Shown: piece after piece, positions 1 through 64,000 of the stretch | How positions within the stretch are numbered: the first letter of the stretch is position 1 | Layout: the number at the start of each line of letters is the position of its first letter | Assembly (NCBI RefSeq): GCF_037975245.1 | Contig: NC_092562.1 | Span: 9,899,001 to 9,963,000, forward strand | DNA length: 64,000 bases | Reading direction: 5' to 3' | Source of the DNA: Apostichopus japonicus | Taxonomy: Eukaryota; Echinodermata; Holothuroidea; Aspidochirotida; Stichopodidae | Position numbers and translations under genes: made by a program | Notes under the pieces: model-generated | The model's database searches: none | What the model was told of the DNA's origin: nothing | Seen by the model: only the letters and a program-made list of their open reading frames with translations

Positions 1-118
1 AAATTATTAGTCATTAGCAGCTTCTGGACTGGGTGTAATAGGTTATTTATACTGTCAGTCTCCTTGGTGGTAACTGTTCCTTTCAATAAAATGAACTCGC
101 CATGAGGTTAAGATTTGA

Positions 119-313
<195 letters not shown>

Positions 314-974
314 ATAGTGCAGGCATCTTACTACAAAATGTGAGCATACACTTTAAACAGTTGAACAATTTTGATACATTATGTGGTAAAATTTGTCAAA
401 ATATCCCCCAATTCAAGTTGCTGCATGGTGGTTGATTACTGCTTGTACAATGTCTCCATTATTCGTGTGTCTTCCATTTTGCTACTGCTGGTGGGTTATA
501 TTCAAGCTGTTTGTCAGCAAAGTTTATTGCACAGTGACTATTATGTACCATCAAATGCCTGGTGAACATTGATTCAGACTGGGGTGATGGGGCAGTGTCA
601 GGCCTAGAATTTTACAAGTTTAGCCAGTTGCTCAAAATGCAAGTGGATAAAATATCGACTGGCTAAAATCAAATTCCCACTTGCATTAAACGTGAATTAA
701 TATGAAATCAACAATCTTTCACTTGCAGAAAAATGCAAGTGCCTTTTTCGTTCTACTGGCAAATTGTGAAATCCACTTGGTATTAAGCCAGTAAATAGCC
801 CGAATGATGCCCAAGTATACCCATTAATACAACTAAAGGTCTGTACTTCTGCTTAGAAACGAACTATAGTCCAACAACAATATTCTTTGAAAATCCTAGA
901 GCTTTATTTTATTAAATGTTTTCTTTCGGCTCGCGTAAAGTTTAATGATGTTGTTTTGTTTTATTTGTTGACAG
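314..974. other. RPS28 3' flank, no further gene seen
   Basis: AT-rich DNA after the RPS28 stop codon; either 3'UTR plus intron (see the candidate terminal exon) or plain 3' flank. Short ORFs have no recognisable content. Around 600-790 there are several short related words (ACTTGCA, GCAAGTG in both orientations), too degraded to define an element. Confidence 0.4.
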
Positions 975-1120
975 GATTTTGAAGTATGGTTGGGTCAGAA
1001 GACTGGCATGTCTGAAGTGGAATCAGAACGCGAAGACAGAGGGCACTCTCATTGACTTTACATGATTGCTAATTAACATGGTCTGAAATTGTTAATAAAC
1101 CTCTCAATACTTCATGATTA
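975..1120 (+). other. Possible detached 3'UTR/terminal exon of RPS28
   Basis: An acceptor-like TTGTTGACAG ends at 974, and an AATAAA polyadenylation signal lies at 1094-1099. A candidate donor (GTGAGC at 340-345) follows the RPS28 stop codon. Together they could define an untranslated last exon. Short reading frames here resemble no family I know. The 3' limit is approximate, and the link to RPS28 is inference from position only. Confidence 0.3.
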
Positions 1121-2170
1121 TTGTTCCTGTTCCTTTATATGGTCGAAGAATTCACTTTATTTTAACCATTAGAGTTTCTTCTCTTTCGTCTCCTTACCTA
1201 ATACCTTGGGGGGTTCCACAAGGGTCTGTCCTTGGACCTCTTGAATTCATTTTGTATACTGGTCCTTTAAGACAACTTGGTGTTCAACACGTTATGTATG
1301 CTGACGATACGCAACTTTACATTAACATGAAACAAAATGATCTTAATACATGTCTAACCAGTCTCTCCAATTTTATCACTGACATCAAGCAATGGCCCAC
1401 TTGCAACAGTTTACTCCTGAACGATTCAAAGACCAAAGTCATCCACGTCACCTCCCAGTTTATAGAGATTCTAGTAACCTACCTGCCCTCACTGTTGATA
1501 CAAATGTCATAACTCCCTCCGAAAATACACGTGATCTTGGTGTCTTGCTTGATGATAAACTTGATATGCAAAAACATAGAACACTTGTCGTTCAGCTGCG
1601 TATGGTATTTACAAAATTGGTAAAGTCAGGAGGTATATAGATCAAGGCTCAACTGAATGACTGGTTCATGCTTGTTACTTCCTGGATTACTGCAACAGTT
1701 TGTATGTGAATTTGCCAGTTTCTCATATAACTCCCATTCAGAGAATTCAGAACGCTGCTGCGCGCCTAGTCTCACTAAAATGTTTGATCACATCACTCCT
1801 CCCCCATTCATTGCATTGGCTTCCCGTCTCTCAGCGCATCCAGTTTAAGATCCCACTTCACACCTACAAAGCAATCAACAGGCTTGCCCCTCAATATATC
1901 ACTGACCTATTTATTCCTTTGTGTAACTACAGTTATGATTAACTCCTGGTCCATGTATCCGCACTTGTTATGGCGATCGTGCCTTTTCTGTCGCTGCGCC
2001 TTCTCTTCGGAACAAACTCCCATTTCACGTTCGTGACTCTCCCTCTGTATTTTCAAGAGGCAAACATTTCTGTTTGATTCCTAGTTTCTTTTTTTTTTTT
2101 GCCTTTGTTTCCTTTGTCTCTTCCTATTTTGTAAAGCGCATTGAAACGCTGTTTTAAACGCTATCTTAAT
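1120..2170 (+). mobile_element. Decayed CR1/L2-like LINE fragment
   Basis: Fragments of a non-LTR reverse transcriptase lie in several frames. At 1200-1480 there is a GVPQGSVLGPL motif, a YADDTQLYI catalytic box, and the following helix region. At 1700-1900 there is C-terminal sequence with IQRIQNAAARLV and HWLPVSQRIQFK, typical of the CR1/L2 group. At 1980-2060 remnants of the extreme C-terminus follow. Frameshifts and stops break the frame repeatedly, and the 5' two thirds (endonuclease and RT fingers) are absent, so this is a dead, 5'-truncated copy. Boundaries are approximate. Confidence 0.75.
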
Positions 2171-3807
2171 GTAATTTATTATTAGAGTTAAATCATCTTT
2201 CAAATTTGGCCATTTTTTTTATTTTTGCAATTCTATGAAACCATCTAGATTACTAAAAACAAAACCACCTTGCAATTGATCAACTTAAGAATAATATCCT
2301 TACAGCTGTTTTAACAAAATGAAAGTTAATAAATGAGGTACTTATGATTCCATTCCAGCCTAACAGCTACGTCACGCTTTGCACTTAGAAATTACATGCT
2401 CAAAGCAAGATGGATAAGTTGAGACAGTGTCTTCATTATTGAAATAAAGTGATAGTTATGCAATTTCAATCCCCTCCCCCTGTTATGTTTATCCCACACC
2501 TGACTCTGCGAGGCGTTACAGCCCAACCCTTTGTTAGTTGACATGGCATTAATACCCCTTACGTACAATGTGTTTGCAATTTCTTAATAGCACACATACT
2601 GTAGATAATTATTTGGAAAGTTTGTTCGTTTGCAGCATTTAGATAGATGACAAATAGGTTAAAATTACTTCAGCTAGCTATATTCCTGAAGACACCAAGT
2701 CAGAGGAATAAAGATTAATGCCAATGCACCCTTTATCAATTACAATGTGCACCAGTCTGTTACTATTTATACGAGTTCCTCCCATCAACAAATTTATGAG
2801 CGTGGGACAGGATTTGGGACAAAGAACCCCTCCCCAGAGCTGGTCATGGTACACATCTCAAGCCAACGTAATAAATAAGTTTCCCCCTCGCAATAGTGTA
2901 TCTACTTATTTGACATCACAATGAAACTTCAATTATCTCAGATGATGTTGCTGGCTACATGTTATCAATGATGAGTCTGGCAAAGTCTGTTCAAGTTATC
3001 ATTCAGGATAGCTAAATCAATTTAAATGTTGAAACTAAAATGGGATGAGAATTAAAGAAAAGGTCACAGATTGGAAACATTGCAAAGGGGACAAAACCAG
3101 CTGGAGATTAGAAGAAGAGGCTGATTTCACACGGGGAGGGAAGGAGAGGAACCAAATTTGCAAAACCACCCTCCAAGGAAGCACGCTGTTCCCACTATTG
3201 CCCTCCTCGGTAGCCGGGCTGTTCCCCCAATGGTTAACGATACCACTGGAATTTCACTCACAAACCCTATCACTGATGGGCTACTACTGCAAAGGTTATA
3301 CGAGATCAGCACTTAACAGGATCATGAGGCATGATATGAAAGAAAGCAAACAACTTGATGTACTGTAATGAATTTATTGTTCATGTTTAACATGTTATTG
3401 AATGATATATTTATAGACTACTATGAATGCAAAACTCATTAATAGTTAGAAAAAGATGACTTGCTGTTTGGCCCTCAATACTGAATTGGCTATTTCAGTC
3501 TCAAGCTCGACTTTAGAAATGGTCACTGCTCTAGACTCCAGACATCCATTATGGAGATGAACCAAATGAAATAACAGTGATAAAGGGACCTTGACTATAT
3601 AATTTTACCAACTCATTCCTAAGTATGAATTTTCTTTAAAGATGATGGCATCAAAGTTAGAGCCTGGACATTTAAAACCAAACAAATTGATCCATTTTCA
3701 ACCCCAGTCTGCACACCTACAATGAGACTGTAACTGTATGGTTATGGCTGTGTAAACCACAAGCAAAGTATAACAAATTCCTTCAAAGGGAATAGATACT
3801 GCACAGT
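2171..3807. other. Intergenic, no gene recognised
   Basis: No recognisable coding region, RNA gene or clear repeat. The 107-codon ORF at 3045-3368 lacks family features and is overlapped by an antisense ORF; I treat both as chance. Confidence 0.4.
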
Positions 3808-4281
3808 CAGGGGCGTATCCAGAATTTTCCACTAGCGGGGGCATCAGGAATGAATGATCGCCGTCCTGGGGGATGGATCTAAGGGGAGGGGTGGACAATT
3901 TTTGCTTTCGAAGAAGGGCTGAAATGCAAAATGGTGCCATATGTGATCCATTTTTCGACCTTAATAATAAGCAACATTTCCAGTAAAAATGGACACAAAA
4001 TGCACAATTTAGTATGGCTGGCATGTCACTTAGTGTTTATAGTGATAATACAAACACAATTACCTTCTATGTTTCTAAAACTGTTATGCCGCCGAACTTC
4101 ACCAGAACCTTTTTTTGGCAAACAAAAAATAAAGCATACGGGAGGGGGGGGGGGTGGAGCGATCACCGACATCTCACATAAAGGTCGTCATCAATTTGTT
4201 TTTTGCTTAACCTTTCTTTTTTGGTGACGGCCAATAGGGGGGGGCGCGCGCCTGTTGCGCCCCCCCCTGGATACGCCCCTG
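3808..4281. mobile_element. hAT-like MITE with CAGGGGCGTATCCAG termini
   Basis: The sequence starts CAGGGGCGTATCCAG and ends with its reverse complement CTGGATACGCCCCTG, giving a 15-bp perfect terminal inverted repeat around 474 bp. G-runs just inside the left end and C-runs just inside the right end extend the imperfect inversion. CAGGGGC...-type ends are common in non-autonomous hAT elements. The adjacent 8-mers (TGCACAGT and ACCGGTGA) do not match, so a target-site duplication is not visible. No transposase is encoded. Confidence 0.65.
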
Positions 4282-6193
4282 ACCGGTGACAAAGTAAGTC
4301 AACATTACTAAACAGAGGATGTTGTTGGTGAGAACTTAAGTGATATATCAAGTCAAATATACGAAGATTTGTGAAATAGTTAAAGCAAACTCAGTCAAAC
4401 GAAATAATATAAAACATTTTCTACAAAAAAAAAAGGAAGAAAAAAGAAAAGAAGGCAAAATGAGAAACACTAAATGCAGTTAATGCACAATGTCTGGACC
4501 AAATAACTAAAATTACCTCAGGTGGGAGGGGGGGGGAGTCAGTTGGGTGTGACATTTTGGGTAAATCAATCACCTGACCTGACAAATGTGAGCATTTAAA
4601 TTGAGTATTTCCAGTTACATATTAAATCAATCATCACTTTCTGTCAAATTCATCCATAGAATTCCCCCGCCCCCCCCCCCCATGTGAAATCTGCTACTCA
4701 TTTCAGTACAATGAGTGACAACACTGATTTTTATAATGTACATACATGTACTGGTGAGAAATATGGTAATCTTGGCTATACATGTATTAATGTTTCTCAG
4801 AATTAGTATTTAATCCTCATGTTACCAGACTAATGCAATATATCTGCAACTTTATATTCAAATACATGCATGTATGTACATGGCAAGAGAAGGTACATGA
4901 TGAACCCAACCAGCTGCTAAATTAATGGAACACTGTAATTCATCGCTAATTAGCCATTACAGCATCGCTACCTTCAATACATCTCACTTAATTTTGGGCC
5001 TCATATCTGGTTACCGTATTCTTTAACTGTTCGAATGGAACCACTTCCACCTTCTACACATAGCAACAGCCGATGCTGGGTGTTATTGCTGGTTGCAAGA
5101 CCGTTTAAAACGGATCCAAAACATATATATATATATATATAAATATATAATGGTGACTTTTGTTGTATAGTGGAACTATCAGTGTTGAAACTTGGTAGTT
5201 GTTAAATCATAGCTGTAATTATTAATTTGTGCGTATTGAATATCCCTAGTTTTGAGAAATATGGTAATCCTACTCGCAGAGCATTAAATTAAACCAAACA
5301 TTTCTCCTTACTGAGCCTATGATTCTAACAGTGCGCCAAAATATAACAAGGATCATCTCAAAGCACTTGACTGTCCATATTAAATCATTACTGTATCCTT
5401 CTCAGTATTTTATGATCTTTTCTTCAAGCATATAGCAAGGTAGTATCACCGGTCGAAGCAATTTCTAAAAAAAATGAACTTTCACTAAAATTCCAAAAGT
5501 CGTACAATCGCAAGATTTTTTTGAATACTTTGTAATGCATCAACTTCCGTCATGTCCAATATAGTCTTGGAACATTTTGTTACAGAGAGCAAATTTTCTT
5601 AAGACAAAGAACAAGAAAAGGTTTACTCGTAAAAACAGTCAAAAGTACAAAATTTCTTAGTACATGATTGAAAACTTGGATAAACACAAGAACTTGTTTA
5701 TGAAAAAAAAGCTATCAAATAAGAGGTAGAAAACAGTGTCAACGGATTTTGCTTTATGAATATTCATTGCCTGGGGAAAAAAACCAGCCCGGAAAGGACA
5801 CTTTCTAATGCTACTAACCACCCTGTATGGTTATTTCAGGTCACCTTTCAAAGCACTCGTATCGACGATATGAACAGTTTGAAACTTTATCCACATCCAA
5901 TGGAAACAGGATATTCACACACTGCTCACAATGTCAAAACAAATGCTTTTAAGTGTTACCATAATGTAAACAGAGCAACATTAAGACCTTTGACCCTGAT
6001 CATAAGAGTGTTGGCATCCTTTGGAAAGATGTGGTAGATGCTCAGCAGAGCACATTCGTGACGGAGACAAATAAGAAAGAGAAAAAAGCATGGAAAAATC
6101 AAATAGGAGAGAAACCCTTGATGAGGTTGAAAGATGAAAGGAATTTCTAATAAGTCACATGTTGACCATTTTGGTATAGCTAGCAGTGATAGG
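4282..6193. other. Intergenic / CMPK1 3' flank, no gene recognised
   Basis: AT-rich sequence with homopolymer and dinucleotide tracts (poly-A near 4425, G-run near 4530, C-run near 4665, AT dinucleotides at 5123-5142). The part nearest 6193 should include the 3'UTR of the minus-strand kinase gene, but I could not identify its polyadenylation site with confidence. Confidence 0.35.
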
Positions 6194-6241
6194 TTATGAT
6201 AAACCTTCCTTCTGGAATAGTTCCTTTACTTTCTCAAAGAC
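6194..6241 (-). CDS. CMPK1: CMPK1 exon 7 and stop
   Basis: Encodes [15 protein letters not shown] and a TAA stop (reverse complement of 6194-6196). Acceptor CCGCAG. Matches the C-terminal helix of UMP-CMP kinases. Confidence 0.9.
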   Translation of the reverse strand, partial: VFEKVKELFQKEGLS

Positions 6242-9200
6242 CTGCGGAAAGAAGTAGAAACAAATAATAGTTGTACATGAAAGTAACAATTTATTTCTTT
6301 AGAATAGTTTAAGACTAAAAATCTTGGATTTCTCACCAAAGAGTGCAATTAATCAACTAGTTATATCTTTAAATCACAGCTAAATGCATTACTTCTTCAC
6401 AAATTGATGATTTTTTTTATAACTCCATCATTTTTAACACTGTGATCAAATTGCCTCAGTATGCTGTTAGAGAAAGCCTCTTTAAGTTGGAATCGTGCTA
6501 AGGCATTGGTATACTAAGGATATGATTATGAATGCAGGCATGTATTTCAATTCTAAATATTTCATATCTGGGACAACCATATACTAACCATATACACTTG
6601 AGAGACACGTTAATTTAGCAATCAAAAAAATGATAGCATCTTTTTCAGTCATTTGATATCAATTTCTGACGATAACTGTTACCAAAATTACTGAGTTTCA
6701 TTTCATGAAAAAATTTGCATTGATCAAACTAAGATCAAATGGATCATAATTTAGTGATACAGGTCTTCTAGATTGGTACAAACACCAACAATTGTGAGCA
6801 AGAGTATCAAGAGAAATTGCATGAACTTTGACTGACGGGAGGAAATGAAAGAGCAGGGAAGATGAGTATTTGTACCTGATCTGGTGATGCTTCTGCATCA
6901 ATAGTCCTGACTAAATTATCTTTCCTGTAGTGGTCGACGATAGGAGTTGTTGAGTTAGTATATGTCTGAAACCTGCAGAGGAATGTCCAAAAAAGAAATA
7001 ATAAAAATAGGAAGTGGTATCGTTAGTTTATTCTATCATATTTTGTTATGATTTTTGGTCAGGTTAGAAATGCTTTGTTAATACTGGTAACTGACAATCG
7101 ATGAGATTTGATCCAGCAGCCAAAGTCTGATGAGTGAACGACAGCTTACAAAACTATCGGGTTCCCGTTTCTACCGGTCAAGTTAATAACAATCAATCAA
7201 TCAATCAGAAACATTCATAAAGCACCATTATCAACAAAAGTTGTTTAAAGGCGCTATTAGACAGTTACATGACATTAACTATATTGTAAGCTGGTTCAAA
7301 CAGGTAACAACAAAAACAGGTTACAAAACCATCGGACTCTTGTATTTACCATTCATGTGCACAACAGGGTGTAGAGGTCAGAGTTCAACTGATCATCATC
7401 ATGAAATAAGAAAGAATTCCTCCTTAGGATTATTTACTTTGTTCTGTTGCTATGGTAACAGTAAGTAACAGGGTGTAGATGTCAGAGTTCAACTGATCAT
7501 CATCATGAAATAAGAAAGAATTCCTCCTTAGGATTATTGACTCTGTTCTGTTGCTATGGTAACAGTAAGTAACAGGGTGTAGATGTCAAAGTTCAACTGA
7601 TCATCATCATGAAATAAGAAAGAATTCCTCCTTAGGATTATTTTACTTTGTTCTGTTGCTATGGCCCTTACTACTTGTGTTTGAAGTGTATATTATCTCC
7701 CTTAGCCTCTAACTTTGCTTACCTTTTCACCAGACTCTCTCTGTTGTCATCTGACCTGCCGCTACTCTTGCCTCTCTCCAGGATCCTCTCAACACAGGTC
7801 TAAAACAAGAGCAAAACAAAGATATAAGTCATGAAAAATGCAAATTTCATACCAAAACAACAAATCATTTTCCACAAAGGGATTGCTTCTGTAAAGATTG
7901 GTACCACTTAATGACAGATACGATTATGGAATGTTACCCCCATAAACTATGCAAACCTTCACAGAATTCAGAACTCTGAGGTAAGCTTGCATTTTTATCG
8001 AGGTTTGACATAACTACCATATATTAATGCCAATCTGTTTCCTTCATTTAATAATATATTCGGGAAAAAGAAAGAAGTATATTAAATTAATCTACATATT
8101 CCAGTTTTCTTCTACCCCAGGCTCTTGAAGTCATTTACTAGAGCTGTAACATTGAGACTGATTTATCATTGAAGTGTAAAATCTGTGCTACTTGTTTGCT
8201 AGGTTTTTTGTTCATCAATCTGTTTTGCTTCAGCTAAGTTTAATTTCATACCTGTGGGAAAAAGGAACTAAAAATATAATTGAAACATAAATATCATCTT
8301 CCTAGTACAGTCAAGACTTTTGTCCAAAAAGAGGAATTATTTGAACTTTGTAAACATGTATGTAATGATATTCTGAACTTTTAAAAAAAAGTGACTTGTG
8401 GAAAACAAAGAGTTTACACCACTTGCTCCTGTGAACTGAAGTTTATTCCTATCTAACATACAGTAAGTCTACAATACACCTCTTGGAACTTGATAGCAAA
8501 GGGGAACAATTCTTTCCATATAGATTTAATGTCAAAATCCATTAAACATGAAAAAAAGAGAATTAAAGTAAATTTTTCACAAAGCTAGCTGGCTGCCTGT
8601 AAGCTATCCCAAAAGAGAATTTGTTTTGTATCACTCTTCATAAGTAGATGTATAATATATAATATTATAATGCAAAATACACTACCACAAAATTACTTTT
8701 TATTTCTTTTCAAAATACCATTCATCACATAGACACCATTATCTATAAAGCAATCAGAACAGCTGGGTCAACAGAGCTATTTGATTGTTTGGGTTTGGCA
8801 TTTAATTAAAGTTAAAACCCAACAAGCTGTCAATATATATATAACAGATATTCACTAGTAATGTTTAACATAAAATACAGCCCATGTTAGTACAAATAAT
8901 AGGGTACCATATTATAAAGTCAGGCATCATCACATAGCCTAGGCCTACAGTAAGTCCAAATATATATAGTACATGAACCTACTGTCAATCTAGCCTACCA
9001 CACATGAAATTCAAACTAAACCAGTAAACCACATGAGTAGAGTGAATTTAATTGTGCAGGGGCGGATGTAGGATTCTTCACTGGGGTCATAGATGCTGAC
9101 TGATATACGTGGGGTGGGGGTGAGGTGGGGAAGGGAGGTGGGGAAGGGAGGTGGGGAAGGGAGGTGGGGGAGGGAGGTGGGGAAGGGAGGTGGGGGAGGG

Positions 9201-12200
9201 AGGTGTAGTAGTCATCTGGCAGAAAAGAAATGATATTTTAGAAGCAAAATGTGTCATTCTGAGGCATACTATAAACAATGTCTATAATTTTGGTCTAAAT
9301 ACAAGGTCGCACTAATAACTATTAAAATTTTGGTGTGGGGTCAGACGGACTGGGGGAGAGGGGGATGATTGACTTGAGTCAGAAATGTCAAAGCCTAGAT
9401 TAAATAAAGGGAACCCATTATAGCTGATTCAGAGGAGGGTTTGAAATCAAGCTTGAAGAATCATGCAGTGCGAAAGATACACAACAATGACTGTATCCAG
9501 CATACACACTTGCCAAATTTGATTCTGTCGCAGAATCAATTGTTAATTTAATCAAGAATCGGACAAAAGCTTGCAGTACGTTACTGTCATTTTAACTGTT
9601 GTTGGGCCAACACAAACTACAAGTGAGTGGTTATATATTAATTGTAAATGTTTTAATGACACAAATGGAATACCGAAAGATAAAATAAATGTCGTTCATT
9701 ACATTAGCCTCTATAAATAGAGTATAAAACTATCAATAAGAGTTGAAAAATTGGAAGTTGAATTTTCTTTAAGTTTCACTGCAAAATCTAGAAAACCTTT
9801 TTAAGAAAAGTCGATTTGTAATTGCCTTCAGAATGATCTTGTTATTCCTCTCATAAATGAAACTAAAATTGAAAAAAAAGAGTAAGGAACTTTTTTATGG
9901 GCTGGAACAGGATTTGAAATTACAGGTCCTGTACTCTGCCAACTGAGCTATTCAGTCCTTTCTTTGTGGTGATCTCAATGTAGCCATTTCTTTATAGGGG
10001 GTGCTAGCTAGAAGCTAGAATACCTTGCAACCAGGCATCATGCCGGCTTTTTCTCCCAATACAACCCAGATACTGGCAGGGAAGGGACTTATAGAGAAAT
10101 TAGGCTATTATATATATTTACGAGGCAATTAACAATGGAACAATGTCTGGAAAATTTAAAAAAATTGAGATCAAATATATTTTATGGATCATCGCATGAA
10201 ATTCAAGTACTTTATACAGTATTCAATTAATTAGCATTACTGCTAACTTGGCAATAATAACCCATAGTAAATAACAATGCTACAAAACACCTCAGATGTA
10301 TAAATCAACTTACCTTCTCGGAACATTCAAAGAATAGGACAAATTTGAAGTTGACTTTGTTCGCCATAATTTTATTCCAGCCGGTATAATTGTCTTCATT
10401 CCTAGGAAAGCCATCAATTAGAAATTGCTTAATTTCACTCTTTTGCATTGCCTGTTGGTGTGGGAACAAAAGAAAAAGAATAGAAAAGAAAAATGATACA
10501 TAAAAGTCCTTAATTATCATGTTGAGAGAAGACCAGAAATTGTTTTGTCATTCCAAGAGAAAATGTTATGCATTGCCATAGATGAATGGTGCTTCTACCA
10601 TTGTCCAATAAACCAGATGACAAGAATACACCAAATTTTACAAGAAAAGGGTAGAAACTTTCAAACCTATTTTGATATGTCATAGACCATCAGAACCCGA
10701 CGCTATCAGTCAAGGTTTTGAGAAGTTTTTAGAAATGATCCATAAAACATCAGAGGCTCTACAAAATGGGCAAAGACTTTAATCGCAACTCCTCTTTTAT
10801 AGGTATTACACAAGAATTCAATAGAAAAACCAAACTCATTTTATACTATCCCCAATAATACCTTTACCACACATTACAAATATGCCAAATGCAATAGTGT
10901 TGGACACCATCACACAGTTGTACGTATGAAGTTAACAGAATATTTTGGTTGAGTTCGTTAGAAACAAGTCTCATTGTACTAGGAGGGATGAAGGGGTTTT
11001 GTTGGAAGGTTTGAATATGTTATCTTTGCTTTTGTATGTATCTAGAATTTACCAACTAGTATATACATCCATGAACTGTGGATACTTTCTCTTGCAATCT
11101 TGCTAAGGTTTTTGCAAGCACTGGAAATTCTTGTACAATGAGTAACTAGTGAGACATACTGTACCATGCTTGAAAAGAAGCCAGCAAATTGATTTGTTAC
11201 AAAACACACAGAAAGCATTCAAGGAATGAATGAGAGATTCCACCATAGGTCTTCTAATATCTGTTTATTCAGTTATCTTTTAGGATTTTTTTTTGAGGGG
11301 GGGGGGGTGTTTGGTATTGGAAGGAATCTGAGATGGAAGTTACAACTTTACTTGTGTGTACAGAAATAAACTACACTTCAAACAAGCTCTGAGGGGCTCA
11401 TGCTAAGGATGCCTAATGATGTTGTCAATGAATTTTGGACCATTACCTCATGTCAATTATATTATGTCTGAATTTACAACATGGAGCAACCAGAGCCAAA
11501 CACTCATTATTTACACTAAAATTCTGCCTCAATTTATGCTCGACACCAAATCTGCAACCAAACTACAAGAAAGTCAAAAGTTTGAAACGGTCACACATTT
11601 TGAACCAATGACGTGCAATTCCTGAAACAGACTGCAAATTGCATTGACACACACCTCTACCGATACATGGACAAGGTTTGCAACGATTTCCTCCACAAAA
11701 AGATTCTGCAAATGTTGAAACATTTTTTCTCACCGTATCCAGAAGTCCGAGTGTTATTTCAACGGGCACTATATTACCGTCTTTGATGTACGTCTCTATC
11801 AGGTCGCCTTTTGGGGATCCACTTCTACGTTCTTCGCGTAACAGTTCTCCGGCCGAGAGATGCTTAAACCCAAATTTCTGTGATTGGATGACGTGCACAG
11901 GAAAGGTTTTGTCATTAAATAAAAAGAATATCTAACTGGCAGACTGTTGCCACATTTAAACATGTCTTCATTATGATGTCTATCATACTTTCCTTATCAA
12001 CAAAGCGTCTAATAAAAACTATATGAACTTCAACATTAATGTCACATGAGTCTTCATCTTAAGTATCAACTGAATTTCAAATTTCATCTTACCAAACACC
12101 ACGATATGTCAATTAATAATTAGAGAGCTGAAGATTTTGAAGATCATTTACAATATTGACTAAATTTTATGATTTAAAAAAAAAAAAAAAAAATTAAGAC

Positions 12201-15159
12201 TTGGACTGAAAAAGATGGCATTTTATTTATGTCAAGGGAGGGGTTGGGAAGGGAGGGGTTGGGAAGGGAGGGGTGGACAAATGTTAAAGCTGTCTTTCCC
12301 AGTTTTATTATAAACATTAATAATATGGTAAATAATTATGCCTCTGCCTATTAACTCTTCTATTCTATAATTGTACAACAATTTTATGCAAACATTGCTA
12401 AGGTCTGTTTGTAATATATACTAATTGATGTAGGTTTTCACAAGGAGAGGAGGGTGATGGAATTGCTACATGAGAATAACATTTTTTTTTTTGATGGAAG
12501 CTATTGTATTAATTATTATTATATCCAATCATTTGTAGGTGATTGTCCCAGGGTAGACCTTCACAGGCCACAATTTATAACTTTACAAGTAGGTTCAATG
12601 TTACAACTCAATAAATTCTGATTTTTCAATTATACCCAACACTACTCCTTACCCCCCTCCAACCATATACAAGCCTGTTCTGAGAAAAGAAGGGGAATAA
12701 AATGAAAGATGAAGAAAGGCTTACCTCGACAATTTTTTCGCACTGAGTCCCTTTACCAGCCCCTGGACCTCCCAGGACAAATATGATTAAAGGTTTGTTT
12801 TCCATTTTAGGTTGTGCTGTCTGCTTAGTAAGACACCTGGAGAAGGCTACCTGTGGGAATCATGGCAGAAACAAAGCAATTATCTATGTATTGTACCTTC
12901 CAAGTTCCAACATGTAATCCCATTGATTCAAATTTTAACTGAAAGACAGGTTTGTTCAGCTGAGCTCAAATTAATCATTTGCTCTTTGTAGCTAGTGTGT
13001 ACATACTAGTACCTAAGATCACACGGGAATAATTAATTTAGCATAGCAATGATATCCCCTCATACGATATGAACTATAACCAAATTGCAACTCCTATGCA
13101 AAGGTTGTGAATGCAGTTTGTATACTTTCAGAGAATACTTTAAGTGTTCAAATGTCCAATAACAGTTTTGAGGGCTCTGAACTTTGACTCATATAAAATA
13201 CTATGATGCCTGTGTACAAATACTTCTATGCACCTTTGCACTTTCAATTTGCCCATTTTTCCAAAGCATTTTGCGGATAGATAATTTTCCTGGTTATGGA
13301 ATCTTAGCACTTTCATCTACAGTACTTTTATAATATCCAAACTTGATTCAATGTGTTACAAGTGCTTTACAAGCTGCAATCTCTAAATGATTTCCTCTAA
13401 CAAGATGCAAACTTACATTGTGCAGTATTTGAAAAACTGGCCATTAAAGTACATCTAGATACATCTTGAAATCTTGAATTCCTGACCACTTGAGGGCTCT
13501 TTTGAAGCCTATCCAAAAGGTGTGTCTCAATGGTGGTACCAGTCTATTTAAATGTTAATGACACACCTTACTAAATTTAAGATCTATGTTGCTGAGTGTT
13601 TGCTGACATTGTTAAGGTCCTTCTTAAACTCTGCCAAATGTTGGAAATGATACTCCTCTTGACAAGTTTATGGTAAAACACTTAACAAACTTGACTTTGC
13701 ATAATAAATTGGATGGTCCCATGAAAGGCCATCGGTATACCGTTGCCAGGCGTTCATGCTGTAAGTTGCTACATATTGGGTTTCAAAACTACTCTACACT
13801 GGAGGTTCTGGGTCTTGACTCAAGACACGTGGGAGGGTTCATATGTAGACTATTATATGTCGAAGAGAAGAACAAATGCTAACTAAGGGTGGCAGTAATA
13901 TGCTTGTTAAAAGGTTGAACATTCAGTGACCAGTATTAGACTTTCTAGCAGATATCTTTAACATCATGTTTATAGGATTTAATGTTATAACTTGATTTTA
14001 AATTTTAATATTAAACCTACAAATATTAAGCTAAGGCTTGCAAAGAGTTGAACATATAATATTTGTAGTTGTTAACAATCACAGCTTAGGTTCAAACTGT
14101 CTCTAAGAATAGGAGGTCAAACAGGTAAATTGAAATTATTCACAGACCTGTGTTTAAAGAAAAATGATAGCCTATTCCCAGGGGCAGTATATAAAGTCCA
14201 GGGGCATTTCCAGGGACACTTTAATCCAGGGGTTGGTACAGTACATGAAATCATGGGGCAGTCTTTGGAATCGGGATGACTGGTCACCTTAGCCTAATAT
14301 ACCTTAATTAATTGGTACATTAGGATGCTCTGTGAAAACATTAGGGATGTTACTATTGGCTAAGCAATGCAAATTTAGGGTGATACTTAAACTGTGGTAG
14401 TAATAAAGTCTCTCAACATGTTTTGTTCACTGTGTAGGCTAGATGTTTTTCTTCAATATTGTGTACAATGGTCAAGACATTTGCTCACACATCCATCTGA
14501 TTAATGTTTTGATGCCTTCAAGTGTTCTGTTTATGAAGGACCAAACTATTTTGTTTGAATTTTATATTGGCTCCATAAATTTGGGAAAAAATACCTTGTC
14601 ATAGTTTTGCAAGTATTTACTACATAATAGTATCAATCATTGTGGGCTGCAGATAGTGATCAGTTTGGCCTAGGTGGTGTTTAGGCCTGCCATAAGTTAG
14701 GTGCTATAACTTGATGGCCTATTTTTATTAGCATTAAACCAAATGAAACTTTACTAGGCTTAGCCTAGGCATGTTATTCCTAACTTTCCGACTTATACAT
14801 TTGTTGTGAACCTTAATTCTTTTGGAAATAAACGTGGTTGAATTAAGCCATCTTCATAAAAGACGAAGGTTAGTAATGTTGTCAATCACACTTTATCTTT
14901 AAAGTCTTTGAACGATGTCAATAGGCTAGGCTTGAGTGTATCATTAGGCCTAACTTAGTTCAATCCCAATTGATATTGGACGTAGGTTACAGTACTACAA
15001 GGCACTAGCCGTACACAAAGTTAGAATCTTTCAAGTCAAAAGCAACATCATGGTCCTAAAACGTGGCAGAGTGGTGGACTGAGAACTTACCTTGTTTGAA
15101 ACTACTTGGAATTCCTTTCTGGCGGCCAATTTTTGAAATAAAAGAGCACACTTTATCAT
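6194..15159 (-). CDS. CMPK1: UMP-CMP kinase (CMPK1-like), complete 7-exon gene
   Basis: Nucleoside monophosphate kinase that phosphorylates UMP, CMP and dCMP with ATP in pyrimidine nucleotide synthesis. Coding exons on the minus strand are 15159-15091, 12850-12725, 11877-11734, 10451-10314, 7799-7723, 6972-6876 and 6241-6194, all with GT-AG borders. They join without frame conflict into 232 codons plus stop. Landmarks: P-loop GGPGAGKGT at residues 50-58, NMP-binding HLSAGELLR at 71-79, DGFPRN at 126-131, lid [11 protein letters not shown] at 168-178, and C-terminal [13 protein letters not shown]. The catalytic core from Met39 ([13 protein letters not shown]) matches the classical 194-residue cytosolic form. 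The 38 residues before it are basic and could be a mitochondrial presequence or an alternative start, as in vertebrate CMPK1. An in-frame ATG at 15252 would add 31 residues and cannot be excluded. Confidence 0.93.
6242..6875 (-). other. CMPK1 intron 6
   Basis: AT-rich intron with no recognisable element; GT-AG ends. Confidence 0.6.
6876..6972 (-). CDS. CMPK1: CMPK1 exon 6
   Basis: Ninety-seven bases completing an Arg codon and then [19 protein letters not shown] to DAEASPDQ. Acceptor CTCTGCAG, donor GTACAA; ends in phase 0. Confidence 0.9.
7363..7664. repeat. 104-bp tandem triplication in CMPK1 intron 5
   Basis: The word AACAGGGTGTAGA recurs at 7363, 7467 and 7571, exactly 104 bp apart, each followed by nearly identical sequence (TCATCATCATGAAATAAG, GAATTCCTCCTTAGG, GTTGCTATGG). 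The third copy is slightly shortened. High identity among copies indicates recent unequal duplication. It ends about 58 bp from the exon 5 splice donor. Confidence 0.9.
7723..7799 (-). CDS. CMPK1: CMPK1 exon 5 (lid)
   Basis: Seventy-seven bases, [19 protein letters not shown] then RESLVK; the arginine-rich lid that closes over ATP. Donor GTAAGC splits the following Arg codon after two bases (phase 2). Confidence 0.93.
7800..10313 (-). other. CMPK1 intron 4, mostly featureless
   Basis: About 2.5 kb of AT-rich intron. Besides the G-rich minisatellite at 9111-9206, just preceded by a lone CAGGGGCGGATGTAGGA end of a hAT-like element near 9058, no gene or repeat is recognised. Confidence 0.5.
9111..9206. 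repeat. G-rich 15-bp minisatellite
   Basis: About six copies of a 15-bp unit GGTGGGGAAGGGAGG on the + strand with small variants. Four or more G-runs per two units make G-quadruplex formation plausible on this strand, which is the non-template strand for neither flanking exon of the minus-strand gene. Confidence 0.8.
10314..10451 (-). CDS. CMPK1: CMPK1 exon 4
   Basis: Forty-six codons, [20 protein letters not shown] to [10 protein letters not shown]. Carries the conserved DGFPRN acceptor-site arginine segment. Phase 0 on both sides, acceptor CCAACAG, donor GTAAGT. Confidence 0.95.
10452..11733 (-). other. CMPK1 intron 3
   Basis: No element recognised apart from a T/G homopolymer stretch near 11287-11308. 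Confidence 0.5.
11734..11877 (-). CDS. CMPK1: CMPK1 exon 3 (NMP-binding domain)
   Basis: Forty-eight codons from [16 protein letters not shown] to [12 protein letters not shown]; the nucleoside monophosphate-binding region. Acceptor ATCACAG, donor GTGAGA, phase 0 on both sides. Confidence 0.94.
11878..12724 (-). other. CMPK1 intron 2
   Basis: Contains an A-run at 12177-12193 and a short G-rich direct repeat (GGGAGGGGTTGGGAA, about three copies) at 12235-12277. Nothing else recognised. Confidence 0.5.
12725..12850 (-). CDS. CMPK1: CMPK1 exon 2 (P-loop)
   Basis: Forty-two codons containing [21 protein letters not shown] split across the window's minus strand. Walker A for ATP phosphates. Phase 0 at both ends, flanked by CCCACAG and GTAAGC. 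Contains internal Met39, the likely start of a cytosolic isoform. Confidence 0.95.
12851..15090 (-). other. CMPK1 intron 1
   Basis: About 2.2 kb of AT-rich intron without a recognisable element; the short ORF at 13670-13882 shows no family features. Confidence 0.5.
15091..15159 (-). CDS. CMPK1: CMPK1 coding exon 1
   Basis: Encodes residues 1-23 ([18 protein letters not shown]...), basic and amphipathic in character. Donor GTAAGT follows a complete codon (phase 0). The frame is open upstream to an ATG at 15252. Confidence 0.75.
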
Positions 15160-15353
15160 GACAAGTACGCGACACCTCGTAGAGTCGTACTTCAGGGGTC
15201 GGTTCGCACCACTACGTGTAAAACTACCGGTGAACACACTAATCAAATACAATCAACGTTACGGGGGTTGTATTATAATCGAAGTACACCTTTTGAAGAT
15301 GTTGATATGCCTATGGTTTGTATGTGACATATATTGCAATAATATAGTATATT

Positions 15354-16011
15354 TACGGAAGCGTAGAAAGGACATTGCATTGACGAGTTACCAACTTGAC
15401 AAAACGACAATTATCTGCAAATTGACGAGTTGACGAGATGGTAACGTGACAAAAATCAGAAAATTGACGTTTTGACGAGATAACGGATCTCGTCAATGCA
15501 ACAATTTTCTGCAAATTGACGAGTTGCACACTTACTACGTATACCATCTCGACAAAACGACAAAATTCAGAAAATTGACGTTTTGACGAGATAACGGATC
15601 TCGTCAATGCAACAATTTTCTGCAAATTGACGAGTTGCACACTTACTACGTATACCATCTCGACAAGATGACAAAATTCAGAAAATTGTCGTTTTGACGA
15701 GATAACGGATCTCGTCAATGCATCAATTGTAGTAAGTGTGCAACTCGTCAATTTGCAGAAAATTGATGCATTGACGAGATCCGTTAACTCGTCAAAACGT
15801 CAATTTTCTGAATTTTGTCATCTTGTCGAGATGGTAGTAACTGTGCAACTCGTCAATTTGCAGAAAATTGTTGCATTGACGAGATCCGTTATCTCGTCAA
15901 AACGTCAATTTTCTGTCACGTTACCATCTCGACAACTCGTCAATTTGCAGAAAATTGTCTTTTTGTCAAGTTGGTAACTCGTCAATGCAATGTCCCTTCT
16001 ACGCTTCCGTA
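15354..16011. mobile_element. Foldback (TU-like) element with tandem 111-bp arms
   Basis: The left end TACGGAAGCGTAGAAAGGAC is mirrored at the right end (GTCCCTTCTACGCTTCCGTA). A hexamer TATATT flanks both ends (15348-15353 and 16012-16017), a likely target-site duplication. The arms are not unique sequence: in the left arm TAACGGATCTCGTCAATGCA recurs at 15481, 15592 and 15703 (111-bp period), and the right arm carries inverted copies around 15760-15900. The words TTGACGAG and CTCGTCAA recur throughout. Single strands would fold into a long hairpin. Tandem-repeat arms are the hallmark of foldback elements such as sea-urchin TU; assignment to that class is inference. No coding capacity. It lies about 195 bp upstream of the CMPK1 start codon. 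Confidence 0.85.
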
Positions 16012-16069
16012 TATATTTAACACTTGCTTGGATCAAATCCTATACACATTATTCAATGGACACAAACAC

Positions 16070-16127
16070 CAGGGGCGGGTGCAGGATTTTTGACAGGGGG
16101 GGGGTCTGACTGGTCCAGCCGCCCCTG
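16070..16127. mobile_element. Short hAT-like foldback remnant
   Basis: Begins CAGGGGCGGGTGCAGG and ends CCGCCCCTG 58 bp later; probably an internally deleted relative of the CAGGGGC-ended elements. No target duplication visible. Confidence 0.45.
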
Positions 16128-16417
16128 ATCGAAAGACTATCTAAGCGGAGCGCCACCATCGGTTGGCGCGGAGCGTACCAGAAAATTTTTGGCTTTACAA
16201 ACCCCCCCAGATGGCCGGAAACGGCACTTCCCGAGTATTCTAAGCTGCATATGTACCTAGCCTGAAAATATGGATCTCATGTCTGCAATTTCTCAATTGA
16301 TGAGAAAAAAACAATCTATGAAATATGGTAATACGTATCAGATGAGTTGAGATGATACAAAAATCATAATGCCTTTAGTCACCAATCCCCCTCCCGTTCC
16401 GTCACCACTGTTTGATG

Positions 16418-17559
16418 CAGGGCCGGATCCAGGATTCTGGAAGGGTGAGGGGTTTGGCCTCCAGTGATCCTAGAGTCTAAGGGGAGTGGGTTTCCCTCTA
16501 TCCATTGTGAAATTCTTGGATATTTAAGTACAACAGGGCACCCCCTTCAATTTAGCCATTCAAAGCACCTACAAAAACTCACTCGAAATGTATCTGCATC
16601 ACGGTACGAGTTAGCTAGTTTTATTGATGATCTATTCATGGTAGATTGGAGAGAACAAACGCCGTGGATGTTTCTCAATGAACTTTCGGACCACTTCGTC
16701 AGTGTCGATTTGAGTGTTATAATACGTGTTCATGAGAACAAGAGCTGTGAGACGTTCCTTGCCCATTGTTGATCGGAGAACAGTTTTATGCCTTCTCACC
16801 GCAGAAAACGATCTCCCATGAAGAATTCGTCGGCGCATCCTATGCAGCCTACCGCTCTGCCACCTCACCGCCCAAAACAATTCGAACACCACCTCAATTT
16901 TCAGTGGCGTAGGAAGGTACTTTTGAGTGGGGGGGGGGGCTGAAGACTGATGGCCGGCCTGGGGGAGGGGTCTAAGGGGAGGGGGTACCCCCTCCCCTTT
17001 GGATTTTTTTGCACTTCCAGGTGGCCTCAGATGCAATTTGGTGCAATATAGCACACTTCAACACCCACTCCATTTTGTAAACTTAATTTTGTATTTTCAC
17101 CTGGCCTTAGATGCAATTTGGTGCTCCAAATGAGATTTTTTTTCTCATTTAGAAATGAAAAAGGGGTTTTCTGACTTGCGAACCGGGGGGGCGGAATGAT
17201 ACTTCCGCCCCTCCACATTTTTCACTGGGGGGCTGGCGCCCCCCCAGCCCCTCCGGTTCCTACGCCCTTGTCAATTTTGAAACTTTTCGGTCTGAAAAAT
17301 GAGATTTTTAGGCATTTTTTGCACGTGTAGCACGCGTGCACACTATAGTTCATTTGACGGAAAAGACACACCTGGCTGACTTGTAAGGATAACCGCCCTT
17401 CTGACGTCCTACATGTTTAAAATTGGCGTTTAATTTAATTATTTTTTCTCTCTCTCTTTTTTTCTCTCTCTTTTTTTTTTCTTTTTTTTTCTCTTTTTTT
17501 TTGGGCCAAGAGCAGGGGGGGTCCGGACCCCCTGGACCTCCCCCCTGGATCCGCGCCTG
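16418..17559. mobile_element. Possible hAT-like element with a nested second insertion
   Basis: CAGGGCCGGATCCAGG at 16418 and its near reverse complement CCTGGATCCGCGCCTG ending at 17559 could be the two ends of one 1.14-kb element that contains the MITE at 16902-17270. The flanking 8-mers (GTTTGATG, AACACATG) do not match, so the pair could also be two unrelated ends. The 102- and 140-codon ORFs inside overlap on opposite strands; the minus-strand one has the look of a decayed transposon-derived peptide but matches no domain I can name. Confidence 0.4.
16902..17270. mobile_element. hAT-like MITE with intact 8-bp target duplication
   Basis: Ends CAGTGGCGTAGGAA and TTCCTACGCCCTTG form imperfect inverted repeats 369 bp apart. 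The 8-mer TCAATTTT directly precedes (16894-16901) and directly follows (17271-17278) the element, the duplication length typical of hAT insertions. Non-coding. Confidence 0.8.
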
Positions 17560-19174
17560 AACACATGACATCGCAATTGTCAAAGAGAAAATTAAAGGAG
17601 AAAGATAGAGGTGGAGAAAATAAAAGTAAGAGAAAAAAAGTTGTTCAGCAACGTCAAATCACCGACAGAAGTTTCATCCACTCGTCTTTCCATCAATAAA
17701 GGAGTTCGTTTCGAGGACGTGTATGCACAGTAGAACCCGTTTTGAAGTTGGTTGTGTGTGTAAGTGGGGGGGGGGGGGAGATGACACCCAAATTCCTTGA
17801 GCTTTTGTCCAGAAAGTGGGGAATTGAGGGGGAGGGATGGTTACACTTCTCTTGATTTCTTTTCATACATAAAATTGCTTTCGACATGCAGGTTTTATCT
17901 TAAAACTTATAATTTATATGCGACAATATTCTGGTAATTTAATTACTAGGATTAGGGTCGTTATATATATTTGTCAATTTCCACGTACGGGCAATTTGGA
18001 CAAAATTCTAGAAGAACAAGTGTACTTGTTATGAGCTATCCGGTAAAAGTGAAATTTTTATCATCATCATCATACGATCCCGACTTGTCAAGTGTAGAGG
18101 CTTCAAGTGCCACCACCACGGCAAATATGTTATCGATTGTTAAAACAAAGTTCTCAACACAATCCTTTGATTTGATCATAGACTGACTGAATGGATAGAC
18201 TAATGTTGCAAAAAAGCGAACATTCCGTGAAGTAATATTTTCTTGAAGTTACTTCCGACAACCACACCACCCCCACCAAACGATCCACCTTTTAAATCAT
18301 GTTCACGTCGCGTACTATATGGAAGTGACCTCTAAATCCCTGTTTGTTTCAAGTAAAGGGTATTCCCACACCACTCATCACCAACTGCTTACCCTTTCAG
18401 CATTTTCCTGCACAATATTTTAATTTCGAAATCTGATTAACCAGTAGGCTAATCCATTTTGCCCTTCACAAAGTTGACGAAGGAATTCATCAAGTTATTA
18501 TCTTCCAAATAGCCATTTTACATGGCAATGATATGGTCACCTGACTTAAACAAATTGGCGTAACCGCATAACCGACCGTAATGTGAGCTCTGTGGTCGTG
18601 GAGAACTCCGTAAGTCAGAAGTTCACGAAAAGTGAAATATTGCGGCAGCCGTTTTTATTTATTCTCATCAGAACGAAAATTACCACATAACTGGAGCATT
18701 CTTAAAATTGCCTGAGGGTTTTGAAATATTGCTAAGATATTTTACCAAGGAAAGTGAAAGTTTCGTTGGCTTGGCTACCACGGACGCTTTTGCATTCCTG
18801 ACAATCTTGCTGGTCCGTGCACTCAGTGTCTGTATTACAGAAACTAACAATACCACACTAATGTTAGGCTACTGCCACACTACATCGGACAAGTAACTTC
18901 GCCAGGCTACCTGTGTTATCGTAGCCTAACGTTAGTATTTGAGAAATAACTGAAATTTAAATATTGGCATTACCTAATTATAACTGTTTCGTCGGCTGAA
19001 TAACATATACAAAATTGACGCTTTGCGTGTAAAGTATCATTGTTTAGAAGGTACGTCAGTGCTTAGCTATGTGCTAACATATGCAAATGAGGTACACATT
19101 TCTTTACAAATCCAAGACCTGATGCAAGGTGGGACACCAGAATTTACTTCAAGACAGAAGAACCAACCAACACC
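17560..19174. other. Upstream region of the EGF-array gene
   Basis: No gene recognised; a T/C-rich tract lies at 17445-17502, within the preceding element. An octamer ATGCAAAT (POU-factor-type site) occurs at 19081-19088, 87-94 bp before the start codon of the downstream gene. No canonical TATA box could be assigned; the transcription start is unknown. Confidence 0.35.
19081..19088 (+). promoter_or_regulatory. Octamer-like motif upstream of EGF gene
   Basis: ATGCAAAT, a perfect POU octamer word, 87-94 bp before the inferred ATG. An 8-mer can occur by chance; function is conjecture. Confidence 0.25.
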
Positions 19175-19256
19175 ATGGAAATATGGCCAATGCACACCAC
19201 TTTAATCATCATCATTTGGCTTTTGCAAAGTTTCTCAGACTTGACTATAGTCTCAG
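19175..19256 (+). CDS. EGF-array gene exon 1: signal peptide
   Basis: ATG in an ideal context (CACCATGG) opens [20 protein letters not shown] then SDLTIVS, a short polar head, a strong hydrophobic core (LIIIIWLL) and a polar tail, as in a cleavable signal peptide. A GT donor at 19257 leaves phase 1, exactly what the LDLa exon needs (G + GA gives Gly). The exon is only 82 coding bases and sits 3.2 kb from the next. Evidence is compositional plus phase agreement; it is a prediction. Confidence 0.65.
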
Positions 19257-22200
19257 GTAGTTATTATTTTGTTTTCTAAATTTATTGCAGGATTGCTAGT
19301 GACACTACAAAAGTTTTGTCAACATATGACCCCAGCCCTCCCTCGATCATCCCTTAGGCCTAGATATTTTTAATTTGAAATATATTTGTAGAATTAATTA
19401 TCGCTTACCATGAAACAGCTAGGACTTTTTTTTAGCATGTCAACCTAATTGGTGGTCAACATAATCCTTTCAGTTCCAAGATGAAAGGGGGATGACCTAA
19501 CATATTCTCCTTCAACATACCCATCTTCAAATGAATGCATAAATTGTCTTCTTGGGGTTAGTATACATCCGGATTACCGCACTTTCCCTCTTACGTGGAC
19601 ATCCAGGGGGATTAACGAGGTGTAAGAAATCTTCTCGATTTGCAAATGTAGTGCCCTTCCCCCTGGAGGAAATCCCTCCCCAGGTCACACCATCTTGTCT
19701 ACCTTCAGAAAATCAGAAGTAACCCTATCCCTTCATTTTTGTTTCTCTTATAAATAAGTATTCTTATATTTATAAAAATATTATACATGATCCTCTGTTC
19801 TTGGGAAAAAGTCCAGGCAGAAAAGTGTTTTTTAAAAATAAATGTTAGCAATCTTAATAAGTAACATGTTGAAATTTGCAGGCAGTTATAAACATTCTAA
19901 TTGAAAACAGTTTTATAGTTTCCAAAGGGATTTTTTTTCTTTTGCGGGTGTGTTTCTAAAGGATTGATTCTTTCTTCATAAGAAAACTGTAAATACAATT
20001 TTGTACCAGACACCATCATATACAGTACTTGTGCCTGTACATGTCAGTTGACAAACTTTCAGAACTTATGGCTGACATATGGCTGACTTTTGGTACAATA
20101 ATAATGTTGATATATTGTAGTCTTGAACACATTTCACAAACACTATTATAAGTCCAAGTTATTATATATCCTTTGCCACTTTTGATTTTTGAGAAATTAC
20201 CAATTTAAACATCTGAGTTTCATCAATTAAAGTGACTCTGAGTGGACTAAATGTATTCTAACACACAGACCATTAGATCAGGACCTCTCAGATGCAGCAC
20301 AAAACTCAATAGAAATATATAAGAAATTTATTACCTCAAATAACAGTTTACAAGGTATAATTACAAATTGGTCCATGCCAAGTACTGTTATGTTGATTGC
20401 CACTCAAAGCTGATCTGTTGTACATATATGAAGATAAAAGGACATGTTTTGATCTAGTTCTCATTTAATAAACTAACAAACAATGGATTAATATTAGCAT
20501 TATGCAATGCACTGAGGAGCTGCTGTTATCATTAGTATAAATTTCCTTAAAAGAGCATTCCAGAGGTTATCTATATTTTAAGGTGAAGATCTTGAGATCT
20601 TAAATAGATCTTTACTGTAGATCATTCAGCCTCTGAATCTTGAATATCCTGCTAGGAACGAAAGGTCAGACCCACTTACTTTAGCACATATAGAAACATT
20701 ACAAGCACTGAACTGTTTTTTCCCCCTTGTTCTATGATCTATCAAGACTTAAATCTTGCCTACTGTCATTGATCGTTTTTTAATATGGACATGGGTGTAA
20801 CCCGCAGTGGGTGTGGTCTGCTTACATTGACATTGATGTTTTCACACAAAGTACTCTACTATGCAGTCTCCTTCATGACTCATTATCAGTGTATAGTTTG
20901 CTCTTTCTATTCTTTGAATTGGCTGAGAGCAAAGAAAAAAAATCAATAATTTCTGTGTTTAGCTGATCAAACAGTATGCAGGAAGATGCTTCACCTGGTG
21001 GAACTCTCTATTTGGAGGTATTGAATCTACATAGATATTGATGGATGGTAAAGTAGCATGAAATGTGTGTAAACATTGTACTGTGTGTTAATACAGGCTA
21101 ACTGATCATCTATTGGAGGTGACAGTAATGGCATTGTTATTGTACATAATTAATTTGCATGCATCGTAGCGTCACCTGTACTGTAGGTTGAAGAAGCTGC
21201 TCCATATGGTTGTTACTCTATGGTCTCATGCCATAGCCATGAAATACTGTAATCACACAGAGAATTTGCATTACCAACAGACATAGCCGTAGGAGCCCAA
21301 TTTGATTTTGGGGGAGGGGGGGGGCTGTAAGGACTTGCCAGAAATATATAACCAAAACTTTTCGCTAGCTCCGCGCGCCTTCAACATGTTGATGTAGGCC
21401 TACATATCATATAGGGATGCATCGGTTATTACATCGCATGCCAATTACATACAATCATTTGCCGAATTGATACCATTTTTGGGGAAGTTGTTACAATAAT
21501 AATGCTTGATAATAATAATAATATAATTTTAACCAATGAAAAACACATTGCAATTTCTTTTACTTTCAGTAGGTGCCCGAAAAATTCTCAGCTTATTGCC
21601 CAAATTTTTACAAAGATATTTGATTGGGGGGCTGTAGCCCCCCGGCTCCCCGCCCCCCTTCCCCACCTCCTACGCCTATGCAGGCCACAGATCTGTTTAA
21701 TTAAGGGATTTGGGTGGTTTGCAGCTATTTCATCATATCTAAGTTTGAATTATTTACCACATAGTCTAGACATAGACATTTTGTGTACCACCATGTCAAT
21801 GTAATGTTTTATTTTTACATTGTCCCTACATGTAATGTACTGTGGATTAGATATTTTACTTATATATGGACAATTTGTGAAAAAATTATACTTAATTGGA
21901 TTGAATACCGTCTTCATACCCTTTGTGGCACTGAACTGAAATTTGATGGGTTAGTTAATGTGCATGCAGTGGGGAATACTGTAGGGCAGCACAATAACAC
22001 AGTGTGGTCAAATAGAATTTTTTAGAATTTGTCCCTAGCTGGACGCTTACTATTCCCACTGTATACCAGTGTAAGCAACCTTAATCAACTCCACCGTCCT
22101 GACTTAGTTTTCAATCGTCATGAAGACCCATGGACGTACAACTGACTCGCACAACACTAACGGACTGACTAGGGCACACAAATGACTGTTCGCTGTTAAC

Positions 22201-25200
22201 GATGGGGCTCACTTATGTCACTAGGGCTGTGAATGAAAACTGTACAGTGTCTAGTTGTGTCTATTAAGAGCTGTCACTATCTTCGTGCGTCCTTGGCCAT
22301 CGGTAACTACCCTTCCGAATTTTGCGGCTTGTAGTAGTGTACCCTTTGGAGACCTTGTACTGTAGATGGTTGTATTTCTTGTAGTGGTGTAACAGTAAGA
22401 TGATAAATACTGTCTGTAATATTAACTCCCACTCATCCACTTTGTAATACCTAATTTTATCTAAAATTTTTATTTTCAGGACAAATCTGTAGCTCTTCAT
22501 TGACCAATCAGATTGCATGTGGCAATGGCGAATGCATCTATGTTGGTTTTGTCTGTGATAGCTTTTCTGATTGTTCAGATGGCTCAGATGAATCGGAAGC
22601 CTCTTGCTCGAGTGGAGGTAAGTTATTGGTATGCAGTTATAAATGACCTTACTTTATTCTGGAGGAATTGATTCCAATGGCTGTCAGTTTTCACTGAAAG
22701 GGAAGGTCAATATATTCCACACTTAAAGCCAATTTCTACAGGGGTTGTCAAGATAATGGTATGAAATTTGCTAACTAACAGTATTGTTTAAAAGACTTGT
22801 CCAAAGGAGGATAAATTTATTTGCAGAAAAAGGACTCAAAACCATGCCATCCATTTCTTAATACCTTTAAAGGCATTGAAGTCTCGCCCGAAACCACGTA
22901 CTGCCATCTGAAAAAGTTAACTTTCCGTTGCTTGCAAGTGAAGATTTCTTCTTGCCGCTACAAAATGCAGACAGTAATGAAACGTGATAACTTGTTATCT
23001 TTTATCTGGACCTTAGATATCCATTGCTGCTATGTACACTGTGTTTTGGGTATTGACCAATGTACACTAGTCATAGTGTCTAATTACCGACGGTAGCAAG
23101 CAACCCTTTTTAATATCCCCAGTGAATGAGGTCGCCAGGAGTAACAACCTGTGGCGACTAGATCTTTATTTTCCCCAAATTCTGGTCGCCCAGAATGAAA
23201 ATGTGATCGCCACTTTGATATGCTAAATATTAGTACAAAAAACACTAGGCCTAGGCTCAACATCAAGTAGAACTACTGTACTGTCAGTACTGACTAAACT
23301 AATGTTGAAATATAGTATAATTAAGTTCTAATTCCCGCGCTAATAGGGTTGGGCGATATATCAAAAATTATTATTATCACAATAATTTTTGGGGATTGAA
23401 CAAATGACGATAATTTCTTGTGAAAGAAATTTGAAATAAATGTGGAAAAAAAATGCGATTATCCTTTCTCCGTTTTATGTGTAAATGTTATTCTAGCATT
23501 CCATGGTTAAGAAAGTTGAAAAGAAATAAAGTTTATCAACTTCATGACTTTTGAAGTTCGTAAAAACCCGTCCTTTACAACATTCACTGTATAGAGAACA
23601 AAACTCTGAAAATCAGTTGAGAAATTACCAATTGTGTACGAAAAGTAAGTTGGTACACCTTTCAAATTTTACGAAAGATCGTGCATAATACTTTCGAAAT
23701 ATTCACACGAAACTGGCAAATCGTGCTAATTGCAACTAATTTTATGTAAACAAGGCTCTAGTACACCCATTTATGAATTGACCATAAGACCACATCTGGT
23801 GTTGAGCGGGGAAAAAAGTATTTTCTAGAATTTCCACAAAAAAATGGAAAAATTAATATCCTACCATAGTTAAGTGTATAGTAAATAGCCTAACCACTTC
23901 GTCGGTTACGGATCTCACGTAACAACAAAAACACAACTTAAATTGTATTTTGCGAAGTTGACATTCTCTACAAGGACATGGAAACAATATTTAGCATTTA
24001 GTTAATCATGCCAAGTGGCCTAAAACATGGGATTGCAAGTTTTACTTTCATAAAGATGGCCATACTGTAGCTATTGAGGCCTTGATATCGTGCTATGTCT
24101 GTATGGTATAGACTGTGCCTCGTGTATCATGGGGAATAGATTGTTTTGTTCATGCGAAGGATCGAGTAGGTTGTCTTGAGGTGTGTTTTACTTACCTTAA
24201 TGTTACGGGGATATTTACCTACTTTTCTTGAACGTCTAAGATAATATTTCGCATCACTTTACCGATCGTTTACTGACTGACCTAATTAATTCTAGAGTGG
24301 AGCCAAAATAGTTTACTCCATGAAAAGTTTTTGGAAACGTGCCAAAAATGTTAAAAAACAGGTGTTAGACAGGGGGTTGTTGGCAAGGTACCTGGGAAAA
24401 TTTGAAACACATGAAGCCAGCCTACCGTTATATTTAAGTAGGGTTAAACACTGCAGTTGTAAACTGATGTACGTATCGTGCACGCTGTTCATTGTTAGGC
24501 ATTCTAGAAACGGGGCTTTGCCGAACGTAGTTTGTTTCATAATATCGAAAGTTTTGTAAGCGAAATCCATTCAATATTAATTTTTTAGCAACGTGCGTTT
24601 AGTCAGTAAAATTTTGGTGAAATTTTCAGTTGCAAAAACTGATCGCCACAGTATTATAGGGCTGGCGACTAGCATTACTTTTTCCAGAAATTCTCATCGC
24701 CAGCTGAGAATTGCGACTGTAATTAGGGTTGGTAGCAAGTTGTGTGTGTATTTTCTGGGATCGATGGTGGTGTCTAACACTTCTGTTACACCTCATTCGA
24801 AACTACGTCAGATTACTGGCATGAGGCGTTTCTTTGTGCGCGAGTCTTCAATGCCTTTAAGCAGTTGAACAACAAACTTTGCTGTTCAGAGTTCCTCAAA
24901 AGAAAGTGCTGGTACTAAAAAATGAAACATCACCCCAAAATAGAACCTGGTCTGGATGCAGAATTGTGCGTGACACTTTCCTAAACTGTTCACCCCCATT
25001 CTCCCTACACGAGGAAGGAAATTATCCATGTTGCTCGAGGTTCAAATAACGCCTCAAGATCAAGTTCCGACAGTCACTATATACCTGTAGTTTTATTTAA
25101 TATTGTTTTAGTGCACCCTTTGTATTTGATTGTGTCCTTGTTATCATCGAAGGTATCAAGTGGTCAGTACACATAACATTTCTGCATGTAACTTATTTTC

Positions 25201-28200
25201 AGTTTTTCTGTTTTTTTTCGATATTTTTATTATTCTTTTTTTTCTTATTTTTTGTAGTATCAGCCTGTGACAGTCAACCATGTCTTAATGGAGGACAGTG
25301 TTCTTCAAATCCCAGGACCGCAGAAAGACTGGCTTATTATACCTGTACTTGCAGTGAACCTTATATAGGACTTCAGTGTGAAATCAACACCATTCGAACA
25401 ACGGTTAGACCTACAGCGAAGGTAACGGTAATGCCTGCAACAACAGTAACACCTACAGTCCCTGTCACAACCACTCAGAGAAGGACAACGATTCCATTAA
25501 CTGTTAGTCCCTGTGACAGTATGGACTGCCAAAACGGTGCCTCGTGCAGCATGGTATCAACAGGCCCGCATTGTACGTGTGCAGCGGGGTTTACAGGTAA
25601 CGATGATGAAAAGTAAATTAACGATTTAATAATTAGTACACAGTACTTGAGTTTTAAGAAAAACTTGAGTGAAATCACCATTATTGATTGTAATTAGCAT
25701 CTCCAATTTTTATCCCATCTTCAGTAATCTTTTCTGTACTGCCTAAATTTGGCAGTACATGATTGGTCGAGAGAACAAAGAAGTCAGCAAGTTGTACCTG
25801 ATACCGACAGTTGTGACTAAATTTCTAAATTTGTGTTCATCTGTACGAAATATGCAACAGTTTGTGACAACAATGGATGATGATAATTCAAAATATTTTT
25901 CAAGTCCTATTTGCTTGACAAATGCACCATATTAAGTTCAAAGAAATACTTCAGAGCATTCTAAACGAACAGAGGAGGAGCATATCGGTTTGTACATGGA
26001 ATAACCACAATGCAGCTATTTTCCAGTAGGAGTAGGACTAATACTTTACAAACACCAGTTATCAACCTACTAAGATATGATATCATTCTTTCTTCTCTGT
26101 TGTTTTTTATTAAATTCTGACAGGACAATTTTGTGAGGTTAATACTGATGATTGTCTAAACAACAACTGTTTAAACTCAGCAATTTGCATCGACGGTATC
26201 AATTCGTTTATTTGTGCCTGTGCTACGGGATTCTTCGGACCTACGTGCGCCTTCGAGGTGAATGAATGTGCTTCGAATCCTTGCCGAGGAAGTTCTACAT
26301 GTGAAGATCTGATTGGCCAATTCCGATGTATCTGTGCTCCTGGGCTGACTGGGGCCACCTGCGAAGATGAAGTCGATGACTGTGCCAGTGAACCTTGTCA
26401 AAATGGAGGTGAGATAATGACATCACTCCTTGCTCACATGTCCACTCACACTGTGCACCACCCTATTTCTATCAAATCTGGAGAATAATTGTAATCATTC
26501 AGCCCAGCTCTCTCCCACAGTGTCCAGACACTTCTAGATCATTGGTCCCCAACCTACAGGTTGCAAAGGTTGCAAAGGATTTTCGATGGGTCCCGAGATC
26601 AATTCATGTACCGCGGAATAGATGAATTTATCCTTAGTCGAAGTATCAGTATAAACTGGACATGGTGGCCCTGTGTGCTAATCTCAGGATTGCACTGTCT
26701 GCTCTTGAAACCGAGATTGATGAAGTTGTGGCACAAAAGCAGGGACCACCATCACATTAGCAACCATATTATAATTGCATTTTAATGCTATATGGAGGAG
26801 CGAGGGGCGGGGGAGGATTGATAGGTCGCAGCTGAATACCAATTTTACTTGCTGGGTTGTGGACTTGAAAAGGTTGCAGACAGCTGCTATAGGCTACTGT
26901 GATCATTCTCCAATCAAGAGCATTTGATTGAGTGTTTTTGAATTAACTATCTATTCTTGAATTATCTGGTTTTCGTTGACCTTTCAACCAAGTAGCCTAA
27001 GAAGTTTTTATTTCCTACAGAACACTGCAGTTCATCATTCAACATTTTAGTTTACGATCTCATTTTCCTTTTTTCAAAAGTGATTTTCAAAGAAGAAGTA
27101 ATCGTAGATTTCTCAATAGTATATATTATTACAACAGATGGGTACTTACAAGGTCGACTACTTTTAAGGAGATACCATGGTTTCCCTTATTTTTGGATAT
27201 GTCGGTCACTTATGTATATATATATCTTGTTATTCGCTCCTTACATGATGTGTTTGCAGCTATTACTATACTGATCACTTTACCAGGTGTTTCAAATAAA
27301 AAATGTCCAAATTTAACTCTTTCTTCTCTTCTCTTATCAGGTCTGTGCAGAGACTTACTGGATGGATATCGCTGCGATTGCATTGAAGGCTTCACAGGCC
27401 TAAACTGTATGATTGATGGCAACCAATGCGACAGCAGTCCATGCATGAATGGCGCCACCTGTCTAGACTTGGTCAAAGCCTATCAATGCATATGTCCTCT
27501 TAATGTCATCGGTACTACTTGTGAGAATGACCTCATCAACGAATGCGACAGTCAACCCTGCCAAAATGGAGGTGAGTTGTGCGGTGATAAATTAAAAATC
27601 AATTATTTAATATTTCACTACCATTTGAAACTTCTGCAGTTATGAAAGTAAATATTTGAGATAAAAAAGTAACTTTTTGTAGGTTATGTTATTTCTAGAC
27701 AATAGAGAAATGTTTAATTAAATAAGGCACCTCTATGTTGGCTGATTTGTGGATTGGTTGTTAAATGCTTGCTAAGTTTTACATACGGGAGACCATTATT
27801 TTAATTTCTAACATACTCTAGGCAAATATTGAGGTACCCTCTTAATTATTTTCTGCATGTGTGGCCCTTCAGATGGTTTGTCAGCAAAGCTATCTACCAG
27901 TAACAACTTGGACCTTTTAAAAAAAAAATTTTTATGAAAACTCCACCTTACAATTAGAACATCTTGCTGTTTAGCATTTCAAAGACCATATTAAATTATA
28001 AAATGATGGTTTTCTCCTAGATTAAAATCCAACAGTGCTCCATGCTTTGATCCAATCCAGAGATAAATCCAAAAGGTTCCAGATGCATCAGTGTTTAGAG
28101 TGGCTGAGAGAATTCATTGTACAGTCACTAAATCTAAATCTGGCTCTGGTTAAACAAAGTTGAAAATGTGCTGCAAACTAACAATTTGTATGCTTCTCAT

Positions 28201-31200
28201 ACGTAGCTACTACTCTATCCAATCAATCTCTCTAGCCTTCATGATTCTTATATTTCTGTCTTATTTTTATTTTTTGTTACCTTCTTACATGTGTTTCTTT
28301 TGCAGGTACTTGTGAAAACCTTGTCAATGAATATGCATGTATATGCCCACCTGATTGGTTTGGCACCAACTGTGGCTCAGATGGAGACCAGTGTGCCTCC
28401 CAACCGTGCCAAAATGGCGGCACCTGTACTGACGGATTCAGGGAATACACTTGTGAATGCCCACCTGGATTTTTAGGTTTGTCTAGAATTTTCACAAACA
28501 GCTGGTTGTGCTTGGATCGTAGAGTTTACCACAACTCAAAGTTGCTTGAGCATAAAGATTTTTATAATTTTTTTGATGACTTGTTGTGAAATGGAACAAA
28601 GGGCGAAATTAATATCCAGAGAGTTTATTACTTCACAATACTTTCATCTACAGCAGATGTACCTATGTGCATAGCCTAGCTGTTTGGCATATAAGAGTGG
28701 GAGCTGTTAATTTGAACTGCTTAGGGCTTTCTGCAAGCTAATTATGCTCTTTGAAGCAAATAAGACACACATTAAAGCGTTTTCATGGAACATTGTATTT
28801 GGAACTTAGAAAACAGTTGCCGAACTTCAGTTACGAGTACCAACCAGTTGCATTAAAAGTCTATGAATTAAGTTAATTTTAAAAATGTAAAAATTAGTTT
28901 TATTATAATTCAGATATCTTGAAGCCCCTTCTCAATCAGAAAGTGGAAACGAAATATTTCCTTTTGCTTGTGATAACTATGTATGATGCCAAGAGCTTAG
29001 AAGTCTTTTTTGACGATTGGATTCTGTAAAATGGAATTTATCACCTCACATTAATGAACTTTTGTTTTGATGATATAGGTGTTATTGCCAGACAAAAGTA
29101 TCCAAAACTTTTATTCGCTTCACCTTTGTCAGTTTTTTAACCTATCTTGCCTTAAGTTCTTTCGTTTTATACTGTAAGTGGAATTATTCTAACTTCAGAT
29201 TGTGTGTCCGATCTCGTATTGACCATCACAATTCCAAACCAAACCATTGTTTGCTTTCCTCGTCTGTCCAGGTACGAGATGTGAAGTGGATACCGATGAA
29301 TGTGCTAGCTCTCCCTGCCACGAAGCAGCCACATGTGTGGACATGGCCAACGGTTACATGTGTGCCTGCCCTACTGGTTACACCGGGCTGGACTGTTCAC
29401 TGGAAATCGACGAGTGCAGCAGCGACCCTTGCATGGTCGGAGCCACTTGTGTCGATGGCGTCGGTCGATTCTCATGTTCCTGTCCTCCAGGGTTCAGAGG
29501 TGATATCTGTGAGATTGATGTCGATGAATGCGGCAGCAATCCCTGTGGCGATCAGTCCATCTGTGAGGACCAGGTTAATGGTTTTATCTGCCTCTGTTTT
29601 ACTGGTTTCACAGGACTTCTCTGCCTGGACGAAGTTGATGAATGTGCCAGCGATCCTTGTTTGAACGCTGCCACATGTGTGGACCGAATTGACGGATACA
29701 ATTGTCAATGTCTCGTTGGATTTCGAGGGACTCATTGTGAAACAAACATCGATGACTGTGTCAATTCTCCGTGTGTTAATGGTAGATGTATGGACGCTAT
29801 AGACGGTTACGTCTGCAACTGCTTTCCTGGATTCGTTGGAACCGACTGCGAAATAGAAACCAACGAATGTAACAGTAACCCCTGCCAGAACGGTGCTACC
29901 TGTCTGGATCAAATAGATGGATTTATTTGCTCATGTTTGCAAGGATTTGACGGAACCCTTTGCGAGGTCGACATTAATGAGTGCAGTGGTAATCCCTGTC
30001 TGAACTCTGGGACCTGTATCGATAACATTAACAGTTACACTTGTATCTGCCCTCCTGGCTATGCAGGTCAAAACTGTGACACTGACATCAAGGAATGCGC
30101 TAGCTCTCCTTGCACGAATGGTGCGGTCTGCGTAGATCTGATTGGTCGATTCTCGTGTACCTGTCAGCCAGGGTTTGTTGGTTCGACATGCCAAATTAAT
30201 GTAAATGAATGCGCCAGCTCTCCTTGCCAAAATGGAGGCGTCTGCAACGACGTAGTTAACGGTTTCTCCTGTGTCTGTTCACCCGGATATGATGGACTGA
30301 CTTGTGAGATAGACGTAGATGAATGCACGAGTAATCCTTGCAAAAATGCGGCTATTTGTACTGATCTTGTCAATAGATACCTGTGCACTTGTGTACCTGG
30401 GTTCTCTGGTTTAGACTGTGACATAGATATCAATGAATGCAACAGCTCACCCTGTGAAAATAATGCCACCTGTATCGACCGGATCAACTCCTTCCAGTGC
30501 TTGTGTCCAGCGGGGTTCGAAGGAACCACCTGCTCTGGCGACATAGACGAGTGCAACAGCAGTCCGTGCGTAAATGGTGCCACCTGTGTGGATGGTGTCG
30601 ATGGATATAGCTGCAGTTGTGTGGACGGTTTTATCGGAGACACCTGCCAGTCCAATATCAACGAATGTGCCAGTCAGCCCTGTGAGAATAACGGAACGTG
30701 CACCGATGGCATTGATAGCTTCACATGTGCTTGCGAGGAAGGATTTATTGGTGCCACTTGTCTGGAGGAAGTCAATGAATGCAGCAGTGGTCCATGTTTA
30801 AATCAAGCCACCTGCATTGACCTGATAGCAAGGTATTCATGCACTTGCCCCTCAGGTTTTGAAGGTCTCCAATGCGAGTCAGATGTGCTAGAATGCGAGA
30901 GTTCCCCATGTCGAAACGGGGCAACCTGTGTAGATTTAATCAATGGCTACAGATGCGACTGTCAGCCTGGGTTTGAGGGCGTCACTTGTCAAGTTAACAC
31001 GGACGAATGCTCCTCAGGTCCTTGCACCAATGGTGCAACGTGCAGGGACTTGGTCAACGGATACAGCTGTCTCTGCCAGCCCGGTTTCCAAGGTGATAAC
31101 TGTGTCGTAAACATCGACGAATGTGGTAACAACCCCTGTCAAAATGAAGCGACCTGCTTTGACAGGGTGAATGGTTATCTGTGTGTTTGCCCGCCTGGAT

Positions 31201-34200
31201 TCAATGGTAATGATTGTGAATTTGATATAAACGAGTGTGCGAGTACTCCTTGCCAGAACAGTGCTCAATGTTTGGATGCTATTAATAGTTTCTCTTGTAG
31301 CTGTTTCCCTGGATTCGTCGGCACACGTTGTGAGGTGGATGTCGACGAATGTCAGAGTTCCCCCTGTCTGAATGGAGGAACTTGCGTTGATGTCGTGAAT
31401 AGGTACCAGTGTCTCTGTCCGTCTGGTTATGCTGGGACACGCTGCGAAGAGAACGTCAACGAATGTGCCAGCGACCCGTGCACTGATTCTGCCGTTGCCT
31501 GTGTAGACTTGATCAATGGCTTCACCTGTAACTGTAGCGCTGGCTTCATAGGTTCTCTCTGCGAAACAGAAATTGACGAATGTAATAGTACGCCTTGTCA
31601 GAATGGTGCCACCTGCGTTGACCTGCAAGCAGGGTTTGAATGTCAGTGCCCAGCCGGGTTTGTGGGTGTCGTCTGTGACGTAGAGATCGATGAATGTTCC
31701 AGCGCGCCGTGCAGCAACGGTGCCACATGTACCGATCTCATCGACGGATATCTTTGCACTTGTCCTCCCGGTTATTTCGGCCGGACCTGCGACAACGAAG
31801 TCGACGAATGCGCAAGCTCTCCGTGCAGGTTTGGTTCGACCTGTGATGATCTTGTGAATGGCTTTGATTGTATCTGCAGCGAAGGCTTTCAAGGCGACAC
31901 GTGCGTGGTAAATATTAACGATTGTGAGAGTGACCCCTGTCGAAATGGAGCGACCTGTGGAGACTTAGTAAACGGCTTCCAGTGCAGTTGTGCGTCCGGG
32001 TATCAAGGCCAATTTTGTGAGACCGAAGTTGATGAATGTTTGAGCTTGCCCTGCGCTAACGGAGGTTCGTGTAATAATCTGGTCAATGGCTTTACATGCC
32101 AGTGCAGTCCGGGCTTCGAGGGGACACTGTGCGAAATCAACACGGACGAATGTGCCAGTGCCCCATGTGAAAATGGTGGAGTGTGCATCGATTTGACTGA
32201 CGGTCACATTTGTGAATGCGCAGATGGTTTCACGGGGGATACTTGTGCCGTAGATGTCAACGAATGTTCCAGCAGCCCTTGTCTGAATGGTGCCCGATGT
32301 CGAGACCAGGTGAACGGTTACGTTTGCCTCTGTAGCGAAGGATACGACGGAACACTCTGTGGTACAGAGATTCTGGAGTGTGCCAGCGATCCGTGCCTTA
32401 ATTCTGCGACTTGTCAGGAAGGCATTGCTGGATACGCCTGTATCTGTGACGTGGGCTTTGTGGGGATAAACTGCGAAACAAATATCAACGAATGTGATTC
32501 CGTGCCCTGTATGAACAATGGTACCTGCCAGGACTTACAAGGAAGATACGCTTGTCAGTGTCAACCTGGTTTCCAAGGGAACAACTGTGAAGATGATATT
32601 GAGGAATGTCAGAGCTCCCCGTGCCAGAATGGTGCGACCTGTGTGGATGAAATCAACTCCTACTTTTGTCAATGCGCAGAGGGCTTCGGCTCGGTCAACT
32701 GTGAGGTCAACATTAATGAATGTTCCAGTGAACCATGCTTGAATGGCGGTCAGTGTGTCGACCTGGTCAATGAGTTCCTCTGTGTATGTGTTCCCGGGTT
32801 GACCGGCAGTTTGTGTGAGACTGACTTAGACGAATGTAGTTCCAGCCCTTGTCTGAACGGAGCTACCTGTACGGACAACTTCAATGGGTTTGTTTGTGAA
32901 TGCCCTGCGGGTATCAATGGGACGAATTGTGAAGCGGACATACTGGAGTGTGCCAGCGATCCATGTACTAATAACGCAGAGTGTCTGGAGGGAATTAACG
33001 GCTACCAGTGTCAGTGTGTTCTTGGTTATGCAGGTGAGCACAAAAAAACTTATTTGTTGACAATTTTCTTTGCAAACAACCTGATGAAAGGCGATTAAAA
33101 TGATTTTGACTTTCCGAAATCGTCTTCCAAATTGGGATAAAAGAATCCAAAATAAAGGTAAATTTCAGAGAGAAACCAACATTAATTAAAGATTAAAAAA
33201 TAATTGTTAAAAGTAACTAACTTTAAGGCTATAGTTTTCATGCTAAATTAAAGGGTTTTATTTGTGTGTGTAGCAGTTGACTTCAGTTTGGTGATGAGAG
33301 TGGATAATTTGTGGAAGTTGTTCTTGTTCATGCATTGCAAATGACATTTTTATGCAAGGCATCATCAAGTACCTCACAACGTTACATATAAGATCTGTCT
33401 TTATTTATTACACAGAGGAAGTGTTGTGGTCGTTGTCAAGTATCGTACAGCCGTTGTTATTCAGTACTAGTACTGTCAATTGCTCAGAGATGTACAATCT
33501 TTACATTCTTCAGCCTGAGACGCACTTCCGTGATTTAAACATTTGATTAAACTCCCAATCTAATTGGAGATGAAATTGTGTTAGCATTAGTATGCACCCT
33601 CAATCTCCCGCCTTTCTCACTTCAGGGGTAAACATTCAATTTGCGTTAATAACTGAATCCTCAGTCATAATGCTGTAGCAATTTCAATTCAGTTTTCTTC
33701 CTTTTCTTTGTAAACAAGGTGACAACTGTGAAACTGAAATTGACGAGTGCCTAAGCGATCCGTGTCAGAACAACGCCACCTGCACAGATATGATTGGTCG
33801 ATACCAGTGTGATTGTACACCGGGTTTCTTTGGAAGTCAGTGTGAGAGTGAAGCCATCGAGTGTGCGAGCAACCCCTGCGCTAATGGAGGCAGTTGTCTT
33901 GATCGTATAAATGGATACAGGTGTCGGTGCCTGTCTGGATTTCAAGGTGGGTCATGAGGGAGGAATATTACTGGTTAAAGACCACGGAAAGTTATGTAAA
34001 TTTAAATGAAAGGATTGGTTCAGGTGTTTGACATGTCTATTTTGTATGAAAAAGCACAAAAAGACAAAAAGAACATTGAAGAAATTACCATGATAGCATG
34101 CTCTGTTAAGGAGATATGACACTTTGAAGATATCAAAAAAATTTTGAAAACGACTGGTGTAGAAAGACTAACTGTGAGGGTGTGATGTCACATCCTCACT

Positions 34201-37200
34201 TCCTTAACATGTGTGAATATATTTCTTTAAAAATTATTTACATTTTTTAACACATTTGAAAACAATATAATCAAAAATTCTTCAGATGTTTAATCTCAAA
34301 TACTTCCTTTGACAAATATGAGATCTCCTGACATATCTTTTGGTTGAAAGTCATGAAATCTCACAAAATATTTTAAAAAAATAACAAAGACTTTTTAGGA
34401 ATGTGAGGATGTGACATCACAGCTAGTCAGATTTCAGCAGTTTCTACACAATCTAATAAAACTTTACACTTGAATATCTCTTTAACCGAAAAAGACATTT
34501 GAACAGTTTTTCACCATTGTGTTTCTTTTATTGTCTTCTTTCATATAACATAAACATGTATGACAACTGAACCAATCCTTTAAGCTTGTGTGTGATGTTA
34601 AAAGGTGACCTCTTGTATCAACCACGAAAGCATGCATATCAGTAGACCAATAAGGTTCAATTAAAAGCAAAACCAGACTAGAATATAAACAGAAGATGCC
34701 GAGCATTTCTCGTCACAGTTGAACTGACCATGGAGTTACTGAGTGCATGACACACTAGATTGACTAATGCTTAAGCGATATGCTGTAATATATAAGAAAA
34801 TACAATTATGTTGTGATTTGGTATGGTTTCGTTGTGATATAGTATGGTATGGTATATGACAAAAAATATTGAAAAATCATTTAAATATATGGAATAGAGG
34901 GCTATAAAATGCCATAAGAGCCTATTAATTATGCTTATCTAAAAAGTAATTATTAACCTATTTCAAAAGCATAGCTCTTTGCAGTTTTCGATGAAAAAAA
35001 AAATAGTTTGGCGATAAAGACGGTACACTATAAAATCAACTTCATGCATGACTAGAATAGTTTCATATTCTTAATTTATTATAACTGAAGTGTGGGAATC
35101 CTAGCAAAATCTACCTAGGCTTCTTTCTCTTGTTCATCCTTGCAAAAATATTTCTTAAACGTTCCTGGTAACCCAAAGGTATACACTGCGAAACAAATAT
35201 CGACGACTGTGCGGACAATGGCTGTGAGAACAACAGCACGTGCGTGGATGGGATTACAACCTACACATGCGAGTGTGTTCCAGGATTTGTCGGGAGTCTG
35301 TGTGAGATAGACGTTGACGAATGCGCCAGTGGACCTTGTTTGAACGGTGGAACGTGCCAAGATCTCTTGGACGAATATAGATGCAATTGCCAGCCAGGGT
35401 TCATGGGCCAGAGATGCGAGATCGATATTAATGAGTGCGATAGCAGTCCGTGCCAGAATGGAGGTGAGATATAAACTAAGTTAAACTCAAATGAGTTTGG
35501 TCATTATTTTTTGTAGTTTTGGAATAATATGGCGGTAGGTACGGGGCTAGCCCAAAAAATTTAAATACTGTAGACGATACTGTCACTCGTTGCCAGTAAG
35601 TTTTTTAAAAATCTTTACTGTGAACTACGTATAACTTTCATCCATTAAGAATAATTATTTAAGGGATTGATTACTGCATTGCTTTCTTAACTCAGTTTAG
35701 TAAAGAAAATGTCCAAGCCATGTGACAGTACATCTGTGTGACTGTACAGTTCTTTTTTCGTTTTGCATATTGGAATATTTTTGACTTGTACCGTTTAACA
35801 ATGTCTGTATTGCACTAAACATTTGCATAGAGTCCAAGGTTCCAATCGCCGTTTTTCCGAACAAAAAAATTGCTTTAGAAAACACAAGGTTAGGTGCTTT
35901 AAAACAGTGAGCTTGCCTTGAAGCTTCAAAAATGTATTTCCAAAGATCTCTTCTTAGATCACAGTGACAAACACAATTGTATATACTACTAGTGATCAAC
36001 TCATGGTCACAGTTATGTTTTATAGTTATACACTTTTAGTCTGTTGACTTTAGCGGAACCAGATAGGACTGATATGATTCTGTGAAGTGGCTGGAGAGCA
36101 TCATTGGCTGATGTCCAAATATGCAGTGGTCAAAAGAGCTAGAATTGACTGGTTTTCTGGTTCTATCTTTTTAATAATTCTTGGACAAACTGAACTCAGT
36201 TCCATAAAGTATCCTAGTGATATTTTAATTAGCAAGAAGTCACAAAGCCCCTGGGGATTTCTGGTTTGGTTAAATTCTGTTATTTCCTAATGATTGTTTT
36301 TCTTTCAGGAGAATGTATCGATCTGATAGATGCATTTAGATGTGAGTGTGTTGTGGGTTTCTTCGGACTGTTATGTCAGGAGGATGGTGACCAGTGCGCC
36401 AGCAATCCTTGTCTTTACAACGGTACCTGCGTAGATTTGGTGAAAGCTTATCGATGTGAATGCCAGTCGGGGCTCTCTGGGGATAGCTGTCAGATAGATG
36501 TCATTGATGAATGCTCCAGTAATCCCTGTCGAAACGGAGGCAAGTTATCCCTCAGTAAATGAAGTATTGACCTCAAAATGTTAGCATGCTAGAAATGCTA
36601 GAATTTTTATTTTAGAATGTGCTTTCCCTGTTGGTGTCTGCATCTCCAAGGTTACTTCCAGTTATTGAGGAACCTGTGTTACATTAGGCAATTAAAAATG
36701 TTTCAGAGAGGAAACATAGTTTGATGTTGCCATGTGTTGGTATAGTAAAAAGCTTGTTGAAAATTTGGAACACCTGTGACCATAATTTGACTTACTTGCA
36801 TATTTTGGGCCAATACCGATCACCTTTAAATGCACACCCTTTTGCGTTTTGCTGTTAAAATAAGGTTTTAAGCTAAGTGTTAAGGTTTATTCTTAAAGCC
36901 CCAAATTTTCTTTGACAGATTTTTGACATTTTGTGCAACAAAACTATGGTACCAATCTCTTCAAGGGATATTGATGTAACCCAAAACTTACTCTACAAGC
37001 ACAAGCAGCTGCTTAAAAAAACACTTTGCTTTGTTGTATTAATAGTTAATGAAAATAACAAACCTGATTTAACAGTCTATTCTAAACGTACATACATTAA
37101 GAAGGACGTATTAAAGGTTAGGCTCGGTGATGACATTTGTATTGGAAAAGCAGCCAGTATTTTTTTATGTAGTTAGCATCTTGTTCTGGCAGTAAAGGAA

Positions 37201-40200
37201 CAAACTAATATTATATTATATTATATTAATTGCCCGATAAGATAATTTTGCAGTACAAATAAGTGCAATCAGTGACTCTAAATTAACATCCGTTTATTAG
37301 TAGCAGATTCCAATTGAACCAACTAATTTGAGAATAGATTTAAAAGATCCAGGCAGGAGAATTAAATAGAGGACTATTTTGAAAGAACATGATACAAACA
37401 TCTCGGTCGAGAATCAAGGTACTATGTCTAACAATGATCTTTATAGCTTAATGACCTTTATGACCTAGGACGGAGAATCATTTATTCGGAATCACATTGC
37501 AAAATGCTACACAGAATGGGCAAATTGTTATACAAGTGCAATAGATGTATATAGTAGTTCTTCACAGATACAATATTGTTCTTGTGCACAGGAACAATAT
37601 TGTTCTTGTACACAGCAACAATATTGTTTTAGAACAAAGTTCAAACTCCTCAAAACTGCTATGCCAACAAATTTGACCAGTAAATTATTCCCTGTGGGGA
37701 GTCGTGCAGTAACCGCATAATATGGCTCCTGACCTTCTAAAATAACCCCAAATCAAAATAAGTGGAGTAGATAAACAGAGGATGCTGATTATCTCAAGTA
37801 ATATCAGGTAACAAGATCAGCACTAACCAAGGAGCTACTAAACACTTTTCTCAGAAGTAATATGCAACAGACTATTGTGCTAATATAACAGTGAAACCTC
37901 CAGCCTGCATGCTGTTGACTGACAGATTCCTTACCCACCGAATTAAAAAGGTTTGAAGAGTCTCAACAGGTTGGAGCTGTACTCCACAGTCCATGACTTG
38001 AGATTGCATCATAACAGTGCACCACTAATGACTGTTAAAGGCATTGAAGACTCGCCCCAAACCGCATGCGGCCATCTGAATAAGTTAACTTTCTGTCGCT
38101 TGCAAGTGACGTTTTGTTCATGTTGCTACAATATGCAGACAGTAATGAAACGTGTTATCTTAATTGTTATCTTTAGCTGGACCTGAGATGTCCATCGCTG
38201 TATCGTTTGTATACTGTGAGTGGGTATTGACTGTACTGACTGTACACTAGTGTCTAATTACCGACTGTAGCAAGCTGTGTGTGTATTTTCTGGGACCGAT
38301 GGTTATGTTTAACACTTCTGTTACACCTCATTCGAAACTAGGTCAAATTACCGGCATTAGATGTCTCTTTTTGCGTGAGTCTTCACAACCTTTAACTGTA
38401 AATATGAGTTTTTTGGGGTCAAATAATTCTCTGCTCTTGTTTAAACTGTATTAATATGATATCAGACTAGACATGTATGTATTTATTTATTTCTTCATGC
38501 CTCAGGAGAATGCATCAATCGTGTGGGAGGATACCAATGTTCCTGCATCAATGGCTGGTTTGGAATCCACTGCGAGGAGGATGGCGACCAGTGTACCTCC
38601 TCACCTTGTCGAAACCAAGCCACTTGCCTGGACCTGGTCCAAAATTATCAGTGTCTATGTGCGGCCGGGTTCGAAGGTAAGCTCACACGATTTCAAACAG
38701 TTATTACTTCCACCGTCCAGGTTTTGTTTGCATGCGTTAACCTTGTGATGAGAACCCAGTCGTCAATACCACTACAACAGTGTACCTTGTTGCATCCATA
38801 AGAGGGAATCCCAAAAGGAATAGAGTCAAAGGTCACAAGGGGAACAATCTGTTTTTTTTAGAAAGAATGTTTTTGTTCGGTGGGGGTAAGAGATATCCAA
38901 GGAGGGTTCCTGTTGAGTAGTCTGTTTATACTGATGGCTGTAAAGGAGAGTCAAAGGATTAAAGGAGGGAATAGCAGAAAGAGAGAGAGAGAGGTTGTGA
39001 GATAGCTAGCTATTGGACTAAGGATTGTAGTACATAAGTCTGTACTTGTATTTGATACCGTACTCGAATTTTTCTTTTTTCTTCTTGCCGGCGGTAAAAA
39101 GGAACTTGTGTGTGTGTGTGTGGATATATATATGTATGTGACACATAGGAAGACTGTTTATTTCTGGATATTGAAACATTTTGGAATCAAAATTCTATAC
39201 TGTAAATTCCTTTACAGTGAATGAAATGGTTGATGTGCCCAAACTGGATTGCTACAAATAAGAACTGGAAATTTGTGATCTTTTCTGATCCTCACTAAAT
39301 TCTTGGACAAATTTAACTCACTTGGTCTGCAATAGTCAGATAATTATGTGGAATTTTGAGCAAATTGTATGGCAATGAATCACAAAGCCAACTGGCCTAT
39401 TGGTTGGTACTCGTACTTAGGGCTCTTTACTCTGTCTATGAGGGTGTCTGTCCTTCTAATGATAACTATTAATGTGCTATTGAATTCCACACTACAAATC
39501 TATGCTAATTCTGCTCTGTTACCAATGGAACACTTCTGTCGGACGTTTCACGTCCCTCAACTAACACCGGTCATAATATTTCCCCTTTCTGTGTCCGCTT
39601 GTCAGGCAATCAGTGCGAGACCGACATTAACGAATGTCTGAGCTTTCCCTGCGGAAACAATGCTACCTGTATGGAAGAAGTAGGACGCTACACCTGCCAT
39701 TGCATACCTGGTTATACCGGCCTTCTCTGTGAGTCCGAACTATTTGAATGCGCCAGCAGTCCTTGCCTGAATGGAGCTACCTGCAGTGATCTCCTGAACG
39801 GCTATCGGTGCCTGTGTCCAAGCGGTTTCGCAGGCTTTAACTGTGAGGTCAATATCGATGATTGCAGCGGCCATGGCTGTCGGAATGGCGCCCCCTGTAT
39901 TGACCTAGTGAATAGCTACAGGTGCCAGTGCCTTGCTGGATTTCAGGGACAATTCTGTGAGTTTGAGGTCAACGAATGTAACAGCCGGCCGTGTTTAAAC
40001 GGAGGGACCTGTGTAGACGAGGTGGCAGGGTTCTTCTGCGATTGTCTTACAGGTTATAATGGATCACAGTGTGAAGTAGACGTCGACGAATGCCAGTCAG
40101 CGCCGTGTCAGAATGGTGCTACCTGTGCAGATCAACCAGGCGGCTACCAATGTCTCTGCGCTCCTGGCTACCAGGACAGTCACTGTAGCAGCGAAATCAA

Positions 40201-43200
40201 CGAGTGCAGCAGCTCCCCCTGTCTCGAAGGGGGAACTTGCCTGGATTCTGTGAATGGCTATCAGTGTCTATGCCCCGTCGGTTTCCTCGGGAATAGATGC
40301 GAGGAAGAGATACGAGAGTGTGCCAGCCAGCCGTGTCAGAACCAAGCCACATGTAGGGATCTGATTGGTCGGTATCTCTGTGACTGTACCGTCGGCTACA
40401 CGGGGGAAAACTGCGAAGCAGAGATCGACGAGTGTGCTAGTGATCCTTGCCTTAACGAGGGTACGTTGTTAAACTCCCTTGTATTTAGTCTCACTGTTAT
40501 TTAATGCACAGAATAAAAAATATTCTCTCTGCTAATTGTTGAAGATAAATAGAAACATTAAAATTTTTATTTAGTATTTATCGTGTATTTAGGTTACATA
40601 GTTTCAAGCTTGATCCGCGAAGGTTCATTTAAGTATCCTTCATTTTTATCCTGTCAAAAGCTGGCGACCATTGTGATAAGGAAAAGTCAGAGGTGGCAGG
40701 GGGGGGTCTGATGGGTTGAGGAGGGGGATCAGATTACCCAATTACAAGTGCCCAACATTTGGATCTGACACAATGTGAAAATTCAGTTTCCTTCATAATG
40801 TTTTGTGAAGAAGGTGCTGGGTTAATATATCATAACCTATCATTAATTTTGGCAATGAAAATATTTGAATGATGCGATGTCAAAGGTCAACTGACATGAG
40901 GACTGCTACTGTAAGTGAAAGCCTTCTTAAACCCAGGTGCACCCATATCACAGATATCACAAGTGACAAATGTTTCAGTAATATTGTTGAGGATTGAAAA
41001 TCCTTTCAAGTTTGTTTCTTCCGATATCACTTTGAGCAGGCTTGTTACACTCATTGAAATAGGGCATTAATTTCTTGTTATTCTGAACTGTACTATTATT
41101 CAGGAAATTATTTCTGTAACTGTGTCCTGACAACAGTCTTTGTTTTTTTTTTTTTATCTCACAGGAGATTGCCAAGATGTCATAGGTGGCTACCAATGTG
41201 ATTGTCTATCCAGTTTCACTGGAGTTCAATGTGAGATCTTCGTGGACGCGTGCTCCTCCAACCCCTGTAAGAACGGCGGTGCATGTCGCAACACAGGTAC
41301 CGGTCAGTTCATCTGCGACTGCGAACCGGGCTACGGCAGCTTGCTCTGCGAGGTGGAGAGAAACGAATGCGAGAGTAACCCCTGCCAGCACAATGGACAG
41401 TGTCTCGACGGTATCAACTCCTATCGTTGCATCTGCCTCACCGGATACACGGGTAGGACTTCTGTTCGGTGTTTAGGTCTTCCGTTACAGTACTGATTTC
41501 GCTTAACTCCCGTTGAAAAAAAATCAACGATCGATAAAAAACGTTGAAAATCGATAAAAAACGTTGAAAATCGGTTAAAAACGAATAATTTCGTTGACAA
41601 GATTTAGACTACTGCGGGCACGGGTTGTCAACGAAAATTCCACGAAAGTTATCGCGATCAAAAACCGCAAAGGCAATTCTAGACATATCAAGGTTGTGAC
41701 TTGCGTTGAATCCTTAGTTTAACTACAGCCGTTTTCAGACTCTACCAGAAGTTGTAGAGGAATATTACAAATGTTACAAAAGTTTGATTGTAGATAGAGT
41801 AAGTTCTTTACTAGGTGTTTGAAAAATGATTTGGCTAGGATAATAAAAACTAGTCTTGATCGATCGTAATAAGCACATTCTACGACTCTTAAGTTATAGG
41901 CTAGTATTAAACTAAGATAAGTTTAGGTTAGCTCACCAAGGAACGCAGCGTCAGAAAAAATAGAAATAAAAAAAAAAAAATATCCACAATGAAACATTCG
42001 TAGCTGGATATCAAAGAGATCTTTATTTCCAATAAATTCCTGTGTTACTTGACGTACTACAGTACCGTTTACTACAGAACATCACTCACTAAACAAACTT
42101 TTCTGAGAGCGCATTCCGTACAAAAAATCTCCCCCAGCTTCAATGCACGCAAAAATAAAAAACATCCTGTTATTTTCCCCCTAACCCGTTACTGTAAGTT
42201 GCCCGCGAATGCAGATGGACTGCCCTGGTATTTAGGTCGCAGCCTGGGTCTGGGCCACCTGCAGTTTGCTGCTAACATGTGTATTCCCTACCCTGGATAT
42301 CCCCACCGCCAAACTTTTTTTGAGAGGCTTAGTCCAATCATAAACCTGGCTTTGTCAAATTCACGCCTACCATCTGTTAATTAGCATAGTATTTATCTGA
42401 ACCTTTGGCTGGCTGCCTCTAGAAGCAAACATTATTTTACCCCTACTGTTCGTAATGGAATGGATGTTACCTGAAAACCAAATATTCATTCATATTATAA
42501 GTAGAACAATCCAGCAGGGATAGAAAGTTTATCTTGAATGAACCAATCAGAAGTCGTGCTATTAATAAAACTTGAAACACCTGGCCAGCAAGAGAGTTGC
42601 AAACAATTGTATCCATGACTACTAAGTAAATAAAGCAGTGACTTGGGGCCCACGTTGGGTAGAAATCTGTGGAAAATGAATATATTTTCATTGCTTATTT
42701 GAGTATTGTATATTGGGAAGAGCTGATCAAACATTAGTAGGGAGGGCTTTCAACTAGCCTGACGGCTTTCAACTGGCCTGACGGCATGTACATTTAATTT
42801 AATGAGAAGGGGGAGTTTTTATGAGTCTCCCGGTATGCGTCACATGAGAAGTAAATGTTTTTGTTTTTCGGTTTTATCATCGTTTTTCAAGTGGAACAGC
42901 TCATAAAATCATATCAAATGAAAATAATACATATTTGAATATCCTTCCTTAGTTTTACTAATCAGGAATGTTTAATAAAGCATGCAATGCATCGTTCGAA
43001 AAAGGTAATTTTAAAGTAGAATTGAAAATGAACGACATAAAACAATATCTGTGAAGCGTGTGGAGCACAACTTTGAATATTCGTTGTGAAAGAAAACATA
43101 GCGAACGATGCTTATTGCGTACAGTAAATAAATTTCGCGGAACTGGTATAGAGAAATTACGTACTGCAGCTTACGTCAGAGAAGCTCATAAATGACACAG

Positions 43201-46200
43201 GTGGACAGAGCGCATCAAAATTCGGTTTAGGAAATCCCTATACAGCCGACAAAAGTCGATATCTCCTTCCGTTTTCGAGTTATAAGCGATTTTGTGTTTT
43301 TGCGATATGGTTTTTAGTATATTTTCATTCAATAAGGTCGTTTTTGTGTGTGTTTAAGTAAGGGTGTGACCCAACAGATATTTCGCTAACCGTTTCACTG
43401 TATCGCCTGCCGGTCGGTTTAACGTTTAAACGCCGTTTCCCGATCGCGGTTTTTTCGACGCACGGTCACTCGACTTTTAATGAAAATAGGACATAATGAG
43501 TACAATAATTAAGGTTTTTTTTCCCAGCAGGTAGCAATTGAGGCAACAAGACACTCGATCAATGTATGTTAATTACTAATTAGGCCCAATAATATTGCGA
43601 ACCTTTCGTGTAATAATTGCTGAAAAGAATAACACACATGATCAGTATTCGTGGTGTTCAGAAGTTCAGATCACTGAATTTATATCACTCGGCCTTCGGC
43701 AACATCGTAACTTTTGAAGAAAAAAACAATATATTTGTCTATCTATCACAAGATTTTTAACAAAAACTCGCCTAAATTAGTAAACTTACCCACCTTTCCT
43801 GCTTACTTATTAAAAGTCATGTTAAGAAAACAAATTACGCACGCACGTGTTGTGCGATGGGTTGTAAAAATCAAGTTGAAACTGGTTTGAGCAGCCTCCG
43901 ATTTCATTTTCTTTCTCTTGTGTCACATACATGATACAGTAACTTACATTTGATACAAAAGTTAATTCAACAACAGCCAAAATTTGTGTCGCAATAGGTT
44001 AAGTTTTAATCGCGCTGCGCAGTACCATTCATAATTTGCATATAACATCAAAATTTACACTCGGCATCCAGATGGCGGGAGATGTAACATCATGTTCAAT
44101 GTGTTGTGTTGTTCCCATGGTGCGATGAACTTGGGCAAAGTTCAATGACCTACTTATGTTCTGTGACCAATGTCAGTGGGAATTATGTGTGTAAAATCTC
44201 AGGTTTTTCCATGTGTTATATATATAGAAGTTTTACGTAAGCGAAGCGAATTTTAAGGCGGCTCGTTGATTGTGAGGAAGCACTTATCTAAGCATCAATA
44301 TTTGTGAAAAATATCGTAAGTTTTTCATTTTCATTCATTTTCTTTTATGTTTGCCGCAATCCCGCCCGCAATGCATGCACAGCATAATACAATGTGTGAA
44401 AAAAATGGCTGTACACGTGCAGACCTGAGAGAGCAAACTGGCCTTGTGTTGTTAATGTTATATGGGTACTTTCTAGAACGACCATTTGCGTCTTTTGGGG
44501 TCAACATATTTTCACACGGGATTTCAACATGCCATTGATCGATGTACACGGGTGATATATGTCACAAATATTAACTGGGAAAATGAATTGACGACACTAT
44601 CATGAGCTTATGACTATTGGCCTACTACTTTAGTTATATTGAACACATTATTCATGCCTAAAACATCGTTTTTCTGTTTTTTTATAGATAGTTTGCAGTA
44701 CATTACTAAGTTCTTCACATATTTTTAAATAATTTTCATGTTTAAAATGTAAACAAAATAGAAAAAATAAAAAGAGAAAACGCCTTTTTGAAAAATGGAA
44801 GCGTCCTCGCAGAATGGGCGGGGCATCTTTATTTTGCTTCAAGTAACATGTTTTCGCTCGGCAACAAAGTTTCATACTTCAACTCTCATAAAAAACCAAA
44901 TTTACATCTCTTAGAAATAACTATTTTTCGTAATCTGCAAGTAAACCAAGCTTATATGTCCATTCACTGTTATTTAAATGGTTAAACAGAACTTCAACTT
45001 ATTTGGAAGGGTGCCTCGTGGTACATAGCTTTGACTGCAACCTCTCTTTCGGCCTGGCGAAGTTAAGACTTATGTCACTGTGTTTGGGGTTCACAGTCAG
45101 AAAACGTCCCCCGTCAGTTTAATTACACGTTTCTTTGAGTGTTACTACTCATATAAGCATGAGAATGCTTTTGAAAATATTCTTGCTTTCAAACGACTGA
45201 ACCAAAGTCTAACTGATATTAATAAACGAAGTTACGCGTTTTCCGACGTTTCGCGTAACCACAAATTGACCTTCTATTTCGTTTAAAAAAGAATTTCAAC
45301 GTACCGTTGAAAATTCCACGAAGGAAATGACTGAGATAACCAATCGATAAAATTCGATAAAAATCGATAAAAATCGGGGAATTTCGGTGAAAAACGAAGA
45401 ATTTCGGTTATTTTTCTTTCAACGAATTTTAACGGGAGTTAAGCGAAATCAGTACTGTATAATCCTCTCTTTGTCCCTCCACTGTTTATCTCCTACCTCT
45501 CCTCTTCCCCTGTTGCTTTCTTCACTCCATCCTTTGTCTACTAATCCCCTTACATCTCATTGTGTTCACCGTGCTCATTAACCTGTCTGTATTCTGTGCG
45601 TGTTTTTGTCCCTTCTGTTACTGTTACTTGTCATTCAGCCTCTGAAGAAGATCCTGCTAGGATCGAAACATCAGGCCAACTTACTTTTACACGTCTTCTG
45701 TGATAGAATGACAGCATGTGTTGAGTTTTGATAAGTATTCCTTAATTGGTTTATGAAGGAACACCGTGTGTAGCAGAATATAAAAAAACTGCTTACTTAT
45801 TGAATGACATATAAGGGTACCTCTGTAAAAAAATTGTGGTAGCAAGTTATGTTGAGTAACAAAATGTCACGCATGACTTAATAAGTGCGAGTATCTTCTT
45901 GATATGAATCAATTTACTTTTGTAATCCCTGTGGCCGAACAAAATCATCAGGTTTTGTCAGTTTGATGGTGATTGAACTTTGAAAGTGATGTTTCTGGAC
46001 TTATAAACTGCTACTGGATTGCATGAACTATCAAAAGCAAGAGAATAGTTCTCACCGGCATCCCACAGTTGCATTAATTGTAATTGTGACATTTGTCCTT
46101 ATCATGTAGTACTGTTTCATGTGAAGGTCTAATCCACTATGGTTCAATACTAACCTGTTACTGTTGTGTATAATTTGAAGATTGAGCCACAAACATTTTA

Positions 46201-49200
46201 CATTTTGACTCGCTGAAAGAAGAAGTAAACATGAAAGAAAGAAGGAGTGTTAAAGTTAGAGGCCCTGACATTTCGATCCTAGCAGGATCTTCTTCAGAGA
46301 CCGACTGCTGGCATCAAAACCTTTAACACAGAAGTAAATGTAAACAATAAAATATTACGATGGGTGATCCCTAGTACAGATTACATCATTTATAACAAGA
46401 AGAAACATCCCATGAAAATGCTAATTTATTTATTTCTTTATTTCTTTCTTTTATTTCTTTATTTCTTTTTTCTCTCCATCCCTTGTCTACTAATCCCCTT
46501 ACATCTATCTCTTTGTGCACACCATGCTCATTAACCTGTCTGTATTCTGTGCATGTTTTTGTCCCTTTTGTTACTGTTACTTGTCATTTAGCCTTTTGAA
46601 GAAGATTCTACTAGGATCGAAACGTCAGGCCAACTTACTTTAACACATTCTCTTACACAGGCTCTCTAGTGGATAAGCAGTTTGCTAACAGTTTTATTTT
46701 ATTTATTTCTTAACTTGGTATTTTTCTGTTTTTGACAATCTTTTCCAGGTACTTTCTGTGAGGAGGAGATCAATGAGTGTTTATCAAACCCTTGTCAGTT
46801 TAGCGGAACCTGTGAGGACAGTCTAAACGGTTATACATGCAGCTGCACAGAGAACAGAGTGGGCCGCCACTGTGAACTCATCTCTGCCTGTGCGGACAAC
46901 CCCTGTATGAACGGTGCTGTGTGTGAAATCCCAGCAAACGGTATAGGTGACCCTACATGTATCTGTCTAGATGGGTATCAAGGGACACTATGTCAGACTG
47001 ATGTGAATGAATGTCAGAGTGGCCCCTGCAGTGTAGGTGGTAAGTGAATGTTTAAAATGAGGCAATTATTAAAGAACTAGCCCATACAAAAAAGTCCTGC
47101 ACAAAATCCTGCATAAAATCCTGCAGGATTTTATGCAGCATCCTGCAGGATTTATGCCAGGATTTGGCCACATCCTGCATGCTTATGAATGATTCTTGTA
47201 CATGCATCATGGAATCCTGCATGCATATGAAGGATTCTTGTACGTTTAGAAGGAATCCTGTTCCATATGCAGGAATCCTATAGGATTCCTGCAGGACATT
47301 TTTGTATGGGCTGGTTTTGTGGTCATTTTAGATCAATTCTTTATACTTTTATACCAGGTGTTGACAAACTTTGAAAGAACTTTCTGTCGATCTTGCTGAG
47401 TGTGACCAAAATATAAGTCGATAAATCTTGCAGAAACCAACTTGTTTTTGCACATTTGTCAATTCATGCATTGCAAAACAGAAAGGGACAGGTATAAATG
47501 AAACAGATGAACAATTCGTTCATAACAATTAATGTTAAAGCTTACTTTGTTTTTACTATGGAATGCAATAAACTCTGAATCACAATCGTCTAATTCCTAA
47601 GTTGCTACACCGTTAATCAGAGAAGAGGTTGCAGTAACTATGAGATAAAGGAATTTGTGAGGAACATTGTGAAACTGGAAGTAGTCCTTTTTGAAAGTAG
47701 TTAGTGATAATCCATATGAAAATTTGTATTAATATGAACTCTTTATTAATATGAAATTTGTATTAATATGAAGGTTTCTCACTGTTGATTTTTTACTTTC
47801 CTGTAACAAATATCTTAGAAGGCAAAGTGTTACCTGTAGACGAAAGAGATATATGAGCAATGTAAAAATTGCAGCTGTCAGGTCTTGTCGTTTTTCTCTT
47901 GTGTTGTTGTTTGCTTATAGTATGCTGTCTTTATATGACCTTTATATGACATATATTGTACAGCTGTTTCATGTTATACTACACTCTGTAAATGCTATGT
48001 TTATGCTATGAAATGGTCCATTAACATCATTGATGTAAAGTCCAGATGCTACTGAATCTATGTTATATCTGTTCTCTGTCCTTGTAGAGACATTGGATCG
48101 TTATATCTTGAATTCACCTATGATATGCTATGTTTGATTATTACTTATTTTGGTATGCCATGCCTATGCCAAGGTATGGTATATTATGCAATGCCATGCT
48201 ATAGTATGATATGCTGTGCTATGTTCTGTTATGGTATATTATATGATGCTATAGTTTAATATGCTGTGCTATGTTCTGTTGTGTTATGGTATATAATGCT
48301 ATGTGATGCTATTGTATGATATGCTGTGCTGTGCTATGTTCTGTTATGGTATATTATGCTAGGCTATGCTATTGTATAATTTGCTGTGCTATGTTCTGTT
48401 ATGGTATATTATGCTATGCTATAGTATGATATGCTGTGCTATGTTCTGTTATGGTATATTATGCTATGTGATGCTATAGTATGATATGCTGTGCTATGTT
48501 CTGTTATGGTATATGATGCTATGTGATGCTATTGTATGATATGCTGTGCTATGTTCTGTTATGGTATATTATGCTATGCTATAGTATGATATACTGTGCT
48601 ATGTTCTGTTATGGTATATTATGCTATGCTATAGTATGATTTGCTGTGCTATGTTCTGGTATGGTATATTATGCTATGCTATAGTATGATATGCTGGGCT
48701 ATGTTCTGTTATGCTATATTATGCTATGCTATAGTATAATATGCTGTGCTATGTTCTGTTATGCTATATTATGCTATGCTATAGTATGATTTGATGTGCT
48801 ATGTTCTGTCATGGTATATTATGCTATGTGATGCTATAGTATGATATGCTGTGCTATGTTCTGTTATGGTATATTATGCTATGTGATGCTATAGTTTGAT
48901 ATGCTGTGCTATGTTCTGTTATGGTATATTATGCTATGTGATGCTATAGTATGATATGCTGTGCTATGTTCTGTTATGGTATATTATGCTATGCTATAGT
49001 ATGATATGCTGTGCAATGTTCTGTTATGGTATATTATGCTATGCTATAGTATGATATGCTGTGCTATGTTCTGTTATGCTATATTATGCTATGCTATAGT
49101 ATAATATGCTGTGCTATGTTCTGTTATGCTATATTATGCTATGCTATAGTATGATTTGATGTGCTATGTTCTGTCATGGTATATTATGCTATGTGATGAT

Positions 49201-52200
49201 ATAGTATGATATGTTGTGCTATGTTCTGTTATGGTATATTATGCTATGTGATGCTATAGTGACTTATTCCTAACATCGAACAGATGCATGCTCTTGGGCG
49301 ATTTTAACATTCGCGTCAATCGTGTTCTTGAACCAGGCTCAGAGGCATTTATCAACTTGCTCAATGCATTATCGCTGAATCAATTGGTTTCTGGTCCAAC
49401 TCATATTTCTGGGAATACTCTGGACCTGATACTAGTCCGGGAAAACAGTGACTTTTCTGTCACAAATATTAGGACGGATTTTTCTCTTTCCGATCATCGA
49501 TTCATATTGGCGACTCTATCTACATCTCGCCCAGTACTGGTGCGGAAACAAATTCAGTTCCGCAAGTTGAATTCGATTGATCGGGAGAGATTTAGATCGG
49601 ATCTTAGTTACGAAATGGATGGGATGATGGCACTTGATTCTCTTGATGATCTGGTAACCGCCTATAATATCCGTACCGAGAGAGTACTGAACGATCATGC
49701 CCCTGTCATCTCTAAAGTAATAACTGTTCGCCAAAGTGTTCCGTGGTTTGATAATGAAGCGTCAAGGCTGAAAACTAAAACACGGAATGCAGAGCGAAGA
49801 TGGTTGAAACATCCAACCTCTGAGAATCATGATTCGTTTCGTTCATTCCGTAACGAATACAAAAACCATGTCGAAGCATTGAAAAGCACCTTCATTCGGA
49901 GGAAGATTGAATCATGTGGCAACGACACCCGTCAACTGTTTGCTACCGTCGCCAACATTACTGGTAGTACAAAGACCAATCCTCTACCGGATGGTGTGTC
50001 AGACGATCAGCTGGCTGGTGACTTTGCCACGTATTTTTATAACAAGGTCGATGTCATCCGGAATGAGCTCGAGCACCATCCTATCTTCATCCCACCTGAG
50101 ATGAGCGTACCACCTTTTGCTTCATTTTCTACCATTGATGTATCGACGGTTACAGCACTCATTCGTAATGCAAAGCCTACGACTTGCCAGCTTGATCCCT
50201 TGCCATCGTCCCTTGTCAAAGAACATTATGACATATTTGCTCCTATATTTTGCAAAATAATTAATACATCGCTCTCCACTGGTAATTTTCACCCTGACTG
50301 GAAACAAGCTATTGTCAAACCACTATTGAAGAAAACTAACCTCGATCATATAAAGAAGAACTATCGCCCGGTTAGTAATCTGTCCTTCCTTTCAAAGATA
50401 GTGGAGAAGTCCTCTCTGATTAGTTTTACTGAACACATCGAGAATCACAGTCTCCTTCCTCCGTATCAAAGTGCATACAGGGCCAACCATAGTACGGAAA
50501 CACTCTTACTGAAATTATATAATGATATCATGTGCAATATGGAGCGCCAGTTATTAACTCCATTTGCCGCTATGGACTTGAGTGCCGCGTTTGACACAGT
50601 CAACCACCAGCTGTTATTGGACATTCTCAAGAAGTGCTTCGGAGTTCACGGGGTAGCTAGAAAATGGGTATCGTCGTATTTATCTGAGAGACAATTCGCT
50701 GTTTGTATAAACAAATCACTTTCTACGCCGATGAAGGTCAATTTCTCCGTACCACAGGGTAGTATAAATGGACCAGTATATTTCACCTGCTATACTAGCA
50801 CAATGAACACATGAATCAGTGATGACCAATTCCTCATTGGCTACGCCGATGACCACAGTATCTACTCTAGTTTTAAACCCGGAGACGTTTCTTCAGAATT
50901 TGAGTCAATCAGGGGTCTTTCATCAACTCTTGAAAATGTGAAACTCTGGATGCAATTTAACCGTCTTAAGATGAATGATGAAAAATCGGAGTTTATCGTT
51001 TTCGGAAGCAATCGCCAACTACCAAAGTGCAATACAGACGTTTTATCCATTGGGGACACTCCCGTCCGTCGTACCCATAGTGTGAAGCTACTAGGTGTTT
51101 ACTTGGATGAAACCCTCAATCTCAAACATCATATTTCCATGAAAGCTCGTGCATCAGCCCTCGCCATGTTTAATCTGAAGAAGATCCGGAAATATTTGGA
51201 CAAGTCGACATGTCTCAAAATTGCAAATGCCATGATTTTCTCTCATATGGACTATTGCAATGGTCTTTTTATCAACCTCCCGGCCTCCACACTTCATCAC
51301 CTACAAAGGATCCAAAATTACACGGCTAAAATTATTCTCGGCAGATCAAAATATGATAGTGCCTCCGCAGCATTGAAGGAGCTGCACATCCTCCCCGTCA
51401 ATGTCCGTGCCGAGTACAAGATCCTCCTCCTCGTTTATAAGTGTTTACATAATTCAGCACCAGCTTATCTGTCCGAGTTGCTGGAAATTAAGACACCTGG
51501 TCATTCAACACGCTCGTCAAAGGGCATCCTTCTTAAGGTTCCTTTCACACGCCGCAATTGTTTCGCAGGCCGCTCTTTCAGCGTCGCTGGCCCTAGACTT
51601 TGGAACGCTCTCCCCGTCGACACAAGAAATTCGAAGACCATCAGAACTTTTAAAGCTACTTTAAAGACTCATTTATTTAAGAAATCGTTTTTATAATTGT
51701 TTTGTTTGTTCAGCGCCATTGAGTGTTTTTTTACAGTAATGTGCGCTATACCAAGTTTTACTACCTTAACCTTAACCCTATATGCTGTGCTATGTTCTGT
51801 TATGGTATATTATGCTATGTGATGCTATGGTATGATATCCTGTGCTATGTTCTGTTATGGTATATTATGCTATGCTATAGTATGATATGATATGCTGTGC
51901 TATGTTCTGTTATGGTATATTATGCTATGTGATGCTATAGTATGATATGCTGTGCTATGTTCTGTTATGGTATATTATGCTATGTGATGCTATAGTTTGA
52001 TATGCTGTGCTATGTTCTGTTATGGTATATTATGCTATGTGATGCTATGGTATGATATCCTGTGCTATGTTCTGTTATGGTATATTATGCTATGCTATAG
52101 TATGATATGATATGCTGTGCTATGTTCTGTTATGGTGTATTATGCTATGTGATGCTATAGTATGATATGCTGTGCTATGTTCTGTTATGGTATATTATGC

Positions 52201-55200
52201 TATGTGATGCTATGTGATGTTGCATTGACCTCAGAGATGTAAAGTCCAGATGCTCCTTGGTACCTTATCTGCTCTCTGTATTTTATTGTTGTTTCTTCTG
52301 ATGTGTTCCATTCTTGTCTTTTTCAGGTACCTGTGTTGATGGTATTAATGGCTTCACCTGTCAGTGTCCTCCTGGATTGACTGGTTCTACTTGTTCTGAG
52401 GTGAATAAACACAAACATTCTTTTCTCTCCCAAGTTACAGAGACAGTTGACTGTTATTGCAACTCAAGCCATTGTACTCCAGTTAGATACTTTTTGGGCA
52501 AAATGAGCAAAACTCCCCTCCACTCCACTCCCTCATCTCTTCCATTCCTTCCACCTCAGTTCACCATGATAATCAAGGGTAGAAGGTTACATTTTTACCT
52601 TTATAAAAAGCAAGTTTGATCTTGTGTATGCTTTCAAGCATTTTGTTCTCACACCATCTTTGATTCATCACTCGATTATCACCTTGTTTTCATTTCTATA
52701 TCCATGTGTTTTTCTGTTGCAGTATGTAGATGTCTGTGGCACGAACCTAAATCCCTGCAAGAACGGCGGGCTCTGTTGTCAGAGAGGGGTGCAAGATTGC
52801 CCTCCGACGATCCCCCTGGGCCAATACCAGTGCTATTGCCTGAATGGATTCAGTGGCGACCTCTGTCAGATAGAGATCGACGAGTGCATCGCATCGCAGG
52901 AACCGCCGTGTCAAAACAGAGGACAATGCATCGATGCTGCCGCGGGGTACAGGTGCGAGTGTCCGATGGGATACTCGGGAACCAGGTGCCAGATAGATCT
53001 ACCCTGCACCCCGGATCCGTGCCAGTTCGGTTCCTGTCAGACGGTCGGGGAAAGTTATCAGTGTATCTGTCGGCAAGGTTACAAGGGTACTGACTGCGAA
53101 CTGGAGGTACAGCCTTGCGATAGCTCTCCCTGTCTCCACGAGGGGGTATGTGCTAACGAGGGAAACAGCTACCGATGCGAATGTACTTTCCCTTACTCGG
53201 GGGATAATTGCGAGACCCAGTTGACTCCGTGCGACGACGGACCCTGTGTCAATGGCTTGTGTCTGGTGATAAACGATACGGCGTTTGCCTGTCAATGTTT
53301 CGATGGGTACCGAGGGGCACTGTGTGAGACCGAGGTACAGCCCTGTGACAGTTCACCTTGCGTTCGTGGATCCTGCACCGACCAGCTCAATAGCTTCGCC
53401 TGCGATTGTCCCGACGGTTTCACCGGCGACACATGCGGGATTGAAGTCCGCCCCTGTGACAGCAGCCCCTGCGTGACGGGAGTCTGTCTCAATCAGAACG
53501 ACACCTATGCCTGCATCTGTGGCGACCTCTACACTGGACTTAACTGCGAGACTAGAATTTTACCGTGTGACAGCAACCCGTGCGTGACGGGACGTTGTGT
53601 CGACCAGGAGGATGGGTATACCTGTGTGTGCCCGGAATCTTTCACCGGACGAGACTGCGACGTACCGATCCCACCTCTTCCCTGCGAGTCCAATCCGTGT
53701 CTGAATGCGGGGATCTGCAGCGACGTCGACGAGTTCACCTACCAGTGTCAGTGTACCGGCAGATTCGTAGGGAGCAGGTGTGAAACTGAGATCCCATTAC
53801 CGTGTCTAAGCGAACCATGCCTCAACAACGGAACCTGCTCAGAGAGTAGCACAGGGGTCTACACTTGCGCCTGTTCCGCACCCTTCACGGGGGATAGATG
53901 TCAGGTTGAACTTTCCGAACCTTGTATGAGTAATCCTTGCATGAACGATGCCTCGTGTATCAATGTGGGATTTGTTTCCTTCTTCTGTTCCTGCGTATCT
54001 CCATTTTACGGAACATTCTGCGAGCAGGAGGTAGTGTCTCCCTGTAGTAGCCAGCCGTGTGTGAATGGTGGTCTGTGTCTCAGTGATAGCCTGGAGTCAT
54101 ATGCATGTAGGTGTGAACTTCCGTTTCATAGTGACCGGTGTCAGCTTGAAATTACCGACCCATGTCTTAGTCAACCCTGTCAAAATGAAGGCATCTGCTC
54201 TAACAATGACTATCAATCGTTTTCCTGTCAGTGCGTATGGCCAAGTATCGGAGAAACGTGTACCGAACGAGCCCCAGATCCCTGTGAGAGCCAACCCTGT
54301 ATGCAGAATGCCACTTGCATCAATAATGACCATTCCTCGTACACCTGTAACTGCTCGCTGCCTTTCACAGGTAGCCGATGTGAGGATGAATTACCCGATC
54401 CATGTCAAAGTTCCCCCTGTATTAATAATGGAGTATGCCAAAATGTAGAGTACCAGTCATTCCTCTGTGACTGCTCGGTGCCGTACACAGGCATCACATG
54501 TCAAAACCTTCTCCCCGATCCGTGTTCTAGCCAACCGTGTCGGAATTCTGCTTCTTGCATCAATAACAACTATCAGTCGTATAACTGTACCTGTGTACCA
54601 CCGTACCTTGGAAGTGACTGCGAGTTTCTGCCTTCAAATCCGTGCAGCAGCTCCCCTTGTCAGAATGGCGGTGTCTGCACAGCAAGCCTGGATTTCTCTA
54701 CCTACTCCTGTGGTTGTAGTCTGCCTTTCTTTGGCAGTCGTTGTGAAGGTCAGCTGGAGGATCCCTGTAGTAGTAACCCCTGTCTGAATAATGGAATCTG
54801 CTCTAACGTAAATTACCAATCCTTCCAGTGTAACTGTTCTCTCCCTCATCGAGGAGTAAGATGTGAGATCCAGCTTCCAGATCCTTGCAACAGCCAACCG
54901 TGCTTCAACGGAGGTACCTGCGTCAACTTGCTGTTCGAGTCATTTCTATGTCAGTGTCCTCCCACCTTCGAAGGGAGTCTGTGTGAAGTGGAACCACAAA
55001 ACCCGTGCGACAGCCGACCGTGTGAGAACAACGGTATTTGTTCCAATCTAGATTCTACAAGGTTTTCTTGCGATTGTACTCTGCCGTACTTTGGTGAACT
55101 CTGCGAAAGTGTGACGCCGAATCCATGTGGCAGCCAACCTTGCCTAAACTCTGGGACATGCCTCAATAATAATTTTGTCTCTTTCCAATGTCTCTGTGAA

Positions 55201-58200
55201 AGCCCCTACTCTGGTGCACAATGCGAAGTAGTGGATGCATGTGCAAGTGAGCCGTGTTTAAACGGTGGTCTCTGCCTGGTGGGTAACAACAATATATACA
55301 GGTGTAACTGCCTCCCAGGGTTCCAGGGTGAAAGGTGTCAAATCTTACCTACTACTAATCCCTGTGCTACATCTCCTTGCCAGAATAATGGACTTTGTGT
55401 TGAAACAAATGATAGCTTCATCTGTGAATGCCTGGCAGGGTTTCTTGGCGATCTATGTACCGAGCAGGCTACGTCGTGTGACCCCGACCCTTGCCGGAAT
55501 GATGGACTCTGCTTGGAAGATGCCTTGGGTGAGTCAATCTGCTAGTTATGGTTACCGTGGCAATCAAAATCTGAGACTGTTCATGCCATTGGGGAACCGA
55601 TTGATGCTCGATGTGTGTGACACACCTGGTACTTAATAGAACAGTTCAGAGAGTAGTTAAGTGGTCAGATATTGTATAGCAGTTTCTAAGGCTTGAATTT
55701 TGTCTCTTGGTACTATGGTTACTAAAAACTTCTGTGAACAAAAAACTGGTATACATCTTTGCACTTCTACAGCAATTGCCCATTTTGATAGCATTTTGCA
55801 ATGTGATACCAGATAAATTATTTCCTGCTGTTCCTTGATGAAAGGAAAAAAAAATCAACAATAATATATTGTTATAATACAATGGATCCATACATTGTAG
55901 TTCACCTTTACAACAACTATTAACAATAAACGTTTAGTCATGTAGTTTGGTCAAGCTGTGTTAGACACATACAATGGTATAATCACACACACATCCATTG
56001 CATAGTATTGAGATATATATCACTGTAGCTATGCTAATTTTGTACTATTGTTGTTATTTTTTTGTCAAATGATCAAACATGACTGTGTGATGTAGTTTTG
56101 TGCAACTCTATATTAGACACATACAGTATGTGTATAGGCTAGATTGTCTCTTCATACATTACCTGTTGCAGTGTGTTTCAATAACAAGGGAGAATTGATG
56201 TCCTTTAGTCATAATAATAATAAACTTTTCCCTTTTGTTGACAGGTCCATTTTGCTTTTGTCCTGATGGGTTTGAAGGTATCTGGTGTGAGCTATCACAA
56301 GGAGTTTGCTTTCCGGAAGATCCTTGTCAAAATGGAGGTGTCTGCTGGGACATCAGAGGACAAGTAAGGAATATGATCTAATTGATTGATTAATTGAATC
56401 TAATTGATGTAGTTTCTTGTTTCTCTCTATTCATAAACATTGCGTCATTTTTCGGGGCATTTGGATGGAAATTGGTTGAGGATTTCATTTCATTTCATTT
56501 ATTTGTTTTTTCTCAATATACGGTACATAGTATGTCATACAAACGTTTACAGATATGAAATTGAGTATAAAGAGAAAGGAAGTGATCTAAAAACCTGAAA
56601 GGCTTATCGAGTAGAGCCACTCCCTAAAGTAGGAAAATAATTAAGTTATCAGTGTTAACGATATAAACAAACAAAGATTTCTAAACAGTATTATGGATCA
56701 ATAATCACTTATGTAAACCTCGCTTAATTGACGTTTAAAGGAACGTGGTGACTGAGAATCATTTTGTATATGATCATGATGATTAAGTAGATAATTCCAG
56801 CAAGTGTTTGCCCGATAACGTATACTCTGTTTACCCAGGTTACTATGGGGAAAAAGTCTATGTATGTGACCAGCCTGTCTTGTATTATAATCATGGATTT
56901 CCTTATTAACAGTGAATAAATTTTTACATGTGGGCGGATTATACCCATTAATAGAGCGATAAGCGAATGTAGCAAGATGAACTTTCACAAGGTCCGGTAA
57001 TTTCAGTAGCTTAAGTGAGGCCAATAATTTACTAGTATGATCGTTATAGTCGGCAGAAGATATATGTCGAATAGCCCTTTTTTGAAGTACAAAAAGTTTC
57101 TTAATGTTATAAGCAGCCGTGCCAGACCAAACTGTAATGCAATAAGTAAGGTGAGGATAAATTAAAGTAAAATATAAAGAACGAAGAATATGTTTTGGTA
57201 AGTAGTGCTTCAATTTGGAAAGAATCCCAACGCCTCGAGAAATATTTGTTGATATTGTATTTATGTGATCACGCCATGTCAGACCAGAATCAATAGTTAC
57301 CCCTAGTAAAGTGGTAAAACACACTTTTTTTAGACTACTACCATGCATCTGTATGTCAGACAGAATATTCCTATTCCTACCTTCATTGAAAACAACATAT
57401 TTTGTCTTACCTACATTTAAAGAAAGTTTGTTAGCTGAAAACCAAGCATGAAATTCATCAAGCACATGACAAATTCTAGCCCTCATTTCCACAGGATCCA
57501 AGCCAGAGAAAAAAATATTAGTATCATCAGCGAATGATATGATAGTACAATTATCTGACACATGACAAATATCATTTACATATATTATAAAAAGCAAGGG
57601 CCCCAATATAGATCCTTGTGGAACCCCACAAACAACATTCATGCAATCAGAATCCGTATGAAGACAATTTGTAAATTGTTTTCTGTTTGATAAATAGCTT
57701 CTAATCCAGTCTAGTCCTGTGCCTCTTATGCCATAATGTGACAATTTCATAAACAAAATACGGTGATCAATTGTATCAAACGCTTTGGACAAGTCCAAGA
57801 ATACACAGACGGAAATCCTTTTATTATCTATGGCATCATACAATACCTCCAAGGCCTCAGTCAAAGCAAGTTCGGTTGAGTGTCCTGGCCGATACCCATA
57901 TTGACTTTTGAACATAATATCATGTTTACTGATAAAATTATAAATACGATTATGAACTATTCTTTCAAAGATTTTAGAGAAGCCTGTTAGTACAGAAACT
58001 GGGCGATAATTACCTATAACATCGTGATCCCCTTTTTTAAATTAGGTTATAGATGGCTTAAAACTTTATTGTATTAATTCAAATTCAATTTTATTTCAGT
58101 ATGAAAAGTTTGATCATGCATCTTGTACTTTCATTAAACTTTAAATCCATTTATTTCTCGCTTGGACAGCTATTCTGTGATTGCCGGACTGGCTTCACAG

Positions 58201-61200
58201 GTGTTTTCTGTGAGCAGATGATCTCTGGTTGTGCAGCCAATCCCTGCGTCAGAGGATACTGTCTGGAAGATAGGAATGGGGACTTTGTCTGCAGGTAAAT
58301 TGAAGGATTAAAGCAGGAATCACGGATGTGTAATAATGATTGTGACAATGACAGGTCTTTTATGAATTGTATGCTAAAACTTTTGAAGGAATTAAGTTGA
58401 GACATTACAGTTTGTGTTACTAATCAGTATAACTATTCAGTGTATCCTTGACATAAAGGAGATAAAACTGACAAATCATAGTAAAACCAGTAGTGTAGTT
58501 GGTTACATTTGTACCTGGGATTCTCAGTAGGCAGCCTGCTAAAATGATTTCAACCTGGCCCCACAAAGAAAAGAATCGACCCAGAATTCCCATCTATGGT
58601 CCAACTCTGCACATTGCCCAATCTAGGTAAAGACAGAGGCCTAGTGAGGTTTTACATTCTGTCTGGCTCTTTGCTGTAATTACCAGTCTTTGTTTTACGT
58701 CCCTCTTTGTAAATTAATTGAGAACACCGCACATTAGACCCTTCAGATGTAATGCAGAAATATGGACATGTCGAATGAAATTGGGAATCGAATGCTGTAT
58801 TATTCACAAAGAGATACCATTTCCTAAATTTCACCCAGAACATATAACCCCCAAAAAATGTCTCTTGAATTTTGCAAACTTCACACAGTAGGAAAACATT
58901 CCAAAGCTTCCCATTAGACCAACGGTGAGACTTAAAAAAATTCAAATTGAAAGATGAAAGAGTGATATTGGAACCCACAGGAAGAGGTTTGATATTTAGT
59001 ATGGCAATTGGGTCTAGGATTGATGTAATAAATTTTTTACAATTGTTTAATGTTTTGATTTTCTCAATCTTCCTTGTAATTCTTAAATCATGTTAGTTTC
59101 ATTTGATTGCTAGACCAGGGAATAATCTAGTGTTCAAAGTTTGCATAGCACTTTTGAATTCTGTGAATATTTCTCTCATTGAAAGCTACAGCTCCTGTGT
59201 AGAATACTGCTTTATACATCTTGGCACATGTATAGCAACTTGTCCATTTTGTATAGTATTTTGCAGTCATACTGGATAAAATTATACCCTGTACGCTATT
59301 CTAACTCGCAACTTATTCAGAGGAAAGACCAATCTTTTAGTAATTTTGACCAAAAGAAAAGTGGATGAAGTGTTGCCAATGGCATTACGTAGGGGATGTT
59401 TAAGTAAAAAGAAATGAATCAGTTGTAATATTGTTTGCTGCCACCATATTGGATCAAACAATTTATTTACAGGACAGAAATTCTGTAACCCATTATGGCA
59501 TTATCTTATAGTCTTTGTGAAACTGTTCAGTTTAATGCTTTGCCAATAATGCAATTAAAATCTTGACCCAAAATTACTGCAATTTTTGAAACCCTTATTT
59601 TTGGTTATTTTACATTCAGATGCCCTCCTGGTTACACAGGGGATAGATGTGAATCTGCAGACCCCTGTACCTCTGGACCATGTCAGAACAGTGCCGTGTG
59701 CCGCTCTTCCCCTGATGGGTTTACCTGTGAATGCCAGCCGGGGTATTTTGGTACCTTTTGTGGCAACGTTGGTTCCGCCTGTCAGAACAACCCCTGCACA
59801 AATGGCGCCCTCTGCATTGCTACATCGGCAGATAATTTTACATGCCGATGCCTGCCAGGTGAGAATATGATAACACTAATTATGTTAGTGGTAAAGATTT
59901 TTGCTATTCTTAGTTTTTGCTTTTACCATTTCTTCTGCTGGTTTTCTTCTTATTGCACCAATTACAAAATTCCAAACCATCATTTCATTGTCAATTATGT
60001 TATAGATTGTCCAGAGGCATAAAAATGTGAAAAAAGCTTTTAAACCAAATAGAAAATCAAAGGTCTTTTGGGGGAGATAATGAATTTGTAACATCAACTC
60101 TCGTTTGTTTCTCCATGTTGAATGAAATATCAATCGTATTCGTTCATCGATGGATAGCCTGGAAAGATACTAACTTCAAAGTTTGAAGAATCGTCAACGA
60201 AACAACAACTGTGTTTAGCAGCATTTGAGCTCTGCTTTGCTTTAAGAATCACAATGTGAGGCATGAACACGGTGATTCTCAAAGCAAAGCCCAAATGACG
60301 CATGAACACACCATAGACAAATACAAGGGAATCTTTACTATTTCTGTTATCGTAGAGAACTTGTAGGTGGGTCAAATAATGGAGTGGAAGGTATTTACTC
60401 CCTACAGTGGCTTTGTTGTGATTTCGTACAAAAGAGCGATAAAAAGGCTCATTCCTGATGCTTGAAGTTTGATATTGAGAATATTGACCCTGTTGTTACT
60501 ATTAGTGGTATTTATATATGAAAGAAGTACGTTATGTATATTGAAACACATTTTGTGTTGAAGTGTGTTTATCTGGTTTAAATCATCTCTGAGTATGGAT
60601 CATCAACATTGTGACGTCTTTATATTTGGCAGGTTTCTCTGGAGCTAATTGTGAAATAAACGATAATGACTGCACAGGGTCCAGCTGTAGTAACGGCGGT
60701 ACCTGTGTCGACCAGGTCAACAGTTTCAGGTAGAAAGGAAATCTTTAAGAGATGTACAACACTTTGATATTAATTACAGCCTTAAGTCACTTAATCTTTG
60801 TGTACAGAAATTGTGTATGATACTTAATACTTGTGTATGATACTTAATACTTGTGTATGATACTTAATACTTGTGTATGATACTTAATACTTGTATAAGA
60901 AACTTAATACGTGTGTACGATACTTAATACTTGTGTACGATACTTAATACTTGTGTATGATACTTAATACTTATGTTTAATACTTATGTATAATACTTAA
61001 TACTTGTGTATGATACTTAATACTTGTGTAAGAAACTTAATACTTGTGTAAGAAACTTAATACTTGTGTACGATACTTAATACTTGTGTACGATACTTAA
61101 TACTTATGTATAATACTTAATACTTGTGTACGATACTTAATACTTATGTATAATACTTAATACTTGTGTATGGTACTTAATACTTGTGTATGATACTTAA

Positions 61201-63735
61201 TACTTTGTGTATAATAATTAATACTTGTGTATGATACTTAATACTCGTGTCAGTTTAAAGGTCATTGGTTTTGACATGCATGTTTCGGATTTGCTTAAAG
61301 ATTTAATAGTGTTGTAAGAGTTTTATCCTCGGACATTCAACATGGTTCAAGTAGAAATTAAATGTCTCAGTATGGGAAAGGTATTTAAGAGAGGAAGCAA
61401 AACAATGTGGATAGTTGAGCATAATTGGCCATTATTTGACTCTCTCATATATATGAGGGCGGTGCTGGTGTCAAACGGCTTCTCGTGATTACTGTTCCTA
61501 TGATCTGTTAGATTCCGAGAATGAGTCACAGGTAGACTTGAAGTTTGGTATCTTAGTGTAAATATTCTCCTCTTTGTTGTAACCAAACGATATCTTTTGT
61601 CTCATTCTTCCCATCTTGTCTTACAGTTGTCTGTGCCCATCAGGATACCTTGGCAACCAATGTGAACTACAAAACTATTGTGACCCTAATCCATGCCTCA
61701 ACTCAGCTGCTTGTAGAAATGTTGCAAACGCACCATTTGGAACTAGTTTTACTTGTGATTGCGGTGAGGGCTACGAAGGGTCCAGATGTGAGGTTGAGGA
61801 CCTGTGTGTCCAGCTGCCATGTCCAGTGGGTGTACCTTGTATTAATTCACTGGGAACATTCACTTGTAATTTCTGTCAAAGTAAGTCCAATATACAGCAG
61901 AGGTCATGCAGACTACACCCATTTTCTAGGTGATCATTGGTGACCTTTTGACCTCTGGATGGCCACTCTACTTATAGAATTTTCTGTCAGGTTTCTACTG
62001 TTAAAACCTTTGTTCTAATCATTGGCAAATATTTTGAGATTTAAACTCAAGTTATTCTTATTTCAGTTTTGTTTATCCACTGAAGTATCTAATTAAACTA
62101 ATCAATAAATTTGTCTTGAAGTCAATATATTTTTTGACTTCTCTCATTTTAACTTTATCCCTGATTAAGTTTACATTAGCCTGGTCGTGCTGACGATAAG
62201 AAATGTATTCCTTCTTAAAATGTGTCAATAGAGGAATAACTGTTTATGGATTAAAGGGTGTGAAGACTCGCATAAAAAGAAACGTCTAATGCCGGTAATC
62301 TGACCTAGTTTCGAATGAGTTGTAACAGAAGTGTTAGACACCACCATCGATCCCAGAAAATACACACACACAGCTTGCTACCGTCGGTAATTAGACACTA
62401 GTGTACAGTCAGTACATACAGCTGCGGTCAATACCCACAGCACAGTGTACAAACGATATAGCGATGGATATCTCAGGTCCAGCTAAAGATAACAAGGTAT
62501 CACGTTCCATTACTGTCTGCATTTTGTAGCGAAAAGAGAAAACCTCACTTGCAAGCAACGGAAAGTTAACTTTTTAAAGATGGCGGTAAGCTGTTTGAGG
62601 CGAGTCTTCAATGCCTTTAAAAGGATTTCTTTCTTTCTTTGGTTGTCAGGTTCCCCTTGTACAAATAACGGCACTTGCATGAATGATCTGGAGAGTAGTT
62701 TTGTCTGTCAGTGTCTGGACGGCTTTGCCGGGCGAGATTGCAGTATCAACATAAACGAATGTGCTGGTGGCCCCTGTCAGAATGGTGCTACCTGCGTCGA
62801 TCAGGTATGTCAAGAACAACGGTGTTACATTCTAACAGTGGTGTCAGATATGGAGCATGATAGACTCAAGTCTAGCTAGTTTGCTAAAAAGTGATCTTTT
62901 GGTGCAACCACAGAGTTGGCAGGGGGTTGGGTGTGGGGCAGGGGGTTGGGTGTGGGGCAGGGGGTTGGGTGTGCTGCAGGGGGTTGGGTGTGGGGCAGAG
63001 GGTTGGGTGTGGGGCAGGGGTTGGGTGTGGGGCAGGGGGTTGGGTGCGGTGCAGGGGGTTGGGTGCGGGGCAGGGGGTTGGGTGCGGGGCAGGGAGTTGG
63101 GTGTGGGGCAGGGGGTTGGGTGTGGGGCAGGGGGTTGGGTGTGGAGAGGTCATGGCTTAGTGTTTCAGCAGGGTGATTGGAATTCAGACTATAGTGATCT
63201 ATTGATGTTTCAATCCTAGCAGGATCTTCTTCAAACGCCAATGAAAAATGGAAACAGATGTTGGACGGAACACAGGCCATTAAACTACAAGATATTTGAC
63301 CTACAATGGCTTTTTTTCAGTAGATTGCAGACTTTTCAAATTTTAGCTCTCTAATAGTGCTTTATTTAAATGGACTGTTGTATGCATGCTAGCCTGATCG
63401 TAAAAGTGACATGCATATAATCATATTGTGTAGCAAGCTGTGGTGACCAAATTATGTTCTACTGTATGATGTTTCAATAAATTTAGAATCCACAAAATGT
63501 AAAATATTAATTTGACTGTGTTATATGCATTTTCTTTCCTTACAAAATCTTTGTTGCTTTTTATAACAGGTGAATATGTTTTCTTGCCTCTGCGAAGGCC
63601 CATACACCGGGGATTTGTGTGAGCAGACACCTTGTGATGGGGTGAATTGTAATACTGGAGAGTGTGTTCTAGATTCATCTGGTGATCCTGTCTGTCTCTG
63701 TCCTCTCGGTTGGGGTGGTAACTACTGCTCTGCGG
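19175..63735 (+). CDS. Giant secreted LDLa + ~96 EGF-repeat protein (fibropellin/Notch-like), 3' partial
   Basis: Extracellular protein of at least 3,797 residues assembled from 23 exons: 19175-19256, 22480-22617, 25258-25596, 26124-26408, 27341-27571, 28306-28476, 29272-33033, 33719-33946, 35179-35463, 36309-36539, 38506-38676, 39606-40460, 41165-41452, 46749-47039, 52327-52400, 52723-55528, 56245-56363, 58170-58294, 59620-59858, 60633-60729, 61627-61880, 62650-62804, 63570-63735. Every junction keeps the frame and completes an EGF module. Order: signal peptide, LDL-receptor class A domain (28-73), EGF, Thr/Pro linker, then EGF modules to the edge. Most N-terminal modules carry the calcium-binding D/N-x-D/N-E-C signature; most modules of exon 16 do not. 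Sites of the Notch O-glucose type (CxSxPC) and O-fucose type (CxxxxTC) are abundant. It resembles fibropellins and Notch ectodomains; no CUB, Lin12 or membrane segment is seen, so orthology and function remain open. The gene runs past 64000. Confidence 0.88.
20622..20695 (+). repeat. Degenerate copy of stem-loop dispersed repeat
   Basis: Shares TCATTCAGCCTCTGAA, ATCCTGCTAGGA and ACTTACTTTA with the copies at 45478-45700 and 46470-46665, with the central stem altered. Confidence 0.6.
21282..21680. mobile_element. hAT-like MITE (CATAG.CGTAGGAG ends)
   Basis: Left end CATAGCCGTAGGAG and right end CTCCTACGCCTATG are inverted repeats with one mismatch, 399 bp apart. G-run then C-run interiors resemble the element at 16902-17270. 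No convincing target duplication. Confidence 0.6.
22480..22617 (+). CDS. EGF gene exon 2: LDL-receptor class A domain
   Basis: Forty-six codons, phase 1-1. Six cysteines in LDLa order ([33 protein letters not shown]) with the calcium cage DCSDGSDE. LDLa modules bind lipoproteins and other ligands in calcium-dependent fashion; here it forms the N-terminal head of the mature protein (residues 28-73). Acceptor TTTTCAG, donor GTAAGT. Confidence 0.95.
22871..24856 (+). mobile_element. TTAA-flanked MITE, copy A (split by hAT insertion)
   Basis: Begins AGGCATTGAAGTCTCGCC after TTAA (22867-22870) and ends CTTCAATGCCT before TTAA (24857-24860). Sequence up to 23100 and from 24732 on matches copies B (38039-38391) and C (62255-62616). 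TTAA duplications with inverted ends are typical of piggyBac or Kolobok-type transposition. The copy is interrupted by a 1.63-kb insertion. Confidence 0.88.
23101..24731 (+). mobile_element. hAT-like non-autonomous element nested in MITE copy A
   Basis: Ends CAACCCT and AGGGTTG are inverted repeats, and the 8-mer GTAGCAAG flanks both sides (23093-23100 and 24732-24739); in uninterrupted MITE copies this word occurs once. Subterminal GTCGCC/GGCGAC words cluster within about 130 bp of each end. No transposase ORF. The 8-bp duplication supports hAT; the family is not identified further. Confidence 0.85.
25258..25596 (+). CDS. EGF gene exon 3: EGF, Thr/Pro linker, EGF
   Basis: 113 codons, phase 1-1. 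EGF 1 ([13 protein letters not shown]...LQCEI) is followed by about 40 residues rich in Thr, Pro and Val without cysteine (for example [18 protein letters not shown]), a likely O-glycosylated spacer, then EGF 2 starting [17 protein letters not shown] 2 is completed in exon 4. Confidence 0.93.
25597..26123 (+). other. EGF gene intron 3
   Basis: Short intron; a small hairpin (GTACTGCC and GGCAGTAC, 25735-25759) is the only structure noted. Confidence 0.5.
26124..26408 (+). CDS. EGF gene exon 4 (285 bp)
   Basis: Phase 1-1. Ends EGF 2, encodes EGF 3 (DDCLNNNC...) and EGF 4, and opens EGF 5 ([12 protein letters not shown]). First exon of the first 285-231-171 cassette. Confidence 0.95.
26409..27340 (+). 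other. EGF gene intron 4
   Basis: No repeat or gene recognised in the 932-bp intron. Confidence 0.5.
27341..27571 (+). CDS. EGF gene exon 5 (231 bp)
   Basis: Phase 1-1. Completes EGF 5, encodes EGF 6 with unusual lead [10 protein letters not shown] and LVKAYQCIC, opens EGF 7 ([14 protein letters not shown]). Counterpart of exon 10. Confidence 0.95.
27572..28305 (+). other. EGF gene intron 5
   Basis: AT-rich, nothing recognised. Confidence 0.5.
28306..28476 (+). CDS. EGF gene exon 6 (171 bp)
   Basis: Phase 1-1. Completes EGF 7 (ends [14 protein letters not shown]) and encodes most of EGF 8. Donor GTTTGT is weak. Counterpart of exon 11, which shares WFG..C..DGDQC. Confidence 0.93.
28477..29271 (+). 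other. EGF gene intron 6
   Basis: AT-rich, nothing recognised. Confidence 0.5.
29272..33033 (+). CDS. EGF gene exon 7: giant exon, 32 complete EGF modules
   Basis: A single uninterrupted 3,762-bp exon (1,254 codons, phase 1-1) that completes EGF 8, encodes EGF 9-40 and starts EGF 41. Almost every module is 38 residues with the pattern D/N-x-D/N-E-C, CxSxPC, C...GYxCxC, GxxGxxC. Exceptions: module 20 of the exon has one extra residue (SAVACVDL); modules 15, 28 and 33 begin LEC, module 8 KEC and module 30 EEC, losing one calcium ligand. Modules 27-29 resemble 32-33 plus the first module of exon 8, suggesting a five-module duplication. Acceptor TGTCCAG, donor GTGAGC. Confidence 0.97.
33034..33718 (+). 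other. EGF gene intron 7
   Basis: AT-rich, nothing recognised. Confidence 0.5.
33719..33946 (+). CDS. EGF gene exon 8
   Basis: Seventy-six codons, phase 1-1. Completes EGF 41, encodes EGF 42 ([14 protein letters not shown]) and most of EGF 43, whose lead AIECASNPC lacks a calcium ligand. Acceptor AAACAAG is AG-poor in pyrimidines nearby but the frame and domain continuity are unambiguous. Confidence 0.93.
34009..34581. mobile_element. MITE with AAAGGATTGGTTCAG ends
   Basis: Left end AAAGGATTGGTTCAG and right end CTGAACCAATCCTTT are 15-bp perfect inverted repeats 573 bp apart; similarity continues imperfectly about 30 bp further in. A second inverted pair (GTGATGTCACATCCTCAC and GTGAGGATGTGACATCAC) lies inside at about 34181 and 34401. 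No clear target duplication; superfamily unassigned. Confidence 0.82.
34582..35178 (+). other. Rest of EGF gene intron 8
   Basis: AT-rich, nothing recognised apart from short GTATGGT words near 34820-34855. Confidence 0.45.
35179..35463 (+). CDS. EGF gene exon 9 (285 bp)
   Basis: Phase 1-1. Completes EGF 43, encodes EGF 44 ([14 protein letters not shown]) and 45, opens EGF 46 ([12 protein letters not shown]). Same length as exon 4 and shares its DDC..N.C opening; first exon of the second cassette. Confidence 0.95.
35464..36308 (+). other. EGF gene intron 9
   Basis: AT-rich, nothing recognised. Confidence 0.5.
36309..36539 (+). CDS. EGF gene exon 10 (231 bp), GC donor
   Basis: Phase 1-1. 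Completes EGF 46, encodes EGF 47 ([11 protein letters not shown]...LVKAYRCEC) and opens EGF 48 ([14 protein letters not shown]). Same length as exon 5 and shares DG.QC, LVKAY and I.EC residues. The donor is G|GCAAGT rather than GT, a non-canonical GC-AG intron. Confidence 0.93.
36540..38505 (+). other. EGF gene intron 10
   Basis: Holds MITE copy B (38039-38391), a TATTA repeat at about 37209-37230 and a short AACAATATTGTT repeat at 37570-37634. Otherwise nothing. Confidence 0.5.
38039..38391 (+). mobile_element. TTAA-flanked MITE, copy B
   Basis: AGGCATTGAAGACTCGCC after TTAA (38035-38038); the right end reads GAGTCTTCACAACCT before TTAA (38392-38395). Same family and orientation as copy A; uninterrupted. 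Confidence 0.88.
38506..38676 (+). CDS. EGF gene exon 11 (171 bp)
   Basis: Phase 1-1. Completes EGF 48 (ends [14 protein letters not shown]) and encodes most of EGF 49. Same length as exon 6, with shared WFG and DGDQC. Confidence 0.95.
38677..39605 (+). other. EGF gene intron 11
   Basis: Contains a short TG run at 39107-39121; nothing else recognised. Confidence 0.5.
39606..40460 (+). CDS. EGF gene exon 12: seven EGF modules
   Basis: 285 codons, phase 1-1. Completes EGF 49, encodes EGF 50-56 and opens EGF 57 ([12 protein letters not shown]). Modules 51 (LFEC) and 56 (IREC) lack a calcium ligand. By position it corresponds to giant exon 7 in the duplicated cassette order. Donor GTACGT. Confidence 0.96.
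40461..41164 (+). other. EGF gene intron 12
   Basis: AT-rich, nothing recognised; G-run near 40700, T-run before the acceptor. Confidence 0.5.
41165..41452 (+). CDS. EGF gene exon 13
   Basis: Ninety-six codons, phase 1-1. Completes EGF 57, encodes EGF 58 ([15 protein letters not shown]) and most of EGF 59. Donor G|GTAGGA is atypical but the EGF 59 remainder (TFCEEEI) is found in frame at the next acceptor. Confidence 0.93.
41488..45457. mobile_element. Pogo/Tigger-like element, 3.97 kb, no intact transposase
   Basis: Begins CAGTACTGATTTCGCTTAAC and ends with the exact reverse complement; the perfect terminal repeat is 27 bp, then degenerates into subterminal blocks of TCGATAAAAA and GTTGAAAATCG words. 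TA dinucleotides flank both ends (41486-41487, 45458-45459). TA duplication with CAGT...TCGCTTA ends is the signature of the pogo/Tigger branch of Tc1/mariner. No ORF above about 111 codons inside shows transposase motifs, so it is a non-autonomous or decayed copy. It fills most of EGF gene intron 13. Confidence 0.8.
45478..45700 (+). repeat. Dispersed repeat with stem-loop, direct copy 1
   Basis: Matches 46470-46665 over roughly 180 bp (for example TGTCTACTAATCCCCTTACA, TGCTCATTAACCTGTCTGTA) and ends in a perfect 5-bp stem GATCC-TGCTA-GGATC followed by GAAACATCAGGCC. Starts just after the pogo-like element. Confidence 0.8.
46240..46320 (-). repeat. Dispersed stem-loop repeat, inverted partial copy
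   Basis: The reverse complement reads CTCTGAAGAAGATCCTGCTA then GGATCGAAATGTCAGG, the same terminal block as the direct copies on either side. Confidence 0.75.
46470..46665 (+). repeat. Dispersed repeat with stem-loop, direct copy 2
   Basis: Second direct copy, about 1 kb from the first, with the stem partly eroded (GATTCTACTAGGATC). Confidence 0.8.
46749..47039 (+). CDS. EGF gene exon 14
   Basis: Ninety-seven codons, phase 1-1. Completes EGF 59, encodes EGF 60 (atypical [10 protein letters not shown] end) and EGF 61 (long C3-C4 loop, [13 protein letters not shown]), opens EGF 62 ([12 protein letters not shown]). Donor GTAAGT. Confidence 0.95.
47079..47312. mobile_element. Small MITE packed with TCCTGCA words
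   Basis: Left AGCCCATACAAAAAAGTCCT and right GGACATTTTTGTATGGGCT form an inverted repeat; between them AATCCTGCA/TGCAGGATT recurs about ten times in both orientations, making nested hairpins. It starts 40 bp after the exon 14 donor. No clear target duplication. Confidence 0.75.
47313..48169 (+). other. EGF gene intron 14, left unique part
   Basis: AT-rich, nothing recognised before the TATG-rich array. Confidence 0.45.
48170..49261. repeat. TATG-rich minisatellite, left block
   Basis: Tandem units of about 50-55 bp made of TATGATATGCTGTGCTATGT, TCTGTTATGGTATATTATGC and TATGCTATAG, with or without a TATGTGATGC insert. A variant string (TTTGATGTGCTATGTTCTGT) recurs 365 bp apart (about 48790 and 49155), showing a higher-order duplication. 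Interrupted by a LINE and resumes at 51780. Confidence 0.93.
49262..51779 (+). mobile_element. CR1/L2-like LINE inserted in the minisatellite
   Basis: 5'-truncated non-LTR retrotransposon: the array sequence stops at 49261 and resumes at 51780. The remaining ORF covers the end of the endonuclease, the reverse transcriptase and the C-terminal region; the 3' end is a short ACCTTA/CTTAAC-type repeat. Target duplication is unclear because the target is itself repetitive. Confidence 0.9.
49288..51696 (+). pseudogene. LINE endonuclease-reverse transcriptase ORF, broken
   Basis: From the N-terminus: endonuclease motifs (LLGDFNI, SDHRFI at about residues 70), a linker, then RT blocks ([32 protein letters not shown], the [11 protein letters not shown] catalytic Asp, FSVPQGS) and, past a stop codon at 50812-50814, YADDHSIYS and the C-terminal region ending THLFKKSFL at 51696. 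Motifs place it in the CR1/L2 group. The in-frame stop between the VPQGS and YADD blocks, plus loss of the 5' end, make the copy inactive; otherwise the frame is well kept, so insertion looks fairly recent. Confidence 0.88.
51780..52215. repeat. TATG-rich minisatellite, right block
   Basis: Continuation of the left array. The variant TATGATATCCTGTGC recurs at 51831 and 52051 (220-bp higher-order spacing). Confidence 0.93.
52327..52400 (+). CDS. EGF gene exon 15
   Basis: Short exon (74 bp) completing EGF 62: [19 protein letters not shown] then STCSE. Enters in phase 1 and leaves in phase 0 (donor GTGAAT), the first departure from the 1-1 rule. Confidence 0.9.
52401..52722 (+). other. EGF gene intron 15
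   Basis: 322-bp intron, phase 0; nothing recognised. Confidence 0.6.
52723..55528 (+). CDS. EGF gene exon 16: second giant exon, 23 EGF modules
   Basis: 2,806 bp, phase 0-1. Encodes EGF 63-85 and opens EGF 86. Only the second module ([11 protein letters not shown]) looks calcium-binding; the rest begin xPC (for example [16 protein letters not shown]) without the acidic ligands. Modules 11-21 form a subfamily with N.CxN...YQSFxCxC and a proline before the last loop ([10 protein letters not shown]), about 40 residues each. The first module has an expanded, extra-cysteine C3-C4 loop ([12 protein letters not shown]). CxSxPC O-glucose-type sites are nearly universal. Confidence 0.97.
55529..56244 (+). 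other. EGF gene intron 16
   Basis: AT-rich, nothing recognised. Confidence 0.5.
56245..56363 (+). CDS. EGF gene exon 17
   Basis: 119 bp, phase 1-0. Finishes EGF 86 ([16 protein letters not shown]) and begins EGF 87 ([16 protein letters not shown]). Donor GTAAGG. Confidence 0.92.
56484..58040 (-). mobile_element. CR1/Jockey-like LINE fragment, antisense in intron 17
   Basis: Truncated at its 5' end inside the RT fingers ([17 protein letters not shown] near 58010) and ending at 56484-56500 in TGAAA repeats on the minus strand, a simple-repeat tail usual for this group. Occupies most of the 1.8-kb intron and stops about 130 bp before exon 18. Target duplication not resolved. Confidence 0.88.
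56698..57915 (-). pseudogene. LINE reverse transcriptase ORF (5'-truncated)
   Basis: 405 codons open from the first Met, continuing N-terminally without stop to about 58037. Blocks: [31 protein letters not shown] (catalytic Asp), [31 protein letters not shown] (catalytic FADD), then the thumb and C-terminal region. The RT core is intact in sequence but endonuclease and 5' parts are missing, so it cannot be autonomous. Confidence 0.88.
58170..58294 (+). CDS. EGF gene exon 18
   Basis: 125 bp, phase 0-2. Completes EGF 87 ([17 protein letters not shown]) and encodes most of EGF 88 ([12 protein letters not shown]). Donor GTAAAT after AG. Confidence 0.9.
58295..59619 (+). other. EGF gene intron 18
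   Basis: AT-rich, nothing recognised; the 108-codon antisense ORF has no family features. Confidence 0.5.
59620..59858 (+). CDS. EGF gene exon 19
   Basis: 239 bp, phase 2-1. Completes EGF 88 ([13 protein letters not shown]), encodes EGF 89 ([14 protein letters not shown]) and most of EGF 90. Confidence 0.92.
59859..60632 (+). other. EGF gene intron 19
   Basis: AT-rich; an imperfect inverted repeat around 60218-60300 (CTTTGCTTTAAGAATCAC and GTGATTCTCAAAGCAAAG) may be a small foldback. Nothing else. Confidence 0.5.
60633..60729 (+). CDS. EGF gene exon 20
   Basis: Ninety-seven bp, phase 1-2. Finishes EGF 90 ([10 protein letters not shown]) and starts EGF 91 ([20 protein letters not shown]). 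Donor GTAGAA. Confidence 0.88.
60811..61250. repeat. 20-bp AT-rich minisatellite
   Basis: About 22 tandem copies of ACTTAATACTTGTGTATGAT with point variants (GTACGAT, GTAAGAA, TATGTATAAT), inside EGF gene intron 20. Confidence 0.95.
61627..61880 (+). CDS. EGF gene exon 21
   Basis: 254 bp, phase 2-1. Finishes EGF 91 ([15 protein letters not shown]), encodes EGF 92 with a lengthened loop ([11 protein letters not shown]), then a defective EGF 93 ([14 protein letters not shown]...TFTCNFCQ) that lacks the normal last disulfide loop. Donor GTAAGT. Confidence 0.9.
61881..62254 (+). other. EGF gene intron 21, left part
   Basis: No hidden EGF exon found that would complete module 93; remainder of the intron is MITE copy C. 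Confidence 0.5.
62255..62616 (-). mobile_element. TTAA-flanked MITE, copy C (opposite orientation)
   Basis: Flanked by TTAA at 62251-62254 and 62617-62620. Its sequence is the reverse complement of copies A and B (for example AACAGAAGTGTTAGACACCA, AATTAGACACTAGTGTACAG). Its right edge is only 33 bp from the exon 22 boundary. Confidence 0.9.
62650..62804 (+). CDS. EGF gene exon 22
   Basis: 155 bp, phase 1-0. Encodes [17 protein letters not shown] to CSINI, an EGF lacking its own first cysteine (supplied, if at all, by CQS of exon 21), then opens a calcium-type EGF ([17 protein letters not shown]). Donor GTATGT. Confidence 0.9.
62919..63148. repeat. G-rich 18-bp minisatellite
   Basis: About 12-13 copies of GGGTTGGGTGTGGGGCAG on the + (sense) strand of intron 22. 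Each unit has three G-runs of 3-4, so quadruplexes can form in DNA or in the nascent RNA. Long ORFs in all frames here are artefacts of the repeat. Confidence 0.93.
63205..63240 (-). repeat. Stem-loop dispersed repeat, inverted short copy
   Basis: The reverse complement reads TTGAAGAAGATCCTGCTAGG then ATTGAAACATCAA, the terminal block of the repeats near 45.6 and 46.6 kb. Confidence 0.65.
63570..63735 (+). CDS. EGF gene exon 23 (last seen)
   Basis: 166 bp, phase 0-1. Finishes the calcium-type EGF ([14 protein letters not shown]) and encodes one more module ([13 protein letters not shown]...[10 protein letters not shown]). Ends at a GTAAGA donor, so further exons lie beyond the window. Confidence 0.92.
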
Positions 63736-64000
63736 GTAAGATATTTACATATTTTAATATATATATGGTATTGATATGAAACATCCGTGAATATTCACAT
63801 ATTTCATGAAAACTGCTTTTTGATCTGATTACAAATGTCAGGTGAACACTTGTGTTACTGTTTTCTGATAAATACATGTAACAGTTAGCAGGTAAGTAAG
63901 GGTATAAACTTTCTGACAATTGAAATATTGAACATTTTCATATCTAAAGTATGGATGCACCAAAGTAAAATGTACAGGCAGGTGGGTTACATGTTGAGGT
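63736..64000 (+). other. EGF gene intron 23 (partial)
   Basis: Intronic sequence to the window edge; no exon recognised. Confidence 0.6.

Follow-up and report, generated by a model that had tools for sequence, protein, structure and literature searches.

In chicken nebulin, as set out in the part of PMC1553488 drawn on here, the super-repeat is a four-exon block with borders inside domains, which recurs with the seven-domain block. The same text describes nebulin repeats as expanding several domains at a time, and its authors consider duplication of single domains the likelier mode for EGF domains. The relevant portions of PMC8431288 and PMC3281914 describe EYS (eyes shut, spacemaker) as an EGF array followed by laminin-G domains that alternate with EGF pairs, with 28 or 29 EGF domains in the human protein, and for JAG1 and its relatives PMC2725086 describes a conservation of exon borders that fall inside EGF modules. 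The window analysed here, a stretch of 64,000 nucleotides from contig NC_092562.1 of the sea cucumber Apostichopus japonicus, contains an EGF array in which, with a probability that we put at about 0.85, one gene holds an old multi-exon EGF block twice, each copy amounting to about five spliced modules. We found no report of this cassette in the literature, which was covered partially and by searches that could not address such a cassette by name.

The array examined comprises 56 EGF modules, and its predicted exons 4-5-6 and 9-10-11 show the same lengths in the same order, 285-231-171 bp, all in phase 1, with the two cassette copies lying 41 modules apart (Table 1). All nine exons from 4 to 12 are divisible by 3 in length and have a frame that is open from 2 bases into the exon (phase 1-1); each is preceded by an acceptor AG, and eight of the nine are followed by a donor GT, exon 10 having GC. 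A custom splice-site caller, with rules that favour EGF cut points, returned the same borders for exons 4-12 and additionally called exons 3 and 13. The equality of the two cassettes in length, phase and cut point, first proposed in a sequence-only reading of this DNA, is thereby confirmed. Equal exon lengths by themselves are nevertheless weak evidence for duplication, because the introns cut the EGF module at two places only, and every exon from 4 to 12 has a length that deviates from a multiple of 57 by 3 bp at most. By our own arithmetic over eight short exons, three short lengths would match by chance with a probability of ~0.04; given that each length occurs twice, the chance of the repeated order among exons 3-13 is 5e-4. 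Other EGF arrays of the same genome (four scanned of eight fetched) yielded no exon of 285 or 231 bp and a single one of 171 bp among 55 called exons.

Table 1. Exons of the EGF array and DGxQ-type linkers, in positions of the window
Feature	Position	Strand	Remarks
Exon 3	25258..25596	+	from splice caller; last EGF is module 0, possible upstream end of copy 1
Exon 4, copy 1	26124..26408	+	285 bp; modules 1, 2 and first part of 3
Exon 5, copy 1	27341..27571	+	231 bp; modules 3-5; core of duplicated block
C..DGNQC linker, modules 3 to 4 (exon 5)	27406..27429	+	exact pattern
Exon 6, copy 1	28306..28476	+	171 bp; similar block takes in first part (module 5) only
C..DGDQC linker, modules 5 to 6 (exon 6)	28371..28394	+	exact pattern
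Exon 7, long	29272..33033	+	3,762 bp; 33 module lengths
Exon 8	33719..33946	+	228 bp; modules 39-41; next exon upstream of copy 2
Exon 9, copy 2	35179..35463	+	285 bp; end of module 41 to first part of 44
Exon 10, copy 2	36309..36539	+	231 bp; modules 44-46; block core; GC donor
C..DGDQC linker, modules 44 to 45 (exon 10)	36374..36397	+	exact pattern
Exon 11, copy 2	38506..38676	+	171 bp; similar block takes in first part (module 46) only
C..DGDQC linker, modules 46 to 47 (exon 11)	38571..38594	+	exact pattern
Exon 12	39606..40460	+	855 bp; 7.5 module lengths

It is the sequence, rather than exon length, that decides for duplication. Five kinds of non-consensus feature are confined to the two cassettes within the 56 modules, all in register at offset 41: 1) DG[ND]QC, with four occurrences; 2) DDC..N.C; 3) LVKAY; 4) WFG..C; and 5) a one-residue linker insertion, the last four with two occurrences each. 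The agreement of idiosyncratic residues between the cassettes that the sequence-only reading had pointed out in the first four of these is thus real. Random placement would give the observed pattern of four DGxQ linkers and two insertions with a probability of 2.9e-6. An exact DNA pattern for C..DG[ND]QC, run over the assembly with the reversed pattern as a control, recovered 11 matches against 2 for the control; four of the 11 lie in this gene and none of the remaining seven falls in an EGF module. Assembly-wide, the EGF linkers matching this exact pattern are restricted to exons 5, 6, 10 and 11.

Collinearity was assessed by shuffling the module order 1000 times, with correction for all windows and with centred BLOSUM and rare-identity scores. 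Modules 0-5 against 41-46 emerged as the best six-module collinear block (p = 0.001 with BLOSUM, 0.009 with rare identity), and the core, modules 3-5 against 44-46, gave p = 0.001 or less under the same order shuffle and all-window correction; for the exon 5/10 core the value was 0.0002, the floor of 5000 shuffles. Modules 1-2 of exons 4/9 taken alone reached only p = 0.065, module 0 scored barely over average against 41 (+6.0), and eight-module windows fell short (p 0.062 and 0.060). The module span that the exon pairing predicts, 1-6/42-47, ranks 1st, 3rd and 2nd of 946 on three centred scores, against 157th, 4th and 253rd on the same scores uncentred for consensus-like modules; stripped of its linker and NGG columns it gives p = 0.004 and 0.009, uncorrected. 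Linkers hold much of the block signal, and upon removal of the linker columns no window survives the all-window correction (lowest p 0.066 and 0.096). Collinear similarity beyond the family background is thus found up to modules 5/46 only: starting at modules 1/42, or weakly at 0/41, it spans exons 4/9 and 5/10, reaches the first module of exons 6/11 and ends inside these exons, module 6 showing no similarity to 47 (score -14.3, below average; p = 0.92).

In genome-wide searches with single cassette exons, exons 5 and 10 were the sole reciprocal best pair, exon 5 finding exon 10 at 84.2 bits (next 77.5) and exon 10 finding exon 5 at 84.1 bits, self-matches being set aside here and below. Exon 4 had exon 9 as its best match (97.8 bits; next 97.0), whereas for exon 9 exon 4 came third (97.1 bits) behind exons 7 (107.1) and 12 (100.7). 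The best match of exon 6 lies in exon 7, the best matches of exon 11 are exons 5 and 10, with exon 5 on top, and exons 6 and 11 are each other's 8th and 24th match respectively (exon 6 being the 24th for exon 11).

Single-module trees decide nothing on the exon pairing. The sequence-only reading had offered a module phylogeny as a means of refuting the duplication, and in the best tree modules 2, 3, 4 and 6 do group more closely with other modules than with 43, 44, 45 and 47, and none of 2/43, 3/44, 4/45, 5/46 and 6/47 are sisters; these placements are poorly supported, and no pairing put to an AU test was rejected. In a comparison of seven constraints (5000 resamplings, below the program's advice) AU rejected none of the seven and bp-RELL and c-ELW excluded the 6/47 pairing; the first constrained-tree comparison covered four clades, with 2/43 and 6/47 left out. 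Holding 4/45, or 3+5+44+46, together raised the likelihood in one tree comparison and lowered it in the other. The synonymous divergence proposed earlier as a measure was obtained for all three pairs and yields no date, as pS values of 0.99 (4/9), 0.80 (5/10) and 0.80 (6/11) are beyond correction. When each intron pair was compared in one direction at E <= 1, introns 4/9 and 5/10 gave no match and introns 6/11 a single 15-base match between opposite strands (E 0.025) that we attribute to chance; the best match of any intron pair, 26 bases long, was that of introns 9 and 11 (E 6e-4). The introns keep no clear trace of the duplication, and this, together with the saturated synonymous sites, implies that it is old. 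Module 44 scores higher against 46 (147) than against 3 (141), and 46 scores 128 against 5, which makes copying or conversion inside copy 2 probable as well. As to whether the inner (3/5) or the outer (3/44) duplication came first, quartet scores favour the inner one and the likelihoods do not settle it.

The sequence-only reading had extended the ancestral block to four exons, with a long exon that expanded or contracted independently after duplication (3,762 versus 855 bp). That several EGF exons were duplicated as a block is well supported; that the long exon belonged to them is not: neither the first seven modules of exon 7 (p = 0.79) nor the last seven (p = 0.84) show collinear similarity to exon 12, and the collinear placement of exon 12 along exon 7 ranks 20th of 26, leaving the later growth or shrinkage of this exon without sequence support. 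That each cassette is followed by a long exon, and that the best ungapped placement of exon 12 on exon 7 (from module 28, score 75) allows for some shared long-exon ancestry, speaks for the four-exon version; given the lack of collinear similarity from module 6/47 on, we think it unlikely, though as a variant of the preferred explanation its odds overlap with those of the latter.

Two other accounts would dispense with block copying altogether. Under one, two cut points merely quantise exon lengths into half-modules, so that a 5-4-3 run arises twice by chance and the similar residues are EGF consensus. The near-multiples of 57, the ~0.04 chance match and the unresolved single-module trees agree with this, but the in-register recurrence of five kinds of non-consensus feature, the order-shuffle tests and the reciprocal best matches of exons 5/10 render it highly improbable. 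Under the other, gene conversion or parallel selection acted on calcium-binding linkers at positions never copied as a block. DGxQ is a functional calcium-site variant, present also in coagulation factor EGF1, and could be under selection; modules 44 and 46 look homogenised, and the linkers carry much of the signal. Yet this account, which we regard as very unlikely, leaves unexplained why the linker insertion, DDC..N.C and LVKAY sit at corresponding positions and why the intron cut points match.

We therefore favour duplication of a block made up of exons 4 and 5 plus the first part of exon 6, paired with exons 9 and 10 plus the first part of 11; the block perhaps also takes in the ends of exons 3 and 8. 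Unequal exchange inside the EGF array most likely copied genomic DNA, introns included, and the copy would have remained in frame, as expected of phase 1 introns that enter the EGF module at two sites. The copies then diverged until synonymous sites were saturated and no clear intron trace was left, with the intron cut points and a few odd residues persisting; the modules past the block, including long exons 7 and 12, have no matching order.

ORFs across 30 kb downstream encode laminin-G and EGF pieces, with Pfam laminin-G matches in eight of ten ORF pieces representing five regions; one of the eight matches, that of the first region, falls below the Pfam cut-offs. An LDLa exon lies upstream of the array as a putative part of the same gene. 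The gene probably encodes a large EGF and laminin-G protein, secreted or at the cell surface, with an EYS-like layout. Among the exons scored against Pfam EGF_CA (curated cut-off 27 bits), 9 and 12 exceed the cut-off (27.9 and 87.1 bits) and 4 is just under it (26.3). The DGxQ linkers fit the calcium-binding EGF pattern, and hence the block is likely to form a stiff calcium-bound spacer segment. An unlikely idea is that it acts as a functional unit in which coagulation-factor-type DGxQ linkers come as a pair, separated by an extended linker, and that selection has kept its two copies at both ends of a long EGF rod, e.g. as matched hinges or points of contact; a search with the exact pattern finds this combination nowhere else in the genome.

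EGF1 of coagulation factors VII, IX and X carries a DGDQC calcium-site linker, and the PDB alignments of exons 10 and 11 with these factors start at, or at most 3 residues before, DGxQ; the likeness to the cassette is limited to this linker and to one EGF module. The top PDB matches of the same exons, Notch1 and Delta-like 1, are of the same EGF type. In JAG1, exon 6 is usually preceded by a phase 2 and followed by a phase 1 intron according to the relevant section of PMC2725086, whereas the introns of exons 4-12 here are in phase 1. The locus would resemble EYS, as portrayed in the portions of the reports drawn on above, in having an EGF array followed by laminin-G domains, here in five regions, that alternate with EGF pairs, a likeness of layout with a predicted transcript join; it differs in the upstream LDLa exon and in a single exon 7 that carries 33 EGF module lengths, against the 28 or 29 EGF domains of the entire human protein. 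Here a block duplication that is lost to single-module trees and synonymous sites can still be read from intron cut points and rare residues, and in EGF arrays equal exon lengths alone should be treated with caution. The duplication looks real and is otherwise ordinary growth of a repeat protein, multi-exon block duplication being already known, e.g. in nebulin. In both cases a multi-exon block with intradomain borders recurs; nebulin, in the text of PMC1553488 drawn on, has many regular copies of it, whereas in this gene there are two, diverged from each other and each about five EGF modules long.

The exon borders in the sequence-only reading, compared for exons 4 to 12, were exact to the single base. 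A custom splice-site caller, with rules biased towards EGF cut points, reproduced the borders of exons 4 to 12 and also called exons 3 and 13. Exons 4 to 12 have phase 1 introns and lengths divisible by 3, with GT donors in eight of them and a GC donor in exon 10. Introns interrupt the 38-residue EGF module at only two positions: at NG|G, which lies between the second and third cysteines, or at GFx|G, ahead of cysteine 6; the final exon ends in NE|G. This makes the exon lengths multiples of 57 bp to within one codon, and so three consecutive equal short lengths are in themselves weak evidence; by our own arithmetic their chance in series is ~0.04.

Positions, in the window unless a contig is named, of the exons compared and of other elements observed
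Feature	Position	Strand	Remark
Exons 4, 5, 6	26124-26408, 27341-27571, 28306-28476		copy 1; 285, 231, 171 bp
Exon 7	29272-33033		long exon, 3762 bp
Exon 8	33719-33946		
Exons 9, 10, 11	35179-35463, 36309-36539, 38506-38676		copy 2; 285, 231, 171 bp
GC-AG intron after exon 10	36540-36541		exon end ..CGGAG|GCAAGT; counterpart donor of exon 5 is GT
Exon 12	39606-40460		long exon, 855 bp
Shorter second likeness	33719-35463, 39606-40000		modules 40-42 (exons 8/9) and 48-50 (exon 12 start)
Reverse-transcriptase-like open frames	49252-51696	+	between EGF exons, by eye
Second long EGF frame	52573-55545		Pfam EGF in 18 stretches; modules (DPCSSQPC...) unlike those of exons 7 and 12, by eye
Retroelement-like sequence	~57000-58040	probably -	between EGF exons, by eye
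Minisatellite-like tandem arrays	60800-61240, 62910-63140		between exons, unit ~20 bases, by eye
EGF array with laminin-G-like pieces	contig C22:22060001-22096000		Crumbs-like look, by eye

Joining exons 3-13 in silico yielded 56 successive EGF modules (numbered 0-55), in which five kinds of unusual feature are confined to corresponding sites 41 modules apart: DDC..N.C across modules 0/1 and 41/42; DG[ND]QC at the ends of modules 3, 5, 44 and 46; LVKAY in modules 4 and 45; WFG..C in modules 5 and 46; and a linker longer by one residue in modules 4 and 45. In 16 stretches of other EGF arrays DG[ND]QC and LVKAY were absent and WFG..C had one match, which crosses a stop; DDC..N.C is less special, because it occurs there six times. 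A search of the 671.6-Mb assembly with an exact DNA pattern for C..DG[ND]QC, which is blind to linkers that are spaced otherwise, split by an intron or located in withheld stretches, gave 11 matches (2 for the backwards control pattern). This gene accounts for four; the remaining seven are all outside EGF modules, and one of these has an in-frame stop. In PDB searches with exons 10 and 11, Notch1 and Delta-like 1 came out on top, and matches to coagulation factors VII, IX and X begin 0-3 residues before the D of DGDQC. These start positions agree with DGDQC being the EGF1 calcium-site motif of those factors.

After row-and-column centring of the pair scores, and against 1000 shuffles of module order, modules 0-5 versus 41-46 formed the top six-module collinear window by both scores (all-window corrected p = 0.001 by BLOSUM and 0.009 by rare identity). 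The core of three modules, 3-5/44-46, gave p <= 0.001, and eight-module windows failed (p 0.062 and 0.060). The window fixed by the exon pairing itself, 1-6/42-47, ranked 1, 3 and 2 of 946 by three scores in a 54-module run when centred, and 157, 4 and 253 when uncentred, a ranking headed by the consensus-like modules of exon 7. Its uncorrected p was 0.003 and 0.017 without linker columns, and 0.004 and 0.009 without linker and NGG columns. Once columns had been removed in this way, no window survived all-window correction, the lowest p being 0.096 and 0.066; the other windows there had been picked after the full-column result was seen. The shorter likeness of modules 40-42 to 48-50, of which the 40/48 branch is starred in the module tree (99/92), was not significant after the same correction (BLOSUM p = 0.166).

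Exon-by-exon shuffle tests (p uncorrected) gave 0.065 for exons 4/9 and 0.0002, the floor of 5000 shuffles, for the core of exons 5/10, as against 0.92 for the second module of exons 6/11. The sequence-only reading had proposed a four-exon block with the long exon as its fourth member; this is not borne out, the start of exon 7 against exon 12 giving p = 0.79 and the end of exon 7 against that of exon 12 giving 0.84. The duplicated block thus terminates within exons 6/11. In genome-wide searches each query exon had 1290-2177 candidates, of which the 150 best were scored, and 5/10 was the only reciprocal best match among the three exon pairs: exon 5 found exon 10 first (84.2 bits; runner-up 77.5), and exon 10 found exon 5 (84.1) ahead of exon 9 (82.3). 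Among the same candidates exon 4 placed exon 9 first by 0.8 bit, exon 9 placed exons 7 (107.1) and 12 (100.7) before exon 4 (97.1), exon 6 placed exon 11 eighth, and exon 11 had exons 5 and 10 on top with exon 6 24th.

The module phylogeny offered as a check on the proposed pairs would, at face value, speak against several of them in its best tree, and statistically decides nothing. In the 56-module tree (38 usable columns, 6 of 53 branches starred) module 5 joins the pair 44 + 46 and module 1 joins 42 (94/47); the pairs 2/43, 3/44, 4/45 and 6/47 do not appear. In a first run, constraining 4/45, 5/46 or 3+5+44+46 together raised the likelihood above that of the free search, and constraining 3/44 lowered it, yet without rejection (p-AU 0.366). 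Under a second model all seven constraints reduced the likelihood and the AU test rejected none; the worst fit, 6/47, was excluded by two other measures. Values of pS were 0.99, 0.80 and 0.80 for exon pairs 4/9, 5/10 and 6/11. Introns 4/9 and 5/10 had no matches in common at E <= 1, and introns 6/11 shared 15 bases, on opposite strands. The duplication can be dated no more closely than as old.

Upstream of the EGF array lies an LDLa exon (Pfam, 37 bits), and within 30 kb downstream laminin-G and EGF pieces alternate. Of ten ORF pieces, eight match laminin-G models; they fall into five regions, and at 20.0 the one from the first region stays under the cut-off of 22.9. EYS is described with 28 (PMC8431288) or 29 (PMC3281914) EGF domains and five laminin-G domains, the arrangement suggested here by separate ORF pieces, and by layout the gene is called EYS-like. 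In a study of repeat proteins, several domains are often expanded at once, a chicken nebulin block comprises four exons and seven domains with every exon border intradomain, and single-domain duplication is the likelier mode for EGF domains (PMC1553488); exon borders within EGF modules are described as conserved in JAG1 and its relatives (PMC2725086). The two-copy EGF exon block is a further case of an already known kind.
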